A stretch of 64,000 bases of DNA, taken from assembly GCA_022820645.1 (NCBI GenBank), contig JAJEFD010000009.1:62001-126000 (forward strand), read 5' to 3'. Under the pieces are notes generated by a model. That model ran no database searches and was not told where the DNA came from. It saw only the letters and a program-made list of their open reading frames with translations. This stretch comes from Dehalococcoidia bacterium (GTDB lineage: Bacteria > Chloroflexota > Dehalococcoidia > Lucifugimonadales > Australimonadaceae). Shown in pieces: positions 1 to 64,000 of this stretch; position 1 is the first letter of the stretch, and every line of letters starts with the position of its first letter. The translations under genes were made by a program, and so were the position numbers.

Positions 1-603
1 GTCGTCGGGCGCCTCGACGCTCTCTACCCACCGTGCGAAGTTCCAGCTTACGGGGCGCCTGGAGTTCTCTCCGACCGTTACGCCGAATACGGCCATGTCC
101 AGCCAGAACTTCACGTCCGCAGCGGTGAGCTTGACGCCGTCGTGCCAGTAGACATCGTCGCGAAGCGTGAACGTCCAGGACGTCCTGTCGTCGTTAGATG
201 ACCACTCGGTGGCCACGCCGGGGCAAACCGCCGTACCGTCGTCCGGGCATTGGCGGATCATGTTCCCCATCCCGAAGATCGACCCCGCCGGCATCAGCAC
301 GCTGATACTGCCGGACCGCATCGGGTCCCATCCGAGGGGCGGGTCGGCGCGAGTGGAGAAGTTGGCGATGCCTCCGTATCGGGACTTCTCCTCCATCATC
401 ATGGCCGTTGGGGTAGGGGCGGGAGCAGCCCCGTCGCCGCCGTCCGACGGCGCGGCGGTCGGCGCCGGAGCCTGCGTGTCCGGCGCTCTGGTGGGGGTGG
501 GGTCAGGCTCGTCGTCCTACGCGCAAGCGGCCAGCACCATGGTCAGGGCGAGGATGCTTATGGATAGCATCAGTGCTTTGAGTGCACGCTTTATGATCAT
601 CAT
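1..603 (-). CDS. Solute-binding lipoprotein (ABC family 5), partial, interrupted by an amber codon
   Basis: The frame starts at 603 with AGGGAGG upstream and encodes a lipoprotein signal with lipobox LAAC (Cys27). Codon 29 (519-517) is TAG. Beyond it the same frame stays open to the window edge and encodes a Pro/Thr-rich linker followed by a family-5 binding-protein N-terminus: RYGG, then LATEW-like VATEWSSNDD, WTFTLRDDVYWHDG and LTAADVKFWLD. Family 5 proteins bind peptides, nickel or other solutes for ABC import. The gene follows a collagen-like lipoprotein with a 31-base gap. Either the gene is inactivated, the base is a sequencing error, or translation restarts downstream without the signal peptide. 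The C-terminus is outside the window. Confidence 0.75.
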
Positions 604-634
604 CGGAATCCTCCCTGGTCCACTTGCCGTTCCC

Positions 635-1147
635 TTACTCGGCCGGCGCTGGCGCCACGAAGGTGATGGGCGCGGTGGCGAGGGAGCCCATGCTGCCTTC
701 GGCCCTTACGGTATAGGTGCCGGGTGACGAGCGGATGCGGTCCATCCTGAACCGTCCGCGTTGCGTTGATTCGAACGTTCCGTACGGGGATGCGTCGACA
801 CCTCCGACGGTGCCTGGGCCGTAGACGTCGGTGTGGAAGATGATGAGGACGGACTCGCCGGGCTGGAATCCCCATCCGGTGACGGTGAAGGTGCGCTCGG
901 AGCCGAGGGTGTAGACGGCCTTGTCGAGCGAGATGCCTGCGGCGGATACGGGCGCGGGGTCGCCGGGAGGGCCCTGAGCGCCATCAACGCCTGGAGGTCC
1001 GGCGGGGCCGGTCGGTCCGGCGGCTCCCTGTGGTCCCTGTTGTCCCGCGGGGCCGGCGGGGCCAGTCTGTCCCGCTTCGCCCTGGCATGCCATAGCAACC
1101 AGTGCGAGCGCGAGCATCAGAACGCAGATGGCTGGAGTGGTTCGCAT
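635..1147 (-). CDS. Collagen-like repeat lipoprotein
   Basis: 170 residues. A hydrophobic signal ends at a lipobox-like VAMAC (Cys21). Residues 23-64 are 14 uninterrupted Gly-X-Y triplets, rich in GPA and GPP, as in bacterial collagen-like proteins. The rest (about 70-165) looks like a beta-sandwich domain, with phrases such as FTVTGWGFQPGESVLIIF that resemble Ig/TIG-type folds. The protein is probably anchored outside the membrane, with the collagen stalk presenting the domain. It lies downstream of the beta-propeller gene and just before the family-5 binding protein. Specific function unknown. Confidence 0.75.
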   Translation of the reverse strand: MRTTPAICVLMLALALVAMACQGEAGQTGPAGPAGQQGPQGAAGPTGPAGPPGVDGAQGPPGDPAPVSAAGISLDKAVYTLGSERTFTVTGWGFQPGESVLIIFHTDVYGPGTVGGVDASPYGTFESTQRGRFRMDRIRSSPGTYTVRAEGSMGSLATAPITFVAPAPAE

Positions 1148-1329
1148 CGGAGTTCCTCCCTCTCACGTGCCATTCCGAAGAGCAGACTCAGGCATCCAAC
1201 AGCCAGCGCATTCTAGGAATGGGTGTGTGACCTGTCAACAAAATCCGAAAGGCAAAAGGCTTGTATGTGACTGATTTCACAAGATTGTCAGGGCGCGATA
1301 GGCAAGTGGCAAAACAATTCTGCTGAAAT

Positions 1330-2718
1330 TCAACGGATTTCGACCAACATGCCACTCGCTCCGGTCGCGTAGAGTGCGTCAGCGCCGGCCGCGATGCCGA
1401 GGACCGCGCCATCTCCCGGCTGGATGCGCCATCGCATCTCCCCTGTCGCAGAGTCAACTGAGGCCAGCATGCCTGTTCGGGTTCCGACAACGACTTCGTT
1501 CCCGATAACCGTGGGGGAGGTTGCTGCAGGCGCATCGAGGTGAGCTTGCCATAAGGGAACGCCCGTCTCCTTGTCGTAAGCGAACACCGTCCCGCCTGCC
1601 GTTGTTGCATACACTTTCTCTGCATCGACTGCGGGAGTCTCGGTGAAGCTCTCCCCTCTTTCCTGACGCACCCAGACCACGCCTTTCTGAGGTGGCAACT
1701 CATTGGCCATCCCCCATCTGAACATCCACTGGCGAACGTTTCGAGTCGACTTCTCGAACGGCCACTCCCGGTTGTCCCAACGCACACGCCGGATGGTCCC
1801 ACTGATGTCTGCGGCATATACCGAATCTCCAGCGATCGCCACGGAACCGTCGGCGAGCGATGTCTCGTAGTCGAACCACCGTTTCGCGGTGTGCCTGTCG
1901 ATGAAATGGATGAGGTTGTCCTGGGAGACGACAACGACGAGTTGTTCATTCACCGCAGGGCCGGACGTGATGCGTCCTTTCGTGGCGAAGCTCCACCGCT
2001 CTTCGCCGGTGAGCGCATCGAGCGCATAGAGACGGCGGTCGCTGGAGCCCGCATACAGCACTCCGTTGGCGACAGCCGGAGAGGAGCGCACCGGGGCATC
2101 GGCCTGGAACGTCCAGACTACGCTGCCGTCATCACGGCCGAGAGCCGTGACCCGTCCGTCCAGCATGCCGAAGTAGACGAGGTGTCCGGCGATGGATGGC
2201 GTCGAGCTGATGGGCGCTTCAAGGCATCTATCCCACAGGGGAGCGCCGTCCGGGGCGGAGAACGCGTGCATGCATCCGTCGACGTCGCCTGCGTACACGA
2301 CGTCTTCCAGTACGACAGGGCCGCCTCCCGGAGAGGCGCCGAGGTCTGCCTTCCAGGCCACATCGCCGGCCAGCGACATGGCCGCCTCCGGTATCGTATT
2401 CGCCCGGAGCGGGCTCCCGCCTTCGGTGGGCCAACCGCCGATCCGGGGCTCGGACGTCAGATCTGACGCGGGATCCGGCAGGAAGCGGGCGAGACCGATA
2501 TTCTCGACGGCAATCCACGATACGACGAGCAGTACGATGACCGCTGCTGCAGCCCGGATGAGCGTCCGCCGGAGCCTCGCGCGGGCGCGCCATCGAGCGA
2601 CGAGCGAAGAGTCGGAAGCGGGCAGAAGCTGCGTGCGGCACCCGGCACAGAACCGCGAACCCATCTCATTGGTATGCCCGCAGACGTGGCACACCGATGA
2701 GGCGCCGGTCTCACTCAA
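1330..2718 (-). CDS. Membrane-anchored PQQ-like beta-propeller protein with N-terminal zinc ribbon
   Basis: 462 residues. A zinc ribbon opens the protein (Cys10-x2-Cys13, Cys24-x2-Cys27), then a basic stretch and one transmembrane helix (about 52-74), then a beta-propeller built of PQQ/BamB-like blades. Blade motifs repeat: VVYAGDVDG, LVYFGMLDGRVTAL, VLYAGSSDRRLYALDALTGEERW, KVYATTAGGTVFAYDKETG, EVVVGTRTGMLASVDSATGEMRW. The topology puts the ribbon in the cytoplasm and the propeller outside. It starts 17 bases after a Rieske oxygenase gene ends, so the two are probably cotranscribed. The PQQ ligands of true quinoprotein dehydrogenases are not evident, so a scaffold or sensor role is more likely than catalysis. 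Confidence 0.8.
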   Translation of the reverse strand: MSETGASSVCHVCGHTNEMGSRFCAGCRTQLLPASDSSLVARWRARARLRRTLIRAAAAVIVLLVVSWIAVENIGLARFLPDPASDLTSEPRIGGWPTEGGSPLRANTIPEAAMSLAGDVAWKADLGASPGGGPVVLEDVVYAGDVDGCMHAFSAPDGAPLWDRCLEAPISSTPSIAGHLVYFGMLDGRVTALGRDDGSVVWTFQADAPVRSSPAVANGVLYAGSSDRRLYALDALTGEERWSFATKGRITSGPAVNEQLVVVVSQDNLIHFIDRHTAKRWFDYETSLADGSVAIAGDSVYAADISGTIRRVRWDNREWPFEKSTRNVRQWMFRWGMANELPPQKGVVWVRQERGESFTETPAVDAEKVYATTAGGTVFAYDKETGVPLWQAHLDAPAATSPTVIGNEVVVGTRTGMLASVDSATGEMRWRIQPGDGAVLGIAAGADALYATGASGMLVEIR

Positions 2719-2735
2719 CGTGCACCCTCAGGCAC

Positions 2736-4061
2736 TCAGGCTCCCGCGTGGTTGACCGGTTGCAGAGCGATCCGGTGCTCTCTGGTCGCTTCGATCCAGT
2801 CTTCTTCCTTCTGCAGGACGGTAGCCGCAGACCGGACCGCAAACAGCGTGGGGTCGTCCACGCTCGGTGGCAGCTCGCCGGTGTCGCGGAAGGCCTTGGC
2901 TGCGTTCAGCAAGCGGTAGCGGGTATGGATGATGCCGGAGTCCGTTGAGACGAGGTGCTCTTTCGTCCTGTCATAGATGGGGCCCATCGTCTCCTGCATG
3001 CCGGAGTCCTGTGCCCATGTGCCGGGAATGCCGCACCAGCGCTCGGTCTGCTGAGCGTGGTAGTCGTTCCAGTAGTCGTTCATGATGTTCTGGCGCGGAC
3101 GCCACTGGCTCCCGGGGAGCGTCGGGTCGGGAGGCATGAAGCCCACGGTGCCGATGTTGTAGACGCCGGGGCGCTTCTCCATGTTGTCGAGCTCCTCCTC
3201 GGTCAGCGGGCGGTTGGGATGGTACGTTGCCCCGAAGACCATGGTGTTCTCGTCGTCGATGGGGATCCAGGCGCGGAAGGCGCGCAGCGGGTCTTTCCCG
3301 TACGGGCCGGTCATGGTGTAGAAGGGCAGCACGAACTGGCTCATCCGCCAGTAGTAGGTGTCTTCGTCCACATTGCGGTGACACCCGATCAGCACGCCGT
3401 AGTCGGTGTCGATCGCCTCGAACACCGGGCAGCGGTCGATCTCCTTGTAGTAGGGCCCCATGGTCTTTTCGTTCGGCTGGGCCATCTGGAACGGGAACTT
3501 CGTGTGGAGATAGGAGTTATGGGAGTTGTCGATGTCGCCCTCCAACGCCTGCACGAAGTTGTTGATCTGCAGCCGCTTGGCTATGTGGCGGTGCTCTGCC
3601 GGCACCATGTTCCATTCGAGGTCCGGCAGGGGAGGAGCGGGTTCTCGTGGGCCCATGTACGTCCATATGACCCCGTTCCGCTCCTGGCAGGGGTACGCCT
3701 TTATGCTGACCTTGTTCTTGAAGGTCTCGCCCTCAGGAGCGTTGGGCATGTCGATGCACGCCCCGGTGGTGTCGAACTTCCATCCGTGGTAGACGCACCG
3801 GAGTCCGTACTCCTCGTTGCGCCCGAAGAACATGCCCGCGCCGCGGTGGGGACAGCGGTCGTCGACCATGCCGATGTTTCCGGCGGTGTCCCGGTAGGCG
3901 ACGAGATCCTCGCCAAGCAACCGCACGCGGAGCGGCTGGCCGTCGCGTTCGGGTAGCTCCGACGACATCAGCGCAGGGATCCAGTAGTGCCGGATCAGGT
4001 CTCCCGTGGGAGTCCCCGCTCCGACGCGGCACATCAGTTCGTTATCTTCCCTCGTCAGCAT
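2736..4061 (-). CDS. Rieske non-haem iron oxygenase, phthalate 4,5-dioxygenase-like alpha subunit
   Basis: 441 residues, starting MLTREDNEL behind CAGGAGGT. The [2Fe-2S] site is Cys70-x-His72 and Cys89-x2-His92 (in CVYHGWKFD). The mononuclear iron motif is Asp178-x2-His181-x4-His186 (DNSHNSYLH). Pht3 of phthalate degradation has the same order and spacing. Such proteins insert O2 into an aromatic ring or demethylate, using electrons from a reductase that is not encoded here. The gene follows a Gfo/Idh/MocA dehydrogenase (133-base gap), the pairing expected for a dioxygenase and a dihydrodiol dehydrogenase. Substrate unknown. Confidence 0.93.
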   Translation of the reverse strand: MLTREDNELMCRVGAGTPTGDLIRHYWIPALMSSELPERDGQPLRVRLLGEDLVAYRDTAGNIGMVDDRCPHRGAGMFFGRNEEYGLRCVYHGWKFDTTGACIDMPNAPEGETFKNKVSIKAYPCQERNGVIWTYMGPREPAPPLPDLEWNMVPAEHRHIAKRLQINNFVQALEGDIDNSHNSYLHTKFPFQMAQPNEKTMGPYYKEIDRCPVFEAIDTDYGVLIGCHRNVDEDTYYWRMSQFVLPFYTMTGPYGKDPLRAFRAWIPIDDENTMVFGATYHPNRPLTEEELDNMEKRPGVYNIGTVGFMPPDPTLPGSQWRPRQNIMNDYWNDYHAQQTERWCGIPGTWAQDSGMQETMGPIYDRTKEHLVSTDSGIIHTRYRLLNAAKAFRDTGELPPSVDDPTLFAVRSAATVLQKEEDWIEATREHRIALQPVNHAGA

Positions 4062-4193
4062 GGCTACCTCCTGCCTTCCTGCACAAACCTCACTCTCAAC
4101 GACGAAGCATGCACATCTTATTGCAGCAAACGGGGGATTGCTATCAGGGCATGCAGCCCCGGCAACGCTGGAGCGTCGCAGGTAGTTGTGGTC

Positions 4194-5396
4194 TCAGCGC
4201 AGGTCGACGGTCGGGGTCTGGTGCTCCAGCGTGACTTCACGTCGTGTCTGCGAGGACTCCAGCATGGCGAGGCAGACCTCCATGGTCGCCTTTGCCCACC
4301 GACCGTGATGGACGAGAGGACGGCCCTCGGTAACGGCGAAGTACAGTTCGTCGATCACTGCGCCGCGACCCTGGACGCCTCGCCATGGATCGGGTTCGAT
4401 CAGTCTGAAGCCGTCGGTCGTGTATGCCCCAACGCCGTCCGGAAGCATCCGGAGGTCGGCTCCCTCGCATGTCACGAGGAATGAACCGAGTTCGCCCTGA
4501 AGCAGCGACGGCGCTCCCTGAGCGGCGCGCGCCCTCGCCACAGGTTGCTCTCCCCCGTAGCCGGTGTTGATGCGCATCGACACTTCTTCTTCAGGAGACC
4601 GGGCTGCACGCAGCGCCCTGCGCGTCTTTCCGTAGCCCGCAGGCTCTTTCGAAGCGCTTCCGCCGGCCAGTTCGGACGAGTCGAAGTGGTCATAGCCGCT
4701 GTACGAAAGTGTGGCTACTGCGCCATTCTCGAAATCGAGGAACGCCGTATAACTGCCCTCTGTGTGCCGCTCGTGGTCGAGGTCGAACGCTGCTGCACGC
4801 ACGCTGCGAGCCATGCCGCCCGCGATGAATCGCGCGGCGTCGACCTGGTGCGGCACCTGGTTGTACATGATGCCGCCGCCCAGTTCGGTGACGAGCTCCT
4901 CGGGGCGCCGGGGACGGTAGAGGAAATCGGTGTACGCGGACGCTGTGATGAAGCCCAGGCGCCCGAACTCCTCATCGACGACGAGCCTGTACATCTTCCG
5001 GACGATGGGGTTGAAACTTGCCGTATGGCCTATGACGAGCGCGACTCCGGCCTGCTCAGCCGCAACGGTCATTGCCTCGCAGTCCGCCAGTGTCAGGGCC
5101 ATCGGCTTCTCAACGATGGCGTGCTTGCCGTTCGCTGCGGCGGTCTGCAGGTGTTCCACGTGCATCGCGTGGGGCGTGGCGATGTAGACGGCGTCCACGT
5201 TCGCACTCTTGCAGAGGTCCTCGGCATCAGAGAACGTCTCGCCGCCGAAGTCTGCCTCGAACCGGTCGCGGTGCTGCTTATGGAGGTCCGCCGCCGCCGT
5301 CACCCGGATGTCGGGATGCTTCGCCAGCGCGGACAGCATCCCGCTGCCGGCGCGCCCCAACCCAATCACGCCGAACCGTAGCTCAGGTCCGTCCAT
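4194..5396 (-). CDS. Gfo/Idh/MocA family dehydrogenase
   Basis: 400 residues. N-terminal Rossmann fold with FGVIGLGRAGSGM, then ADLHKQHRDRFEADF, AVYIATPHAMH and the catalytic EKP motif in VEKPMALTLADC; the C-terminal alpha/beta dimerisation domain follows. GGAGG precedes the ATG. Family members oxidise hydroxyl groups of sugars, inositols or cyclic dihydrodiols with NAD(P). The phthalate cis-dihydrodiol dehydrogenase Pht4 belongs to this family. Its place between two Rieske oxygenase genes (21 bases after one) suggests that role, but sugar substrates cannot be excluded. Confidence 0.9.
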   Translation of the reverse strand: MDGPELRFGVIGLGRAGSGMLSALAKHPDIRVTAAADLHKQHRDRFEADFGGETFSDAEDLCKSANVDAVYIATPHAMHVEHLQTAAANGKHAIVEKPMALTLADCEAMTVAAEQAGVALVIGHTASFNPIVRKMYRLVVDEEFGRLGFITASAYTDFLYRPRRPEELVTELGGGIMYNQVPHQVDAARFIAGGMARSVRAAAFDLDHERHTEGSYTAFLDFENGAVATLSYSGYDHFDSSELAGGSASKEPAGYGKTRRALRAARSPEEEVSMRINTGYGGEQPVARARAAQGAPSLLQGELGSFLVTCEGADLRMLPDGVGAYTTDGFRLIEPDPWRGVQGRGAVIDELYFAVTEGRPLVHHGRWAKATMEVCLAMLESSQTRREVTLEHQTPTVDLR

Positions 5397-5417
5397 CGTG
5401 CCTCCGTCCCGGGGTCG

Positions 5418-6731
5418 CTACGCCGGACAGTCCGGATTGCCGGCGGCAACCTTGCGGCGTTCGGTCGTGTGATCGAACCAGGACTCCTCGGCGGGTATGA
5501 GCACCGCGTCCGACCTGATTGCGTAGACCTCGGGCTCGAGCACTTCGCGAGGAGTCTCTCCGGTCTCGGCGAATGCCCTGGCGCTCCGGATGAGACGCCT
5601 TCGCATGGAGATGATGCCGAGGTCCGACGTCCCGAGATGTTCCTGCGTGCGGTCGAAGATCTTACCCATGCTGAGCTGCGGCGCGGCGTCCTGTGCCCAG
5701 AACTCGGCGATGCCCGAGAAGGTCTCGTACTTCTGCATCTCCCTGTCCTGGTGGAAGTCGTTCTCGATGGAAAGTGCGGGGCGCCAGCGACCGAACGGAG
5801 CGCTGGAGACCGGGGCGCGGTGCTCCGGCGATATGTTCCAGACTCCGGCCCTGGTGAGCAGGTTCTCGCGCTGCTCTCCGGTGAACGGTTTGGTCGGGTG
5901 GAAGGTCACGCCGATGACGAAGACGTTCTCGTCGTCGATGGGCACCCACGCGCGCCAGTTCCGCGTCGGGTTATTCCCGTAGGGCCCGGTCATTGTGTGG
6001 AAGGGCATCAGGTGCTGGCTGATGCGCCAGTAGCGTTCGTCGTTCGGAGCCTTGCGGCCGGAGCCGATGCACACGCCGTAGTCGGTCTCGACCACCTGGA
6101 ACCGGGGGTGCGTGTCGTAGTGGCGTATGGCGTCCACACCAGCCCTCGGCGAGTTCGGATCGAGGTTGAGCCGCGAGTGCACGAAGGAGACGTGGCTCTG
6201 GTCCAGGTCTCCCTCCATGCCCTGCACCCAGTTGGAGTACTGCACCCGCTTGGATGCGACGATGTGGTCCTCCGGCAGGTCCAGCCACTCCAGGGCGGGC
6301 AGCGGCGGCGGCTCGTCTTTCGGCCCCATGTACGTCCAGATCATGCCGGCGCGTTCCACCACCGGATACGACGTTGTACGCACCTTCCACTGGAAGTTGC
6401 TGTCCGGCGGCTCGCTCGGCATGTCGACGCACCTGCCCGCCACATCAAACTTCCAGCCGTGGTAGATGCACCGGAGCCCATTCTCCTCGTTGCGCCCGAA
6501 GTAGAGCGACGCCCCGCGGTGGGGGCACTGCTCTGCGATGAGTCCCGGTCTGCCCGAGGAGTCGCGCACCGCCAGCAGGTCCTCGCCCAGCAGCCGTACC
6601 CGTTCCGGCGACCCGTTGGCCTCGATCTCCCAGGAGAAGAGGAAGGGTATCCAGTACTCCCGGAGCAGGTTCCCCATGGGAGTCCCAGCCCCGACGCGAG
6701 TCATCAGTTCGTTATCCGTGGCGCTCAGCAT
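5418..6731 (-). CDS. Rieske non-haem iron oxygenase, phthalate dioxygenase-like
   Basis: 437 residues from the ATG at 6731 (MLSATDNEL), chosen because GGAG lies six bases upstream and the start aligns with the paralogues; an ATG at 6746 lacks a ribosome site. Rieske ligands Cys69, His71, Cys88, His91; mononuclear iron motif Asp177-x2-His180-x4-His185 (DQSHVSFVH). Close paralogue of the enzyme at 2736-4061, sharing NELMxRVGAGTPxG and FGRNEExGLRC. Lies 21 bases upstream of a Gfo/Idh/MocA gene in the same direction. Confidence 0.93.
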   Translation of the reverse strand: MLSATDNELMTRVGAGTPMGNLLREYWIPFLFSWEIEANGSPERVRLLGEDLLAVRDSSGRPGLIAEQCPHRGASLYFGRNEENGLRCIYHGWKFDVAGRCVDMPSEPPDSNFQWKVRTTSYPVVERAGMIWTYMGPKDEPPPLPALEWLDLPEDHIVASKRVQYSNWVQGMEGDLDQSHVSFVHSRLNLDPNSPRAGVDAIRHYDTHPRFQVVETDYGVCIGSGRKAPNDERYWRISQHLMPFHTMTGPYGNNPTRNWRAWVPIDDENVFVIGVTFHPTKPFTGEQRENLLTRAGVWNISPEHRAPVSSAPFGRWRPALSIENDFHQDREMQKYETFSGIAEFWAQDAAPQLSMGKIFDRTQEHLGTSDLGIISMRRRLIRSARAFAETGETPREVLEPEVYAIRSDAVLIPAEESWFDHTTERRKVAAGNPDCPA

Positions 6732-6853
6732 GTCACGCTCCTTCACGAGCCAACTGCATAATCAGCCCGCATCATAGGCAGAGGCCCGTTGGCCTTCAAG
6801 CATCCTCCGCCGGAACCCTCTCTGCCGGAGAGAGCAGGCGCGTTCGCCAGCGG

Positions 6854-8095
6854 CTACACGTACGTGGCGAGCACGCGCTCGATGTCGGCGTGAGCGACGC
6901 TGGGGCCTGCTTCCTGCGGGACGTACCTCGTGGGGGCGCCGTTGACGAACCCCCTGCTCGGTTCCACTGGCAGCCTGAGCGCGTCGTCGAGGTCGCTGCG
7001 GAACACGTTCATGGGGTCGCCCCCGTCCTGCACGATCTCCATCTGCTCGTTCAGCATCTTGCGGAACATGATGATGCCCTTGTCGGACTCGCCCAGTTTC
7101 TCGAGGTCGCGGCGGGCCACCCGCCCCTGCGTCACCCACGCCATGTAGTCCTGATTGAAGGTGACGTTGGTGATGAAGCGGCCGTCCTCGCCTATCAGCG
7201 GGTTGTAGTAGTACGGCACCGGGTCCTGCCTGGGCACGACTGCTCCATCGGCGGCGCGGAAGATGTAGATCGAGACGTGCAGCGTGTTCTCGTCGTCTAC
7301 GGGGACACGGAACTGCATCGTGAGCTTCTGCGGAGAGCCGACCTGCAGGATGTTGGGGAACAGGATGGGATGTCCCACCTTCCACAGGTCGTGGTTCTCG
7401 TCGAGCCCCTTGAGGATGCGTCGCTTGATGATGCCGTGCTCGAACAGGTCGAAGCTTATCCGCTCGTGGGGTGCGGACTCGCCGCGCACGTTTACGGTCT
7501 GGCCTGCCGCGAGCTGCTGGTACCGCGTCCAGTAGGAGTGGAGCCACTCGGTGTGCACGGGGTCGAGTGAGTTCTCCTGGCACTGGAGCCAGTTGCACGG
7601 CAGTTCGGTGATGGCGATGTCGCACGCCACGTTCTCAGCGATCAGCGGTTCCCAGTGCGGCAGAAGGGGCGTCGGCTGCGGCCCCATGTAGGCAAAGATC
7701 AGACCGGAAAGCTCCCTGACTGGGTAGCCCGCGACCTTCACCTTCTCCTTGAAGCGCCCGTCCGGGTGGACGGTCTCCTCGAAGGGCTGCTCGATGCACT
7801 GGCCGGTCTCGTCCATCATCCAGCCGTGGTACATGCAGCGGAGGCCGTGCTCCTCGGGTATGCCGTAGGAGAGATCGACGCGCCGGTGGGGGCAGAAACG
7901 GTCGATGAGTCCGAGGGTGCCGGACTTGTCCTTGTAGAGGACGAGGTCCTCGCCGAGCACTCGCACCGACTTGGTGGGGCGCTCGTACAGTTCTCCAGCC
8001 GCGGCGATGGGGTGCCAGTAGCGGCGCATCAACTCGCCCATCGGCGTTCCCTGTCCTACCTGGGTCAACTTCTCATTCTGTGCAGTGCTCAGCAT
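6854..8095 (-). CDS. Rieske non-haem iron oxygenase, second subtype
   Basis: 413 residues from the ATG at 8095 (MLSTAQNEKL), eight bases after AGGAGG; ATGs at 8101 and 8113 are placed worse. Rieske ligands Cys68, His70, Cys87, His90; here the second pair reads CMYHGWMMD, not HGWKFD. The catalytic site is in a different context from the phthalate-like paralogues, NWLQCQENSLDPVHTEWLH, with Asp-x2-His-x4-His preserved. It shares this ENSxDPxH form with the enzyme at 13522-14742, so the window holds two oxygenase subtypes. Probably cotranscribed with the neighbouring oxygenase at 5418-6731. Confidence 0.92.
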   Translation of the reverse strand: MLSTAQNEKLTQVGQGTPMGELMRRYWHPIAAAGELYERPTKSVRVLGEDLVLYKDKSGTLGLIDRFCPHRRVDLSYGIPEEHGLRCMYHGWMMDETGQCIEQPFEETVHPDGRFKEKVKVAGYPVRELSGLIFAYMGPQPTPLLPHWEPLIAENVACDIAITELPCNWLQCQENSLDPVHTEWLHSYWTRYQQLAAGQTVNVRGESAPHERISFDLFEHGIIKRRILKGLDENHDLWKVGHPILFPNILQVGSPQKLTMQFRVPVDDENTLHVSIYIFRAADGAVVPRQDPVPYYYNPLIGEDGRFITNVTFNQDYMAWVTQGRVARRDLEKLGESDKGIIMFRKMLNEQMEIVQDGGDPMNVFRSDLDDALRLPVEPSRGFVNGAPTRYVPQEAGPSVAHADIERVLATYV

Positions 8096-8308
8096 CGCCA
8101 TGCCTCCTGTCATCGATACTCGTTACCGCTGTGGACTGTCCGGTACTGAGGGAGGCTGTGAGGAAGGCTTATCGGGGAGCGGAAAGGCAGCGTCATAACC
8201 CGGACAGCGACGACTGGCGTCGCACGACAACTATACCACTACGATATCCGAGTGTATCGGCCAGCCCCGTGGCGTCTCGCAAACTGAAGAGCAGCGCTGG
8301 AGCGGGCG

Positions 8309-9487
8309 CTAGTACGGGACCGGCGTCTGAAGCGACATCGTCACTTCCCGACGCTCGTTGGACGACTGGAGGATGCCGAGAATGACCTCCAGGCTCGCCA
8401 TCCCCCATCGTGCGTCGGGGAAGGTCGGACGCTCCTCCCGGATAGCATCGCGGAGCTCGGTCAGTTCGCCGCGTCCCTGTCCCCTGTTGTCGAACGTTAT
8501 CTCGCGCCTGCCGTTCTCGTCGTAGATGTACAGCCCGTCCGGAGACTGACGGATGTCGCCCCGCTCGCAACTCGCGATGGTAAGCCCGAAGAAGGGCTGG
8601 TTGCGGCGCCCCGACAACCGCTGGGCTTCCTCGCGCTTGGCGCGTTTCCCTGCGAAGGCGTACTTGGCGTCGGCCTCCACGGAGCTGTCGTAGCGCTCGA
8701 AGGGTACCGGGATATCGATGTCCCGGCGCTGACCGCCTTCGCCGATGCCCCACGTGAGTTCCGTGATGTCGAAGTAGCCGTAGCCGTTGAACATCATCGT
8801 TGCGGCAACGCCGTCCTCGAACTCCAGGAATGCGGTGTAGTCGCCCTCCGCCAGCGGGAAAGACGGGTTCCAGCGGCCCGCGACAGCACGGATGCTTTTC
8901 ACCATGCCACCGCCGATGCCGCGCACGATGTCGGTCTGGTGCGGTCCCTGTCGGTAGAGCACGCCGCCGCCCATGCTGGAGTCCACTTCCGACCCCAGGC
9001 GTGGCTGCCCGGAGATCCACGGCTTGTACTCCCAGGTGTTGAGCTGGATCAATCTGCCCAACTCGCCACTGGAGACGACCTCGCGCATCCGGCGGATGGG
9101 AGGGTCGAATATCTTGGAGTGTCCCTGGACGTACCGGACGTCGTTCCGTTCGACGGCGTCCACCATGGCCTGCGCCTGTTCGAGTGTCACGGCCATGGGT
9201 TTCTCGCAGATGACGTGCTTGCCATGCTCGGCGGCGATGATGGCGTGTTCGGCATGGAAGAGGTTGGGGGTGCACACCCAGACAGCGTCGACGTCGGGGC
9301 TCTCGCACATGGCCTCCACGCTGTCGAAGGTCTCGACGTCGTACTTCCCGCGCGCTGCGTCGAGCGGCTCCTGCCGGATGTCCGCGACCGCCGTGAGTTT
9401 CACGCCTTCGATAAAGTCGACACTTCCGAGGATAGTTCGTGCGACGCTGCCCAGGCCGGCGATGCCAACTCTCAACATAGACCTCAT
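8309..9487 (-). CDS. Gfo/Idh/MocA family dehydrogenase
   Basis: 392 residues from the ATG at 9487 (MRSMLRVGIAGLG), close behind GGGAGG; ATG 9478 is possible. NAD(P) motif VGIAGLGSVART, VWVCTPNLFHAEHA, and the catalytic EKP in CEKPMAVTLEQAQAM. First gene of the leftward group that includes three oxygenases, although 213 bases separate it from the next one. Divergent from the bicupin gene at 9659 across 171 bases, which hold the palindrome CGTATCATACG at 9573-9583. Likely oxidises a cyclic diol or sugar; specificity unknown. Confidence 0.9.
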   Translation of the reverse strand: MRSMLRVGIAGLGSVARTILGSVDFIEGVKLTAVADIRQEPLDAARGKYDVETFDSVEAMCESPDVDAVWVCTPNLFHAEHAIIAAEHGKHVICEKPMAVTLEQAQAMVDAVERNDVRYVQGHSKIFDPPIRRMREVVSSGELGRLIQLNTWEYKPWISGQPRLGSEVDSSMGGGVLYRQGPHQTDIVRGIGGGMVKSIRAVAGRWNPSFPLAEGDYTAFLEFEDGVAATMMFNGYGYFDITELTWGIGEGGQRRDIDIPVPFERYDSSVEADAKYAFAGKRAKREEAQRLSGRRNQPFFGLTIASCERGDIRQSPDGLYIYDENGRREITFDNRGQGRGELTELRDAIREERPTFPDARWGMASLEVILGILQSSNERREVTMSLQTPVPY

Positions 9488-9658
9488 GGTTCCTCCCATC
9501 GCATCGCATGCCTCCAGGCCTTGGAACCCTGACAGCCTTCGGCTGATCTACGAGCCTAGCTTCCACACACGACGTATCATACGCTTGCGAGAGCCGGAGG
9601 CGTCGCGAGCATTCTCGTGGGCGGCAGTCGTCTTGCAGCGATTTGTAAGGAGGGACTC

Positions 9659-10762
9659 ATGACCAACGAACGAAACGATGCCTGGACGTTGACCCCCTTC
9701 GAGCGGTGGGTGCAGGACGAAGGCCTGAAGATCATCACTCAGCATACGGTCCCCAGCGTGTTCACCGAGGAGCTCGCGCCCTGGGAGCGCACAGGCTGCG
9801 ACGCCGCATTGCTCGATCTGACGCACCATCCGTCCGAGGAGCGCCTCGTGCAGAACCAGGGAGGCATCCGCTACCTGATCGAGATCCCGCCGGGCGGCAC
9901 GCTCAACCTCGAACGTCACATGTACGAGGAGATCTTCTACGTGCTCACCGGGCGCGGGGCAACAACTCTCTGGTACGACGGAACGCCCCGGCAGACGTTC
10001 GAGTGGCACGCGGACAGCGCCTTCGCGATACCGCTCAACGCGTGGCACGAACTGCACAACGGAAGCGGCACGGACCCCGTGCGTCTGTACGCAGCCACCA
10101 ACATGCCGCACGTTTTCAACCTTTTCGCCAGCGCCGACTTCGTGTTCAACACGCCGAAGGCATTCCCCGACCGCTTCGACCCGAGCGACGAGATGTACTT
10201 CAGCGGTCAGACCGTCCGCGTCGCCGACCGCCTGATGGCCGCGAACTTCATCCCCAGCATCACGCACATGTCGCTTGACCAGTGGTCCTACCGGGGGCCG
10301 GGCTCCAACATGTACGTCATCATGGCCGGGGGACGCTACGTCTGTCACGTCTCCGAGTTCCCCACCGCTTCGTACAAGAAGGGACACGGCTTCGGGATGG
10401 CGTATGAGGACCCCAGCAGGGGGCAGACGACGGACGTCAGCTACCTCTTTCTCACCGGAGAGGGGTACGACCTTCAGTGGCCTCCGGGAGTCTTGCCGGG
10501 GCCGGACGCAGAGTGGTCGCGGATCGAGTTCAAGCCGGGCTCGCTGATGTCGAACGGGCACGGTGGTCATCAGCACTTCAACGTCAGCGATGAACCGGCG
10601 CGCTACCTCGTCCTGCGGGAAGGGAATCCCGGGTTCACAGGCAGTGGAAGGAGGGCCGGGGCGGGCCAGGGACAGATCGAGTTCGAAGACGAAGATCCAC
10701 GCATCCGTGAGCTCTTCGAGCAGGAATGCGCCGCCTGGCGCGCGAGGACCACAACCCAGTAG
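9659..10762 (+). CDS. Bicupin domain protein
   Basis: 367 residues from ATG 9659 (MTNERNDAW), directly behind AAGGAGGGA; the frame extends 14 codons upstream without a ribosome site. An N-terminal cupin (about 80-145) has PPGGTLNLERHMYEEIFYVLTGRG, the usual cupin strand pair with one His and a Glu. A C-terminal cupin (about 210-320) ends with a His-rich strand, NGHGGHQHFN. Cupins here may be metal dioxygenases or isomerases (gentisate-dioxygenase-like) or non-catalytic binding proteins. It is paired with the aldolase-like gene 14 bases downstream. A distant relative sits at 26622-27827, also next to oxygenase genes. Confidence 0.8.
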   Translation: MTNERNDAWTLTPFERWVQDEGLKIITQHTVPSVFTEELAPWERTGCDAALLDLTHHPSEERLVQNQGGIRYLIEIPPGGTLNLERHMYEEIFYVLTGRGATTLWYDGTPRQTFEWHADSAFAIPLNAWHELHNGSGTDPVRLYAATNMPHVFNLFASADFVFNTPKAFPDRFDPSDEMYFSGQTVRVADRLMAANFIPSITHMSLDQWSYRGPGSNMYVIMAGGRYVCHVSEFPTASYKKGHGFGMAYEDPSRGQTTDVSYLFLTGEGYDLQWPPGVLPGPDAEWSRIEFKPGSLMSNGHGGHQHFNVSDEPARYLVLREGNPGFTGSGRRAGAGQGQIEFEDEDPRIRELFEQECAAWRARTTTQ

Positions 10763-10776
10763 AAGGAGGGAACCCC

Positions 10777-11571
10777 ATGACACAGGCAGCATCCAGCCAG
10801 CCAAGTGTTGACGAGCTACGAGAGAAGGTTGCGCTCGCGTGTCAGATACTGGCGCAGCACGGCCTCGTGAAAGGTTCGACGGGTCACGTCAGCACCCGCG
10901 AACCCGGCACCGACAACATCCTCGTGCGGGGTCGGCCTCAGAGTGACAGAGGGCTGCGTTTCGCCGAGCCGACGAGCATTATGCGCGTGGACCTCGAAGG
11001 GCAGCCCGTCGGAGACAACGGCGGCGTCAATCGCGTCAGCGAGATCTACCTCCACACCGACCTCTACAAGTACCGCCCGGACGTCAACGCGGTGATCCAC
11101 GCGCATCCTCCCGGCGTCCTGCTCTGCACCATGAACAGGGTAGAACTGCGGCCCATCTTCAGCGGCTACGAGCCGGGCGCGATGCGCATCGCGCTGAACA
11201 ACGAGGCTCCCCTCTACGACCGCTCGATCACGCTGCAGACGCCTGAGGAGACCGGGCCGTTCCTCGACCTCATGGCACACCACAACATGGTGATGATGCG
11301 CGGCCATGGCATCGTCGTCGCAGGGAGGACGGTGGAGCAGGCGGTCTCTCGTGCCCTGGCGCTCGAGAACCTTGCGCGTATCAACTGGCTTGCGCACCTC
11401 GGCGGCGGCGCGCCCGACATCTCCGACGAGGACAAGGCGGAATGGCGGCGCCGCAGCCGGAACCCTTCCCGTGCAGACCGCGAAGGCGGCGGTTGGACCG
11501 GGCTGGTCGCCATCCTCGAGCACGGCGCCCTGCGCGCCGATGCCATCGGCTTGGGAGCGCATTTCGGGTAA
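10777..11571 (+). CDS. Class II aldolase/adducin family protein, possible hydroxyaryl carboxylate decarboxylase
   Basis: 264 residues from ATG 10777 behind GAAGGAGG; upstream in-frame codons overlap the cupin gene and lack a site. Family landmarks: KGSTGHVSTREP near residue 31, the zinc motif VIHAHPPG (His-x-His) and MMRGHGIVV supplying the third His. The family includes fuculose- and ribulose-phosphate aldolases/epimerases and, from established work on Gram-positive phthalate degraders, the 3,4-dihydroxyphthalate decarboxylase PhtC. In this context a decarboxylase or retro-aldol enzyme of ring catabolism is plausible. The 3' end faces a gene on the other strand 16 bases away. Confidence 0.85.
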   Translation: MTQAASSQPSVDELREKVALACQILAQHGLVKGSTGHVSTREPGTDNILVRGRPQSDRGLRFAEPTSIMRVDLEGQPVGDNGGVNRVSEIYLHTDLYKYRPDVNAVIHAHPPGVLLCTMNRVELRPIFSGYEPGAMRIALNNEAPLYDRSITLQTPEETGPFLDLMAHHNMVMMRGHGIVVAGRTVEQAVSRALALENLARINWLAHLGGGAPDISDEDKAEWRRRSRNPSRADREGGGWTGLVAILEHGALRADAIGLGAHFG

Positions 11572-11587
11572 GGCCCAAGCAGCCAGC

Positions 11588-12526
11588 CTATTCGAGGTCG
11601 AGCGTACCGGGTGCGAAGAGGCTGTCGACGTCCATCGGCTCTGGGATAATGTGCTGGTCGACGTCTATCCGGACCATCGCCTCCATCGCTGTGCGGTTCT
11701 TCGCCATGCCCATCGGGAACGGGTCTCCGCCGACGAGCTCCCGGTTGCGTATGGCCTGAAGGTCGCGGTGTCCCGGATCGGCGATGCTCGATAGTGAGTC
11801 AACGTACAGGTCCTTCGACGCGGCGAAAGCCCTGAACATCGCCGGAGCCACCCACGGGTGCTCTCGCAGCACCTCGTCCTTGATAGTCATGACGTGTCCT
11901 ATCGGATAGACGCCCGTCCTCCTGAAGAACCCGAGGCCTACTTCGTTCGCTTCCTCTTCGGTGAACAGCAGACGGATGTCGCCTTCCGGCTTGACCGCGA
12001 GTTGAAGCCCCGCATCGAGCTCACCGTCCGCCAGCATCCGTTCCAGCGTCTTATCCGGAGCGATCTGCGTGACGTTCGACGGATTGACGTACTGCGCCAC
12101 GTGGGCGTCCTCGCTCACCGAGTACCGGATAGAGTCCGTGTCGACACCGAACTCGTAGTTGAGCAGGGCGCGGCACTGGGTGGTGTTCGTCACTGTGTAG
12201 GAGCGAAGCCCTATCCGCTTGCCTTCCAAATCCTTGGGACTCTTGATGCCCGACCGGACAGTGTAGGAGATGGGGCTCATGGTCACGTCCCGGTTGGAGA
12301 AGATGGGGATACCGGTGATGGGGACCCCGAACCACTTCGCCGCGACGAAGGTCGTCAGCGCCACTTCGGCGACATCGAACTCGAGGTCCCGCACCATCCG
12401 GCGGTACGTGTTCGGGCTGGCTTGAACGTGCTCCAGTTCGATGCCTTCCGGCTTGACCCGCCCGTCCTTCAGTCCATCCCACTGACCGTGAGGAAAGGTG
12501 GCGGTCTTCAGTCGCAGGTCTGCCAT
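11588..12526 (-). CDS. 4,5-dihydroxyphthalate decarboxylase-like (periplasmic-binding-protein fold) protein
   Basis: 312 residues, no signal peptide, so cytoplasmic. Starts KTATFPHGQWDGLKDGRV; contains MVRDLEFDVAEVALTTFV, GLRSYTVTNTTQCRALLNYEFGV and RRTGVYPIGHVMTIKDEV, all matching the Pht5 family, which uses a type-2 binding-protein fold as an enzyme. Paralogue of the adjacent gene (12533-13474, six bases away) but with Gln/Cys where most family members have Trp-x-Arg in the TTGxW segment. It may be the second subunit of a heteromer, or a decarboxylase for a different hydroxylated acid. Confidence 0.8.
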   Translation of the reverse strand: MADLRLKTATFPHGQWDGLKDGRVKPEGIELEHVQASPNTYRRMVRDLEFDVAEVALTTFVAAKWFGVPITGIPIFSNRDVTMSPISYTVRSGIKSPKDLEGKRIGLRSYTVTNTTQCRALLNYEFGVDTDSIRYSVSEDAHVAQYVNPSNVTQIAPDKTLERMLADGELDAGLQLAVKPEGDIRLLFTEEEANEVGLGFFRRTGVYPIGHVMTIKDEVLREHPWVAPAMFRAFAASKDLYVDSLSSIADPGHRDLQAIRNRELVGGDPFPMGMAKNRTAMEAMVRIDVDQHIIPEPMDVDSLFAPGTLDLE

Positions 12527-12532
12527 GGCTTC

Positions 12533-13474
12533 CTACCCTTCCAACGCTCGCGTGCTCGGCTCGAACGCTTCTTCCGGAGATATGGCCTCCGGGATGATCT
12601 GCTGGTCGACCGTGAAACCGATGAAGGTCTCCAAGGATGCCCTATTGGCCTCGACCCCGAATGGCAGGGGGTCTCCCCCGAGGATCCCGTGCATATCTCT
12701 GGCGCGCGCGTCTTCATTTGCCAGCGCTGGCGCTGTGTCGAGTGTGGGAAGGAACTGCTCTTTCGCCTGCTTGAACAGCCTGAACAGTTCGACGGCAAGC
12801 CCGGGGTTGGCTGCCAGATGTTCGTTGCGGACGACCAGCGTGTGGTTGATCGGATAGACGCCGGTCGCGCGCAGCCACGAGATGCCTGCCTCGCGGGCGT
12901 TCGGGATCAGCGGAGCGAAGCCGGCTTCTGCCGATGGCGCCACGCCGATGGCTGCGTCGATCTCCCCGTCGCTCAGCAGGTCCGCAAGGCTGCGGTCGAA
13001 CGGCGCTGACTCGACGTTCGGCGGGGCCTGGTATTCGGCAACGTGCTCGTCGCTGTTGATGACCCACGTGACCTCATCAAGGTTGACGCCGTACTCCGAC
13101 TGGAGGATGCCGCGATTCCAGACGCCGGTGGTCACCGTGTAGGCGCGCACGCCCACCCTTCGCCCGTGGATGTCCGCCGGGGTACGGATCCCGGACTTGA
13201 CGTTGTAGACGATCGAGCCGTGGTGCAGGGCCCGGACGAGAAAGACGGGCAACGCAGTGATCGGTTTGCCGTGGGCCCGAGCGCAGAGATAGGTGGAGAG
13301 CGCCATCTCCGAGACGTCGAACTCGAGGTCGCGAATCATGCGGCGGAAGGCATTGATGATGTTCGGCACCTCGACGTGCTCGAACTCTACCCACTCGGAG
13401 GTGACGGTTCCGTCCTTGAGCGGACGCGTGTGCCCGTAATCGCCCGTTGCCATCTTCAACGAAAGAGGCGGCAT
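12533..13474 (-). CDS. 4,5-dihydroxyphthalate decarboxylase-like protein
   Basis: 313 residues from ATG 13474 (MPPLSLKMATGDYGHTRPL), preceded by ACAGGAGAT; a longer frame to 13543 would overlap the upstream oxygenase gene and lacks a ribosome site. Pht5-type landmarks: GDYGHTRPLKDG, MIRDLEFDVSEMALSTYL, VGVRAYTVTTGVWNRGIL, SEYGV and ATGVYPINHTLV. The family decarboxylates 4,5-dihydroxyphthalate to protocatechuate. The gene begins 47 bases after a Rieske oxygenase ends, so ring hydroxylation and decarboxylation are probably coexpressed. No signal peptide, which argues against a transport role despite the binding-protein fold. Confidence 0.85.
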   Translation of the reverse strand: MPPLSLKMATGDYGHTRPLKDGTVTSEWVEFEHVEVPNIINAFRRMIRDLEFDVSEMALSTYLCARAHGKPITALPVFLVRALHHGSIVYNVKSGIRTPADIHGRRVGVRAYTVTTGVWNRGILQSEYGVNLDEVTWVINSDEHVAEYQAPPNVESAPFDRSLADLLSDGEIDAAIGVAPSAEAGFAPLIPNAREAGISWLRATGVYPINHTLVVRNEHLAANPGLAVELFRLFKQAKEQFLPTLDTAPALANEDARARDMHGILGGDPLPFGVEANRASLETFIGFTVDQQIIPEAISPEEAFEPSTRALEG

Positions 13475-13521
13475 CGTCGGTTCATCTCCTGTAACGCGAG
13501 TCGCGGTCCGGACGGGGAGCG

Positions 13522-14742
13522 CTAGGAGTCCCTCTCGTTCCATTGGAAGGGGCCGCGCACTCCGGCGGGCATGGCCACAGACTCCAACACGGAGTCGTCA
13601 CGCCTCCCTTCCAACCGCAGCGACTCGTCCAGATTGGTGTCGATGATCGGGTGGTCCGGGTCGCGTATCACTCCTTTGGGGTCTTCGCCCGCCTGCACCT
13701 TCATGATGTTGTCTCGCAACACCCTTCGCAGGAGAGCGATACCCTTGTCGGAGTAGCTCAGATGCTCCCTCGTCCGGTCAGCGATGGGGCCCTGTGTCTC
13801 CCACGCCATGTGGTCTTCAGGCTGGGCAGTATGTCCTTTGAGCCAGGGCGGTCTCAGTTCGAAGCGAGTGAAGGGGTGCAGCGCGTCCGCCGGAGACTTG
13901 AACGGGGCGACGTACTCCACTTCGGGCTCGTCGTCGGCCGGTTCGCTCCCATCGGCTGTTGGGTAGAAGTCGATGATGAATATCTGTGTATGCGTATCAT
14001 CGACGGGGACCCGTATCTGCGTCTCTCTGAAGTGCCTCAGGATGTTCGGGAAGAGCAACGGGTGCTCATCGACGACTCCGCTCTTGAGAACGCGCTTCTT
14101 CATCAGTCCGTACGGAAGCTCGTAGAAGTCGAACTGCGCGACATCGTCGATAGTGCCGCGGGTGGTGCTGACGACCTTGCGGAACCCCTGGTGCAGGATG
14201 TGCGCGTGCGCGGGGTCCATCGAGTTCTCCGTGGGCTGGAGCCAGTTGCAGTCCAGCATGGGTTGCACCCAGATCTTGCGCGTGCCGTCGCGCCTCGCCC
14301 ATACGTCGAACTTCGGGATGACCGGTGCGGGAAGGGGCCCCAGGTACGCCCAGTAGAGGCCTACCATCTCCTGAACGGGGTACGCCTGCTGCTTCACCGA
14401 GTGGATGATCGCCTCGTTCCGCTCCGGCGGGGTTTCGAGGACGTTCCCTTCCGTGTCATACAGCCAGCCGTGGTAGGCACAGGCGATGCCGCGTTCCTCG
14501 ACACGCCCGTAGACGAGTGACGCGCTGCGGTGCGCGCAATGGTCCGCAAGAAGCCCCACGCGGCCTGACCTGTCACGGAACAGGACCAGGTCTTCGCCCA
14601 GCAGCCGTACGAACCTCGTCGGCTGTTCGTCCGTGAGTTCTCGCGCGACCGCGATAGGGTGCCAGTAGCGCCGCAGCAACTCACCCGCAGGCTGGCCTGG
14701 CCCCACGAGCGTCAGCAGGTCATTTATCTCCTGCGTTTCCAT
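13522..14742 (-). CDS. Rieske non-haem iron oxygenase, second subtype
   Basis: 406 residues, METQEINDLLTLVGPGQPAG start behind GGGGGAG. Rieske ligands Cys69, His71, Cys88, His91 (CAYHGWLYD). The catalytic region reads NWLQPTENSMDPAHAHILH, with Asp, His and His conserved. Same subtype as the enzyme at 6854-8095. First gene of a three-gene unit with the two decarboxylase-like genes. A hairpin at 14772-14800 separates it from the preceding lipoprotein gene, so it probably has its own promoter, although none stands out in the short gap. Confidence 0.92.
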   Translation of the reverse strand: METQEINDLLTLVGPGQPAGELLRRYWHPIAVARELTDEQPTRFVRLLGEDLVLFRDRSGRVGLLADHCAHRSASLVYGRVEERGIACAYHGWLYDTEGNVLETPPERNEAIIHSVKQQAYPVQEMVGLYWAYLGPLPAPVIPKFDVWARRDGTRKIWVQPMLDCNWLQPTENSMDPAHAHILHQGFRKVVSTTRGTIDDVAQFDFYELPYGLMKKRVLKSGVVDEHPLLFPNILRHFRETQIRVPVDDTHTQIFIIDFYPTADGSEPADDEPEVEYVAPFKSPADALHPFTRFELRPPWLKGHTAQPEDHMAWETQGPIADRTREHLSYSDKGIALLRRVLRDNIMKVQAGEDPKGVIRDPDHPIIDTNLDESLRLEGRRDDSVLESVAMPAGVRGPFQWNERDS

Positions 14743-14771
14743 AGCTCCCCCGCGTCAGCCTGCGTCGTTGT

Positions 14772-14800
14772 GCGGAGCGGCAGCACTGCCGCCGCTCCGC
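14772..14800 (-). terminator. Hairpin terminator-like element
   Basis: A perfect 10-base inverted repeat, GCGGAGCGGC (772-781) and GCCGCTCCGC (791-800), with a nine-base loop, begins seven bases past the stop codon of the repeat lipoprotein gene. No T-run follows on the minus strand, so it may stall rather than fully terminate, or stabilise the mRNA end. Confidence 0.5.
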
Positions 14801-14806
14801 TGAGGG

Positions 14807-16111
14807 TTACTGAACGATGATGAAGAAGTTGCCCTTGGTGTGCTCGGGGTCTGAAGAGTCGTAGAGGCGGAAGACGCCGGGCTCGGGGAATTCGAGCTCG
14901 ATGCCGGGGCTGACGTCCTCGCCTGGGGGCACCGCGACGTCCAGGCCGATCTCGTCGATGGTGACGTTGTAAGTGGCCGCGTTGCCGCTGCTGCCGGTGA
15001 GCCCGTCCGGGAGAACGATCTTGTCCCCGGCATTCAGGGCGATGCGGATGTCGCCGACCTCGTCGGTGCGGACACGCTGTTCGACGTCGTAGCCCCAGTA
15101 CGCAGTGGCGCCTATGCGGAGCTCCCACACGTCGTCGCGCACCCTGAGCTCGTCGAGCTCGTACGTGGCCGGCTGACCGGTCGGTGGGGTGGCGACGATG
15201 ATGAAGAAGTTGCCCTTGGTGTGTTCGGGGTCAGAGGAATCGTAGAGGCGGTAGACGCCGGGATCGGGGAATTCGAGCTCGATGCCGGGGCTGACGTCCT
15301 CGCCCGGCGGCACTGCAACGTCCAGCCCGATCTCGTCGATGGTGACGTTGTAGGTGGCCGCGTTGCCGCTGCTGCCGGTGAGGCCGTCCGGGAAGACGAT
15401 CTTGTCCCCGGCATTCAGGAATATGCGGATGTCTCCGACCTCGTCGGTGCGTACGCGTTGCTCGGCTTCGTAGCCCCAGAGGGCTTCCGTGCCCGTGCGA
15501 AGCTCCCACACGTCGTCGCGCACGCGGATCTCGTCGAGGATGTACGTTACGGGTGTGTATGCGGTGAGGTCGACGTCGCCGACGGCGAAGAACGCCCTGC
15601 CGTGATTGTGTGCGTCCTTGATCGCGTAGATGCCCTCGTCGTGGAACGTGAACTTCCAATTGGTCACCGGCCCGCCGGCATCGATCTCATGAAGCGGGAA
15701 ACCGACGAACAGGTCGGGGATGCCGAACTGGTGGCGCTCGACGGCGTCCGCGCTCTGGCGGATGTCCCTGACGAAGACCTTGTCGCCTGCGTCGAGCCAG
15801 ATCGCCCATCCGTCGCCTTCGGTGGAGCGGGCGACTTCTCCCGCCTCGAATCCGCCCCCCGCCTCAGGGCCCATCGTGAGGACGATGTCCTTGTCCTCGA
15901 ACACGATCGACTCGATAACGAGCGCGCCTGCGGCAGGGTCGGGTGTGGGCGTCGGTGTAGGGGGAGGAACCGGGGTTGGCGTAGCGGTCGGTGCCGGGGT
16001 AGGAGTGGCCGTTGGGACCGGGGTTGCCGTGGGGTCTGCCTGGCATGCCGCCAGCAGGGACAGGAGGATGACTGGGAGCAGTACCAGCCCTGTGCGCTTG
16101 AGAGTGAGCAT
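14807..16111 (-). CDS. Lipoprotein with Thr-Pro linker and duplicated 127-residue unit
   Basis: 434 residues from ATG 16111, nine bases after GGAGG. Signal peptide with lipobox LLAAC (Cys23), then a Pro/Thr linker (about 28-62). The C-terminal part carries two nearly identical 127-residue units in tandem (DELRVRDDVWELR through HTKGNFFIIV), and a more diverged related unit precedes them (HDEGIYAIKD, FFAV). Each unit looks like an all-beta cupredoxin-like domain: a hydrophobic strand, the phrase GDKIVLPDG, and PGVYRLYDSSDPEHTKGNF at the end. The copper ligands of true cupredoxins were not identified. Third gene after the iron-type binding protein and permease; may help capture the transported solute. 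Confidence 0.8.
   Translation of the reverse strand: MLTLKRTGLVLLPVILLSLLAACQADPTATPVPTATPTPAPTATPTPVPPPTPTPTPDPAAGALVIESIVFEDKDIVLTMGPEAGGGFEAGEVARSTEGDGWAIWLDAGDKVFVRDIRQSADAVERHQFGIPDLFVGFPLHEIDAGGPVTNWKFTFHDEGIYAIKDAHNHGRAFFAVGDVDLTAYTPVTYILDEIRVRDDVWELRTGTEALWGYEAEQRVRTDEVGDIRIFLNAGDKIVFPDGLTGSSGNAATYNVTIDEIGLDVAVPPGEDVSPGIELEFPDPGVYRLYDSSDPEHTKGNFFIIVATPPTGQPATYELDELRVRDDVWELRIGATAYWGYDVEQRVRTDEVGDIRIALNAGDKIVLPDGLTGSSGNAATYNVTIDEIGLDVAVPPGEDVSPGIELEFPEPGVFRLYDSSDPEHTKGNFFIIVQ
14816..15577 (-). repeat. 381-bp tandem duplication inside a lipoprotein gene
   Basis: The sequence from 14816 recurs from 15197 with an offset of exactly 381 bases (127 codons) and very few differences, mostly synonymous-looking. 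The near identity indicates a recent duplication or ongoing gene conversion between the copies. Confidence 0.85.
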
Positions 16112-16276
16112 CCGACGACCTCCAACCCGGCGAATGGATAGGCCTCGGGGCGCCCTGGAGTCGATTGAGGCGCAGATAGGGCGCCGACGACGCGCGATCA
16201 GATTTCCAGCGAGTCTAGTGAAGCGGATTTCCTTTGACAAGGCTGACGGTTTGCCGGTGAGTTTCATGATGGCCTC

Positions 16277-18094
16277 CTAGACATTCGGGGCTGGTGCAGT
16301 CGATGAAGTGGGAGTCTCGGTCACGCCAAACCTGCGTGCGACCTTCATGTCCTGCCGCAGGCCCAGCTTCAGGGCGTAGTGACGCCCGATGAGAGCGAGA
16401 ACCAGGGTGTAAACCATGATTACGAGACTGATGATTCCGGCGTTCTCGGTCCTGCCGAGTTCGGGAGAGGCCCACTCCAGCCCGATGATGGAGAGGGTCA
16501 GGGTGTCGCGTGAGGCAAGGAGGATGATGCTCGACGTAGTGGATGCCGCGCTGATGAAGTTGAGCATCCCGATCAGGACCATGGTGGGCATAAGGAGCGG
16601 GATGACGATCCTGAAGTAGGTCCTGAACCAGTTGGCGCCCGCCACGCGTCCGGCTTCCTCCACGTCGCCCCCGAGTTGCACCATAACGCCCTTGAAGATG
16701 TTGGTCCCGGTGGTATTCCCGGATATGAGCACCACCAGGATCAGCGCCCAGATGGAGCCGTACAGGAACTGGAGTCCGGGGACGGAGAGGAACATCAGCA
16801 GGAGCCCCAGGCTGGAGATGATGCCGGGGAATACCGCCGATACCCAGATGGTGCCGTCCAGGATGCGCCTTCCCCGCCATTTCGTGCGAACGAGCATGTA
16901 CGCGATGAGGGAGAAGAGGATGGGGCTGCCGATGCCCGCGCTGAAGGCGAGGATGGTGGTCGTCCGCAAGCCCTTCAGGAAGAGGGGGTCGGTGAAGACG
17001 TCCACCCAGTGCTTGGTCGTCCACAGAGGGACCGCCTCGAAGAAGCCCACTCGCGACATGAAGCTGCCTACGATGATGACGAAGAAGGGCAGGGCCGTGA
17101 ACATCGCTATGAGCAGGATGATGCCGCCCAGGACCACCCACCGCCAGCGCCCGATGTCGATGAGCCCCGGCCTGAACTGGCTGGTGATGGTGGTGTAATG
17201 CCGTCGACTCACGACCCAGCGCTGCATCGGGAAGATGACCGCGATGATCACCATGGTGAGGCTGGCGAGGACGATGGCGTTCCCGTACTGCGGGATGAAC
17301 TGGGACGTCTGGTTGAAGATGAGGGTGGAGTAGACGAAGAAGCCCCAGCTTGCACCCAGGATCCATTCGGTCTCGAAACCGCTGAAGATGCGGAGGAGTT
17401 GGAGCGCGGTGACGAGGATAACGGGTGAGATCATGACCGGCAGCGTCACCTTGAAGATGGCGCCGAACTTGGACGCACCGGCAACGCGCGCGGCCTCTTC
17501 CAGCGCCTGGTCCATGTTTCGGAACGCCGGCGTGAGCAGGATGACGAAGTAGGAGACGCTGTCGGACTGGAGCTTGGTCCAGACGATGCCCCAGAAGCTG
17601 TAGATGTTGAACGGGCCTTCCTCGATGAACGGAAGCGCCTCGAGCGCCGTGTTGACCATGCCGATGTCCGGGTCGAGCAGCATGATCCAGCCAACGGTGT
17701 TCGCGAGGCTTGGGAAGACGAAGGAGATCCAGAAGAGGTACTCGAGTCCATGGGTCCAGGGGATATGGGTGCGAGCCAGAACCAGGGAGATGCCTATCGC
17801 CAGAGGGAAGCTGAATATGAAGTTGAGGAACCACAGGGTGAATGTGTTCCGTATCGCCTCGAAGATCCGGGGGTCCCTGAAAGACTCGAGCCAGTTGTCG
17901 AAGCCCCAGACTATGGGCGGGACGAGGAAGTCGTCCGCGACGTTGAAGCTGAGGACGAGCAGCAGGATGACAGGGAAAAGGAGATAGAAGCCGAGCACCA
18001 GGATGGTGACAGCCATCACCATGGTGCCGGTCTCCGACCGCAGTCGTGAAACCAGCCAGTTCGGGACGCCTGACCGAATCGGTATGGCGGCCAA
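16277..18094 (-). CDS. Iron(III)-type ABC transporter permease, two fused transmembrane domains
   Basis: 605 residues with about 12 membrane helices. Two permease halves each have an ATPase-coupling EAA loop: EEAARVAGASKFGAIFK in the first half and EEAGRVAGANWFRTYFR in the second. This double-length form is typical of FbpB/SfuB-like iron permeases. The start is TTG at 18094, seven bases after TGGAG; no ATG is well placed. It follows the binding protein gene by 75 bases. No ATP-binding subunit gene was found in the window, so the ATPase must be encoded elsewhere or shared. Confidence 0.88.
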   Translation of the reverse strand: MAAIPIRSGVPNWLVSRLRSETGTMVMAVTILVLGFYLLFPVILLLVLSFNVADDFLVPPIVWGFDNWLESFRDPRIFEAIRNTFTLWFLNFIFSFPLAIGISLVLARTHIPWTHGLEYLFWISFVFPSLANTVGWIMLLDPDIGMVNTALEALPFIEEGPFNIYSFWGIVWTKLQSDSVSYFVILLTPAFRNMDQALEEAARVAGASKFGAIFKVTLPVMISPVILVTALQLLRIFSGFETEWILGASWGFFVYSTLIFNQTSQFIPQYGNAIVLASLTMVIIAVIFPMQRWVVSRRHYTTITSQFRPGLIDIGRWRWVVLGGIILLIAMFTALPFFVIIVGSFMSRVGFFEAVPLWTTKHWVDVFTDPLFLKGLRTTTILAFSAGIGSPILFSLIAYMLVRTKWRGRRILDGTIWVSAVFPGIISSLGLLLMFLSVPGLQFLYGSIWALILVVLISGNTTGTNIFKGVMVQLGGDVEEAGRVAGANWFRTYFRIVIPLLMPTMVLIGMLNFISAASTTSSIILLASRDTLTLSIIGLEWASPELGRTENAGIISLVIMVYTLVLALIGRHYALKLGLRQDMKVARRFGVTETPTSSTAPAPNV

Positions 18095-18169
18095 TCGAAG
18101 CTCCAGTGTGGGATTGAGGCCGGCTCCGAGGGTCGCTGGGCGACCCCTGGAGCCGGCCTTCCATGCTGA

Positions 18170-19474
18170 CTACGGCAGGTTGTAGTTCACCCAGGCGTCG
18201 TAGCCGAGTTCCTTGTAGAGGTCGTTGAAGAACACCTCGGTGCTCTCACGGACCTGGAACCACTCGTCGTTGAGCTCGTAGACCACGAGGTACTGGTCTA
18301 TGGTGCCCTCAGCCCTCCACTTAGGGACGTTTTGTAGCGTCTCCTTCAGATGCTGGGGGAATGTGCCCAGGGTCACGTCGGAGCGCAGTGAAACGGCGCC
18401 CAATGGCCCGAAGGAGGACGTGCTCTCGATGTCTGCGGTCTGACCGGCCTTGGAGTACCACCAGTTCACAAACAGCTTGGCGGCGTTCGGGTTAGGAGCC
18501 TGGTCCAGGACGCCGACACCTCCGCTGATCTCAGTCGAGAGCGCGCCGATGGTCTTGGTGAGGGTAAGCTCCCGGACCGGAAGTTGGAGGTTCTGAAGCG
18601 CCCTGAAGTCACGCCCGCCGCCGAAGAGCCCGAAGTCCCACTTGCCCTGGGCCACACCTTCTGCCAGTTCCTTGTCATCCTCGGCGCCGACCAGGTCCAT
18701 GTCGGTCTCGCGGTGGATGGCGTCCAGGAATTCCGGCCCGAGTCCTGGAGCAAGCCAGAGCCTTGCGATAACGGACTTGCTGCCGGGGTTGTTCATGGCG
18801 CGCATGGCCATGCGTCCCTTGAACTCGGGGCGGAGCAGGTCCTGGTAGGTGTTGATGAGGTCCAGCTCTTCCTGCGTGACGTTGTCGGTGTTGTACCAGA
18901 TGCTGCCGATGGCTCCGACGCTGAGCGCGTCGGACATGACGTACTTGCTCTCAGAGTCGGACCAGAGGACGTTGGGGAAGTACCAGCCGGTGGAGCGGTC
19001 GAGCACATCCGGGTGGATCAGCAGGGGCTCCACCGGAACAAAGGCTCCGGCTTCCCGCAGGCGCTCCATCGAGCCGCCGCTCACGGTGGAGATGTCCACG
19101 GTGTACGCGCCCCGCGACCGCTCGGCGAGGATGCGGTTCGCGTTGTCGGCGCCGCTCCCGCTGCTCGTGATGACGTTGATGCCGAACGTGTCCGCGAAGG
19201 TCTCGAAGGCGAAGCGCCCGGTGCGTGAGTCCGAGCCGCTGAGCGCGATGACGAGCTCCCCATCTTCCTGAGCGGCGGCGATCAGTTCCGCCCACTCCTC
19301 GGCGAAGGGGTCCGGTGTGGGCGTGGGCTGCGGCGTCACCCCGGAAGGCACGGGTGTGGGAGTAGCGGCTGGGGGTGCCGGCGTGGGAGTCGGATCATCT
19401 CCCCCGCAGGCAGCGGCAAGCCCGAGTAGGACCAACACAGCTATCAGTCCGAAAGTGACCTTGACCCTCTGCAT
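18170..19474 (-). CDS. Iron-type ABC transporter substrate-binding lipoprotein (family 1)
   Basis: 434 residues from ATG 19474 behind GGGAGGGG. Lipobox LAAAC at Cys23, then a Pro/Thr linker, then a family-1 binding domain (FETFADTFGINVITSSGSGADNANRILAERSRG). Later segments (SIWYNTDNVTQEELDLINTYQDLL, PEFKGRMAMRAM) match FbpA/SfuA-like ferric or phosphonate/spermidine-type proteins. Together with the permease it forms an importer that may supply iron for the many iron enzymes nearby; iron specificity is inferred from family only. A minus-strand promoter candidate lies at 19589-19618. Confidence 0.87.
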   Translation of the reverse strand: MQRVKVTFGLIAVLVLLGLAAACGGDDPTPTPAPPAATPTPVPSGVTPQPTPTPDPFAEEWAELIAAAQEDGELVIALSGSDSRTGRFAFETFADTFGINVITSSGSGADNANRILAERSRGAYTVDISTVSGGSMERLREAGAFVPVEPLLIHPDVLDRSTGWYFPNVLWSDSESKYVMSDALSVGAIGSIWYNTDNVTQEELDLINTYQDLLRPEFKGRMAMRAMNNPGSKSVIARLWLAPGLGPEFLDAIHRETDMDLVGAEDDKELAEGVAQGKWDFGLFGGGRDFRALQNLQLPVRELTLTKTIGALSTEISGGVGVLDQAPNPNAAKLFVNWWYSKAGQTADIESTSSFGPLGAVSLRSDVTLGTFPQHLKETLQNVPKWRAEGTIDQYLVVYELNDEWFQVRESTEVFFNDLYKELGYDAWVNYNLP

Positions 19475-19588
19475 CGTTCCCCTCCCGCCGTCGGTTTGCA
19501 GTAGGTTGCGAGTCCTCTTCACTTGTATACGAGCATGTGGCTGAGCTGCGATGACTGTGCGAACTCGCGCTCGCTTGCGAGTGAGGGC

Positions 19589-19618
19589 AGAATACGCTGA
19601 TTCTTCTTGCCAGAGCAA
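19589..19618 (-). promoter_or_regulatory. Candidate sigma-70-type promoter for the iron-type ABC genes
   Basis: On the minus strand TTGCTC (618-613), an 18-base spacer and TATTCT (594-589), about 115 bases upstream of the binding-protein start. Matches are partial, so this is a suggestion only. Confidence 0.35.
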
Positions 19619-19683
19619 GCCTGCTTCAAGGAGGCGGCTGTTCTCATACCTCATATTTCCGCTATACGTTCTGGATTCCTGTC

Positions 19684-20793
19684 TCAGGCGCTGGCCAGAG
19701 TGCGGGTCTTGCGCCACTCTTCGAGTACGGGGTCGACGGGAGGCTCCGGCATGGGCGCGGGGATGGGCTTGCCGTAGAGCCGGGCGACGTTGTCGGCCAG
19801 CACCTTCGCCTGCGTCGTTGGTTCGAGGTGTCCCAGCGTGCGGTCGATGACCTCATCCGAGAAGAGCCAGATGTTGCCCGTTCCCACGTGAGGGTAGTCC
19901 GTCGACCACATGAAGTTGTCTGCGCCGTACCACTCCAGCAGGCGGCCGCCGACCTCGTCTTCTGTGAAGGTGGAGTAGCACTGCCGGTAGAAGTACTCGC
20001 TCGGCTTGAGGGGGAGGGACTGACGCCGGGAGCGTTTGTCCATCTCCGTCAGCCAGAACGGGATCCAGCCCACCTCCACCTCGGCCACGATGATCTTCAG
20101 GCGCGGGTGACGCTCCAGCACGCCTGAGCAGATGATGTCCGTCAGCGCCTCGGCGGTGACCTGCTTGTGGCCGCTGGCGCTGCGCTTGAGCGATGCGAGG
20201 TGGTCCCGCCCCCGGCCTGCCTCGCGCGCTCCGGCATCGTAGGAGCTGAACCCTGTGTTGATGTGCATGCTGACGGGCGCATCCATGTCCTGTGCCGCCG
20301 CCCAGAACCGCTCGTAGTGGTCGGAACTGAAGGGGATATCGGGAGGCGGCACCATCCAGACCGTCGCGCCGACCAGACCCGCTTTCCGGCAGCGTTCCAG
20401 CTCACCGATGGCGTTGTCGATGTTCCAGAGGGGGATCTCAGGCTGGCCCCACAGACGGTCGGGGGACTCCTGGCAGAACTCGATCATCCAGTCGTTGTAT
20501 ACGCGGGCGCACGCCTCAGCGGCTTCGGGCGGCCTCTCCGTGTCGTACATGTCCTTTCCGAATGTTGGGTAGAGGACCTCGGCGACCACGCCGTCGCGGG
20601 CCATGTCTTCGAGTCGGGGGCCTGGCTCGTACCCGCCCGACCTGAAGTAGAAGCCGGTGCCGTACTCGTGCCGCAGGTGGATCGCATACTCGCGGAACCG
20701 CTCTGGGAGCCGCGTCTCCCACAGGTCCAGCGGCTCGCACATGTGGGAGTCCGCCGATATGCGGGGCTGGCGGTCGCCTACTGACGTGCTCAA
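19684..20793 (-). CDS. Amidohydrolase-2 family metal-dependent hydrolase/decarboxylase
   Basis: 369 residues, TTG start at 20793 with GGAGGTGA six bases upstream. TIM-barrel amidohydrolase-2: metal motif Asp15-Ser-His17-x2-Glu20 near the start, VYNDWMIEFCQESPDRLWGQ, SMHINTG for a barrel His, HPRLKIIVAEVEVGWIPFWL and the closing NFMWSTDYPHVGT with the metal Asp. Family members decarboxylate or hydrolyse aromatic-pathway intermediates (ACMSD, LigW, gamma-resorcylate decarboxylase types). Last gene of a seven-gene leftward unit with LigB-type ring cleavage. Two adjacent paralogues suggest successive or alternative substrates. Confidence 0.88.
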   Translation of the reverse strand: MSTSVGDRQPRISADSHMCEPLDLWETRLPERFREYAIHLRHEYGTGFYFRSGGYEPGPRLEDMARDGVVAEVLYPTFGKDMYDTERPPEAAEACARVYNDWMIEFCQESPDRLWGQPEIPLWNIDNAIGELERCRKAGLVGATVWMVPPPDIPFSSDHYERFWAAAQDMDAPVSMHINTGFSSYDAGAREAGRGRDHLASLKRSASGHKQVTAEALTDIICSGVLERHPRLKIIVAEVEVGWIPFWLTEMDKRSRRQSLPLKPSEYFYRQCYSTFTEDEVGGRLLEWYGADNFMWSTDYPHVGTGNIWLFSDEVIDRTLGHLEPTTQAKVLADNVARLYGKPIPAPMPEPPVDPVLEEWRKTRTLASA

Positions 20794-20827
20794 GGATTCA
20801 CCTCCAACGCGTACCTCTACGGGATGG

Positions 20828-21955
20828 TCAGGAGATACCGACGTAATACCCGTCCCGCTCCGCGCACCACTCCTGCATCGACTCGTCGTATTCGGACGGC
20901 GCGGGCATGGGCTCCGGTATGGGTTTGCCGTAGAGCGCGGCGACGCTCTCGCGCACGACCTTCGCCCGTGTCTCGCCGGGCAGGTGGCCGAGGTCCCGTT
21001 CGATGATTGCTCCGGAGAAGAGCCAGGTGTCGCCGGTGCCGGGGTGGGGGTAGTCGTTCGCCCACAGGAAGCTGTCCGCGCCCCAGCGCGAGAGCAGTTG
21101 CCCCCCGACAGGGTCGTCGCTGAACGTGGCGTAGCACTGGCGGTAGAAGTACTCGCTGGGCTCGAGTGGGAGGTCGCCCTTGCGTCGCAGCCGCTTGTCG
21201 AGCTCTTCCAGCCAGAACGGGATCCATCCGACCTCGGTCTCGGCGACGATGATCTTCAGTCGGGGGTGCCGTTCGAGCACGCCGGAGCAGATGATGTCGG
21301 TCAGAGTGTCCGCGGCGATCTTCTTGTGGCCGGTGGCGGTGAAGCTCAACTCGGAGAGCGCGTCTCCCTTGTTGCGAGTGCGGACCGACTCTGCTGCCTC
21401 GGCGTAGGGGCCGAAGCCGTTGTTGATGTGCATGCTGATGGGCGTTTCCGTGGCCTCGGCGGCGTCCCAGAACCGCTCGTAGTGGTCGGACGAGAACCGC
21501 AGGGGGTCCGGCGGCACCATCCATGTTGTGACGCCGGCCAGCCCTTCATTCCGGCACCGCTCCATCTCGATGATGGCGTTCTCGATGTTCCAGAGAGGGA
21601 GAAGCGCCTGTCCCCAGAGGCGGGTCGGGTCTTCTTGGCAGAACTCGATCATCCAGTCGTTGTAGACGCGGGCCGCTGCCTCCGATATCTCCGGTTCGTA
21701 GTCGAGCCGGAACACGCTCTTGGCTCGCGTGGGATAGAGGACGTCCGCGACCACGCCGTCAGCGGCCATATCCTTGAGGCGGGCGACGGGGTCCCAGCCG
21801 CCTTCCCGCCGGTACTGCCCCTTGCCGTATTGCTGGCCGGGCCAGTGGAAGGCGCGGTCGCGGTACCTGGCCGGCATCCGTTGCTGCCACAGGTCGAGTG
21901 GCTCGGCGACGTGCGCGTCGGCCGAGATTTTGACTTCCGCAGTAGGGTCGACCAT
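20828..21955 (-). CDS. Amidohydrolase-2 family metal-dependent hydrolase/decarboxylase
   Basis: 375 residues, ATG behind AAGGAGGG. Asp13-Ala-His15-x2-Glu18 metal motif, VYNDWMIEFCQEDPTRLWGQ, SMHINNG, HPRLKIIVAETEVGWIPFWLEELD, and FLWANDYPHPGTG near the C-terminus. Closely similar to the next gene downstream (34 bases apart) and to the protein at 28129-29283, so these are recent paralogues. Cytoplasmic. Exact reaction unknown; a hydrolytic or decarboxylating step after ring cleavage is the best contextual guess. Confidence 0.88.
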   Translation of the reverse strand: MVDPTAEVKISADAHVAEPLDLWQQRMPARYRDRAFHWPGQQYGKGQYRREGGWDPVARLKDMAADGVVADVLYPTRAKSVFRLDYEPEISEAAARVYNDWMIEFCQEDPTRLWGQALLPLWNIENAIIEMERCRNEGLAGVTTWMVPPDPLRFSSDHYERFWDAAEATETPISMHINNGFGPYAEAAESVRTRNKGDALSELSFTATGHKKIAADTLTDIICSGVLERHPRLKIIVAETEVGWIPFWLEELDKRLRRKGDLPLEPSEYFYRQCYATFSDDPVGGQLLSRWGADSFLWANDYPHPGTGDTWLFSGAIIERDLGHLPGETRAKVVRESVAALYGKPIPEPMPAPSEYDESMQEWCAERDGYYVGIS

Positions 21956-21987
21956 GTGCCCTCCTTGTCGGGTCTTGCTGGGCTCGC

Positions 21988-23187
21988 TTACGCCCCGACG
22001 CCGACCAGCGACGGCACCACACCGTTCAGCTGGGGCATGAACCGGAGCGCGTTCTCTCCCAGAAGCTTGATCTTGGCGCTTTCAGGCATCTCCTGCTCTG
22101 CGATCAGCGGCACTCCCTCCGGCCACGGACTGCCGCCGTGAGGGTAGTCCGTGGAGAACAGCCACAGGTGCTCCCCGAGAGTCTCGACCGCGTAGGGGAT
22201 GTGCTGTTCGTCTGCCTCGACGGAGACGAACAGCTGCCCGCTCTCCACGATCTCAGAGGCGGTGCGCTTCATCTTGGGCGTCACGGTGGAACCCGGAGTG
22301 AAGCCGTCGTCCAGCTTCTCGATGAGGTAGGGCATCCACCCGCCGAAGCTCTCGAACAGACCGATGCGGAGGTCGGGGAACAGGTCGAAGACTCCTCCGC
22401 CGACCAAGGCCGTCAGCGCGTACTGCCCGCCGATGGCGTGGTAGAGGCCGTTGGGGGCATGCACCCATGGGGTCAGCGGGGGTCGGTTGGCGCCCCCGTG
22501 TACCCAGAGGGGCAGGTTGAGGTCCTGGCACGCCCCGTACAACGGGTAGAGGTCCGGGTTGTCGAGCATCCGCCCGTCGGGGCAGGCCCGTGGGAGGTGC
22601 ACACCCGCGAAGTGGGGGTCTTCCTTTGCCCAGTACTCGAGTTGGGCGATGCTTTCCGGCAGGTCGCGCATGGTGAGCACACCCATCCACCAGAGTCGGC
22701 CATCGGCGTCGGCACAGTAGTTGCTCATGAAACGGTGGTAGGAGCGGTGGAGCGCGCTCTCGAACCCGACATCGCCCAGCGTGCAGAAGCCGTCGGCCTG
22801 GCTGGGGAAGATGAAACTGACGTCCACGCCCGCGGTCTCCATGTCGCGCAGGCGTATCGACGGGTCCCAGTTGCACGTGGGATCGATGTCGTACCCCCTG
22901 CCGGTGACGGTGGGCGCCGGTCGATCAGGGCGGTCCTGGGGCAGTGCGGGGTCGGCGAGCTCGAACGCCTCGTCCAGCCCCAGGGGACGGTCCGGGTGGC
23001 GCGGCCAGAACAGCGGCGTAAAACCCACGTCGCCGGGCTTGGCCTGCCTGGAGCGTACGGCAGCGCTGAACCAGGCGTACTTCTCCCGGTACTCAGGGTC
23101 CATGGTCTCCTTGTACGTCCTGTCCAGCTCCCAGTACTCGCGGAGGTGGCAGTCCGAGTCCACTACCACATGCCCGTTGTAGCTCAT
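21988..23187 (-). CDS. Amidohydrolase-2 family protein, divergent subtype
   Basis: 399 residues, ATG behind TAGGAGGA. Metal motif Asp10-Ser-Asp12-x-His14, LWVHGGANRP supplying a barrel His, DLRIGLFESFGGWMPYLIEKLDDG, and HLWLFSTDYPHGGSPWPEG for the catalytic Asp. More distant from the two downstream amidohydrolases than they are from each other. Starts 13 bases after the LigB-like gene ends, so probably translated in step with it. It could act directly on the ring-cleavage product. Confidence 0.86.
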   Translation of the reverse strand: MSYNGHVVVDSDCHLREYWELDRTYKETMDPEYREKYAWFSAAVRSRQAKPGDVGFTPLFWPRHPDRPLGLDEAFELADPALPQDRPDRPAPTVTGRGYDIDPTCNWDPSIRLRDMETAGVDVSFIFPSQADGFCTLGDVGFESALHRSYHRFMSNYCADADGRLWWMGVLTMRDLPESIAQLEYWAKEDPHFAGVHLPRACPDGRMLDNPDLYPLYGACQDLNLPLWVHGGANRPPLTPWVHAPNGLYHAIGGQYALTALVGGGVFDLFPDLRIGLFESFGGWMPYLIEKLDDGFTPGSTVTPKMKRTASEIVESGQLFVSVEADEQHIPYAVETLGEHLWLFSTDYPHGGSPWPEGVPLIAEQEMPESAKIKLLGENALRFMPQLNGVVPSLVGVGA

Positions 23188-23200
23188 CGCGATCTTCCTC

Positions 23201-24163
23201 CTATCGCCAGTAGGCGAGCGTTACTCCGTGGCCGGTGCCGGCGAGGGAGCGGTAACAGGGGATGTAATCGATCAAGGTCATGTCCAGATCGTCCACCGCG
23301 CCCGCGAGAACGACCCAGTTCAGGATCTCCGGCGTACCGGGAGCGCGATTGAGTCGCTCCCGCGGCAGGTAGCTCAGCGTCTCGACGTCCTTGTGCTGGA
23401 GCGCCTCGATGACCTGGCGATCCAGCTCCTCGTCGATGATCTGGTGACTGAGTCCCCCGGACGCCATGATGGCGACGCGCATGTCGCTGTCCCATGACTC
23501 GATGGCACGCCGGATGGACTGCCCCACCGTGTAGCAACGCGCTGATGTGGCCTGATGCGGGAGGTAACGGCTGAGGAGGAACGGCACGACGGGTGTGCTG
23601 CGGTCGGGCAGGAACATGTCGTAGGCGAAGGTGAAGGGACCTTCGATGCCGGCCGTGGGGTCGGACTGGAAGCAGCTTGCCACGTCGATGCCGTCGGCGA
23701 TGAGGCAGTGCATCAAGCGGTCCGCAAGTTCCGGGCAGATGGCGTATGGCTCCACCTGCCTGAACGTTTGCTGAGGTTCGGTCGCCTTGCGCCGGCCGCT
23801 GGTCTGGTGCCCGGAGCGTTCGACCTTCGACTCAGTGTGGCTCATGTAGATGCCGAACACCGGCTCCATGCGGTCCTGCGGAGGTACGCCGTGGGGGTTG
23901 CTGACGCACACGATGGCGTCGGGCGCGGCCTCCTGCAGGACGTTCGACATCTCCTCGATGGCGCGCTGGATGGACTCGTAGCGTTCCTGGAGCACCTCCG
24001 GCTCGAGCTCGCGCTCGATCTCCGGCGAGGCCGATGCGAGCACCGCGTCGAAATCGTAGCGAGGGTCCTCCATGTCCTTCTGTCCGAGCCGCAGCCAGTC
24101 CTCGGGCTGCGACTGGATCGTCGGCCCGTGAGATGCCCCTATCCCCAGAACGATCTCCGCCAT
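23201..24163 (-). CDS. Class III extradiol ring-cleavage dioxygenase (LigB-like)
   Basis: 320 residues, ATG behind AGGAGGTG. Matches the catalytic subunit of protocatechuate 4,5-dioxygenase: His12 in GIGASHGPT and His91 in SNPHG as iron ligands, His240 in SGGLSHQ as catalytic base, and Glu279 in PEILNWVVLAGAV as the third ligand; compare LigB His12, His61, His195 and Glu242. The enzyme opens catechol-type rings with O2 and Fe(II). No separate LigA-like small subunit gene is present, so it may work alone. Flanked by an alcohol dehydrogenase (18 bases) and an amidohydrolase. Confidence 0.88.
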   Translation of the reverse strand: MAEIVLGIGASHGPTIQSQPEDWLRLGQKDMEDPRYDFDAVLASASPEIERELEPEVLQERYESIQRAIEEMSNVLQEAAPDAIVCVSNPHGVPPQDRMEPVFGIYMSHTESKVERSGHQTSGRRKATEPQQTFRQVEPYAICPELADRLMHCLIADGIDVASCFQSDPTAGIEGPFTFAYDMFLPDRSTPVVPFLLSRYLPHQATSARCYTVGQSIRRAIESWDSDMRVAIMASGGLSHQIIDEELDRQVIEALQHKDVETLSYLPRERLNRAPGTPEILNWVVLAGAVDDLDMTLIDYIPCYRSLAGTGHGVTLAYWR

Positions 24164-24181
24164 CGCACACCTCCTCCTGTT

Positions 24182-25279
24182 CTACGGCATAAGGGTTACG
24201 TGGATCGCGCCCGGCTCACCCTCGCCCGCAGCGGTGTCCAGGGAATGCCTCACTTCAGGCAGCGGGAACTGGTGGGTCGAGATCTCGAGCAACTCCGGGT
24301 AGCTGCCGGAAGTCAGGTAAGCGATGGACTCGGATACCGACGAGTACGAATGTCCGTGCGCGGTCTTGATGGTGATGTCCTTCCGCCGCCGCTCGCCGAC
24401 CGCGCTCAGGGAGATAGGGTCGTCTCCCGCCGCGGCGAGCACCAGCGTGCACTCCTTGCTCGCGACTGCGAGCGCGTCGGAGACGGCTCCTGCGCCGCCG
24501 CCCGTCACGTTCACCACCACGTCGATGCCTGCGCCGCCGGTGATCTCATGCACGCGCTCCCTGAAGTCTTCGGTCTCGATGTTGATGGTGTAGTCGGCCC
24601 CGAGGCGCTTCGCCATGTTGAGGCGAACGGAGTCGCGGCTCAGTCCGGTCACGATGACGCAGTCGGAGCCGGCCTGGTTCGCGGCGAAAGCGCACGCGAG
24701 TCCCATCTGCCCCGGCCCCTGGATGAGGACGTTCTTGCCGCGTTGCGCTCCGCCGTAGCGGCACGCCCACTCGATCCCGTTGGCGAGGGGGAGATAGAGG
24801 GCCAGTACGTGCACCGGGACGGGCTTGTCCACACGGTGCATCACCGTGTTCCGGGGCAGGTACATGTACTGGCTGAAGCCGCCCCAGATGGAAGGCCAGA
24901 CGTCTGTCGTCGTGGAGCCGTGCCTGAGCAGAGTTCCGTAGCCGCGGTCGGTCTGGTTGCAGAATCGGAATCGTCCTGTGTAGCAGTACTTGCAATGGAA
25001 GCACGGCACGTACTCTTCGGGGATGACCAGGTCGCCTTCCTTCACCCCCCAGCGTTCGGCGGCCTCTCTCCCCACGGCAGCCATCACTCCAACGTTCTCG
25101 TGTCCCATGATCCTGGGCACGGGGACGGGTTGCCGGTACGACCGGACGTCGCTGCCGCAGATGCCGACGGCTTCCACTTTCATGAGCCCCGTCTCTGACG
25201 TGAGTTCGGGTACGTCGTACTCGCGGAGTTCGAACTGCTTCGGCGCCACGAGGGTGGCGGCCTGAGTCTTCGCGACCAT
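24182..25279 (-). CDS. Zinc-dependent alcohol dehydrogenase (MDR family)
   Basis: 365 residues. Catalytic zinc site in GICGSDV and GHENVG; structural zinc with four Cys in CFHCKYCYTGRFRFC; NAD(P) motif GPGQMGLACAFAANQAG. Oxidises an alcohol or reduces an aldehyde/ketone; could process a hydroxymethyl or semialdehyde intermediate. Lies between the Rieske oxygenase and the LigB-like gene, 15 and 18 bases from each. Resembles the dehydrogenase at 42420-43541, which also sits next to a Rieske oxygenase, so the pair recurs as a unit. Confidence 0.9.
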   Translation of the reverse strand: MVAKTQAATLVAPKQFELREYDVPELTSETGLMKVEAVGICGSDVRSYRQPVPVPRIMGHENVGVMAAVGREAAERWGVKEGDLVIPEEYVPCFHCKYCYTGRFRFCNQTDRGYGTLLRHGSTTTDVWPSIWGGFSQYMYLPRNTVMHRVDKPVPVHVLALYLPLANGIEWACRYGGAQRGKNVLIQGPGQMGLACAFAANQAGSDCVIVTGLSRDSVRLNMAKRLGADYTINIETEDFRERVHEITGGAGIDVVVNVTGGGAGAVSDALAVASKECTLVLAAAGDDPISLSAVGERRRKDITIKTAHGHSYSSVSESIAYLTSGSYPELLEISTHQFPLPEVRHSLDTAAGEGEPGAIHVTLMP

Positions 25280-25294
25280 CCTCGACCTCCCCGT

Positions 25295-26620
25295 TCAGCC
25301 GCCGAGTGCGGCATAGAGCCTGGGACGCTGGCGCTCGATGCACTCGTCGAACGTGACGTCCTTCTCTTCCACGAACTGCACGCCGACGACCGAGTATGCC
25401 TCCGGCGTGTGCGGTTCGGCGGGCTCGATGCCCTCCTGCAGGTCGATCGCCTGGCCGAGCATCAGGCGTCGCGCCTGGATGATGGCAATGTCCGTCACAC
25501 CGAGGTGCTCCTTCGTCCGGTTGGCGATGGCGCCCATCGTCACCTGGGCCATCGAGTCCTGGATGCCCGTGCCGGCAAGGCCGGTGAAGTTCACTTCCTT
25601 CTGCATCTGGCGGTCGATCAGGAAGTCGTTGTCGCGGTTGCGGATGGTCCGGTAAGTGCCGGGGACAAGTCCGCCGTGCATGTTGACTCCGCCGGCGAGG
25701 TCGTGGTCTGAGGCGACCCCGGCGAGCTGGTGTTCCCGCTCCTCCTCCGTGTACGGACGGTCGACCCGGGAAGAGAGGTTGAATGACCAGCAGTTGTAGT
25801 CGTCGATGGGTACGAAGGCGTGTCCGCCTCCGCCGCGTGGCGTCATCGAGTAGAAGGGCATGAGGAAGTGGTTGAAGCGCCAGTAGTACTTGTTCTCGGC
25901 TTCGAGGTTCCTGCGCGCGCCTACCAGCAGACCGTAGTCCGTGCGCTTGGTCATGAACTTCGGCGCGTCGTCCGCTGTCCGGTAGAGGAGGTCGAGGTCG
26001 GTGCTGCCCTTGATGCGCTCCTGGTAGGCGTCGGTCTTGTGGTAACGGTCGAGGCCGGCGTGCAGGAAGTTGGTGTGGACGGAGTCGATGCCTCCGTCGA
26101 TGGCCTGGGCGAAGTTGCACTCCCTGAGGTACTTGGTATGGAGCCGGTGCTCCTCCGGCACATCCATAAACCGGAACTTCGGGAGCTCGGGAGGCATGAA
26201 CTCCCTGGGCCCCAGGTACGCCCAGATGAGCCCTCCGCCGTCCCTTACCTCATAGGAGACCAGCTTCACCTTGTGCTTGAAGTTGCTCTCCGGAGACTCG
26301 GTCGGCATGTCGATGCAGTTCCCGGTCACATCGTACTTCCAGCCGTGGTAGGGACAGCGGAGGCCACCCTCTTCGTTGCGTCCGAAGAAGAGGCTGGTCT
26401 GCCGGTGCGCGCAGAGTTCCTCTACGAGGCCGAGCCGCCCTTCGCTGTCACGGAACGCGACGAGGTCCTCGCAGAAGATGCGGACGCGCACAGGAGGACA
26501 GTCGGGCCCGGGCAGTTCCTCTTGGAGCAGGATCGGCGTCCAGTACCTCCGCAGCAGGTCGCCCATCGGAGTACCGGGGCCGACCCTCGTCAGCATCTCC
26601 GTCTGCTCGGCGCTCAGCAT
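25295..26620 (-). CDS. Rieske non-haem iron oxygenase, phthalate dioxygenase-like
   Basis: 441 residues, MLSAEQTEML behind AAGGAGGA. Rieske ligands Cys70, His72, Cys89, His92 (CPYHGWKYD); catalytic motif in QAIDGGIDSVHTNFLH. Closest in the window to the enzyme at 43590-44924 (shared GIDSxHxNxLHAxLD). Its start is one base from the stop of the upstream cupin gene, implying translational coupling. Electron donor not encoded nearby. Confidence 0.93.
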   Translation of the reverse strand: MLSAEQTEMLTRVGPGTPMGDLLRRYWTPILLQEELPGPDCPPVRVRIFCEDLVAFRDSEGRLGLVEELCAHRQTSLFFGRNEEGGLRCPYHGWKYDVTGNCIDMPTESPESNFKHKVKLVSYEVRDGGGLIWAYLGPREFMPPELPKFRFMDVPEEHRLHTKYLRECNFAQAIDGGIDSVHTNFLHAGLDRYHKTDAYQERIKGSTDLDLLYRTADDAPKFMTKRTDYGLLVGARRNLEAENKYYWRFNHFLMPFYSMTPRGGGGHAFVPIDDYNCWSFNLSSRVDRPYTEEEREHQLAGVASDHDLAGGVNMHGGLVPGTYRTIRNRDNDFLIDRQMQKEVNFTGLAGTGIQDSMAQVTMGAIANRTKEHLGVTDIAIIQARRLMLGQAIDLQEGIEPAEPHTPEAYSVVGVQFVEEKDVTFDECIERQRPRLYAALGG

Positions 26621-26621
26621 G

Positions 26622-27827
26622 TCAGTCCTCCTTCAGCCACTCTTCGTCCCACTCGAAGTCCGGATTCGTGTATGCCTCCTCCGGCATGAGCGAAGTGAGC
26701 CCGCGCTTGGCCAGTTCCTCCTCGAACTTCTGCCGGATCCAAGGGTCTTGCTCGTGGAAGGGGATCATGCGCTTGGGGTCGGCGGAGGGGTTCGCTCCCG
26801 GCCGCGGCGCCCGGATGCGGAGTTGCCTGTTCTCGACGGGCCCCGCGTTCATGTGCATGTGGTACCAGTGGTAAGGCGGGACGAACACAGCTCCTTCCTT
26901 CCACGGAGCGATCAGGTAGTCGCCTCCCTCGGGCCACATGAGGACGAACCCGTCCGCCTCCTGGATGCCGACGATGGTTACGCCCGCCGCATGGCGATGT
27001 GCGGCCCGATACCTTCGGGAAGGGAGCACCATGAGGCTGGTGCTGAACGCCGAGCCGGGGAAGAAGATGCCGCCTCGGTAGGAGAGGCGCCCAGCCCCAC
27101 CGCCGACCTCCAGCTTGTCCCACACCGACAAGTCAGGGAAGAAGTTGCCGTACCACCGCATGCTGCTCCGGCCCGCGGAGCGGGAGTCCTCCGCCAGTGT
27201 TCCGGCCCCGGCGCCAGGCTCGTACCCCATCGACCGGGCGCCCGACGAGAAGCTCGCCGACCCCGAGAGGCGCACGGGCTGCGCCGCCGCCGAGTAGAAC
27301 TTCGCCTGGTTCCCGTAGAGCTGGCTGGTGTCGACGTACGGGTTGTTGAAGAAGTAGTCCTCGCTGGGGTTCGTGCCCATAGCCATGGGCAGCAGGTTCA
27401 CGTGGAGCGTAATCGCGGACTGATCGCCCCGTGCGTTGCTCAACTCGTAGTTGTAGTTGACGGGGATGCGGAACAGGCTGTGCTTCTGCCACTCGAAGGT
27501 GATCTTCGGCTGGCCCTCGGCCCAGACGTTCGCGATGCCGTTGCCCTCGAAGACGTAGATGACCTCTTCGAGCGCCATGCGGAACGGAGGGATCGTCTCT
27601 CCGGGAGGTATCTCCAGCACGTGGACGTGCTCGATGCCCCGGTGGCCCTCCAGACTGATGACCGCGGCGGGGCATCCGCGGAGGGACCAGTACCCGCGTT
27701 CGAGTGTGCGGGCGTCCTCGACGTAGAAGCCCGTGTGGACGGGGACGTCCTGCTTGGCCAACCAGCCGTCGTAGGCGTGGTTGCGCCAGAAATCGACTAC
27801 CTCGGGAAGGGCGGATTCTGTGACCAT
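26622..27827 (-). CDS. Bicupin domain protein
   Basis: 401 residues from ATG 27827, behind AGGAGGAGG; the frame extends 70 codons further but that stretch has no ribosome site and includes the promoter. First cupin around 125-185 (PPGETIPPFRMALEEVIYVFEGNG), second in the C-terminal half (RAAHRHAAGVTIVG, PPYHWYHMHMN). His residues are frequent in the second domain, compatible with a metal site. Related in overall plan to the protein at 9659-10762. First gene of the seven-gene unit. May be a ring-cleaving or isomerising enzyme; not assignable. Confidence 0.78.
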   Translation of the reverse strand: MVTESALPEVVDFWRNHAYDGWLAKQDVPVHTGFYVEDARTLERGYWSLRGCPAAVISLEGHRGIEHVHVLEIPPGETIPPFRMALEEVIYVFEGNGIANVWAEGQPKITFEWQKHSLFRIPVNYNYELSNARGDQSAITLHVNLLPMAMGTNPSEDYFFNNPYVDTSQLYGNQAKFYSAAAQPVRLSGSASFSSGARSMGYEPGAGAGTLAEDSRSAGRSSMRWYGNFFPDLSVWDKLEVGGGAGRLSYRGGIFFPGSAFSTSLMVLPSRRYRAAHRHAAGVTIVGIQEADGFVLMWPEGGDYLIAPWKEGAVFVPPYHWYHMHMNAGPVENRQLRIRAPRPGANPSADPKRMIPFHEQDPWIRQKFEEELAKRGLTSLMPEEAYTNPDFEWDEEWLKED

Positions 27828-27905
27828 AGGACCTCCTCCTGTTGACGCCGCGCCTGGGCGAGTTCCAGAGGCCCCGTGAGGGCGCAGCGAGCGCTGCTCG
27901 CTCGG

Positions 27906-27934
27906 ACGGTACGACGCTGTCCGTGGACTGTCAA
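27906..27934 (-). promoter_or_regulatory. Sigma-70-type promoter of the seven-gene catabolic unit
   Basis: On the minus strand a consensus TTGACA (934-929), a 17-base spacer and TACCGT (911-906). Transcription would begin near 27899, about 70 bases before the cupin start codon. Confidence 0.6.
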
Positions 27935-28069
27935 ATGAGTGCTGTGCACCGGCGGCCACAGCCTCCTGTTGCATTGCGTAATCCGTCTGGCTGAAGAGCA
28001 GCGATGCTGAAAACCGAAGCACTTGCATCACTACCATAGGCGGAGTCGCGCCTCATAGTCCACTGTGCG

Positions 28070-28098
28070 TTGAATTCACACTGAGGCCGGGCTACGAT
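28070..28098 (+). promoter_or_regulatory. Sigma-70-type promoter of the rightward amidohydrolase unit
   Basis: TTGAAT (070-075), 17-base spacer, TACGAT (093-098). Predicted start near 28105, leaving a short leader that includes the GAGGAGG ribosome site of the gene at 28129. Confidence 0.6.
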
Positions 28099-28128
28099 TC
28101 GAGAATCCTTCGGGCAGAGGAGGATGCC

Positions 28129-29283
28129 ATGACCACGTCACCTGCAAGTGATCAGGAGATACGCATATCCGGGGACTCGCACGTCTCGGAACCCCCGGAC
28201 CTCTGGCAGAAGGAGATGCCCCTGAAGTACCGCGACCGCGCGCTCAGCTTTCCCCGCATCGAGTACGGACGCCACAACCACTCTCGCGCCGGAGGATGGG
28301 ACTCAAAGGAACGATTGAAGGACATGGCAGCCGACGGCATCAGCGCCGAGGTGCTCTACCCTACGTTGGCCAAGGGGCTCTTCGAGCAGTTCTTCTTCGA
28401 GCCGGTGGACCTCCCGCTCGTCCAGGCCGGAGAGCAGGTCTATAACGACTGGATGATGGACTTCTGCAAGGAAGCCCCGGACAGGCTCTGGGGTCAGGCC
28501 TTCATCGGGCTCTGGGACATCGACTATGCCATCAGGGAGATGCAGCGCACGAAAGACGGCGGGCTCAAGGGAGTGGCGACCTGGATAGCACCGCCGGATG
28601 GATTGCCATTCACCGGCGACCACTACGAGCGGTTCTGGTCGGCGGCCGAAGAGATGGACATGCCCATCGGCTGGCACATCAATACGGGGTTCGGCGCCTA
28701 CGTCACGCGGGCCGACGAAGACCGGTTCGGAGTTATCACGCGCCAGGCCTACGGCCACAAGGTCGTCGCCATGAAAACGATGGCTGAGATGATCCTCTCC
28801 GGCGTGCTGCAGCGTCACCCTCGGCTCAAGATCGTCCTTGCAGAGTTCGAAGTGGGGTGGATCCCCTTCTACCTCGAAGACCTCGACCGGAAGCTGGGCA
28901 GAGGCAGGAACGTAGGGCTCGATCTGTATCCCAGCGAGTACTTCAGCCGCCAGGTGTACTCGACGTTCATGCAGGACGGCGTTGGGGGCTACCTGATGCA
29001 GCGGTGGGGCGCTGACAACTTCGTCTACGCGAACGACTATCCGCACGCAGGCGGTATCTGGCCGTACACAGACGACACGATCGAGCTCACCCTGAGCGAC
29101 CTGCCGTCCGAAACGCGGCGGAAGGTGTTGGGCGAGACGCTGGCGAAGGTCTATGGTCAGCCCATGCCGGAGCCGATCGAGCGCATGGAGTCGGACTACA
29201 CGGATGAGATATGGAGCCGCCCCTGGCTTAAGAAGGCGGGGGAGTTCACTTTCGACAAGACCACGATGGGGCTCAAGCTTTAG
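28129..29283 (+). CDS. Amidohydrolase-2 family metal-dependent hydrolase/decarboxylase
   Basis: 384 residues behind GAGGAGGA. Asp16-Ser-His18-x2-Glu21 metal motif, VYNDWMMDFCKEAPDRLWGQ, GWHINTGFG, HPRLKIVLAEFEVGWIPFYLEDLD, and NFVYANDYPHAGG. Clear paralogue of the proteins at 19684 and 20828. Opens a rightward unit with a dehydrogenase, PanB-like protein and kinase, under its own promoter. Substrate unknown. Confidence 0.88.
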   Translation: MTTSPASDQEIRISGDSHVSEPPDLWQKEMPLKYRDRALSFPRIEYGRHNHSRAGGWDSKERLKDMAADGISAEVLYPTLAKGLFEQFFFEPVDLPLVQAGEQVYNDWMMDFCKEAPDRLWGQAFIGLWDIDYAIREMQRTKDGGLKGVATWIAPPDGLPFTGDHYERFWSAAEEMDMPIGWHINTGFGAYVTRADEDRFGVITRQAYGHKVVAMKTMAEMILSGVLQRHPRLKIVLAEFEVGWIPFYLEDLDRKLGRGRNVGLDLYPSEYFSRQVYSTFMQDGVGGYLMQRWGADNFVYANDYPHAGGIWPYTDDTIELTLSDLPSETRRKVLGETLAKVYGQPMPEPIERMESDYTDEIWSRPWLKKAGEFTFDKTTMGLKL

Positions 29284-29304
29284 CGCTGCTCGCTCAGGAG
29301 GAGC

Positions 29305-30342
29305 ATGTCGGATACCGTCCGTATCGGCATAGTCGGAGCCGGGGGGTTCACCCGCCGCCGTATGCTTCCCAACCTGCTTGCGGTCGAGGGAGCGGAGGTC
29401 GTGGCCGTCGCCAACCGCAGCCTCGAAAGCGCCGAGCGGGTCGCGGCGGAGTTCGGCATTCCTGATCCGATGGGCGACTGGCAGGCGTTGGTGGCGCGGG
29501 ACGATATCGACGCGGTCTTTGTCGGCACCCAGCCCTACTTTCACCACGAGGCCGTCATGGCAGCGCTTGACGCGGGAAAGCACGTGCTCTGCCAGACGCG
29601 GATGGCCACGAGCCTTGCGCAAGCGCGAGAGATGCTGGCCAAGGCCGAGGAGACGGGGCTGAAGGCCCGCCTGGCGCCGCCCACCTCGTACGAACGGGCG
29701 CGCCGCTATGTGAAGCACCTGTTGGACGACGGCTACGTCGGTACGGTTCGCCAGGTGTTTGCCTACTACCTCGTCTCTGACTACGCCGACGGCTCGGCCC
29801 CGCTGCAGCGCCGTCAGGACCACCGCGTGTTCGGCGCGGTCAACCCGCTGCACCTCGGCCTCGACTGGGACGTGCTCCGGCCCTGGTTCGGCGACCCCGA
29901 GCGGGTCCTCGCGTGGGGACGCACGTTCATACCGCGGCGGGCCGACGGGCCGGGAGGCGGACCTATCGACGTTGAGATGCCGGACGCCCTGACGGTCGTC
30001 GCTGAGATGCCGGGATGGGCCACCGTTACCTGCGTTCAGAGCGGGGTGACGCTCTTCGGCGAGGAGCGCATCGAGATATACGGAGAAGAGGGCACGCTCG
30101 TCTATCCCCGGAGAGGCGAGCTGATGGGCGCCCGCGTGGGCGACGAGGCGCTGGCCCCGCTGCCGGTTCCGGCCGGTTTGGAGGAGACGTGGCATGCGGA
30201 GGAGGACTTCGTACGCCTCGTCCGTGGGGAAGACGTCCCAGAGAACGACACCTTCCTGGACGGCGTCAGGAACATGGAGTTCCTGGAGGCGTCCGCGCTC
30301 TCGCTTACTCGCGGCGGGTGGGTCGACCTGCCGCTGCCCTGA
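29305..30342 (+). CDS. Gfo/Idh/MocA family protein lacking the EKP motif
   Basis: 345 residues behind AGGAGGAG, 21 bases after the amidohydrolase. NAD(P)-binding start IGIVGAGGFTRRRM, AVFVGTQPYFHHEAV. Where the family has Glu-Lys-Pro, this protein has Gln97-Thr98-Arg99 (LCQTRMATSLAQA), so the usual catalytic Lys is absent. The C-terminal domain is present (GEERIEIYGEEGTLVYPRRGEL). It may use another residue, act as a binding protein, or catalyse a non-redox reaction. Differs clearly from the two paralogues at 4194 and 8309, which keep EKP. Confidence 0.83.
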   Translation: MSDTVRIGIVGAGGFTRRRMLPNLLAVEGAEVVAVANRSLESAERVAAEFGIPDPMGDWQALVARDDIDAVFVGTQPYFHHEAVMAALDAGKHVLCQTRMATSLAQAREMLAKAEETGLKARLAPPTSYERARRYVKHLLDDGYVGTVRQVFAYYLVSDYADGSAPLQRRQDHRVFGAVNPLHLGLDWDVLRPWFGDPERVLAWGRTFIPRRADGPGGGPIDVEMPDALTVVAEMPGWATVTCVQSGVTLFGEERIEIYGEEGTLVYPRRGELMGARVGDEALAPLPVPAGLEETWHAEEDFVRLVRGEDVPENDTFLDGVRNMEFLEASALSLTRGGWVDLPLP

Positions 30343-30378
30343 GTGTAGGGTGGTTCGGCATACACGAAGGAGGGAACG

Positions 30379-31158
30379 ATGGCGATGCTCACGGTCGAAG
30401 ACCTGCACGAGATGAAGCGCAACGGACAGAAGATCGCCGCAGCGGTCGTCTACGAGTTCCAGATGACGAAGATATGCGAGATGGCCGGTGTGGACGTGCT
30501 GTCGGTCGGCGACAGCCTAGGCCGGAACATGCTCGGGCACGACCACGTCGACGAGTGCACCGTGGACGACATGATTCCCTTCGCGCGGGCGGTCGTACGT
30601 GGCAGAGAGCGGGCTATCGTGAGTGTGGACATGCCTACCGTCCCCTCCGCCGCCGGGGTGGAGGCGGTCGCCGCCGCGGCCAAGCGGTTCAAGGAAGAGG
30701 CGGGCGTTGACATGTGCAAGATCGATATCCGGACGCACGAGGAGGAGCTCTTCGACGAGGTCTACGCCGTCCAGGAGGTCGGCTTGCACGCCTATCCCCA
30801 GATCGGCTTCCCGACACAGGGGGCAGCTCGTGGCATCCAGGGCGGGTCGGAGGTCCACGAGTACGTCCAGAAGTGGGCGCACAAGATCGAGGAAGCGGGC
30901 GCAGCCATGATCGACCTCACGAACGTGACGCCTGACATCTACGCGGACGTCTGCTCCAGCCTCCGCATCCCCGTCATCGGCGGGCAGGCCCCGCCGGAGG
31001 CCGACGGCAAGATCCAGGTCATGGTGAGCGGGACAGGCTACTCATACGCCACCATCGGCCGTGATGACGGGCGCCCCGACGGCGCCAAGTTCATGTTCGA
31101 CGTGATGAAGTCGATCATCGACAGCATCCATGCTGGCAACTGGACGACGCGCCAGTAA
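30379..31158 (+). CDS. PanB-like (ketopantoate hydroxymethyltransferase fold) protein
   Basis: 259 residues behind AAGGAGGG. Aligns with PanB over VGDSLGRNMLGHDHVDECTV (Asp45), SVDMP (Asp84), CKIDI and PVIGGQAPPEADGKIQV. The position of the catalytic Glu181 of E. coli PanB (in LECVP) is Thr181 here (DLTNVT), and the mid-protein LNG..TPQ segment of PanB is missing. Real pantothenate synthesis is therefore doubtful; a related C-C bond enzyme of the PEP mutase/PanB superfamily is more likely. Sits between a Gfo/Idh/MocA protein and a small kinase. Confidence 0.75.
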   Translation: MAMLTVEDLHEMKRNGQKIAAAVVYEFQMTKICEMAGVDVLSVGDSLGRNMLGHDHVDECTVDDMIPFARAVVRGRERAIVSVDMPTVPSAAGVEAVAAAAKRFKEEAGVDMCKIDIRTHEEELFDEVYAVQEVGLHAYPQIGFPTQGAARGIQGGSEVHEYVQKWAHKIEEAGAAMIDLTNVTPDIYADVCSSLRIPVIGGQAPPEADGKIQVMVSGTGYSYATIGRDDGRPDGAKFMFDVMKSIIDSIHAGNWTTRQ

Positions 31159-31172
31159 CCCTCGGAGGGTGG

Positions 31173-31718
31173 ATGCCTGCCCCAAGTGACAGCGTCTGGC
31201 TCATCACCGGCATCCCCGGCGCTGGGAAGAGTACGGTTTCGAGGGAGCTGGCGAGGCAGTTCCCCTTGTCGGCGCACGTCGAGGTTGACCTGCTCCGGGA
31301 CATGGTGGTGTCAGGCAACCTGGGTCCCGGTCAGGAGCCGCTGACCGAGTCCGACCGGCAACTTGCGCTGGGGGCGCACAACGCGGCGCTCCTCGCGGAC
31401 TCCCTGATGGACGCCGGGTTCACGCCCATCGTTGACGACGTCGTCCTTCAACTACAGCTCGCGCGCTACCGGGAGGTCCTCACCCGCTGGCCGCTCCGGT
31501 TGGTCGTGCTGGCGCCGCCCGTCGGGGTTGCGCTGCAACGTGACCGGGGGCGGGCGGAGAAGCATGTGGCGAACAGGTTCTCCTACCTGGACGCGGAGCT
31601 CCGGAAGCAGATGCAGGACTGGGGCTTGTGGCTGGACACGTCGGGGATGAGCGTGGCGGAGACGGTCGAGGCAATCATTCGGCGGGCCGATGAGGCGCTT
31701 GTAACCTCGCTCCAATGA
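31173..31718 (+). CDS. P-loop kinase/phosphotransferase, small
   Basis: 181 residues, ATG six bases after GGAGG and 14 bases after the PanB-like gene. Walker A GIPGAGKSTVSREL at residues 12-19, a DLLRDMV segment for acceptor binding, DDVVLQLQLARYREVL, and an Arg-rich lid (RDRGRAEKHVANRFSYLD). The size and layout resemble AAA_33/chloramphenicol-phosphotransferase or shikimate-kinase-like enzymes that phosphorylate small molecules. The acceptor may be the product of the preceding enzymes. Confidence 0.75.
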   Translation: MPAPSDSVWLITGIPGAGKSTVSRELARQFPLSAHVEVDLLRDMVVSGNLGPGQEPLTESDRQLALGAHNAALLADSLMDAGFTPIVDDVVLQLQLARYREVLTRWPLRLVVLAPPVGVALQRDRGRAEKHVANRFSYLDAELRKQMQDWGLWLDTSGMSVAETVEAIIRRADEALVTSLQ

Positions 31719-31797
31719 TGCTTCTGCCCCGTCACGGGACGGTCGACAGGCGTCTTCATGGCTAGGCGTCGAACCACAAGAGGGCTAGGATATGGCC

Positions 31798-31995
31798 ATG
31801 CCAGCCTCAGACGACCTCATTCGACAGTTGATCGAGGCCCGGTTCGCCGGGAAGCTCTCTCCTGAAGAGGTCGAGACGCTGCTGCCTTATGTCCGGCGCG
31901 GGCAGGCCACAAGCGAGCGCCTCGCGGCGTTCCCGCTGGAGGGCCTCGACCCACGGCTCGTGTCGTACATCTCCGACAAGCGGCTGGCGCCATGA
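31798..31995 (+). CDS. Small GatC/AtzG-like protein coupled to an amidase
   Basis: 65 residues from ATG 31798, eight bases after AGGA (an ATG at 31792 is too close to it). The stop overlaps the amidase start (ATGA at 31992-31995). Two predicted helices, LIRQLIEARFAGKLSPEEVETLLPYV, then a tail with FPLEGLDPRLVSYISDK, the layout of GatC and of AtzG, the small partner of biuret amidase AtzE. Probably a structural subunit of the downstream amidase. Confidence 0.65.
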   Translation: MPASDDLIRQLIEARFAGKLSPEEVETLLPYVRRGQATSERLAAFPLEGLDPRLVSYISDKRLAP

Positions 31996-33422
31996 ACGAG
32001 CTGCTCTTCGAACCCATCTCGTCGATAGGAGAGCAGCTGCGGACACGAGCAGTCTCGTCCGTCGAGTTGGTCAGCGCCGCGCTCGAACAGATAGCAGCGA
32101 CGGACGACCGGTTGAACGCGTTTCCCGTCATGAAGGCCGAAGAAGCGCTTGCTTGCGCGAAGTCCGCCGACGCCGAACTCGTGCAGGGACGCTGGCTGGG
32201 CCCGCTCCACGGCCTCCCTGTCGGCGTGAAGGACAACATCGCGGTGGAAGGATGGGTTACGACTTGCGGGTCGCCCATCCTGGCCGAGCACGTCACCGAC
32301 TTCGACGCCGCCGTGGTTGAGCGCCTTCGGAGTGCCGGGGCAGTCGTGCTCGGCAAGAACAACATGCACGAATGGGCGCTCGCGGGCAGTTGCATCCAGA
32401 GCGTGTTCGGCTCGACGCACAATCCCTGGAACACTGACCACATCACTGGCGGATCGAGCGGCGGATCGGCGGCTGCGGTGGCTGCGGGGCAGGCGTTCAT
32501 GTCCATCGGCACGGACGCTCGCGCGTCCATCCGGAACCCGGCGTCGTACTGCGGCGTCGTGGGGCTGAAACCCACGCATGGGCTTGTCAGCCGGTTCGGG
32601 GAGCTCCCGCCGACCAGTTCGTGGTACATGACCCTCGGCCCCATCGCGCGGCGTGTCGAAGACGTCGCGCTGACGATGGATGCCATCGCCGGATACGACC
32701 CCCGTGACCCGTCGTCGGTTGAAGCGGAGCATCGGGAGTACGCCGCGCGGCTCGACGAGGGTGTGCGCGGGCTCCGCATCGCTGTCGTGACGAACTACTT
32801 CTACAGCGACACGTTGCCGGAGGTGGCGGAGAGCGTGCGCGCGGCAGCCCGCGCGCTCGCCGATCTGGGCGCCGAGGTCGTGGAGGTCGAGATCGGGATG
32901 CTGGAGCACTGGTCACTGATCGAGTCCTCGTTCGAAGGTGAGAACAAGGGCTGGCTGCTGGACCTGGCGCTGGAGCGCGGCGACGAGTTCCTCCACGACG
33001 ACATCCGTTACCGCATCCTGGCGAGCGCCTTCACGAACACCGTCGACACGATGCGCTCCACGCGGATACTCAGCATGCTGCGCCACGAGGTGCAGGACCT
33101 CATGCGCGAGACCGACCTGCTGCTCACGCCTACCAACTCCACGCCGGCCTATCGCGCCGACGCGAGGGATGTTGCGGTTCGCGAGGGAACGGTCGATGTC
33201 GAAGCGCCGGGTGGGCAGGGCAGGATCACGACGCGGCTGACCGTCCCCTTCAACGCGCTGGCGCTGCCCGCGATCTCGGTGCCGTGCGGCTTCTCTGCAG
33301 AGGGGTTGCCGATCGGGCTGCAACTGGTGGGACGCGCCTTCGAGGACGACGTGGTGCTCAGGGCGGCGCGCGCGTACGAGCAGGCAGGGCCGGGCTACCA
33401 GCGCCCGACAGTGGTGCGTTAG
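31992..33422 (+). CDS. Amidase signature family enzyme (GatA/AtzE-like)
   Basis: 476 residues. Ser-Ser-Lys triad visible: Lys80 in VGVKDNIAVEG, cis-Ser155 in TGGSSGGSAAA, nucleophile Ser179 in GTDARASIRNPA. GTDARAS replaces the more usual GTDTGGS. Hydrolyses an amide bond to acid and ammonia. The GatC-like partner and the convergent hydantoinase and AtzB-like deaminase genes point to biuret/ureide or cyclic amide breakdown. Its stop overlaps the stop of the opposing hydantoinase gene (33419-33422), so the two transcripts converge. Confidence 0.9.
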   Translation: MNELLFEPISSIGEQLRTRAVSSVELVSAALEQIAATDDRLNAFPVMKAEEALACAKSADAELVQGRWLGPLHGLPVGVKDNIAVEGWVTTCGSPILAEHVTDFDAAVVERLRSAGAVVLGKNNMHEWALAGSCIQSVFGSTHNPWNTDHITGGSSGGSAAAVAAGQAFMSIGTDARASIRNPASYCGVVGLKPTHGLVSRFGELPPTSSWYMTLGPIARRVEDVALTMDAIAGYDPRDPSSVEAEHREYAARLDEGVRGLRIAVVTNYFYSDTLPEVAESVRAAARALADLGAEVVEVEIGMLEHWSLIESSFEGENKGWLLDLALERGDEFLHDDIRYRILASAFTNTVDTMRSTRILSMLRHEVQDLMRETDLLLTPTNSTPAYRADARDVAVREGTVDVEAPGGQGRITTRLTVPFNALALPAISVPCGFSAEGLPIGLQLVGRAFEDDVVLRAARAYEQAGPGYQRPTVVR

Positions 33423-34792
33423 GCTGCCGAGGAGCCGGCGCGCTGGATGATTCGCCCGCTTCCCGGCTCGGCGAGCACTTCGCCGTCCCGGAAGATGACC
33501 TCTCCACGCCGGATCGTCATCGTCGGCCAACCCGTCAGCGTCATCTCGTCGAAGGCGCTCGTGAAGCGGCTGTGGGTCGATGCGGCGTTGACCGTCTTCT
33601 CGAGGTCGAGGTCGACGATGGCGAAGTCCGCGTCGCTGCCGACAGCCATGACCCCCTTCTGCGGGTAGTAACCGAACGTCCGGGCCGGGTTGAGCGAGGT
33701 CACCTCGGCGATCTTCTCGAGGTTGATGCGTCCCGGCTTCAGGCCGAACGTGATGAGTGCAGGCAGGATCGTTGCCATCCCGGCGAACCCCGGACGCTCC
33801 TCCCACAGCGCGCTGCCGCTCTTCTCGATAGGCACGTGGTCCGAGCCCACCGTCGTGATGTCGCCGGTCGCCAGCCCTTCCCACAGGCGGTCCTGGTTCT
33901 CCGTGTCTCGGAGGGGCGGGCTCACCTTGCCGATGCCGGCGCGATGGCCGTGGAACACCTCGTGGTCGGCGGTCAGTCCCAGGTAGTGAGGACACGTCTC
34001 CAGGACGATGCGGGCGCCGCGGTTCTTTGCCGCGATCGCCGCATCGATAGCAGCCCCGACTGTGACGTGCGGGATGTAGAGCGGGCAGCCCAGCAACTCC
34101 GCCATCCAGATGGCACGGAGCACGTCCTGCTCCTCCACGAAGTCGGGCCTCGAGTCCGTGTACGCCCGCAGGTCCTGCCTGCCGGTCTGCTTCACCTCCG
34201 CCGTGAACAACTCGACGAGGGGGTGGTCCTCGGCGTGGACCATGCAGAACGAGTAATCGCCGAGATGCCGGATGCGCTCCATCCCTGCGTAGAGGACGCC
34301 GTCGTCGGCAGTGACGATGCCTATCGGGTTCCCCGGTTCGTATCCGCCCATGTAGTACTTGAACGTCTTGATGCCGAACCGGTCGGAGAAGTTGGGGATG
34401 TCTTTCGACTGCTCCATCCCGCTCACGATGAAGTGGAAGTACGTGTCCACCAGCGACCGTTCCGCCGACAGTTCGATACGCCTCGAGACGTTCTCATATC
34501 CCATGCTGTCGGAGCGCAGGTACTGCAGGAAGGAGGTGACTCCCCCGGCAGCCGCGCTCTGCGTCTCCGTGATGATGTTCTCCTCGTAGGGGGTCCGCCC
34601 TCCCATGTGGACGTGGGGGTCGAACAGGCCCGGGAACACGTACTGTCCGCTGCAGTCGATCACCTCCTCTGCCGGTGGTAGGTCGGACTTCGCGGCGATC
34701 GCGGTGATACGCCCGTCTTCGACCGCCACACCTGCGTCGAGCACACCCCATGGGGTGACGAGCCTGCCGTTCTCCAGTACGAGGTCTGCCAT
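33419..34792 (-). CDS. Dihydropyrimidinase/D-hydantoinase family cyclic amidohydrolase
   Basis: 457 residues from ATG 34792 behind GGGAGG; the frame continues far upstream, over the next gene, and that part is not coding. Binuclear metal site: His60-x-His62 in DPHVHMGG, carbamylated Lys145 in KTFKYYM, HAED, TCPHYLGL and VGSDHVP. Hydrolyses cyclic amides such as hydantoins or dihydropyrimidines. Last gene of the leftward unit after the deaminase-like gene (14 bases). Allantoinase or dihydroorotase activity is a less likely alternative. Confidence 0.88.
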   Translation of the reverse strand: MADLVLENGRLVTPWGVLDAGVAVEDGRITAIAAKSDLPPAEEVIDCSGQYVFPGLFDPHVHMGGRTPYEENIITETQSAAAGGVTSFLQYLRSDSMGYENVSRRIELSAERSLVDTYFHFIVSGMEQSKDIPNFSDRFGIKTFKYYMGGYEPGNPIGIVTADDGVLYAGMERIRHLGDYSFCMVHAEDHPLVELFTAEVKQTGRQDLRAYTDSRPDFVEEQDVLRAIWMAELLGCPLYIPHVTVGAAIDAAIAAKNRGARIVLETCPHYLGLTADHEVFHGHRAGIGKVSPPLRDTENQDRLWEGLATGDITTVGSDHVPIEKSGSALWEERPGFAGMATILPALITFGLKPGRINLEKIAEVTSLNPARTFGYYPQKGVMAVGSDADFAIVDLDLEKTVNAASTHSRFTSAFDEMTLTGWPTMTIRRGEVIFRDGEVLAEPGSGRIIQRAGSSAA

Positions 34793-34806
34793 CGCGTGCC
34801 TCCCTT

Positions 34807-36273
34807 TCATCCGCACGTACGCGCGAACCGCAGTTCCAGCGCGCCGACCCGTTGTTCCAGTTGGCGCAGTACGGGCTCCGTCTCCTCGAACCGAGTGAAG
34901 CGTTCGGGGAGGCTTGCCCATATCCGCGATGCGAGCTCCTGCGCCTCGCCGAGCACTGCGTCGACGTCGATAGTCTGTATCCGGCGGCCCCGGACAACGA
35001 CCTCTCCTCCGACGATAACCGTCTCGACGGACATGCCCAACTCCGAGTAGACGATCTGGTTCATCAACTGCTCTTTGGGCGCCATGAGCAGCGAATCGGT
35101 GGCGAGCACCGTCAGGTCGGCCTTGCACCCGGGGGCGATGCGCCCTATCGGCTTGCCCATGACAGCCGCACCGCCCTGCCAGCACATGCGGAGTGCGTCC
35201 TCTGCCCCCGGCCACTCGTCCGGAGGGTTCGCGATGCGGTGCAGGATGGCTGCTGACTTCACCGTCTCGAACATGTTCTGGCTGTCGTTGCTCGACGCCC
35301 CGTCCGAGCCGAGCGCGACGTTGACGCCGGCCCGAACGAGCGCGGGAGCGGGAGCGATGCCCGCCCCGAGTTTCTGGTTGCTGACCGGGTTGTGGACGAT
35401 GCCGGTGTCGGTCTCGCCGAGCATCGCGACCTCTTCGTCGCTGAGCCAGATGCCGTGTGCGAACGATGTCCACTCCTGCAGGCCGCCGAGGCTACGCAGG
35501 TAGCTGACGGTCGACCCGGCGAAACGCTCCTCCGCTACCGGCACCTGCGACTTCGCCGAGAGCAGGTGGGTCTGCAGCCGCACGTCCTTCTGCCGCGCGA
35601 GCGCAAGCGAACTCTCGAAGAGCTCCTGCGAACACCGCGGCACGGAGGAGGGGCCGAGCATCGGGGTCAGCCGTGGGTGGCGGTCCTTCCAACGGTCGAT
35701 GAAGCGTCCCGCGCGGTCCAGCGAGTCGTTGACGTTCGCCCGCCGGGCGCGGCTCGTGAGGTCTTCGGGGGCGTCGATCAGCCCCAGCGGGATGGAGGAG
35801 AAGAAATCGAGGTCGGCGTACTGGGTGGCGACGCTCGCCCGCATCCCGATATCGATGTAGGCCTGCATGACGGCGTCCATGCCCTCGTCGTACCAGGCGG
35901 GCTCGGTGCGGTTGCAGTCGAGTACGGCGGTCGTGCCGGTGCTGAGCATCTCTATGGCTCCCAGCATGGCGGAGACGTAGAGGTCGCGCGGCTCCAGCCG
36001 TGCTCCCGCGCCGCCGTACGACGCGAGCACCATCCATGCATCCAGCGGGAGCTTGTCGCACAGCCCCTTCTCTATGGACTGGTTCGAGTGGGTGTGGGCG
36101 TTGATGAGCCCTGGAATGACGATCTTCCCGGTGACGTCGAGGACGTCCGCTCCGGGTGGCGCCGTCACATTGCCGACCGCCGCGATCTCGTCGTCTGTTA
36201 TGAGCAGGTCAGACTGGACGAGCGGTTCGTCAGGCTGAAGCAGGTAACCGCCCTTGATCAGGAGGGTAGGCAT
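34807..36273 (-). CDS. AtzB/TrzA-like amidohydrolase (deaminase)
   Basis: 488 residues. Metal-binding GLINAHTHSNQS, LQTHLLSAKSQV, HGIWLSDEEVAML, HNPVSNQKLGAG and LGSDGASSNDSQNMFE match the subtype III amidohydrolases that deaminate or dechlorinate triazines, cytosine, guanine or S-adenosylhomocysteine. Starts four bases after the transporter gene ends and is followed by the hydantoinase. With the amidase and GatC-like protein this recalls the AtzB-AtzE-AtzG set, though the ring substrate here is unknown. Confidence 0.87.
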   Translation of the reverse strand: MPTLLIKGGYLLQPDEPLVQSDLLITDDEIAAVGNVTAPPGADVLDVTGKIVIPGLINAHTHSNQSIEKGLCDKLPLDAWMVLASYGGAGARLEPRDLYVSAMLGAIEMLSTGTTAVLDCNRTEPAWYDEGMDAVMQAYIDIGMRASVATQYADLDFFSSIPLGLIDAPEDLTSRARRANVNDSLDRAGRFIDRWKDRHPRLTPMLGPSSVPRCSQELFESSLALARQKDVRLQTHLLSAKSQVPVAEERFAGSTVSYLRSLGGLQEWTSFAHGIWLSDEEVAMLGETDTGIVHNPVSNQKLGAGIAPAPALVRAGVNVALGSDGASSNDSQNMFETVKSAAILHRIANPPDEWPGAEDALRMCWQGGAAVMGKPIGRIAPGCKADLTVLATDSLLMAPKEQLMNQIVYSELGMSVETVIVGGEVVVRGRRIQTIDVDAVLGEAQELASRIWASLPERFTRFEETEPVLRQLEQRVGALELRFARTCG

Positions 36274-36277
36274 GTGC

Positions 36278-38350
36278 TCACCCGAACAACCAGTCGCGGA
36301 TGAAGGGCTTGGGCCAGAACACGTTGAGCAGGTTTTCCATGAGCCCCAGTGTGACTGCGGCGATCATTGCCATGGAGACGATAACCCAGATCCAGGCCCT
36401 CCCCCGCAGCCCCATCGCGATTGGGAGGTAGAAGAGCGGGAAGAGGATGGCGGATGCCTGGAAGCCGATGAGACCGATTGCCACGATGAACCCCAGGAGC
36501 CATGCGATGAGTGGGAGGAGGCGCCGTACGGCCGCGATGTCCGTGCCGGTCCGCATGCCGATATCCATGATCCGCAGCTGGCTCCTGCGCGTAGTGAGCT
36601 CCAGTATCGCCAGGAGAGCCATGAGTGAAAGGAATGCGATGGTGGCCCACATAGGCACGAACGCTGCGCTCGGGACGTGGCCCAGTGCTTCACGCAGCAC
36701 GACCACGGTTACCCAACCGATGAGGATGGCCCAGAGCAGGTATTCCCATTGCCAGCGAAGATTGAAAGAGAGCGATGGCAACCATGCCAGCACCCCCGTT
36801 CGTCTGGCTTCCTGTGCGCGGTCATCGCCTGATCCGCCGGCGATGACCGGCTGTTCGATGACGCTCTCTGCCTGTGGCCGTAGTGCCCAGAGTAGGAAGC
36901 CGATCGCCATGGCGCCCAGTATGAGGATGCCGAGGGTGAAGGGCCGGGTAAGGAAGATGAGTATGCCATCGCCCATCTGAAGTGCGGGCCATGCGTTCTG
37001 CTCGACCACCGGGCCCAGGATGAAGGCGATGATGAACGGGGGACGTGGCCACCCATACCACTTCATCGCAAGCCCAAGCGCCCCCATCGCCAGCACGACA
37101 TAGATATCGGCCATGTTGAATCGGGACTGGTAGGCCGCCAGCAACATAAGGGGGAAAAGCGTGGCGGCGATGAAGGGATAGGGCACCTGCGTGAGCCTGA
37201 GCAGGAGCGGCGTCATCACAAGCGCAAGGATGACCATGAGCACGTTGCCGATACCGATAGAGAGGACCACCCCGACCGTGATATCGAGGTGCTCTCCGAG
37301 CAACGGCAACCCCGGCGCGATCCCGTATCCGAGGATCACGGCGAGCAGGATCGCCCATGGAAGACTGCCGGGGATACCGAACCCCAGCGTCGGAACCGCC
37401 TGGCCGGAGTTCTGAGCGTTCTGGGCGGACTCGGCAAAGAGCAGGCCGTCCAGGCTCCCCTTTCCGAACTGTGAACGATCCTTCGTGAACACGATACCGA
37501 GCATGTAAGAGAGCCAGTCGATGACGCCGGAGCCGACTCCTGGAATGACTCCCAGTCCTACGCCGAACAACCCCTGCCGTATGGCTATGCGCCAGCGCCG
37601 CAGGCCGTATTGGATGCCTTCCCATATCTGACGGTTGGACAGCTTCGTGCCGGGCGCGGATACGGGCTTGCCCGTCATCGTCAGGTCGAGCACCTCAGGG
37701 AGAGCGAACAGCCCGAGTACGACCGGAATGATGGGCAGTCCTCCGTTGAGGTAGAGGATGTCGAACGTGAACCGTGGCTGGGCTGAGAACGAGCTCAGCC
37801 CTATCGTTGCCAGGACCAACCCAAGCATTGCGCCTGCCAGCCCTCGCAGGAAAGCACCGCGCGAGAGCACGGAGATCATGAGGATGCCGAACAGGGCCAT
37901 CGCGGTGATCTCGGGGAAAGAGAAGCGAATTATGAACGGCCTGATGACAGGGAGCAGCAAGGCCAGGGCGATGGCGCCGGCCACGCCCCCTATGGTCGAG
38001 ACGGCATAGACTGCCCCCAGGGCGCGTGCTGCTTCTCCTCTTTGAGCGAGTTGATGCCCCTCGAGGAAGGTGACCTGTGTGGGGGCGGTGACGTATCCCA
38101 ACAGGATGGCCGGGACCGAGTCCATGGTGTTGGCGAGCGAGATGATCGCCGCGACAAGCATGACGCCATGGACAGGGTCCAGGTTCAGGATGGCGAATGG
38201 GACGAGGATGGAAGCTATCGTCAGGCTGCCCACCCCCGGGATCATCCCCAGGGGCCCGGCGAGCACCAGCGCGATTCCGAGGATCAGCCAGAACTGCGGG
38301 CTGGTCAGGAAATCCGCTATCAGGGGTACGCTCTTCGCGAGAGCTTCCAT
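36278..38350 (-). CDS. Tripartite tricarboxylate transporter, TctA-TctB fusion
   Basis: 690 residues, mostly membrane helices. Residues 1-500 are TctA-like (GPLGMIPGVGSLTIAS, ALALLLPVIRPF, GVIPGVGSGVIDWLSYMLG, AVPTLGFGIPGS). Residues about 530-690 form a four-helix TctB-like domain, normally a separate small protein. Imports carboxylates using an ion gradient and the TctC-type binding protein encoded 75 bases upstream. Fusion ensures equal amounts of both subunits. Likely substrates are the carboxylated compounds degraded by its neighbours. Confidence 0.9.
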   Translation of the reverse strand: MEALAKSVPLIADFLTSPQFWLILGIALVLAGPLGMIPGVGSLTIASILVPFAILNLDPVHGVMLVAAIISLANTMDSVPAILLGYVTAPTQVTFLEGHQLAQRGEAARALGAVYAVSTIGGVAGAIALALLLPVIRPFIIRFSFPEITAMALFGILMISVLSRGAFLRGLAGAMLGLVLATIGLSSFSAQPRFTFDILYLNGGLPIIPVVLGLFALPEVLDLTMTGKPVSAPGTKLSNRQIWEGIQYGLRRWRIAIRQGLFGVGLGVIPGVGSGVIDWLSYMLGIVFTKDRSQFGKGSLDGLLFAESAQNAQNSGQAVPTLGFGIPGSLPWAILLAVILGYGIAPGLPLLGEHLDITVGVVLSIGIGNVLMVILALVMTPLLLRLTQVPYPFIAATLFPLMLLAAYQSRFNMADIYVVLAMGALGLAMKWYGWPRPPFIIAFILGPVVEQNAWPALQMGDGILIFLTRPFTLGILILGAMAIGFLLWALRPQAESVIEQPVIAGGSGDDRAQEARRTGVLAWLPSLSFNLRWQWEYLLWAILIGWVTVVVLREALGHVPSAAFVPMWATIAFLSLMALLAILELTTRRSQLRIMDIGMRTGTDIAAVRRLLPLIAWLLGFIVAIGLIGFQASAILFPLFYLPIAMGLRGRAWIWVIVSMAMIAAVTLGLMENLLNVFWPKPFIRDWLFG

Positions 38351-38425
38351 TCCTGCCTCTCAGTGCAACCGTGGCCTGCCTCCAGGGAGAGCAGGCCACG
38401 GTTCCTTACCTCTGGGACGTGTTCC

Positions 38426-39556
38426 TTAGAACTTCGATTCGTACGTCTCGACCCACTCGTCGTAGATGGCGTCGAGGCGGCGCAGGTCGAAGTTCGCCGC
38501 AACCTCTTCCGCATCCTCACCTCTGACGATGCTCGGCGGGTTGCCCGTGACTTCCTGGAACTCTGCCCCGAAGTCCGGGTCGGCGAAGGCTGCATATGCG
38601 GCCTCGCGGAGGATCTCCACTATCGAGTCAGGCGTGCTCGGTGCCATGGTCATCCCGTCGAAGAAGATGCCGTTCGAACCGCCGTTCTGCAGCGTCTGGA
38701 TGTCGGAACGCAACTCGCTCGGGACGATGTCTGCGACGTTCAGCAGGTCGTCGGGCAGCGAGGGCAACTCAGCGCTCGGCAGGATCGGTATGCTCTCATT
38801 CGATGCGATGGCCCACGGACGGAACTCGCCGCTCTCGATCCAGCCCGGCCTCAGACGCTGGAGGAAGTAAGGGCTGAACGTGCGGCCGCTGACGTCGCCG
38901 CGCTCCATCACGGTCACGCCGACGTTGTACGACGGCGAGATTCCGAAGATGTGCTCGATCGGCACGCCGAGCTCTTCGATCAGGATCCGGTCGATGACGA
39001 AGCCCGAGCCCGCCGGGCCGATCTGGGGGAATATGACCGGTGTGTCACCGCCGAAGGAGTCCTGCATCCGGTTGTAGGGGATGTCCCGGTGGACCATGTA
39101 GATGTTCGGGCGGTTCAGGTAGAACACCCGGCGGAAGTCCTCCCACTGGTAGGTAACGCCGGGTACGCTCAACTGGTTGTCAGGGTACCCGCCGACGCCG
39201 TAGGTGATGGTCAATCCGTCGTCCGAACCTGTGTAGAACTCGTTGAGGAACGCCTCGAACCCGGCGCGGTCAGGAGCGGTGGTGACCTCTATCGACGGGT
39301 TGCCGGGGATGAACTCGGAGAGCTTGGAGGCGATGAACCGTCCCTCTGTGTCTGCCCCGCTGCCAACGGCGTAGCCGATCACCATGCTGATCGTCTTGCC
39401 CTCGTAGTAAGGTGCGGGCTCTGGCGTAGGGGTTGGGGTCGCAGCAGGAACGGGCGTAGCTGTCGGGGTCGGCGTTGGGTCGGCGCCGCATGCCGCAACG
39501 AGCACAGCCAGCAGCCCGCCAAGTGCTATCAGCATCCATCTCTTCGTCGTTCTCAT
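38426..39556 (-). CDS. TctC-family solute-binding lipoprotein
   Basis: 376 residues, ATG behind GAGGGAGG. Lipobox LVAAC (Cys23), Thr-Pro linker (28-48), then a Bug/TctC-type domain: YEGKTISMVIGYAVGSGADTEGRF, with a receptor-like ligand loop, and GPAGSGFVIDRILIEELG. Lipid-anchored, unlike the soluble periplasmic Bug proteins of Proteobacteria, as expected in a single-membrane or lipoprotein-rich cell. Feeds the fused TctA-TctB transporter. Confidence 0.87.
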   Translation of the reverse strand: MRTTKRWMLIALGGLLAVLVAACGADPTPTPTATPVPAATPTPTPEPAPYYEGKTISMVIGYAVGSGADTEGRFIASKLSEFIPGNPSIEVTTAPDRAGFEAFLNEFYTGSDDGLTITYGVGGYPDNQLSVPGVTYQWEDFRRVFYLNRPNIYMVHRDIPYNRMQDSFGGDTPVIFPQIGPAGSGFVIDRILIEELGVPIEHIFGISPSYNVGVTVMERGDVSGRTFSPYFLQRLRPGWIESGEFRPWAIASNESIPILPSAELPSLPDDLLNVADIVPSELRSDIQTLQNGGSNGIFFDGMTMAPSTPDSIVEILREAAYAAFADPDFGAEFQEVTGNPPSIVRGEDAEEVAANFDLRRLDAIYDEWVETYESKF

Positions 39557-39599
39557 GACTCCTCCCTTGCTGTGTGACTATGTGCTTCGGGTGCTACTT

Positions 39600-40685
39600 T
39601 CATGATGCATGAAGGCCGTAGAACACCTGGGCGTTCGTACGAAGGATGCCTTCCTTGTCTCGCTGGGACATGTCCTCTCGCTCGAGGAGTTCGTTGATCT
39701 CCTCGTTGATCGTGTCGTCGTTGACCTCGTGGGGGAAATCCGAGGAGAACATGAACGGCTCGCTGCCAACGACGCTGACTGCATAGCCGATAGCGCCTTC
39801 GTCTCCCTCGACGCCCACAAAGAGCCTCCGCTCCCGGCACAGGCGGATGATGTACTCAGCGATGCTCTCGCCCCTGGGCAACTGGAGGAACGAGGAGTGC
39901 GGGTCCGCGGGCGTGAATGCCTTGTGCGAACCGTTGAAGCGCTCCAGCGCCAGCAGGAACCAGGCCAGACCGCCCTCTAGGAAGCCCCAGCGCACGTTGG
40001 GGAACTGGTCGAAGACGCCGTTGAACAGCAGGCTGCCGAAGCTGATGGTGATGCCGAACGGGTGCCCCATCGCGTGGATCGGCGCGAAGAGGTTCAGGTT
40101 GTCCATGCCGAGGCCCATGTGGCAGCCGCCGTGGAAGGCGAGGGCTATGCCCAGCCGGTTGGCCTCCTCGTACACGGGCCAGTACACCTTTGCGCCGAGA
40201 TGGTTCGCCAGGCCGGTCGAGGGCAGCATGATGCCCACCATGCCCAGCTCCTCGATGCAGCGGTGCATCTCCGCTATCGCGGCAGGAGGGTTCTGCATGG
40301 GTATGAGCCCCATGCCCATCAGGCGGGGTGTGTGCCTCGTGAAGGTGTCGTACAGCCAGTCGTTGTAGGCCATGCATGCCGCGGTGGCGTAGTCCAGATC
40401 GACCATGCGCCCGCACGCGAGGCCGGCTGTCGGATACAGCACTGCGCCTTCGATGCCCGCGCGGTCCTGGAAGCCCACCCAGCGATCGACGGGGGCGGGC
40501 ATGAACGAACCCGGCGGGCGGATGTTCAGCCCCTCGTGCAGATGATCGAGAGCGGGGAACACCTTCCCCACGCGCCGGCTCAGGAACTCCTCGTACTCCT
40601 TGGGAAAGTACGTGGCGATGGCAGGCTCGTCTTCGAGTACGTGTCCGTCACCGTCGATGATCGCTATCTTCGATTGGACTACCAT
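39600..40685 (-). CDS. Amidohydrolase-2 family protein
   Basis: 361 residues behind GAGGAG. Metal motif Asp11-Gly-Asp13-Gly-His15, ALAFHGGCHMGLG, FPNVRWGFLEGGLAWFLLALERF, and MFSSDFPHEVNDD. Belongs to the same broad subtype as the protein at 21988, not the DSHxxEP subtype. Lies between an alcohol dehydrogenase and the transporter genes, each about 45 bases away. A decarboxylase or hydrolase of the imported acid is plausible. Confidence 0.87.
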   Translation of the reverse strand: MVVQSKIAIIDGDGHVLEDEPAIATYFPKEYEEFLSRRVGKVFPALDHLHEGLNIRPPGSFMPAPVDRWVGFQDRAGIEGAVLYPTAGLACGRMVDLDYATAACMAYNDWLYDTFTRHTPRLMGMGLIPMQNPPAAIAEMHRCIEELGMVGIMLPSTGLANHLGAKVYWPVYEEANRLGIALAFHGGCHMGLGMDNLNLFAPIHAMGHPFGITISFGSLLFNGVFDQFPNVRWGFLEGGLAWFLLALERFNGSHKAFTPADPHSSFLQLPRGESIAEYIIRLCRERRLFVGVEGDEGAIGYAVSVVGSEPFMFSSDFPHEVNDDTINEEINELLEREDMSQRDKEGILRTNAQVFYGLHAS

Positions 40686-40733
40686 GCTGTCGCTCCTCGT
40701 ACCGTGCCTGGCTCCTTCTTACGTCGCTGAATG

Positions 40734-41825
40734 TTATGGCAGTACAACCGCCTTCACTTCCCGGAACTCGGACATCGCCTGCAGTGCGTCACCGGTGCCC
40801 TCCAGGGAGTAGGTCCCCGTGATCATCGACTCGAAGGGGAACTGTTTGCTCTGCGCAGACAGGAACTGCACTGCCTGGAGGAAGTGCCGGGCCTCCGCCT
40901 GCAGGACACTCGATATGGTCAGGTACTTGGTGGTCATCGCGAACGCCGATATTTCGAGATTGCCGGCCCCGCCGCCGATGCTGACCACCCGGCCTCCTCT
41001 CCGGACGATGTCCACCGCTTCGGGGATGGCCTGTGCGGTCGCTGCCTGGATCACGACGTCAACTCCGACGCCGCGCGTGTGCTCGGCGAGCCACGCCTTC
41101 CGGTCCGCCGCCGTCGTCTGTTCGATGTCCATGGTCCCTGCTGCGCCCCAGCTCCTGGCAACTTCCAGGCGGGACTCCGGGGCTCCGAACACGAAGACCT
41201 TGTCCGCGCCCTTCGAGAGCGCGACCGCGAGGCAGTAGAGCCCCACGGGACCTGCTCCCTGCACCAGCACGGTCTCGTGGCTCTTGATGGGGCCGAGCCG
41301 CTCTGACGCGTGCATCGCGGTACGCAGAGCGCAGGCCGCCGACGCGGCGAGCGCGGCGGGCACGTCGTCGGGGACGGGGATGAAATCGGCGCCGGGAGGG
41401 TAGTAGTGGTATTCGGCGGTTCCGCCGAGCAGGTAGGGGTACTGGTCGACGCGCTCCCGGCCGTACCGGGCGCCTTCCAGGCACAGGCTGGGCTGCATCG
41501 CTACGGAGCAGTGGTAGCAATGGCCGCAGAACGGGTAGTTCCCGATGATGCGCTGACCTGGCTGGACCGGGCGATTGAAGACGTCCCTGGGGTCTCCTGC
41601 GACGTCGACAACCGTCACGGCTGTCTCGTGGCCGGGGATGTAGGGGAGTTTCTCGGGCCCGACGAAACTGTGTCCGCCCCAGATGTGCACGTCGGTGCCG
41701 CAGAGCGTAGCCGCATCGACACGGCCGAGCACGCTGCCGGCCTGCATCTCGGGGAGGGGAACGTCCTGAACGGACAGAGGTTTGGCGAACTCGGTCACCA
41801 CCGCGGCACGGACCGTTTCAGCCAT
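40734..41825 (-). CDS. Zinc-dependent alcohol dehydrogenase (MDR family)
   Basis: 363 residues behind GGGGAGG. Catalytic zinc LCGTDVHIWGG and GHET; structural Cys cluster FCGHCYHCSVAMQPSLC; cofactor motif GAGPVGLYCLAVALSKGA. First gene of the leftward six-gene unit with amidohydrolase, transporter, deaminase and hydantoinase. A promoter candidate is at 41903-41931. Oxidises an unidentified alcohol. Confidence 0.9.
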   Translation of the reverse strand: MAETVRAAVVTEFAKPLSVQDVPLPEMQAGSVLGRVDAATLCGTDVHIWGGHSFVGPEKLPYIPGHETAVTVVDVAGDPRDVFNRPVQPGQRIIGNYPFCGHCYHCSVAMQPSLCLEGARYGRERVDQYPYLLGGTAEYHYYPPGADFIPVPDDVPAALAASAACALRTAMHASERLGPIKSHETVLVQGAGPVGLYCLAVALSKGADKVFVFGAPESRLEVARSWGAAGTMDIEQTTAADRKAWLAEHTRGVGVDVVIQAATAQAIPEAVDIVRRGGRVVSIGGGAGNLEISAFAMTTKYLTISSVLQAEARHFLQAVQFLSAQSKQFPFESMITGTYSLEGTGDALQAMSEFREVKAVVLP

Positions 41826-41902
41826 AGCGCCTCCCCTGCGCGCAGCCTCGAAGACCGCAGGACTCTACCGGACTGTGCAGTCGTCACATGCTAATCGGCG
41901 CG

Positions 41903-41931
41903 AGCATACACCCCGGTCATGGGCGCCACAA
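41903..41931 (-). promoter_or_regulatory. Candidate promoter of the leftward transporter unit
   Basis: On the minus strand TTGTGG (931-926), 17-base spacer, TATGCT (908-903). Predicted start near 41896, giving a leader of about 70 bases, the same as for the promoter at 27906. Confidence 0.45.
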
Positions 41932-42119
41932 GGAACGGTGCCGTGTGTTCGTCCCTGAAACACGGCCCAACGGTGACACCCGCCCCTTTCGCGGTCGTGG
42001 CGTGGCACGTACGCTGGTTGCATGGTCGAGGCATCAACAGCGCCTATAGATTGCGTCTATGGCCCTCGGGTTCAGCTATCGACGGAGTCTATGGGTGCGG
42101 CGCAAAAACTTCGTCTTCA

Positions 42120-42268
42120 TTGGCCCCCTTGCCCCCTTAATACCGGGAAGCAGGCCGTGGCCTTGGAAACACCTCATTTTAAGGTGGCCAAGGTGGCCAG
42201 ATCGGGCCTTCGGTTCACTCGTGATGGCCGGTTAAGGGGGCCAGAATTCCTGTCCGGTTGGCCACCTT
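42120..42268. repeat. Cluster of AAGGKGGCCA motifs
   Basis: AAGGTGGCCA at 42181-42190 and 42190-42199 in tandem, AAGGGGGCCA at 42234-42243, the reverse complement TGGCCCCCTT at 42120-42129, a partial GCCCCCTT at 42131-42138 and TGGCCACCTT at 42259-42268. The copies lie upstream of the plus promoter and look like binding sites for a regulator. Confidence 0.55.
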
Positions 42269-42270
42269 TG

Positions 42271-42312
42271 GTCGGCTCCGTCCGCCCTGGAGCCGACAGA
42301 GGGCAGCGCCCT
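42271..42312. promoter_or_regulatory. Two palindromes just upstream of the -35 box
   Basis: GTCGGCTCC (271-279) and GGAGCCGAC (289-297) form a perfect nine-base inverted repeat with a nine-base spacer. AGGGC/GCCCT (300-304, 308-312) follows. They end five bases before the -35 element, a usual place for an activator site. Confidence 0.45.
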
Positions 42313-42316
42313 AACG

Positions 42317-42345
42317 TTGACCCTCTCGGGCGCTGGGGGTATCTT
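42317..42345 (+). promoter_or_regulatory. Sigma-70-type promoter of the dehydrogenase/Rieske unit
   Basis: TTGACC (317-322), 17-base spacer, TATCTT (340-345). Predicted start near 42352, about 70 bases before the ATG at 42420. Confidence 0.55.
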
Positions 42346-42419
42346 GTCCTCGGTTGCGTCCGTGCGCGGACGTGGCCTCAGGGAACGACAACGACGAACT
42401 GTAGTGGAGGCGAGGCGCG

Positions 42420-43541
42420 ATGGCTGAAAAGGCACTGGTTGCAGCGAAGGTGGGTCCCAATCAGACCGAGCAGATGGAATTCGACCTGCCGGACATCCCG
42501 GTCGACGGCGCGCTCCTGAAGGTCGAGGCCGCGGGCGTCTGCGGCAGCGACGTCGGCGGCTACGAGCGTGAGATGAAGGGCGGCCCCGTCATCATGGGGC
42601 ATGAGAACGTCGGCTACCTCGTGAAGGTCGGCCACGTCTTCGCGAACCGCTGGGGCGTGAAGGAAGGCGACATGGTCGCGCTGGAGGAATACCTCCCGTG
42701 TGGACGCTGCGAGTTCTGCCGCGTTGGCGAGTACCGCCACTGCTTCGCCACCGACGCCTCCGCGAACGACGCCGCCATCCGCTACGGCTCGACGTCTGTG
42801 GAGGTCGCGCCGTCGCTCTGGGGCGGCTACGCGCAGTATCTCTACGTTCCCCCGAACGCGCCGCTGCACAAGGTGCCCGACGGCATCACGGCCGAGGAGG
42901 CTGCGATGGCGCTCCCCATGGGCAACGGCATCCAGTGGGCGCTCATCGAGGGGCAGGTCGGCTACGGTAAGAGCGTCCTCATCCAGGGCCCGGGGCAGCA
43001 GGGGCTCGCCTGCGTCGTCGCGTCCAAACAGGCCGGGGCGGACTGCATCATCGTCACCGGCAAGGGCCCGAAGGACGCCAGGCGGATGGAGGTCGCCCGC
43101 GCTCTCGGCGCGGACTTCACCATCGACATCGATGAAGAAGACCCGCTTCCCCGCATCAAGGAGATCACCGGCGGCGGCCCCGAGGCCGGCGTGGACGTCG
43201 TAGTGGACTGCACCTCCCACGCGGGCAAGGCGCCCACGCTCCTCGCCATCGAGGCGACGAAGCGCAAGGGCGGCAGGATGGTCGCGCAGGCAGAGACCCC
43301 GCTCTTCCCGGACTTCCCCATCGGCAGGCTCACGCGCAAGTACATGACCCTCGCCAGCGCTCGCGGCCACAGTTTCGAGGCCGTGGAGCTCGCGCTGCGG
43401 CAGATCGCGTCGCACCGCTTCCCGCTCGAACTCATGCGGACGCACACGTTCGGACTCGTGGACGTCCACACTGCCATCCGCGCGGTGGCCGGAGAAGGCT
43501 TCGATAACGCCATCCACGTCTCCGTCCTGCCTTGGGAATAG
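42420..43541 (+). CDS. Zinc-dependent alcohol dehydrogenase (MDR family)
   Basis: 373 residues behind GGAGGCGAGG. Catalytic zinc [10 protein letters not shown] and GHENVG; structural zinc [15 protein letters not shown]; cofactor motif [17 protein letters not shown]. Shares long stretches with the dehydrogenase at 24182-25279 (WGVKEGDxV, GYGxxxxHG-like region, AxxRYGSTS). Followed after 48 bases by a Rieske oxygenase, repeating the arrangement seen in the seven-gene unit. Substrate unknown. Confidence 0.9.
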
Positions 43542-43589
43542 GCGCCGACACGACGTACGATAAGGTCTCCATCAGGAGGTAACGGCAAG

Positions 43590-44924
43590 ATGCTGTCGAT
43601 AACAGAGAACGAGAAACTGACGCAGGTAGGCCCCGGAACGCCGATGGGCGACTACATCCGCCGTTTCTGGCTGCCCTTCCGTCTCTCCAGTGACGTGCCG
43701 GAGGCTGACGGCGAGCCCGTCCGCATCCGCCTCATGGGCGAGGAGCTGCTCGCCTTCCGCGACACGTCGGGGAAGGTCGGACTCATCCAACGCAACTGCC
43801 CCCACCGGTGGGCAGACCTCTTCTTCGCACGCAACGAGGAGCACGGTCTCCGCTGCACCTACCACGGCTGGAAGTTCGACACGCAGGGGCAGTGCATCGA
43901 CATGCCCACGGAGACGGACGAGAGCACCTACAAGGACAAGATCAGGATCGTCTCCTACCCCGTGGAGGAGGTTGCTGGCATCCTCTGGGCGTACATGGGG
44001 CCGAAAGACCTCACGCCCGAACTGCCGGACTTCGAGTACCTGCGCGTGCCGGAGTCCCACCGGTTCGTCTCCTGGAACTGGCAGCAGACCAACTACGCTC
44101 AGGCGATCGAGGGTGGCATCGATTCCGCTCACTCCAACTACCTGCACGCCACGCTGGACGCCTACCACATGACCGACGCCTGGCGCTCGACGTGGGAGCG
44201 CTCCCAGAACCTGCGCGACAAGTACCACGCGCGCGACCAGCACCCGAAGTTCTTCGCTGAGGACACGGACTACGGCGTCATCACGGGCGCGCGGCGCGAC
44301 ACGGGCGAAGGCGAGTTCTACTGGCGCTACAACCTCTTCCTGCTTCCGTTCTACACGATGCCGCCGTCGGCTCCGTCCCAGAAGTTCTTCCATGCGTTCG
44401 TGCCCATCGACGACCTCCACAACATGCGGTGGACGTTCGTGTGGAACCTCAAGAGCGCGCTGCCGGCAGGCTCCATCGAAGAGTGGAGGAACGGCGCGGG
44501 GCTGCACGCGGCGTCGCTGCCCGGTTACTTCCGCATCGGCTCCACCGCCGACTCCGTTCCCGTCTTCGCGGAGCACTTCCCGCTCCGGAACAAGGAGAAC
44601 GACTACCTCGTCAGCCGCGACTACCAGAAGCGCCTCACCTTCACGGGTATCACTGGCACGGGCGAGCAGGACCTCTCCGTCCAGGAAGGCATGGGGCACA
44701 TCACCCCGCGCAACAAGGAGCACCTCGGCACGACGGACATCGGCATCATCAAGTCCCGCCGCCGTCTGCTGAAAGAGGCCACCGCGCTGCAGGACGGCGA
44801 GGAACCCTACGCCGCCTCGCACGGCGACGTCTACTACGTGCGAGCCGGGGATGTCCTTCTTTCCCCCGAAGAGAACTGGGTGCACGACCAGAAGATCAAG
44901 GACCTGCAGACCGCTACCTGGTAG
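43590..44924 (+). CDS. Rieske non-haem iron oxygenase, phthalate dioxygenase-like
   Basis: 444 residues, MLSITENEKL behind CAGGAGG. Rieske ligands Cys70, His72, Cys89, His92 (CTYHGWKFD); catalytic motif QAIEGGIDSAHSNYLH. Most like the enzyme at 25295-26620. In NCPHRWADLFF a Trp follows the Rieske His-Arg where the paralogues have Gly or Gln. A strong hairpin terminator follows. Confidence 0.93.
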   Translation: MLSITENEKLTQVGPGTPMGDYIRRFWLPFRLSSDVPEADGEPVRIRLMGEELLAFRDTSGKVGLIQRNCPHRWADLFFARNEEHGLRCTYHGWKFDTQGQCIDMPTETDESTYKDKIRIVSYPVEEVAGILWAYMGPKDLTPELPDFEYLRVPESHRFVSWNWQQTNYAQAIEGGIDSAHSNYLHATLDAYHMTDAWRSTWERSQNLRDKYHARDQHPKFFAEDTDYGVITGARRDTGEGEFYWRYNLFLLPFYTMPPSAPSQKFFHAFVPIDDLHNMRWTFVWNLKSALPAGSIEEWRNGAGLHAASLPGYFRIGSTADSVPVFAEHFPLRNKENDYLVSRDYQKRLTFTGITGTGEQDLSVQEGMGHITPRNKEHLGTTDIGIIKSRRRLLKEATALQDGEEPYAASHGDVYYVRAGDVLLSPEENWVHDQKIKDLQTATW

Positions 44925-44947
44925 CGAGTCCACCCACTGGTCATAAC

Positions 44948-44980
44948 AACGAGGGCAGGGGGATCTCTCCTGCCCTCGTT
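44948..44980 (+). terminator. Intrinsic terminator-like hairpin
   Basis: A perfect 12-base stem, AACGAGGGCAGG (948-959) and CCTGCCCTCGTT (969-980), with a nine-base loop, 24 bases after the oxygenase stop. The T tract after it is short (TTAGTTATT), so efficiency is uncertain. It closes the catabolic region. Confidence 0.7.
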
Positions 44981-45039
44981 AGTTATTCCGGGGCGCACGA
45001 TACCGAACCGCACCGGCTCGGTTAGAATGACTGCACGTC

Positions 45040-45798
45040 ATGACGAACCGTCGCTATCAACGCTCGGCGCCTACGCCTCCTCCTGATCCTGCGCTCGTGG
45101 AAGGCAGTGCGAATGAAGTCCGCCGCCGGTTGCGCCAGGCCGGCCGCAAAGACGTGGCCGACCGCATCCGCAAGGAGGCAGGCCGGGACGCGCCCTGCTA
45201 TGGCGTGCCGTCAGCCGAGGTCTATCGCATCGGACTCGACCTCGTTCGGCGGCTGCGCTCCGTGGGGCTTCCTGCCACCATCGCCATCGCGGACAACCTG
45301 TTCCACACCGGCAACGTGGAGGAAGGACTCGTTGGCGCGCAGATAGTCGGCGCGCTGGCGCGCCTCATCACTGGCGACGACTTCCAGCGCATCGAACCGT
45401 GGGGGGATACGTTGACCGCTCCGCAAACGGCTGACGCTCTGGGTGCGAATTGCCTCAGCCCGGCCCTTGCCGCCAAGCCCTCCCTCGTCAAGACGATGCG
45501 CGAGTGGGCGCGCTCCTCGAATCCCTCCAAGCGGCGCGCAGCCGTCTCCGCGTTCGGCCCGCTCGTGCGGGAAGGGCGGTTCATGACGGATGCACTCGAA
45601 GTCGCCGAGGTCGTCATGAAAGACGACAGCGAGGAAGTGCAGCGTGGTGTCGGTACCATGCTCATGGAGGCGACTCGCCTGAGGTCCGACCGGGTTGTGG
45701 AGTTCCTCATGGAATGGAGAGAGCAGAGCCCTCGCCTCATCCTCCAGACCGCTGCCACCAAGCTGCAGCCTGCCCAGCGTGGACAGGTACTCGGCTGA
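45040..45798 (+). CDS. AlkD-like DNA alkylation repair/HEAT-repeat protein
   Basis: 252 residues. Helical repeats with AlkD-type phrases: YGVPSAEVYRIGLDLVRRL near the start, ALARLITGDDFQRIEPWGDTL, VKTMREWARSSNPSKRRAAVSAF, and REGRFMTDALEVAEVVMKDDSEEVQRGVGTML. The family removes alkylated bases from DNA without base flipping, but some members are only HEAT scaffolds. TAGAAT lies 11 bases before the ATG and no ribosome site is visible, so the mRNA may be almost leaderless. Its stop overlaps the next start (TGATG). Confidence 0.75.
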   Translation: MTNRRYQRSAPTPPPDPALVEGSANEVRRRLRQAGRKDVADRIRKEAGRDAPCYGVPSAEVYRIGLDLVRRLRSVGLPATIAIADNLFHTGNVEEGLVGAQIVGALARLITGDDFQRIEPWGDTLTAPQTADALGANCLSPALAAKPSLVKTMREWARSSNPSKRRAAVSAFGPLVREGRFMTDALEVAEVVMKDDSEEVQRGVGTMLMEATRLRSDRVVEFLMEWREQSPRLILQTAATKLQPAQRGQVLG

Positions 45799-46169
45799 TG
45801 ACGACCAACCCGGAGGCGCGTCCTGCCCCCGGCATCGGACGGCGGCTCTATCGCGGGTTCGCATTCGCGCTCATCGTTGGTTTGGCCGGTGCCGGGCTCA
45901 GTGGTGTCCCGGCCCTCTTCATCCAATCCATATTCGTCGGTGAGGCCCAGCGGTGCATCGAGGCCATCGAAATGGCCGAGGCGGGAGGCGATGTGACGCT
46001 GACCTGTCCTGACGAGTTCACCGATCCGCCGGTCTGGTTGCCCGTCATCATGGTGGTTGGGGGCGCAGCCCTTGGCGCGGTGGGGGGCCTTGCTTACGGC
46101 ATAGCCTCACCGGGGCGCAGAGCACGTGGTTCCACGCCTCCGGCGGAGTCTCCATGGTTGCCCTTCTGA
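45798..46169 (+). CDS. Small two-helix membrane protein
   Basis: 123 residues, start overlapping the previous stop by one base. Helix 1 about 19-42 (GFAFALIVGLAGAGLSGVPA), an outer loop with two Cys (QRCIEA, LTCPDEF) that may form a disulfide, helix 2 about 80-102, then a polar tail. No family recognised. Translational coupling suggests it accompanies the HEAT-repeat protein. Confidence 0.6.
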   Translation: MTTNPEARPAPGIGRRLYRGFAFALIVGLAGAGLSGVPALFIQSIFVGEAQRCIEAIEMAEAGGDVTLTCPDEFTDPPVWLPVIMVVGGAALGAVGGLAYGIASPGRRARGSTPPAESPWLPF

Positions 46170-46263
46170 GAGCGGATACGGCACGGCGGATTCCGCGCAA
46201 CTGCCGTCGCTAAGGCGTCGCACCTGCTATTTTGGCCGTGTATCCTTAAACGCGGTTTCTCTC

Positions 46264-47298
46264 ATGCGATATCACTTCGTTCGCGTTCCTATCGTCTTGC
46301 TCACAGCCGTTCTCCTTCTGGGGACGGTGTCGCCTGCGTGCACCCCCTTCCCCGAACCCGACTACATCACCTACACGTCGGGACTTCCGGGTGCTCGCGA
46401 CATCGCAGTCGTCCGGCCGGATGGAGGCCATGCCTTCATACTTACCGACGACCCCCAGGGGCTCTCCTCCGACAACTTCGAACCCGTCTGGGACCCCAAC
46501 CGCCAGCGGATCGCCTTCCTCAGCAACCGAGATGGAAATGTAGAGGTCTACGTCGGTGTGGCTTCCGAGGACGCGCCCGTCTTCTACCGGATCACCAACT
46601 CGGAGTTCGACGAGTCCCAGGTCTCCTGGTCCGCAGACGGCAATCGCATCGCGTACACGTCCGAGGACCATGAGGGGAGGCGCACCGTGCAGCACGTTGC
46701 GCTCAACGAGCTCGTCCCGACCGCCGTCGTATTCGGAAGCGAAGGCGAAACCGACGCTGCGTGGTCTCCCACCGATAACCTGATCGTCTTTGCCAAGCTC
46801 AAGGACAACGGCGAGTCCGACGGCATCTTCCTGCGCGACCCTTCGAATGTGAATATCGTCCAGCTCACCGCAGGCCCCCACCACTTCCCCACATGGGCGC
46901 CGGACGGAAAGAGCATCGCCTACGTCTCTACCCAGAACGATGGTCAGCAGGACATCTACATCATCAACGTCAGCGCTCTCGGCCCCACCTCGGAACCGCT
47001 CCGGGTCACACAGGACAGCGCTGACGACTACAACCCCGCATGGTCGAGGGACGGCAGCAGGATCGCGTTCATCTCCGACCGCTCCGGCAATGCCGACGTC
47101 TACACCATCTCCCCGAATGGGGGCGGCCTGGCGATGATCACGCAGAACGCCGTGAACGAGTTGTCGGTTGCATGGGGCCCGGACGGCAGCCTCGTCTTCC
47201 CCTCCGGCCCGGAGGACCGGACGGCGCTCTTCATCGCGGACGCAGACGGCCAGCAGCAACTTACGTCCGGTGCGACGGCGACCTTCCCGGACTGGTAG
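46264..47298 (+). CDS. TolB-like beta-propeller protein, exported
   Basis: 344 residues from ATG 46264. Hydrophobic N-terminus ending in VSPAC, a weak lipobox (Cys24). Six PD40/TolB blades follow: PVWDPNRQRIAFLSNRDGN, VSWSADGNRIAYTSED, AAWSPTDNLIVFAK, PTWAPDGKSIAYVST, PAWSRDGSRIAFISDRSGN and VAWGPDGSLVFPSG. Similar to TolB's C-terminal propeller but without its N-terminal domain, and no Tol-Pal partners are present. No clear ribosome site. Probably a surface interaction module. Confidence 0.75.
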   Translation: MRYHFVRVPIVLLTAVLLLGTVSPACTPFPEPDYITYTSGLPGARDIAVVRPDGGHAFILTDDPQGLSSDNFEPVWDPNRQRIAFLSNRDGNVEVYVGVASEDAPVFYRITNSEFDESQVSWSADGNRIAYTSEDHEGRRTVQHVALNELVPTAVVFGSEGETDAAWSPTDNLIVFAKLKDNGESDGIFLRDPSNVNIVQLTAGPHHFPTWAPDGKSIAYVSTQNDGQQDIYIINVSALGPTSEPLRVTQDSADDYNPAWSRDGSRIAFISDRSGNADVYTISPNGGGLAMITQNAVNELSVAWGPDGSLVFPSGPEDRTALFIADADGQQQLTSGATATFPDW

Positions 47299-47307
47299 CC
47301 TCCCTTC

Positions 47308-49101
47308 GTGGGGATCGACGCTCTCACTTACAACGATGCAGGCATCTATGCCGCCCCTGCTTCTCCCGAAGCATGGGGAGCATGGGTTTCGGCCACGCGG
47401 CTCAGGGGCTATCTCCTGAAGAACACGCTCGGCGACTGGCTCAACCTGTACGGCGAGGCCAACGGCTTCCAGCGCGACGACACGGCGGAGGGCTACGACG
47501 AGCGGCTCGTCTTCGCGCCGTTCATCATGGGCCAGGGGGGCAGGTTCGAGGAGGCTGTCGCCCGGCATCTGGCCTCTTTCCACGAGCTCACCACTATCTC
47601 GCGCGAAGCGGAAGACGTGCGTGAGTTGGAGATTGCGCAACAGACCTTCCAGGCGCTCGCGGAAGGCCGCCCTATCGTCCATCAGGCGGTGCTCTGGAAC
47701 CCGGAATCCATGACCTACGGCGCGGCTGACTTCCTCATCCGTTCCGATATCTTCGACGCGCTGTTCCCAGGGCATCTCGCCCCGGGAGAAGCCGCCATCG
47801 CCGCGCCGGACCTCGGCGGGCCGTGGCACTACGTCGTGGTGGACGCCAAGTTCACCACGGTACACGCCTCCAAACAGGGCGAGGTCGGCAACAGCGGTTC
47901 GTCGCCCGCCTACAAGGCGCAGCTGTACGTCTACAACGACGCGCTTGCCCGGCTGCAGGGCTACGCGCCGCGCCGGGCGTTCCTGCTCGGACGCAGCTGG
48001 GAACAGAGCTCGGAGCGCGTGACCAACGCCATGAAGCGGCTCGGCCAGGTTTCCATGAGCGCGGAAGTGCAAGTGGAAGTGGAGGCTGCGGCTGCGTGGG
48101 TGCGCAGACTGCGCTCGGAGGGTGCGCAGTGGCAGCCGCTGCCCACGCCAACGGTGCCGGAGCTGTGGCCCTCCGGTGGGGACTGGCCCTGGGAGAACGC
48201 TGTCAAACAGATCGTGGATGAACTCGAGGACCTCACGAAGCTCTGGCAGGTCGGCACTGAGAGGCGCGACAAGGCTGTGCGCAACGGCATCACCTCCTGG
48301 CTGGATCCCCGGGCGACCGCCGAGTCGCTCGGCGTTACTGGACCGACCACGCAACCGGTCCTGGAGGCGATCCTGGACGTGCACCGGAACGACGGCCCGG
48401 TCGTCCGCCCCGCCCACGTCCGCGCCGCGGAGAGCGAATGGCGCGCGCAGCCTCCGCTCGAATTCTTCGTGGACTTCGAGTACGTCACCGATCTGAAGGA
48501 CGACTTCTCTACGTTCCCTGAACGCGGCGGGCAGACCATCATCTTCATGATCGGCTGCGGGCACATGGAGAACGGCGAGTGGAAGTTCGCGCAGTTCACC
48601 ACTGACCGTTTGGACGAACCCAGCGAGGCCCGTGCGATCGACGCGTGGCTCGCCCACATGCACGAGACCCAGGCCCGGCTGGGAGGTGAGGAAGAGCCGC
48701 ACCTCTTCCACTGGGCGCCTGCCGAGGAGATCAACTACGAGACGGCGTACAACTCGGCGCGGAAGCGGCACCCTGCGAAAGGCTGGCCCTTGGTCAACTG
48801 GTTCGACCTGCTGCGGAAGGTCGTTCGCAAGGAGCCGGTCGTCGTGAAGGGTTCGATGGGCTTCGGGCTCAAGTCTGTCGCGCGAGCGTTCCACGAACAT
48901 GGTCTCATCGAGACTGACTGGGGCAGTTCCAAGGTGGACGGGATGGGCGCGATGGTCGGCGCGTGGCGCTGCGACGACGAGGCTGCCGAGCGTGATGTTC
49001 GCCTCATCGATACCCCGCTCATGGAAGAGATCGCCGCCTACAACGAAGTGGACTGCAAGGTCATGCAGGAGATCCTTCACTACCTCCGCGCTCACCACTA
49101 G
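47308..49101 (+). CDS. RecB-like nuclease of the TM0106 type with C-terminal RNase H-like domain
   Basis: 597 residues, GTG start at 47308, nine bases after the propeller gene. N-terminal PD-(D/E)xK nuclease: Asp141 in YGAADFLIR, Asp179-x-Lys181 in VVVDAKF, and the RecB motif Gln205-x3-Tyr209 in AYKAQLYVY. C-terminal RNase H-like exonuclease (YprB/RNase_H_2 type): DFE in EFFVDFEYVTD, GSMGFGLKSVARAF, and YNEVDCKVMQEIL with the last Asp. All catalytic residues are present. No helicase or Cas gene is adjacent. Likely a DNA/RNA repair or decay enzyme; biological role unresolved. Confidence 0.83.
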   Translation: MGIDALTYNDAGIYAAPASPEAWGAWVSATRLRGYLLKNTLGDWLNLYGEANGFQRDDTAEGYDERLVFAPFIMGQGGRFEEAVARHLASFHELTTISREAEDVRELEIAQQTFQALAEGRPIVHQAVLWNPESMTYGAADFLIRSDIFDALFPGHLAPGEAAIAAPDLGGPWHYVVVDAKFTTVHASKQGEVGNSGSSPAYKAQLYVYNDALARLQGYAPRRAFLLGRSWEQSSERVTNAMKRLGQVSMSAEVQVEVEAAAAWVRRLRSEGAQWQPLPTPTVPELWPSGGDWPWENAVKQIVDELEDLTKLWQVGTERRDKAVRNGITSWLDPRATAESLGVTGPTTQPVLEAILDVHRNDGPVVRPAHVRAAESEWRAQPPLEFFVDFEYVTDLKDDFSTFPERGGQTIIFMIGCGHMENGEWKFAQFTTDRLDEPSEARAIDAWLAHMHETQARLGGEEEPHLFHWAPAEEINYETAYNSARKRHPAKGWPLVNWFDLLRKVVRKEPVVVKGSMGFGLKSVARAFHEHGLIETDWGSSKVDGMGAMVGAWRCDDEAAERDVRLIDTPLMEEIAAYNEVDCKVMQEILHYLRAHH

Positions 49102-49247
49102 CCTCCTCTCCAACCGCTGCTTAACCGCCTCATCTGCAATCTTCCCGCCTCTATTGCCGGGTAACATCGAGGGTGCTACCATCCGATTGTGCATTCTTTC
49201 TCAATCTTTGCTGCAGACGATCCCGGATACAGTGAGGTCAGGCACGG

Positions 49248-50042
49248 ATGACGCTGCACATAGTGGTGACCGCCAAGCAAGTGCTCGACCCTGAAACCCC
49301 GCTATCCGCCTTCAACGTTGCTGACAACGCCGTCTCCACCGCAGGCAACATCCCCCCCGTCGTCAACGGGTACGACGAGCAGGCCGTCGAGGCGGCGCTG
49401 CGCATCAAGGAAGCCCACGGCGACGCGAAAGTCACCGTGCTCTCCTGCGGTACGGATTTCGCTCTGGACGTCATCAAGAAGCCACTGGCGATGGGGGCGG
49501 ACGAGCTCGTTCTCCTGCAGGACGCTGCCTTCGAGAACTCCATAGACCCCACCATGGCGGTCGCGGCGCTCACCGCCGCGATACGCAAACTTGGCGACGT
49601 GGACCTCGTCATCTCCGGGAGGCAGGCGAGCGACTGGGACAACGCGCAGGTGCCGCTCGGCGTCGCTGAGTCTCTCGGATGGGCGGTCGCGACCATCGGG
49701 CGGAAGGTCGACGTGCAGGACGGCACCGTGCGTGTCGAGCGCGTCCTGCCGGACGGACATGAGACCGTCGAGGCGCCGCTGCCCGCGGTTGTAACCGTCT
49801 CGAACGAGCTGGGCACGCCCCGGTACCCCAACATGCGCGGCATCATGGCGGCGCGGCGCGTGCAGCCCACCGTCTGGACTGTTGCCGACCTCGACCTCGA
49901 CGGCACGGCATCCCCTGCGTTCGAACTCGTGTCCCTGAAGAAACCGGAGCGCGCGGTGCAGACCGAGATGATCACCGGCGACGACGACGCGGACGCCGGA
50001 CGCAAGCTCGCCCTCCGCCTCCGCGAGGAGCGGGTGCTCTGA
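49248..50042 (+). CDS. etfB: Electron transfer flavoprotein beta subunit
   Basis: 264 residues. VVTAKQVLDPE start, VVNGYDEQAVEAALRIKE (nucleotide-binding loop), and SGRQASDWDNAQVPLGVAE, the ETF-beta signature. Its stop overlaps the alpha gene start (TGATG). ETF carries electrons from flavin dehydrogenases to the quinone pool. It is the only recognisable electron-carrier gene pair in the window. Confidence 0.93.
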   Translation: MTLHIVVTAKQVLDPETPLSAFNVADNAVSTAGNIPPVVNGYDEQAVEAALRIKEAHGDAKVTVLSCGTDFALDVIKKPLAMGADELVLLQDAAFENSIDPTMAVAALTAAIRKLGDVDLVISGRQASDWDNAQVPLGVAESLGWAVATIGRKVDVQDGTVRVERVLPDGHETVEAPLPAVVTVSNELGTPRYPNMRGIMAARRVQPTVWTVADLDLDGTASPAFELVSLKKPERAVQTEMITGDDDADAGRKLALRLREERVL

Positions 50043-51007
50043 TGGCTGACGCACTCATCATCGGTGAGATCACGGACGGCGCGCCCGCGTCTGCCACGCT
50101 GGAAGGCATCGCCGCCGCGCGCCGCATGGGTGCCGGCCAGGTGGCCGTCCTGCTGCCGGGCGCGGACGCCGCGAGCGCAGCCTCCGCCGCCATCGCGGGC
50201 GGCGCGGACATCGTCTACACCATCGTCGACGGCCCGGCTGCTGACGGCGAGTTCGACGCGCTGGTGGACGCGGCGCAGGCTGCCGTCACGCTGAGCGGGG
50301 CACGCTACGTCATCGGCGCGAAGACGCTCACCGGACGGGATGTGATGCCGCGCCTCGCCTTCCGGCTGGGGACCGCGCTGGCGTCCGACTGCTCCGTTGT
50401 TTCCCTCGACGACTCCGGACGCCTCATCGCGACCCGGCCGGTCTACGGCGGCAACGCGGAGGCGTCGGTTGCCTGCCTCGGCAGTGTTGCTGTCGCCTCG
50501 CTGCGGCCCAAGAGCGTGGATGCGCTCGAACCGGACACCTCGCGCATCGGGGAGGTATCGCCGCTAGCCTTCGAGGCGAACGTGCGCACCCGGGTGCTGG
50601 AGCGTGTCGAGGAGGCAGGAGAGGGCGTCCGCCTTGAGAATGCGCGCGTCGTCGTCTCCGGCGGGCGTGGGCTCGGTGGGCCGGAGCCGTTCGACTCGCT
50701 GCGGGAGCTGGCGAACATGCTCGGCGGCGCGGTCGGCGCGTCCCGCGCGGCCTGCGACGCCGGTTGGGTTCCCTCCGGTTACCAGGTCGGCCTCACGGGC
50801 AAGACGGTGACGCCGGACCTGTACATCGCCGTCGGGATATCCGGCGCGAGCCAGCATATGGCCGGATGCAGCAACTCCCGGACGCTCGTGGCCATCAACA
50901 AGGATGCCGGGGCCAACATCTTCAAGGAGGCCCGCTTCGGGGTCGCCGGAGACTGGCAGAAAGTGCTGCCCGCATTCATGGAACAACTGCACGAGCTGAT
51001 GGGGTAG
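50042..51007 (+). CDS. etfA: Electron transfer flavoprotein alpha subunit
   Basis: 321 residues. N-terminal half like ETF-beta; C-terminal FAD domain with [55 protein letters not shown] in order and [11 protein letters not shown]. The recognition stretch reads [15 protein letters not shown] with Cys where many have Met. Coupled to etfB. No ETF-quinone oxidoreductase or acyl-CoA dehydrogenase gene is adjacent. Confidence 0.93.
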
Positions 51008-51032
51008 GATTAAGCGAGAGGGAGGTCGGACG

Positions 51033-51479
51033 ATGGCAGACCAGGAATACGACCGCGAGATGGCTGAAGCGATCGAGCACGCCGAGACGTCGGAGGTCGT
51101 TTGCATCATCCTGCCTCTTATCAACCAGTGCCTGGTCTACGACAACCGGAGCACTGCGGATGACCCGCCGCGTATCTCGGTGTCGCCGCCGCTCGGTTCG
51201 GCCGAGCGCCGTCTGCGCCACGTCAACCGCGCCCGCCCCAACATGCCCCACGCACGGGAGCTCGCCGCCATCCCCTGGGTCGGTTCGATCCGGAGCCTCG
51301 AGGAGTCCGGCGTCTGCGACATGCTGCACCGCCGCGTCAGCGGCTCCGGCTTCGACTCGGTGCACCGCCAGTACGACGAGGCACTGGACGAGTTGCGGCA
51401 GTGGGAGCGGCGCTCCACCATCGCGATGATCCGCGGGCAGGGGCCCTACCACACGCTCTGGTCGCGTAACGGCTCCTGA
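51033..51479 (+). CDS. Hypothetical protein downstream of ETF
   Basis: 148 residues, ATG behind GAGAGGGAGG, 25 bases after etfA, so probably cotranscribed. No signal peptide or helix typical of membranes. Features: an acidic start, a segment PPLGSAERRLRHVNRARPNMPHAREL rich in Arg, and a helical C-terminus (YDEALDELRQWERRST). No family recognised. Confidence 0.7.
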   Translation: MADQEYDREMAEAIEHAETSEVVCIILPLINQCLVYDNRSTADDPPRISVSPPLGSAERRLRHVNRARPNMPHARELAAIPWVGSIRSLEESGVCDMLHRRVSGSGFDSVHRQYDEALDELRQWERRSTIAMIRGQGPYHTLWSRNGS

Positions 51480-51503
51480 CCGGCAGCGCTTCGCGCCGGA
51501 GAG

Positions 51504-52640
51504 TCAGCCCCAGACCGCTCGCGCTGTATCCGCGACCACGCGGAGTTTCGCGTTCTGCTCCGCGATGCTGAGCCTGTTGCCGACGATCGACGTCCCGAAA
51601 CCGCACTGCGGGCTGATCCCAAGCTGCTCCCGGGGAAAGTGCCGTGCGGCCTCGGCGATGCGCTCCGCAAGCCCTTCCGGCGTCTCGGGACGCGGAGACT
51701 TGGTCGTCACCAGCCCGAGCACGACCGTCTTGTCGTCAGGTACGGAGCGCAGCGGTTCGAACGAGCCTGAGCGTTCGTCGTCGTATTCCAGCATGAGCCG
51801 CTGCGCGTTCACACGGCGCAGCACGGGTTCGATGAGCCGGTCGTAGCCGCCTTCGGCCAGCCAGCGGCTTCCTTGGTTGCCCTTGCAGAGGTGGAAGGCG
51901 AACGTCACGTCCGGGAAGCCGTCCATGACCGCGTTGTCCAGCTCGACGCCCTGTGCGACCCAGTCCTCCGCCGTCCAGCCACGGCTCCGGTAGAACTCGG
52001 CCCACGTGGGGTCCAGCACGAGCGGGTACTGCGGGGCATCGAGTTGGATGTATGTTGCGCCGAGCCTGACGAGTTCCTCGATCTCCTCCCGGAGTATCTG
52101 CGCGACGTCGGCAAGGAACGCGTCGAGGGTCGGGTAGGCCGCGGCTGACTTCGCGGGCGACCAGAAGTTGGCGAAGAGGCTGGGGCTTGGCAGCGTCACC
52201 TTGGGGATGCGGGTGGTGCGGCCTCGAAGGTAGGTGAACTCCTCGGCTGAGAGGTGACGCTTGCGCCGGAGCGTGCCGGTGACCCCAAGCGTGGATGGGC
52301 GCTCCCTGTTCAGGTCTCCGACCCGCTCGTCGCCCTTCCAGTCACCCCAGAGGAAAGCGTTGAGGTCGAACTCGCCGAACCCCTCAACCGCCTCCGGCAT
52401 CTGGCTCTGGAACGAGAGCCTGCGCATCTCCCCGTCGGTGAGTATCTCCAGCCCCGCCTCCTCTTGTGCGGCCACGGCCTGATCGACTGCGGCGTCCTCG
52501 ACGCGCTTGAACTCCGCGGGCGTGGTCCGCCCGGCGTCGGAGTCCTCGCGGGCAGTCAGCAGTTCTGCCGGCCTGATCATGCTGCCGACCACGTCGGCGT
52601 GAGGCAGGCCGGGAGAGTTTCCGGGGGAATCACTGTTCAT
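51504..52640 (-). CDS. MetE C-terminal-domain-like (cobalamin-independent methionine synthase family) protein
   Basis: 378 residues; only the catalytic barrel, no MetE N-terminal half. VVGSMIRPAELL start, EILTDGEMRRLSF, YIQLDAPQYPL, FHLCKGNQGS with zinc His and Cys, and ISPQCGFGT with the second zinc Cys. Short MetE-like proteins may transfer methyl groups from cobalamin proteins or small molecules, or act on other thiols. Convergent with the gene at 51033. Upstream region carries phased repeats. Confidence 0.85.
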   Translation of the reverse strand: MNSDSPGNSPGLPHADVVGSMIRPAELLTAREDSDAGRTTPAEFKRVEDAAVDQAVAAQEEAGLEILTDGEMRRLSFQSQMPEAVEGFGEFDLNAFLWGDWKGDERVGDLNRERPSTLGVTGTLRRKRHLSAEEFTYLRGRTTRIPKVTLPSPSLFANFWSPAKSAAAYPTLDAFLADVAQILREEIEELVRLGATYIQLDAPQYPLVLDPTWAEFYRSRGWTAEDWVAQGVELDNAVMDGFPDVTFAFHLCKGNQGSRWLAEGGYDRLIEPVLRRVNAQRLMLEYDDERSGSFEPLRSVPDDKTVVLGLVTTKSPRPETPEGLAERIAEAARHFPREQLGISPQCGFGTSIVGNRLSIAEQNAKLRVVADTARAVWG

Positions 52641-53032
52641 TTCCGCTCACTCACCCTAATCTCACCTCTGGGTCCGGTCATGGACGCGAGCGGTCCAACC
52701 GCTCAAAACCGCTCACCGGCTGTGCATTCCCGCTCATCCGGCGTTCATAACCACTCATTCACGGTTGTCCGGCGCGGTCCCCGGCTAGGGACGCAGTTAC
52801 CCACTGCGACGTACGAGAACAGGGTACGCGGTCATGGAGCGTCGGCGTAAGGGGCGGATGTCACAGAGCGCGGCTCAGATGGTCACTGTTTTCAGTTCAC
52901 GCCGAAAACAGACGTATTCGTGATGATCGTTATGGCGTATGCCTACCTAGCGGGCTGATGACCTCCTTCATGATCCAGGAGTCAAGGCGGCTTGCACGAG
53001 ATATATCCCGCCTAACACAAAGGCTAACCCGA
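52641..53032. other. Non-coding stretch with phased CCGCTCA repeats
   Basis: 392 bases between the MetE-like gene (minus) and the end of the small membrane genes. The first 120 bases hold CCGCTCA copies; the remainder (52800-53032) shows no gene, hairpin or repeat that stands out. Confidence 0.5.
52643..52757. repeat. CCGCTCA repeat array upstream of the MetE-like gene
   Basis: CCGCTCA at 52643, 52699, 52709 and 52730, and CCACTCA at 52751. The last four are spaced 10, 21 and 21 bases, that is on one face of the helix. An inverted copy at 52688-52693 makes GAGCGG-5-CCGCTC with the copy at 52699. Likely a multi-site operator for the gene starting at 52640. Confidence 0.5.
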
Positions 53033-53155
53033 TCAACCCTGGGCAGCGGCATCCCGAGGGCGGTCATCGTTGAGGGTGTACAACGCCAGCCCCAGTAGGG
53101 CAATCCCGATAAACGATGCCCCCACCGCGAGGGTGAGAATTATGGTTTCGGTCAT
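53033..53155 (-). CDS. Single-helix membrane microprotein, 40 residues
   Basis: MTETIILTLAVGASF start, one hydrophobic helix (about 4-29) and a charged tail (LNDDRPRDAAAQG). ATG at 53155 is preceded by AGGAGA and lies three bases after the stop of the next gene upstream, so the two form an operon. No family recognised; the size and topology suit a small subunit of a membrane complex. Confidence 0.6.
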   Translation of the reverse strand: MTETIILTLAVGASFIGIALLGLALYTLNDDRPRDAAAQG

Positions 53156-53158
53156 GGC

Positions 53159-53635
53159 TTATCCGTTCTCCTGTTGTATGGCCGGACCGAGGGTTCCGAT
53201 GATACCCACACCGGCGAGCGTGACCATGCCAGCGGCCAGTGCAAGTTCGGGCGCGGCAAGGGGCGCGAAAGCCAATAGCACGAATCCGAGGGCGCACCAG
53301 GGCCATTGCCCTGCATTCCGTAGGCGGGAGGCTGTCACCCATGCCAGCGCGCCCGCGTAAGGGATGCTCAACGCCAACGCCAGCGTTGGCTCGCCAACGG
53401 CTCGGATAAAGAGGCTGACCACTACAAGGGTGGCAAGCGCGGCCCAATAACTCGACCTGCTCAGATTGCCAAGCCAGCGCGGGGACCATCCGGTGATTGC
53501 CTTCACCCGCCGGGCTATCGGGGCAACGATGCCTCGCCGTTCGAGCGCCTCCAAGGTGCCTACCATCCCCGCCACTGCCAACATGAGCAGCGCGGCTGTC
53601 AACGCAACCAGTAGCACTCCGGTCAACGTATTCAT
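53159..53635 (-). CDS. Multi-spanning membrane protein, unknown
   Basis: 158 residues behind GGAGGTCCC. Four or five hydrophobic helices: about 5-27, 62-80, 84-100, 110-128 and 133-150, with one amphipathic cytoplasmic segment (ALERRGIVAPIARRVKAITGWSPRW). Coupled to the 40-residue protein. Sits at the left edge of the mosaic stretch before the ATPase pair. No homology recognised. Confidence 0.65.
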   Translation of the reverse strand: MNTLTGVLLVALTAALLMLAVAGMVGTLEALERRGIVAPIARRVKAITGWSPRWLGNLSRSSYWAALATLVVVSLFIRAVGEPTLALALSIPYAGALAWVTASRLRNAGQWPWCALGFVLLAFAPLAAPELALAAGMVTLAGVGIIGTLGPAIQQENG

Positions 53636-54104
53636 GGGACCTCCGTTGCATCCCTAACCGGCTGCCCGCGCGGGGCCTCCGGGCTATTCGCGGCTGGGGG
53701 TGCAACGGGATGAGGACGGGCAGGGGTTGCAACAAGGGAGCCCCCGGCGGCTATCAGGAAACGGACTTCCTGCTACGGATCGCCCGGATTACCCGATGCG
53801 TAGCCGCCGAGGGCGCGGAGCGAGTCCGCGCCCTGTTACCGCACCGGGTAGGGCGGCGATCCGTAGCGATAGCAGGCTAACGGGGGTTGCATGGGGTTGC
53901 AAGGGGGCAATACACGCGAGCGGGAGGTGGATGCGATTACTCACATGGTCGGCGCTGGCATAGCGGAATAGGGGCCTTGATAGCGGCGGCCCCCGCGCCG
54001 CTGTCTACTTGGCGGGCAGGCCATTGCCTGCGATAATGGTGGAGATTCCCCACCGGCGTGAACACTCAGGAGCGCAGCGGCGCAAGCACGCTGAGGCGAG
54101 GCAT
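53636..54104. other. Non-coding region with a multi-stem structured element
   Basis: 469 bases. GGGGTTGCA-type repeats (GGGGTTGCAA at 53722-53731 and 53892-53901), the structured element at 53741-53880 between them, and a GATTCCCCACCGGCG phrase at 54044-54058. No credible gene: open frames here have no ribosome site and unusual composition. Confidence 0.5.
53741..53880. other. Candidate structured RNA or DNA cruciform
   Basis: Nested perfect stems: CGGCGGCTA/TAGCCGCCG (745-753, 801-809) enclosing CAGGAA/TTCCTG (755-760, 767-772); then AGGGCGCGG/CCGCGCCCT (810-818, 826-834) with a seven-base loop. In addition CCTGCTACGGATCGCC (769-784) can pair imperfectly with CGATCCGTAGCGATAGCAGG (857-876). 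This amount of alternative pairing in 140 bases is unlike the flanks. No known RNA class could be assigned. Confidence 0.4.
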
Positions 54105-54362
54105 ATGTCATACCAGGTCTATTTCGCAGATCTGACCGAGGAGAACCGCGGGCTCACCATGACCCTCCTGCGGTTGAAGGAGGAGGCGGGCGAGATCGAG
54201 CCTGACGAGGCTAGGCTCCTTGAAGAGCTGCGCGGCAGCCCCACCCCTTGGCCCGCGATAGCGGAAGAACCCCAGCCCCGGCAGCACTTCAACCGCGGCG
54301 GCGGCCGCCGCGGCCCGCGCCGCGGCCCCTCCAACGGACGCGCCTACCGCATCGAGGGCTAA
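54105..54362 (+). CDS. Small protein with RGG-like basic tail
   Basis: 85 residues from ATG 54105 behind GAGGCGAGG. The first 50 residues are helical and acidic (LTEENRGLTMTLLRLKEEAGEIEPDEARLLEEL); the tail is Gly/Arg-rich (NRGGGRRGPRRGPSNGR), typical of nucleic-acid binding. No family recognised. Its G+C-rich codons match the chromosome, not the ATPase pair that follows. Confidence 0.6.
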   Translation: MSYQVYFADLTEENRGLTMTLLRLKEEAGEIEPDEARLLEELRGSPTPWPAIAEEPQPRQHFNRGGGRRGPRRGPSNGRAYRIEG

Positions 54363-54378
54363 CAAAGGTTCTTGTAGG

Positions 54379-54459
54379 TATATCAACCCTACAGGTTCGC
54401 GTTGGTTAGCTTTCTAGAGGGGTGCCATATACCAACGCAGCAGCACTAGCGTTGGTATA
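54379..54459 (+). promoter_or_regulatory. Two related palindromes with overlapping promoter candidate
   Basis: Copy 2 is perfect: TATACCAACGC (428-438), ten-base spacer, GCGTTGGTATA (449-459). Copy 1 is imperfect: TATATCAACCC (379-389), nine-base spacer, GCGTTGGTTAG (399-409). Between them TTGGTT (402-407), 18 bases and CATATA (426-431) could be a promoter whose boxes overlap the inner arms. A repressor binding here would block the ATPase operon that starts at 54478. Confidence 0.55.
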
Positions 54460-54477
54460 GGCAGAGAGGAGTCTCCG

Positions 54478-55587
54478 ATGGCTAGGCTGGCATCCATCGA
54501 ATCCCTACACATTCACGGATTTCGTTCTCTAGTGGATGTCTCGGTTACGGATTTGCCGAATGCGATGGTTTTCATCGGACCCAATGGTTCCGGAAAATCA
54601 AACTTCATCAACTTCTTCGCAATGATGAGTTTCATGCGTGGACGCCGCTTCGCTAGTTTTGTCGAGCATCAAGGCGGAGCAGACGACCAGTTGTTTGGCG
54701 GAAGTCGTCGTACACCGAGACTGACGACGGAAGTCTCACTACGAACGAGAATAGGCAGAGGTGGCTATCGATTCACACTATCGCATACTCAACCCGATAA
54801 TCTGACCTTTGAAGAGGAGGCATTCCAGTTCGGTCGAACTGATTGGAGGAGTCTAGGGCGCGGACATTCGGAAGCCGCACTTGCTGATATTGCGTATTCA
54901 GGTGACAATGGAGAGGTATCAACTTACGACCTTAGGGCTGCGAGAGCAATCATGGGCGTATTTGATATCAGCTCTATTCACGATATGGATGACATCTCCG
55001 TCTTTAGAAGAATGCAAAACATGAGTCATGCCGGTCACTTACATACAGCGGGGAGTAATCTGGCAGCTGTCTTGAATCGGATACGACATGAAGACGTTCA
55101 TAGATATCGTCTAATCTGCCGCCAAATTGGGCGTATATTACCAGGATTCGAGAGTTTTGTATTGGACGATGATTCGCAGAGTTCACTGCTCCAATGGAAG
55201 ACAAAATGGGGCGAGAAGATTATCGAACCGCATTTAACTTCAAGGGGTTCACTGAGATTTTTTGCACTAGTCACCTTGCTCAATCTTCCTTCAGATATGT
55301 TAACGGATGTCATGCTCATTGATGAGCCGGAGTTGGGACTTCATCCATCTGCAGTTGCTCTGATAGGCGAGATGATTAAATCGGTTGCTACGGAACAACA
55401 GATCATTGTAGTGACACAATCCCCACGGCTAGTAGACTTATTCGACATAGACGAAATCTTTGTTCTTCAGATTGAGGAAGGCCGAACAGTGATCAAGAGA
55501 TTGAGCCTAGACGACTATAGAATGTGGCGAGATGAATATACGTCGGGGGCACTCTGGGAAAAGAACCTGTTCGGAGGGCGCCCGTGA
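54478..55587 (+). CDS. AAA family (SMC/RecF-like, AAA_21) ATPase of a two-gene defence-type module
   Basis: 369 residues behind GAGAGGAG. Walker A FIGPNGSGKSNFINFF at residues 32-47, an LRF signature (SRGSLRFFALVTLL) and Walker B with catalytic Glu in MLIDEPELGLHPS, then TQSPRLVDLFDIDEI. This is the OLD/RloA-like ATPase layout without a fused TOPRIM domain. The GTG of the DUF4276 gene overlaps its stop (GTGA). Codons are A+T-rich, unlike the chromosome, which suggests horizontal gain. Confidence 0.87.
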   Translation: MARLASIESLHIHGFRSLVDVSVTDLPNAMVFIGPNGSGKSNFINFFAMMSFMRGRRFASFVEHQGGADDQLFGGSRRTPRLTTEVSLRTRIGRGGYRFTLSHTQPDNLTFEEEAFQFGRTDWRSLGRGHSEAALADIAYSGDNGEVSTYDLRAARAIMGVFDISSIHDMDDISVFRRMQNMSHAGHLHTAGSNLAAVLNRIRHEDVHRYRLICRQIGRILPGFESFVLDDDSQSSLLQWKTKWGEKIIEPHLTSRGSLRFFALVTLLNLPSDMLTDVMLIDEPELGLHPSAVALIGEMIKSVATEQQIIVVTQSPRLVDLFDIDEIFVLQIEEGRTVIKRLSLDDYRMWRDEYTSGALWEKNLFGGRP

Positions 55588-56243
55588 TTGATGTAGCGAT
55601 TTCCGTGGAGGGACCGACTGAAGAAGAGTTCACTAAGACTGTTCTCGCCGAGCACCTTCGCGCAAGTGATGTCAATCCAATCCCCATTCTGATAGATGAC
55701 CAAGGGGGTAATGTTACCGTTGACCGTCTCGCATCAGACATGGCAAGACTTGCTGGCATGTACAGCTATGTGACATCGCTGGTTGATTACTACGGTTTTA
55801 GCCAAAAGGGTAACTTAACCGTTGTTCAATTGGAAAACAGCATTAACTTGAGAGTTAATAAACTTATGCTGGATTCACAGGGTAGACTGCGGCCACGTCA
55901 ACGCGTATTCTCTTACGTTCAAAGACACGAATTTGAAGGCCTGTTGTTTTCTGATGTGCACTGTTTTTCACAGGTTATTGACGTGCCTGTGACTTCAATG
56001 GATAACCTTATCAATATACGTTCAGATTTCCCTACTCCAGAGGACATCAATGACAATTCAACTACAGCACCTAGCAAACGAATAGAAGCATTATTCCCTG
56101 CCTATCGAAAGCGGAACCATAGTCCGCTTATTGCCGAGGCGGTCGGCTTACAGAGAATCCGAGACGAGTGTCCGCGTTTCAATGAATGGCTAGCTCGTTT
56201 AGAATCAGTGGGAGTCAGGCCTTCTAGGCGTAAGAAACACTGA
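55584..56243 (+). CDS. DUF4276 (TOPRIM-like) protein, partner of the ATPase
   Basis: 219 residues, GTG start overlapping the ATPase stop by four bases. SVEGPTEEEFTKTVLAEHL holds the acidic Glu of the TOPRIM-like fold; TSLVDYYGF and QRHEFEGLLFSD are the other family landmarks. Related TOPRIM-like partners (RloB, DUF4435, OLD) act as nucleases or effectors in abortive infection. Its 3' end overlaps the convergent mfd gene by 20 bases, as after an insertion. Composition as A+T-rich as the ATPase gene. Confidence 0.85.
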   Translation: MIDVAISVEGPTEEEFTKTVLAEHLRASDVNPIPILIDDQGGNVTVDRLASDMARLAGMYSYVTSLVDYYGFSQKGNLTVVQLENSINLRVNKLMLDSQGRLRPRQRVFSYVQRHEFEGLLFSDVHCFSQVIDVPVTSMDNLINIRSDFPTPEDINDNSTTAPSKRIEALFPAYRKRNHSPLIAEAVGLQRIRDECPRFNEWLARLESVGVRPSRRKKH

Positions 56244-59200
56244 GCGCTCCCGCCCGCTCCCGGAACGCGGCAAGTTCCTCCAGCACTTCCAGCAGCGCCT
56301 GCCCCCAGGGTGTGCGTCCCTGCTCGAGCGGGACGTGCACCTGCTGGTTCCCGACCGTCGTCCCGTGTCCGAGCGCGCGCTCCAGCGCGATGCGCGCTCC
56401 TCCCACCTCGTCCACCAGTTTCAGCGTGACGCGGTCGGTTCGGCGCGTTACCGATTCCACCCCGGCGGTCTTCGCCAGCACGCGTATGCGTACGCCGAAG
56501 AGCAGGTTGTGCAACTCGTCCGGCAGGCGGTGACCGAAGCGCTCCATGAACTCGCGCGGGAGGTCGTCTACGTCGGCGACGGTCGTGGCGCGCGCCAGCC
56601 GCTGGTACATCGCCATCCGCGCGGGCATGTGCGGTACGAGCTCCTCCGGGATCGATGCAGGCAAGCCGAGGTCTATCACCGGGTCGGGCGTCTGGGGAGG
56701 CGGGGCGCCGCCTTCCCGCATCGCCCGCAGTTCGGCCACGGCTTCCGAGAGCAGCCGCGTGTAGAGGTCGAACCCCACGGCCTGGATGTGCCCGCTCTGC
56801 TCTCCGCCGAGCAGGTTGCCCGCGCCGCGTATCTCCAGGTCTTTCATCGCGATGCGGAACCCGGCGCCGAGTTCGGTCGCCGCCATGATGGTCTCCAGCC
56901 TGCGCTTCGCCGTATCCGTCAGCCGCCGCCCGCGCTCCACGAGCAGGTAGGCGTAGGCGCGCTGCGACCGCCGCCCGATGCGCCCGCGCAACTGGTAGAG
57001 CTGCGCCAGTCCGAACCGGTCCGCGTGGTCCACGACCAGCGTGTTCACGTTGGGGATGTCCAGGCCGGACTCGATGATCGTCGTGCAGACGAGCACGTCC
57101 CCCTCGCCGTCGGCGAAGCGCTCCATGATTTCCGCGAGTTCGTCCTCCGGCATCTGCCCGTGTCCTATGAGTATCCGCGCCTCCGGCACGAGGTCGCGCA
57201 GCGCTCCTGCCGCCAGGTGGATGCTCTTCACCCGGTTGTGGAGGAAGAAGACTTGCCCGCCCCGGTCCAACTCGCGCTGCACCGCCTCCTTCACGAGGTC
57301 GTCCGAGCGCTCCGCGAGGTACGTCTTGATGGGCAGCCGCTCCTCCGGCGGGGTCTCGATCGTGGAGATGTCGCGTATGCCGGACATCGCCATGTGGAGC
57401 GTGCGCGGGATGGGCGTTGCCGTGAGCGTGAGCACGTCCACCTCGCTCCGCAGTTCGCGCAGCCGCTCCTTGTGCGCCACGCCGAAGCGGTGCTCCTCGT
57501 CGATGACGAGGATGCCGAGGTCCTTGAAGTCCACGTCCTTCTGCACGAGCCGGTGGGTGCCGATGACCACGTCCACCTCGCCGCTCCTCAGCCCGCGCAC
57601 CACCTCGTCCTGCTCCTTCGGGGTGAGGAACCGGCTGAGCATCTCCACCCGTGCCGGGAAGGGGCCCAGGCGCTCGGCGAAACTGCGGTAGTGCTGTTGC
57701 GCGAGGACGGTTGTGGGCACCAGCACCGCCGCCTGTTTGCCGCTCATCACCGCCTTGAACGCAGCCCGCAGCGCGACCTCCGTCTTGCCGTAGCCCACGT
57801 CGCCGCAGACGAGCCGGTCCATCGGGCGCGCGATCTCCATGTCCTCCTTCACATCGTCTATCGCGCGCTGCTGATCGGGCGTCTCGACGAACGGGAAGGC
57901 GTCCTCCATCTCCCGCTGCCATGGCGTGTCGTTGCCGTGCGGGAAGCCCTCCGAGGACTCGCGCCGGGCGTAGAGCGCCAGCAGGTCTATCGCGAGCCGC
58001 TTGGTGGACTCCCGTGCCCGTGACACCGCGCGCGTCCACTCCTGACCCCCCAGGCTCGTCAGCGACGGCGGCTTCTCCTCTCCTCCGGCGTAGGGCGACA
58101 GTCGTGCAAGATGCTCCATCGGTACGTAGAGGCGGTCGCCGCCCGCGTATTCGAGGATGAGGTACTCGCGTCCTCCGGGTGCGTCCGTCTCCTCCGACCG
58201 TGAACCCGTGCCGGCGAACCGTCCTATGCCGTGGTCGACGTGCACGACGTACGCACCGGGCGTCAGCTCCTCGACGGTCGTCGCCTGGAAACGTTGTGCG
58301 TGCCTCCGGGCGCGGGTAACGCGCTGCTTGCGCGCACCGAACACTTCCGCGTCCGACAGCAGCGTGACGAGGGGCTCGCCGCCTTCCTCTGCTGCGAGCG
58401 TCCACCCTCCCGCGACGGTTGTGTGCACGACGGTGACGCCCCGCTCCGGCGCGGCGTCCAGCGTCCGCTCCTCCGCAGCTCCCACGTCCGCCTCGGCGAG
58501 CAGTTCCCTCAGCCGCTGCGAGTGCTGCGTCGCGATCACCACCGCGCCTCGATCTCCGGCCTGCACGGCCTCGGCCAGGTCCTCGATGGCGCCCTGGTAG
58601 GACGGCGCCGCGTCGAACGGCAGCGCCACTGCAGCGCCGCCGGTCTCTCCCTGGTGGTAGCGACTGAGCTCCAGTCGAGGGAGCCCCTCCAGCGTGCCGG
58701 AGACCGTGTCCCAGTCGGCGAGCGGCGCTGGGAACCCCATCGGCAGGGCCCCGCGCTCCTCCTTCGCAAGGCGCATCTTCTCCGCGCCGCCTTCCACGTG
58801 CCGCGCCGCCTCGACGGTCTCGGAGGGCTCGTTCATCACCACGACGGCGTTTTCCGGCAGGTGGTCGAGCAGCGTGTGACGCAGCAGGAAGCCGGCGTAG
58901 AACGAAGCGTTGTCCAGCGACACCCCGGCGAGCAGGTCGGCCAGTTCGTCCTGGATGCGGTCACGCTCCGACGTTCCCGTGTTGGCGAAGTCCAGACCGC
59001 GTATCAGTTCGTCGATCCGCTCGTGGTCAGCGAGCAGGGGAAGCGTCTCTCCGGCGGGAAGCACCGTAACCGAGTCCAGATGCTCGCCGGACCGCTGCGT
59101 GTTCGCGTCGAACACACGGATCGAGTCGACCTCGTCGCCCCACAGGTCTATCCGCACGGGACGGTCGTGCCCCGGCCCGTAGACGTCGACGATGCCGCCC

Positions 59201-59829
59201 CGCCTCGCCACGGTACCGGGATGGTCCACCATCGACCCGACGGCGTAGCCCATGCGCGCCCAGCGGGCCAACATGGGCTCGACGGCGAGGCGCTGTCCGC
59301 GCGTGAGCGTGTGCATCGCGTCCCGCAGCACGGCGGGCGGGAGCGTCTTCTGCAGGATGCCCGTTACCGACGCGACGATGAGCGCAGGCGCATCGGCTGT
59401 CCGGTGCAGCGCACCGAGGGCGCGGATGCGCTCGTGCACCGTCCCCGCTTCCACGGAGAGCCGCTCGTAGGGCAGCACCTCCGCCTCCGCGAAGTGCAGC
59501 AGCGGGGCGTCTTCGCCGCAGTACGCCTCCAGCTGGTCGAGCAGGCGCCGCGCGTCGTCAGGATGAGGACAGAGCACCAGCATCGGGCGTTGGAGGTCGC
59601 GCCACAGTCCGGCGATCACGAGCGGTTTGGCCGCGTCCGGCGCAACCGCGGCATGGACGCCGCCGACCGCCATCGCTTCCGTCGTCCGCCGGTAGGCTGG
59701 CGCCTGCCCAAGCACATCCAGCAGTCCCGTGAGGCTCAAGCGATCCCTCCGTGCAGTCTCGATAGACACAGACAAGCGCCCCACGCACAGATATCGAGGG
59801 ACGCGCTTGTCGCCGGTTAGCCCCGGCAT
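56224..59829 (-). CDS. mfd: Transcription-repair coupling factor Mfd
   Basis: 1201 residues. UvrB-like N-terminal half (CPHPDDARRLLDQLEAY, VLPYERLSVE, GTVARRGGIVDVYGPGHDRPVRIDLWGDEVDSI in pieces), RNA-polymerase-binding CarD-like domain (PGAYVVHVDHGIGRF), helicase with Walker A GDVGYGKTEVAL and DEEH box, motif VI QLYQLRGRIGR, and the TRCF C-terminal domain. Removes stalled RNA polymerase and recruits UvrA. TACACT lies seven bases before ATG 59829 with no ribosome site, pointing to a leaderless mRNA. Confidence 0.95.
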   Translation of the reverse strand: MPGLTGDKRVPRYLCVGRLSVSIETARRDRLSLTGLLDVLGQAPAYRRTTEAMAVGGVHAAVAPDAAKPLVIAGLWRDLQRPMLVLCPHPDDARRLLDQLEAYCGEDAPLLHFAEAEVLPYERLSVEAGTVHERIRALGALHRTADAPALIVASVTGILQKTLPPAVLRDAMHTLTRGQRLAVEPMLARWARMGYAVGSMVDHPGTVARRGGIVDVYGPGHDRPVRIDLWGDEVDSIRVFDANTQRSGEHLDSVTVLPAGETLPLLADHERIDELIRGLDFANTGTSERDRIQDELADLLAGVSLDNASFYAGFLLRHTLLDHLPENAVVVMNEPSETVEAARHVEGGAEKMRLAKEERGALPMGFPAPLADWDTVSGTLEGLPRLELSRYHQGETGGAAVALPFDAAPSYQGAIEDLAEAVQAGDRGAVVIATQHSQRLRELLAEADVGAAEERTLDAAPERGVTVVHTTVAGGWTLAAEEGGEPLVTLLSDAEVFGARKQRVTRARRHAQRFQATTVEELTPGAYVVHVDHGIGRFAGTGSRSEETDAPGGREYLILEYAGGDRLYVPMEHLARLSPYAGGEEKPPSLTSLGGQEWTRAVSRARESTKRLAIDLLALYARRESSEGFPHGNDTPWQREMEDAFPFVETPDQQRAIDDVKEDMEIARPMDRLVCGDVGYGKTEVALRAAFKAVMSGKQAAVLVPTTVLAQQHYRSFAERLGPFPARVEMLSRFLTPKEQDEVVRGLRSGEVDVVIGTHRLVQKDVDFKDLGILVIDEEHRFGVAHKERLRELRSEVDVLTLTATPIPRTLHMAMSGIRDISTIETPPEERLPIKTYLAERSDDLVKEAVQRELDRGGQVFFLHNRVKSIHLAAGALRDLVPEARILIGHGQMPEDELAEIMERFADGEGDVLVCTTIIESGLDIPNVNTLVVDHADRFGLAQLYQLRGRIGRRSQRAYAYLLVERGRRLTDTAKRRLETIMAATELGAGFRIAMKDLEIRGAGNLLGGEQSGHIQAVGFDLYTRLLSEAVAELRAMREGGAPPPQTPDPVIDLGLPASIPEELVPHMPARMAMYQRLARATTVADVDDLPREFMERFGHRLPDELHNLLFGVRIRVLAKTAGVESVTRRTDRVTLKLVDEVGGARIALERALGHGTTVGNQQVHVPLEQGRTPWGQALLEVLEELAAFRERAGALSVSYA

Positions 59830-59860
59830 GGGGTTGAGTGTAACAGGCCGCGCTGTCTCG

Positions 59861-59889
59861 TTGACGGAGCGGGGGCGCGTCGCTAATGT
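59861..59889 (+). promoter_or_regulatory. Sigma-70-type promoter of the RCC1-repeat lipoprotein gene
   Basis: TTGACG (861-866), 17-base spacer, TAATGT (884-889). Predicted start near 59896, only about six bases before ATG 59902. On the other strand TACACT (842-837) serves mfd, so the two promoters are back to back. Confidence 0.6.
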
Positions 59890-59901
59890 TCGTTGAGGGT
59901 T

Positions 59902-61548
59902 ATGTCGCCTTTACGCACCCTCCCCATCTCCCGCCTCGCGACGATGCTTTCGGGGCGGTCAATGTCCTGCGCCGTGCTCCTGTGCGCGTGCGCGGCGCTC
60001 GTTGTGCTGGCCGCATGCAGGCTGGAAGAGCCGACCCCTACGCCTTCCCCTGAGCCGACGCCGACTCCCACGAGCACACCGACGCCCACGCCGGCGCCTA
60101 CGTTTACTCCGGTGCCGACGGCAACGCCTACGCCGAGTCCGACTGCCACCGCCACTCCGCTCCCTTCGCCCGCGACGCCCACTCCGGTTCCGCCCACCCA
60201 CACGCCTACACCCATCCCGCCTACCCACACTCCTACACCGGTGCCCACCGCCACGGCGACCCCCACTGCCACGCCCACTCCCCTTCCCAAGCCGTGGACG
60301 GCGTTCAGGCCTGGCTGGTGGCGCGTGGACGCGGATATCGTCCCGGGCGTGTACGTGAGTGAGAGGCTCACGGAGAACTGCGAGTGGATCCGCGCGCATA
60401 ACATCCGCGCCCGCGAGGGCGAGGTCATCGGCTCCGGTTCGGCGAACAGCGGCGTGTTGCGCGTGGCGGTCCTGCCCACCGATGCGGCCATCATCACCTC
60501 GACCGGCTGCGGCACGTGGATGCTCGAAACGCCCGCAAGCAACCCGCCGCCCCAGGACTCCACCTTCTCCCGGCGCAATCAGCCCACGACGCTGAGCAGC
60601 AGCGGCGACCACACCTGCGCGCTCCGGCCGGACATGACTGTCGTCTGCTGGGGGAGCGACGTCTACGAACAGTCGTCGCCCGAGAAGCTCAAGGATGAGA
60701 ACGACGACCCGCTTCCTCCGGAAGAGCTGCTCTTCACGTCCATCAGCGCGGGCAGTTTCAACACGTGCGGACTGCGCCCGGACCTCACGTTGCTCTGCTG
60801 GGGCGACGACAGCGAAGGCCAATCGACTCCGCGCGTGCGGACCACGCCCGGTATCGGCGATTTCTTCATCGGCCTGGACGTCGGCGCGCTCCACGGTTGT
60901 GCGATACGCCGCGACTTCGCTCCCGTCTGCTGGGGCAGCAACGGGCCTGAACTCGCAGGCGTCCCGACTCCCACGCCCGCCAGCACCGACCCGGACTACT
61001 GGGACGGCCTGAAGCGCGCCGACCCGCCGCCGAACGAGCGGTTCGACGTGATCAGCAGCGGCGGGCAGCACACCTGCGCGCTCCGCAGGAACGGCTCCGC
61101 CGTCTGCTGGGGCGACGCTCGCTACGGGCAGACCACGCCGCCGGACGGCGGGACGTTCACTGCCATCAGCGCCGGCGGACTGCACACGTGCGCCATCGAC
61201 ACGGACGGGGCAGCCGTCTGCTGGGGCGCCAACGAGATGGGCCAGGCGTCGCCGCCGCAAGGGGTCAACTTCAGCGCCGTCAGCAGCGGCATCCGGCACA
61301 CCTGCGCGCTGCGGTCGGACGGAGCAGCCGTCTGCTGGGGCAGCAACGCGCAGGGGCAGTCGTCCCCGCCGGACCCGGACGCCCGGTACGCGGCCATCAG
61401 CAGCGGCGGTGTGCACACCTGCGCGTTGGAGGTGGACGGGACGGCGGTCTGCTGGGGGCGCGATGCGTACGGCCAGGCGTCGCCGCCGGAAGACGAGCGT
61501 TTCGCGGTGGGCCGCACCGGAGCGGCGATGACCGAGCCGATGAGGTGA
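59902..61548 (+). CDS. Surface lipoprotein with RCC1-type beta-propeller repeats
   Basis: 548 residues from ATG 59902, which the promoter position favours over TTG 59893. Lipobox VLAAC (Cys39), a long Thr-Pro linker (about 44-128), a small Trp/Cys-containing domain ([16 protein letters not shown]), then seven repeats with the pattern HTCAL-x2-DG-x-AVCWG-x-N-x2-GQ-x-SPP of RCC1_2. Cys pairs in each repeat could form disulfides outside the cell. The repeats should close into one propeller that binds a ligand or surface. A hairpin terminator follows. Confidence 0.85.
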
Positions 61549-61624
61549 CATCCGCCCGTTGCGCGTTCCGGCGCCTGCCTGACATGATGTCTACAGCGGC
61601 ATAGGACAGAGCGATACGTCGGGG

Positions 61625-61655
61625 AGAGCCCCGGTCTGAGAGAGACCGGGGCTCT
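61625..61655 (+). terminator. Strong intrinsic terminator
   Basis: A 13-base perfect stem, AGAGCCCCGGTCT (625-637) and AGACCGGGGCTCT (643-655), loop GAGAG, followed by TTTCG. Ends the lipoprotein transcript and isolates the phage portal gene that starts 56 bases later. Confidence 0.7.
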
Positions 61656-61710
61656 TTCGCGTTTCGCGAACGTGCGTCGCACACACAGGGACCGGCAAAG
61701 GAGGCTGGAG

Positions 61711-62886
61711 ATGCTGGGAACGTTGCGGGAAGTTATGGACGGTATCGCGGTACGACGGGCGAACACGCCGCTTGCGGCGTCGTTGCGGACGCTCGCGCCG
61801 GACAGAGGGACCGGCGCCGAGTGGCAGGCGACCGGCTACGGCGAGTACTACGCCAGGAGCGTCGACGTGTATGCGGCGGTGAAGCTCCGTGCGGAGGCGG
61901 CGTCCCGTCCGCCGCTGCAGGTGCGGGAGGTCGATGCCTCGGGCGCGTGGCGCTGGGTAGGGCCGGAGCATCCGGCGCAGCGGCTGCTCGATACGGTCAA
62001 CGGCTGGTGGAGCAGGAGCGACCTGCTCATCGCCACGGAGACCTATCTCTGCCTCTGGGGTGCCGCGTTCTGGTACCTCGGACGCTCGGTGAAAGCGTCC
62101 GCGTCCGGCGTGCCGGACGAGATATGGGCGCTGCGGCCCGACCGCGTGCGGGTGGTGCGCGACCCGGAGCGGTACGTGGCGGGGTTCGTCTACGAGGAGC
62201 GGGGACGGGAGACGGCGCTCCTGCCGGAGGAGGTGGTCTGGTTCCGCTACTTCAACCCGCTGGAGGAGTTCGCCGGGTTCTCGCCGATGGCAGCCGCGCG
62301 GCTCACAGCCGATATGGGGATGGACGCGCTGCGGTTCAACCGCGAGTTCTTCCGCAACGGCGCGCAGCCGCAGGACCTCGTCTTCCGAGCGAACGGGCCG
62401 GTTACCGACGGCCAGATCACCGAGTTCTACTCGAGGCTGGAAGCTCGCCACACCGGGCCGGGCAGAGCGCATCTACCGCTCGTCACCGGCGAGGCCTGGG
62501 ACGTGCAACGTCTGGGGTTGAACCAGCGGGACATGGAGTGGCTCGCCGGACTGCGGTGGAGCCTGGAGGGCGTTGCGCGCGTGTACGGCGTCCCGCTGCC
62601 GCTGCTGGAAGACTTCAGTCACGCGACGCTCAACAACGTGCGGGAGGCGCGCCGCATGTTCTGGGAGAAGACGATGGTCCCGGAGCTGACGTTCCTCGCG
62701 GGCGCGATCAACGAGGGCCTGATGCCGAGGCTCGGACCGTCGGCGCGGGGGCTGTCCGTGGCGTTCGACCTCACGCAGGTCGAGGCGCTGTCGGAGACGG
62801 AGAGCGAGCGCACGAGGCGCCAGGTGGCGCTCGTGCAGGCGGGCATCCTCACGCCGGAGGAGGCACGGCGGGAGCGGGGGCTCTAA
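61711..62886 (+). CDS. HK97-type phage portal protein
   Basis: 391 residues from ATG 61711 behind AAAGGAGG. Portal landmarks: VDVYAAVKLRAEAASRPPLQV, HPAQRLLDTVNGW, LLIATETYLCLWGAAFWYLGR, ALRPDRVRVVRD, VVWFRYFNP and GVPLPLLEDFSHATLNNVREARRMFWEKTMVPEL. Length fits the family. In tailed phages it forms the ring through which DNA enters the capsid. No terminase, protease or capsid gene is nearby, so it is an isolated remnant, a satellite component or domesticated. Its stop overlaps the convergent Ada-like gene. Confidence 0.85.
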   Translation: MLGTLREVMDGIAVRRANTPLAASLRTLAPDRGTGAEWQATGYGEYYARSVDVYAAVKLRAEAASRPPLQVREVDASGAWRWVGPEHPAQRLLDTVNGWWSRSDLLIATETYLCLWGAAFWYLGRSVKASASGVPDEIWALRPDRVRVVRDPERYVAGFVYEERGRETALLPEEVVWFRYFNPLEEFAGFSPMAAARLTADMGMDALRFNREFFRNGAQPQDLVFRANGPVTDGQITEFYSRLEARHTGPGRAHLPLVTGEAWDVQRLGLNQRDMEWLAGLRWSLEGVARVYGVPLPLLEDFSHATLNNVREARRMFWEKTMVPELTFLAGAINEGLMPRLGPSARGLSVAFDLTQVEALSETESERTRRQVALVQAGILTPEEARRERGL

Positions 62887-63077
62887 CCTCGCTGGCGCTT
62901 GCTCACCCAGGGACCGGGCGGGCCGTCCAGCGGCGTGCAGACGCGGCACGGGCGGTAGCCCGCCCCGGCGGCCTCGCGTTCGTCAGCGAAGGTGACGCGA
63001 TGGTCCGGCCTCGTGCGGCGGCCCGGCGGGCAGTTGGGACGGCAGAAGATGCGCGTCGTCGTGCAGCCGTTCAACAC
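62883..63077 (-). CDS. Stand-alone Ada-type metal-binding domain protein
   Basis: 64 residues from GTG 63077. TTTRIFCRPNCPP and EAAGAGYRPCRVCTP match the four-Cys zinc domain at the N-terminus of Ada, the methyl-phosphotriester sensor; the rest of Ada is missing. The frame is open upstream into the neighbouring gene (GPADAV), so the true start is unsure. May be a minimal methyl sensor or DNA-binding domain. Confidence 0.7.
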   Translation of the reverse strand: MLNGCTTTRIFCRPNCPPGRRTRPDHRVTFADEREAAGAGYRPCRVCTPLDGPPGPWVSKRQRG

Positions 63078-63093
63078 GGCGTCAGCCGGCCCG

Positions 63094-63828
63094 TCATACG
63101 GGGAGGTCTGCGGCAGAGTTGAGGTGGTCGTAAGCGCTCTTGAAGTCTGCGAGGGTGTCGATGTCCGTCCAGAAGAGGCCCTCGATGTCTCGCGTCGTGA
63201 CTCCGCACGGCGTGTTCGCCAGGTGCTGCATCACGCGGCTCAGCTCCAGTGCCGCGCCATCCTGTGCATAGAGGTAGTCGAGGGTGGCGAAGATGGACGG
63301 CTGGAAGACGAAGACGCCGATGTCCACGGCGTTCCAGCGCCGCAGCCCCTTGCCGATGCGCTTGAGGAAGCCGTCGCCGTCGACCAGCACCTTCGTGGCG
63401 TCGCTCAACTGGCTCTCCATCGACGCAGCCGAGTCCACGCCCAGCATCGCCGGATGCTCGCACTCTCCCACCAGCCGGACGGCAACACCCGGCTCGATGA
63501 TATGGTCGCTCATCGCCAGCATGAACGGCCCGCCTCCCGCGAAGTCCCGCGCGGCGCGGACCGAGACCGCATTGCCGCCCTCGAACTCCGGGTTGTGGAT
63601 GAACTCCAGCCGCACCCCGTCGGGCGCCCAATCGACGAGTCCTTCCATGATCTGCTCCGCCCGGTAGCCGACGACGATGCCGACCTCCCTGATGCCTGCC
63701 TCCGCCATGGCGGTGAGCGGGTACCAGATGAGCGGACGCTCTCTCAGATGTATCAGCGGTTTCGGCGTCCGGTACGTGAATGGCCGGAGTCTGCCGCCGT
63801 CACCGGCAGCGAGGATCACTCCCTGCAT
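63094..63828 (-). CDS. Nucleotidyltransferase, possibly inositol-1-phosphate cytidylyltransferase-like
   Basis: 244 residues behind AAGGAG. NTP-transferase fold: VILAAGDGGRLRPFTYRTPKPL at the start, FIHNPEFEGGNAVSV, FMLAMSDHIIEPG (metal Asp) and WTDIDTLADFKSAY at the end. GNAxSV and MSDHI are closest to the CTP:inositol-1-phosphate enzymes that make CDP-inositol for di-myo-inositol phosphate or phosphoinositides; sugar-1-phosphate transferases are alternatives. Ends 17 bases before the Ada-like GTG. Confidence 0.8.
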   Translation of the reverse strand: MQGVILAAGDGGRLRPFTYRTPKPLIHLRERPLIWYPLTAMAEAGIREVGIVVGYRAEQIMEGLVDWAPDGVRLEFIHNPEFEGGNAVSVRAARDFAGGGPFMLAMSDHIIEPGVAVRLVGECEHPAMLGVDSAASMESQLSDATKVLVDGDGFLKRIGKGLRRWNAVDIGVFVFQPSIFATLDYLYAQDGAALELSRVMQHLANTPCGVTTRDIEGLFWTDIDTLADFKSAYDHLNSAADLPV

Positions 63829-63935
63829 GGCACGCTCCTTCAGCGTTGTGCTATAGAAGCCTGTCCGCCGGGGGAATGACGGAAGGCGGCGCCCTCAGCT
63901 TGCCAGGGCGCGAGAGAGAAAACAGCCTGAGGCGG

Positions 63936-64000
63936 TTAAGCCCTGGCCAGCTCCTGGGACTCCTCCACTATCTTCGGAGTCAGGTGCGCCGGTACCTCGC
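63936..64000 (-). CDS. C-terminal end of an unidentified protein (partial)
   Basis: The last 20 codons of a leftward gene, ending PKIVEESQELARA and stop TAA at 63938-63936. Too short to assign. It lies about 107 bases upstream of the nucleotidyltransferase start. A GCGCCCT/AGGGCGC hairpin near 63880 may separate them. Confidence 0.45.
   Translation of the reverse strand, partial: EVPAHLTPKIVEESQELARA

Follow-up and report, generated by a model that had tools for sequence, protein, structure and literature searches.

Results

Organization of the Gene Cluster and Its Promoter

The window (the whole stretch of DNA analysed, 64,000 nt) comes from a sponge-associated SAR202 bacterium and contains a minus-strand unit of seven genes, which runs from 27827 to 19684. 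In transcription order, these encode a bicupin (26622..27827, 401 aa), a Rieske non-heme oxygenase of the LigXa_C family (25295..26620, 441 aa; PF00355 and PF19301), a zinc-type MDR alcohol/polyol dehydrogenase (24182..25279, 365 aa; PF08240/PF00107), a LigB-type (class III) extradiol ring-cleavage dioxygenase (23201..24163, 320 aa; PF02900), and three Amidohydro_2 proteins, AH1 (21988..23187, 399 aa; PF04909), the PtmU3-like AH2 (20828..21955, 375 aa), and AH3 (19684..20793, 369 aa, with a TTG start). All seven ORFs are present where the original prediction had placed them, and its tight spacing of 1 to 34 bases agrees with the measured intergenic gaps of 1, 15, 18, 13, 32, and 34 bp. Its family calls match the Pfam assignments, with the exception of the bicupin, which has no Pfam family at E ≤ 0.001. 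A purine-rich SD-like site precedes the start of each ORF, and dN/dS values of 0.03–0.09 across all seven genes indicate strong purifying selection. The window around the operon is rich in Rieske, Gfo/Idh, class II aldolase, and NMT1-like genes.

The unit reaches further on both sides than initially described. Downstream on the same strand, 209 bp past AH3, lies a gene for an ABC transporter substrate-binding protein (18170..19474; PF01547), next to one for a double-length, 605-aa ABC transporter permease (16277..18094), assigned through PF00528 and synteny, with a PhnU2-like model below cut-off; both probably belong to the operon module. Upstream, a divergent gene on the plus strand encodes a fourth PtmU3-like Amidohydro_2 protein, AH4 (28129..29283; PF04909).

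A likely promoter precedes the bicupin gene on the minus strand (27906..27934), consisting of a perfect TTGACA (27934..27929), a 17-bp spacer, and TACCGT (27911..27906). A sigma-70 consensus scan with a threshold of 9/12 returned no site at the operon start, and the assignment rests instead on a five-locus footprint, in which TTGAC and TCGTACC are invariant among five congeneric loci while the remaining upstream sequence differs. The word "consensus" in the promoter proposed earlier overstates the −10 box, which matches TATAAT at three of six positions.

Predicted Active Sites of the Rieske and LigB-Type Enzymes

The Rieske protein belongs, judging from its sequence, to the Rieske non-heme oxygenases with a complete set of predicted catalytic residues. 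Both the residues of the CxH...CxxH cluster motif (C70/H72/C89/H92) and the 2-His/1-Asp iron site with its bridging Asp (D179/H182/H187/D355) are invariant, and the best PDB matches are 9ina, 7fjl, and phthalate dioxygenase (7fhr). No partner reductase or ferredoxin gene lies within the operon unit, which does not bar this assignment, since the electron-transfer partners of many Rieske oxygenases are unlinked. Across the genus, PF00970 and PF14759 searches were empty, and PF00175 detects a single FNR-like protein in each genome, encoded away from the operon beside a NuoG/formate-dehydrogenase-like gene; the notion of a genus without ferredoxin reductase was therefore dropped. A shared ORF of 324 aa, weakly matched by Fer2 and considered as a phthalate-dioxygenase-reductase-like gene, proved to encode the succinate dehydrogenase subunit SdhB.

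The LigB-type protein scores 97.7 bits against PF02900 (gathering score 26.3) and is related to LigAB (1b4u) and gallate dioxygenase. H12, H240, and E279 are invariant, and H91 occupies the second His position in the alignment to LigAB and paralogs, so that the iron ligands (two His, one Glu) and the catalytic His expected of class III enzymes are all present. For the MDR dehydrogenase, the nearest NCBIfam models are threonine-dehydrogenase-like and far below cut-off.

A Bicupin with a Predicted Gentisate Dioxygenase-like Fold

No Pfam or NCBIfam family is hit by the bicupin at E ≤ 0.001, nor any PHROG, and below threshold Pfam offers only Auxin_BP/Cupin_2. Its identity is taken from its fold. 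The AlphaFold2 model (pLDDT 76.9, pTM 0.81) is nearest to the gentisate/salicylate dioxygenases, superposing on 3bu7 with Z 21.8 (271 aligned residues, rmsd 3.6) and on salicylate dioxygenase with Z 21.4. In this family, the three-His iron site resides in the N-terminal, catalytic cupin. In the operon protein, alignment places a three-His motif (H277/H279/H323) in the C-terminal cupin, and the N-terminal motif is degenerate (FRM). The gene has dN/dS of 0.04–0.08.

Amidohydrolases Related to PtmU3 and AibH

AH1–AH3 group by sequence with the monooxygenases PtmU3, DitZ, and AibH, as does AH2 by modelled fold. AH2–AH4 are full-length homologs of PtmU3 with 29–31% identity (E=2e-34 for AH2, E=6e-37 for AH3, 31% identity for AH4), and the AH2 model is closest to PtmU3 (Z 36.6) and DitZ (34.3), followed by TruffO/SfbO/AibH, with the best decarboxylase at 31.3. 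AH3 is 62% identical to AH2, of which it is probably a tandem duplicate, and AH4 shares 47–53% identity with AH2/AH3.

All six metal ligands of AibH2 (D-x-H, H, E, D, H; taken from PMC7782822) are kept in AH1–AH4 as DHHEDH. Two residues after the last His, at the acidic position, AH1–AH4 and their genus orthologs have a Gly, giving the signature D-H-H-E-D-H-G in AH1. The acidic residue (PtmU3 E313, AibH2 D342) is conserved only in the binuclear enzymes, and AibH1, with all six residues and no acid, is mononuclear and serves as a subunit without catalytic function (PMC7782822). Furthermore, the DHHEDHG pattern of AH1–AH3 differs from those of LigY-like paralogs (HHHHE) and decarboxylase references (H..H..D..F at the corresponding columns), and neither a LigY-type nor a LigW-type ligand pattern occurs in AH1–AH3. 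The hydrolysis or decarboxylation originally attributed to these proteins is thus not supported by their metal ligands; the proteins fall within the PtmU3/AibH clade, without the dinuclear-diagnostic acid.

Conservation in Relatives

The genome belongs to the same genus as SAR202 bin MPMJ01, its operon genes are 92–97% identical, and AH4 is kept in MPMJ01. The suggested search of relatives for conserved order gave a divided answer: three congeners keep the whole seven-gene order, a fourth (G005) has bicupin-LigB-AH1-AH2 only and lacks AH3, and a fifth has no operon unit on a complete contig. Outside the genus the order is lost. The sister genus carries AH1-AH2-transporter, MDR-Rieske genes, and LigB in separate places, its AH1 ortholog adjoining AH2 and the same ABC transporter, with the substrate-binding gene following AH2. 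Within the genus, that gene occupies the same place in G003 and G004, and G002 and G004 have a second, tandemly duplicated bicupin. Paralogs are numerous in the genome, where Rieske loci number 57 and bicupin loci 27, with about 70 for Amidohydro_2 and about 8 of the LigB type. The exact gene set is confined to some members of a single genus. The operon is a mosaic of recent origin, in which bicupin-LigB-AH1-AH2 can occur by itself and Rieske-MDR and AH3 may or may not be present; because no Rieske or MDR relics are visible at the G005 junction, gain versus loss of Rieske-MDR there is not polarised.

Discussion

Our best reading of the locus is a genus-specific mosaic catabolic operon built from known enzyme families. 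That the seven genes and the ABC genes form a single operon, serving to take up an aromatic or aromatic-like ring compound and degrade it oxidatively, has, in our judgement, somewhat better than an even chance of being correct. The ABC system would import the compound, the Rieske enzyme (LigXa/phthalate-dioxygenase type) would hydroxylate or O-demethylate the ring, the zinc MDR enzyme would oxidise the resulting diol or alcohol, and the LigB-type enzyme would cleave a catechol- or protocatechuate-type ring, whereupon AH1–AH3, perhaps together with the gentisate-dioxygenase-like bicupin, would process the cleaved ring or else a parallel substrate. Gene content, spacing, the conserved promoter, purifying selection, the intact Rieske and LigB catalytic residues, and the AH1-AH2 link to the transporter are observed; step order, substrate, and the bicupin and amidohydrolase chemistry in this route are what we infer.

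This reading is supported by the co-directional, closely spaced genes, the conserved promoter, the low dN/dS, the order in three congeners, the four-gene form of G005, and the AH1-AH2-transporter arrangement of the sister genus. Further support comes from the complete LigB and Rieske active sites, the bicupin fold, the concentration of Rieske and the other gene families named above in the window, and three published reports that predict aromatic catabolism for this SAR202 clade (PMC6946804, PMC6123686, PMC6306507). Against it count the absence of a reductase or ferredoxin from the unit, the loss of order outside the genus, and the oddity of two putative ring-cleaving enzymes within one short route; moreover, the amidohydrolase ligands, being those of neither a ring-fission hydrolase nor a decarboxylase, leave the post-cleavage step without an assigned enzyme. 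Of the "one complete route" originally proposed, we retain an oxygenase-plus-ring-cleavage catabolic operon but not its completeness, given the four genes of G005, the fifth congener with none, the dispersed modules of the sister genus, and the absence from the unit of an electron-transfer partner for the Rieske enzyme.

Sponges are rich in alicyclic or terpenoid/steroid-like compounds. The PtmU3-clade amidohydrolases could themselves be O2-activating oxygenases in an operon that attacks such rings rather than a simple aromatic acid, with LigB cleaving an aromatised ring. Full-length PtmU3 homology of AH2–AH4, an AH2 fold ranking in which PtmU3, DitZ, and TruffO/SfbO/AibH precede all decarboxylases, and the six conserved ligands argue for this reading, which we nevertheless hold to be unlikely: the dinuclear-marking acid is a Gly in AH1–AH4, AibH1, also without this acid, is non-catalytic, and the unit lacks the small Rieske ferredoxin that accompanies 90% of AibH2-like genes (PMC10401708). 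A bolder, rather improbable extension is that AH1–AH4 constitute a new class of PtmU3-clade oxygenases whose metal site activates O2 without the second acidic residue, that the operon encodes six enzymes that use oxygen, all directed at a single alicyclic/aromatic sponge metabolite, and that the dozens of SAR202 Amidohydro_2 paralogs are partly oxygenases, not hydrolases. Also improbable is that there is no single pathway, the unit being a co-expressed paralog cassette whose members, with overlapping broad specificities, each act on different constituents of a mixed dissolved organic pool. Massive duplication of every operon family, the differing module combinations in relatives, and the local tandem duplicates (the second bicupin, and AH3 from AH2) would fit such a cassette, but a pure grab-bag need not maintain one arrangement of seven genes across three congeners, nor hold their dN/dS under 0.1.

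A variant of the 5,5'-dehydrodivanillate (DDVA; lignin biphenyl) pathway of Sphingobium SYK-6, with LigX-type Rieske demethylase, LigZ-type LigB, and LigY-/LigW-type amidohydrolases, is very unlikely and was rejected, despite the common families (LigXa_C Rieske, LigB, two or more PF04909 proteins) and the proximity of ligZ, ligY, ligXa, and ligW within SLG_07720-07850 (PMC12997858), because the AH1–AH3 ligands differ, no LigY or LigW orthologs lie in the unit, a true LigY homolog (E=2e-73) is elsewhere in the genome near another LigB gene, and bicupin and MDR have no DDVA counterpart.

Comparison with Known Systems

The mosaic catabolic operon that we favour resembles several known systems in part. 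The SYK-6 DDVA region likewise brings LigXa-family Rieske, LigB-family, and PF04909 proteins close together, whereas the SAR202 operon has amidohydrolases with different metal ligands, an additional bicupin and MDR enzyme, and a link to an ABC transporter. LigB/RraA/amidohydrolase clusters of proteobacteria and actinobacteria (for example, plasmid hits H1, H8, and H10) contain a LigB relative with 32–34% identity, adjoined by an amidohydrolase in H1 and H8 and about 5 kb from one in H10, but have aldolase-type RraA genes instead of bicupin-Rieske-MDR. The riboflavin (lum) operon of Nocardioides, drawn from the literature, follows a different logic and was set aside. An operon of identical composition was not found in the full-text literature searched, in keeping with the earlier statement that no such characterised operon was known.

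At the level of single enzymes, the bicupin has its best fold matches in gentisate/salicylate 1,2-dioxygenases (3bu7, 2phd; Z 21–22), but shares ~13% identity with them. In its N-terminal cupin the histidines are gone, and the three-His motif is found in the C-terminal one. The amidohydrolase-related dinuclear oxygenases PtmU3, AibH2, and SfbO (PMC10811679, PMC10401708, PMC7782822) are closest to AH2–AH4 in sequence and to AH2 in predicted fold, with six ligands in common; they differ from the AH proteins in having the diagnostic acidic residue where these have Gly, and no small Rieske ferredoxin lies beside the AH genes. Automatic "amidohydrolase" labels in SAR202 can thus mask a PtmU3/AibH-like clade, which alters the chemistry worth testing.

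Closest in lineage is SAR202 group VII, for which two reports describe 62 Rieske paralogs in MPMJ01 within an expansion of ring-hydroxylating dioxygenases (Saw et al., 2020, PMC6946804) and ring-cleaving dioxygenases in SAR202-VII-2 (Colatriano et al., 2018, PMC6123686). There, Rieske, gentisate-like, and LigB-like families are also predicted to serve aromatic breakdown, and in the text searched the subject is gene repertoires, not this seven-gene operon, the transporter link, or PtmU3-like amidohydrolases. This repertoire was published without pathway assignment; the operon groups such paralogs and shows a lineage building operons from them: bicupin-LigB-AH1-AH2 is the minimal block, to which Rieske-MDR and AH3 may be added, and the transporter goes with AH1-AH2. 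It also provides, from a sponge symbiont that is uncultured, a compact enzyme set that can be screened for substrates.

Operon organization and conservation

The seven ORFs that the original prediction described as a tight unit were all found on the minus strand (27827-19684), in the transcription order bicupin, Rieske, MDR, LigB and three amidohydrolases (AH1, AH2, AH3), with intergenic gaps of 1, 15, 18, 13, 32 and 34 bp and an SD-like sequence preceding every one of the seven starts. Pfam domains within the unit are Rieske plus LigXa_C, ADH_N/ADH_zinc_N, LigB and three Amidohydro_2. All seven genes show dN/dS values of 0.03-0.09 between congeners, as do the flanking divergent amidohydrolase AH4 (28129..29283, plus strand) and the ABC transporter SBP and permease (18170..19474 and 16277..18094, minus strand) downstream of AH3. 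The consensus promoter claimed for the first gene stands in part: TTGACA-N17-TACCGT lies upstream of the bicupin gene (27934..27906, minus strand) and its surrounding TTGAC and TCGTACC blocks are invariant in an alignment of five congeneric upstream regions, although a scan for sigma-70-like sites returned none at the operon start.

Gene order is identical in the congeneric bin MPMJ01 (orthologs 92-97% identical), including divergent AH4 and downstream SBP-permease. Two other congeners, G004 and G002, share the order but have a tandem second bicupin and another transporter upstream (the G002 contig stops within AH3). Only bicupin-LigB-AH1-AH2 are present in G005, beside Gfo/Idh and PanB-like genes, with an MDR ortholog absent anywhere in that genome (best match 45%), and the single contig of congener G001 has no ortholog of the unit (best LigB 50%). 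In a sister genus, AH1-AH2-SBP-permease remain one block, with 64-81% identity; the ortholog of MDR (73%) belongs to a group that reads MDR-MDR-Rieske-(bicupin)-Rieske, and that of LigB (71-73%) maps elsewhere. Thus the order loss in close relatives that would count against the prediction is partly seen, the order being kept in part of the genus but lost beyond it. AH3 shares 62% identity with AH2, of which it is probably a tandem duplicate.

Enzyme assignments

The Rieske and LigB-type assignments are well supported. All cluster and iron-site residues of the Rieske protein are invariant (nearest solved relatives 9ina, 7fjl and phthalate dioxygenase 7fhr), and H12, H91, H240 and E279 are present in the LigB-type protein. 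Two LigB-type paralogs, on segments L084 and L091, have Gln (GDDQ) at the expected second iron-binding His.

No Pfam or NCBIfam family matches the bicupin at E<=0.001. Its structure model (pLDDT 76.9) best matches gentisate 1,2-dioxygenase (Z 21.8) and salicylate 1,2-dioxygenase (Z 21.4), followed by seed globulins and oxalate decarboxylase (Z near 18-19). H277-x-H279 and H323-x3-N are located in the C-terminal cupin, and the N-terminal cupin has FRM in place of the His pair.

AH1-AH4 carry the ligand signature D-H-H-E-D-H-G when aligned with PtmU3, DitZ, AibH2 and decarboxylase segments as printed by PDB searches. PtmU3, DitZ and AibH2 have the same six residues, then E/D rather than Gly; LigY-like paralogs have HHHHE, and the patterns of ACMSD and gamma-resorcylate decarboxylase also differ. 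For the AH2 model, the closest folds are PtmU3 (Z 36.6), DitZ (34.3) and the remaining dinuclear oxygenases; no decarboxylase scores above 31.3. According to published work (PMC7782822), the missing acidic residue is confined to binuclear enzymes, and AibH1 is mononuclear. Placement in the PtmU3/DitZ/AibH clade is thus strong, but one tested feature, Gly at the acidic position, argues against dinuclear oxygenase membership. Some Amidohydro_2 paralogs in the source genome do have the full dinuclear-oxygenase signature, DHHEDH plus D/E (L084:7977-9092, contig C15, about 104 kb; L068:3072-4373; L107:2022-3170; L111:4442-5752; L112:5025-6179); that on L084 directly adjoins a Rieske gene, with a short-chain dehydrogenase and LigB-type gene nearby.

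There is no reductase within the unit, and PF00970 and PF14759 have no match across the genus. PF00175 finds one FNR-like protein per genome, adjoining a NuoG/formate-dehydrogenase-like gene (in the source genome, L135:10-759 and L138, C14:8000-22000); this single reductase, undetected by PF00970, compares with 57 Rieske places. A stand-alone Rieske ferredoxin-like ORF (121 aa; L130:6892-7257) lies between a biotin-carboxylase region and uvrA.

Genome setting and proposed function

The seven-gene unit belongs to a larger catabolic island. At 2.7-13.5 kb this comprises three Rieske and two Gfo/Idh genes, genes for a bicupin and a class II aldolase, and two for NMT1-like proteins; a further Rieske gene lies at 13.5-14.7 kb, and one Gfo/Idh and one PanB-like gene beyond AH4. 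In its gene families the 2736-14742 run (four Rieske in all) resembles the phthalate (pht) genes, and it may be a second catabolic unit. Immediately after the permease gene, 14807-16267 encodes a probable lipoprotein of 486 aa that contains internal repeats and matches no Pfam family. G+C falls to 0.51, against about 0.65 around, at 54001-56000, a possible recent insertion spanning an AAA_21-type ATPase gene.

The source genome (2.75 Mb, 19 contigs) has, besides its Rieske places, 27 bicupin (counted by N-terminal domain), about 70 Amidohydro_2 and about 8 LigB-type places. MPMJ01 is a sponge SAR202 group VII genome for which 62 ring-hydroxylating dioxygenase copies are reported (PMC6946804).

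Together with its transporter, the unit would most likely serve uptake and ring cleavage of a substrate of the aromatic class; within this proposal, we infer the step order and the substrate.

Comparison with known systems

The source genome encodes a clear homolog of LigY (E=2e-73 to 6e6i/5vn5) at L075:16289-16999, about 155.3 kb on contig C9. About 8 kb away is a second LigB-type gene (about 146.8-147.7 kb), 49% identical to that of the window. As a candidate lignin-biphenyl-type ring-fission pair, these two genes are preferable to the seven-gene unit of the window.

The enzyme families and their expansion in this SAR202 clade are already described (PMC6946804, PMC6123686 and PMC6306507). 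No paper describing this seven-gene operon was found in the literature searched. Among characterised sets, the SYK-6 DDVA region (PMC12997858) comes closest; the unit is distinguished from it by its amidohydrolases, bicupin and MDR.
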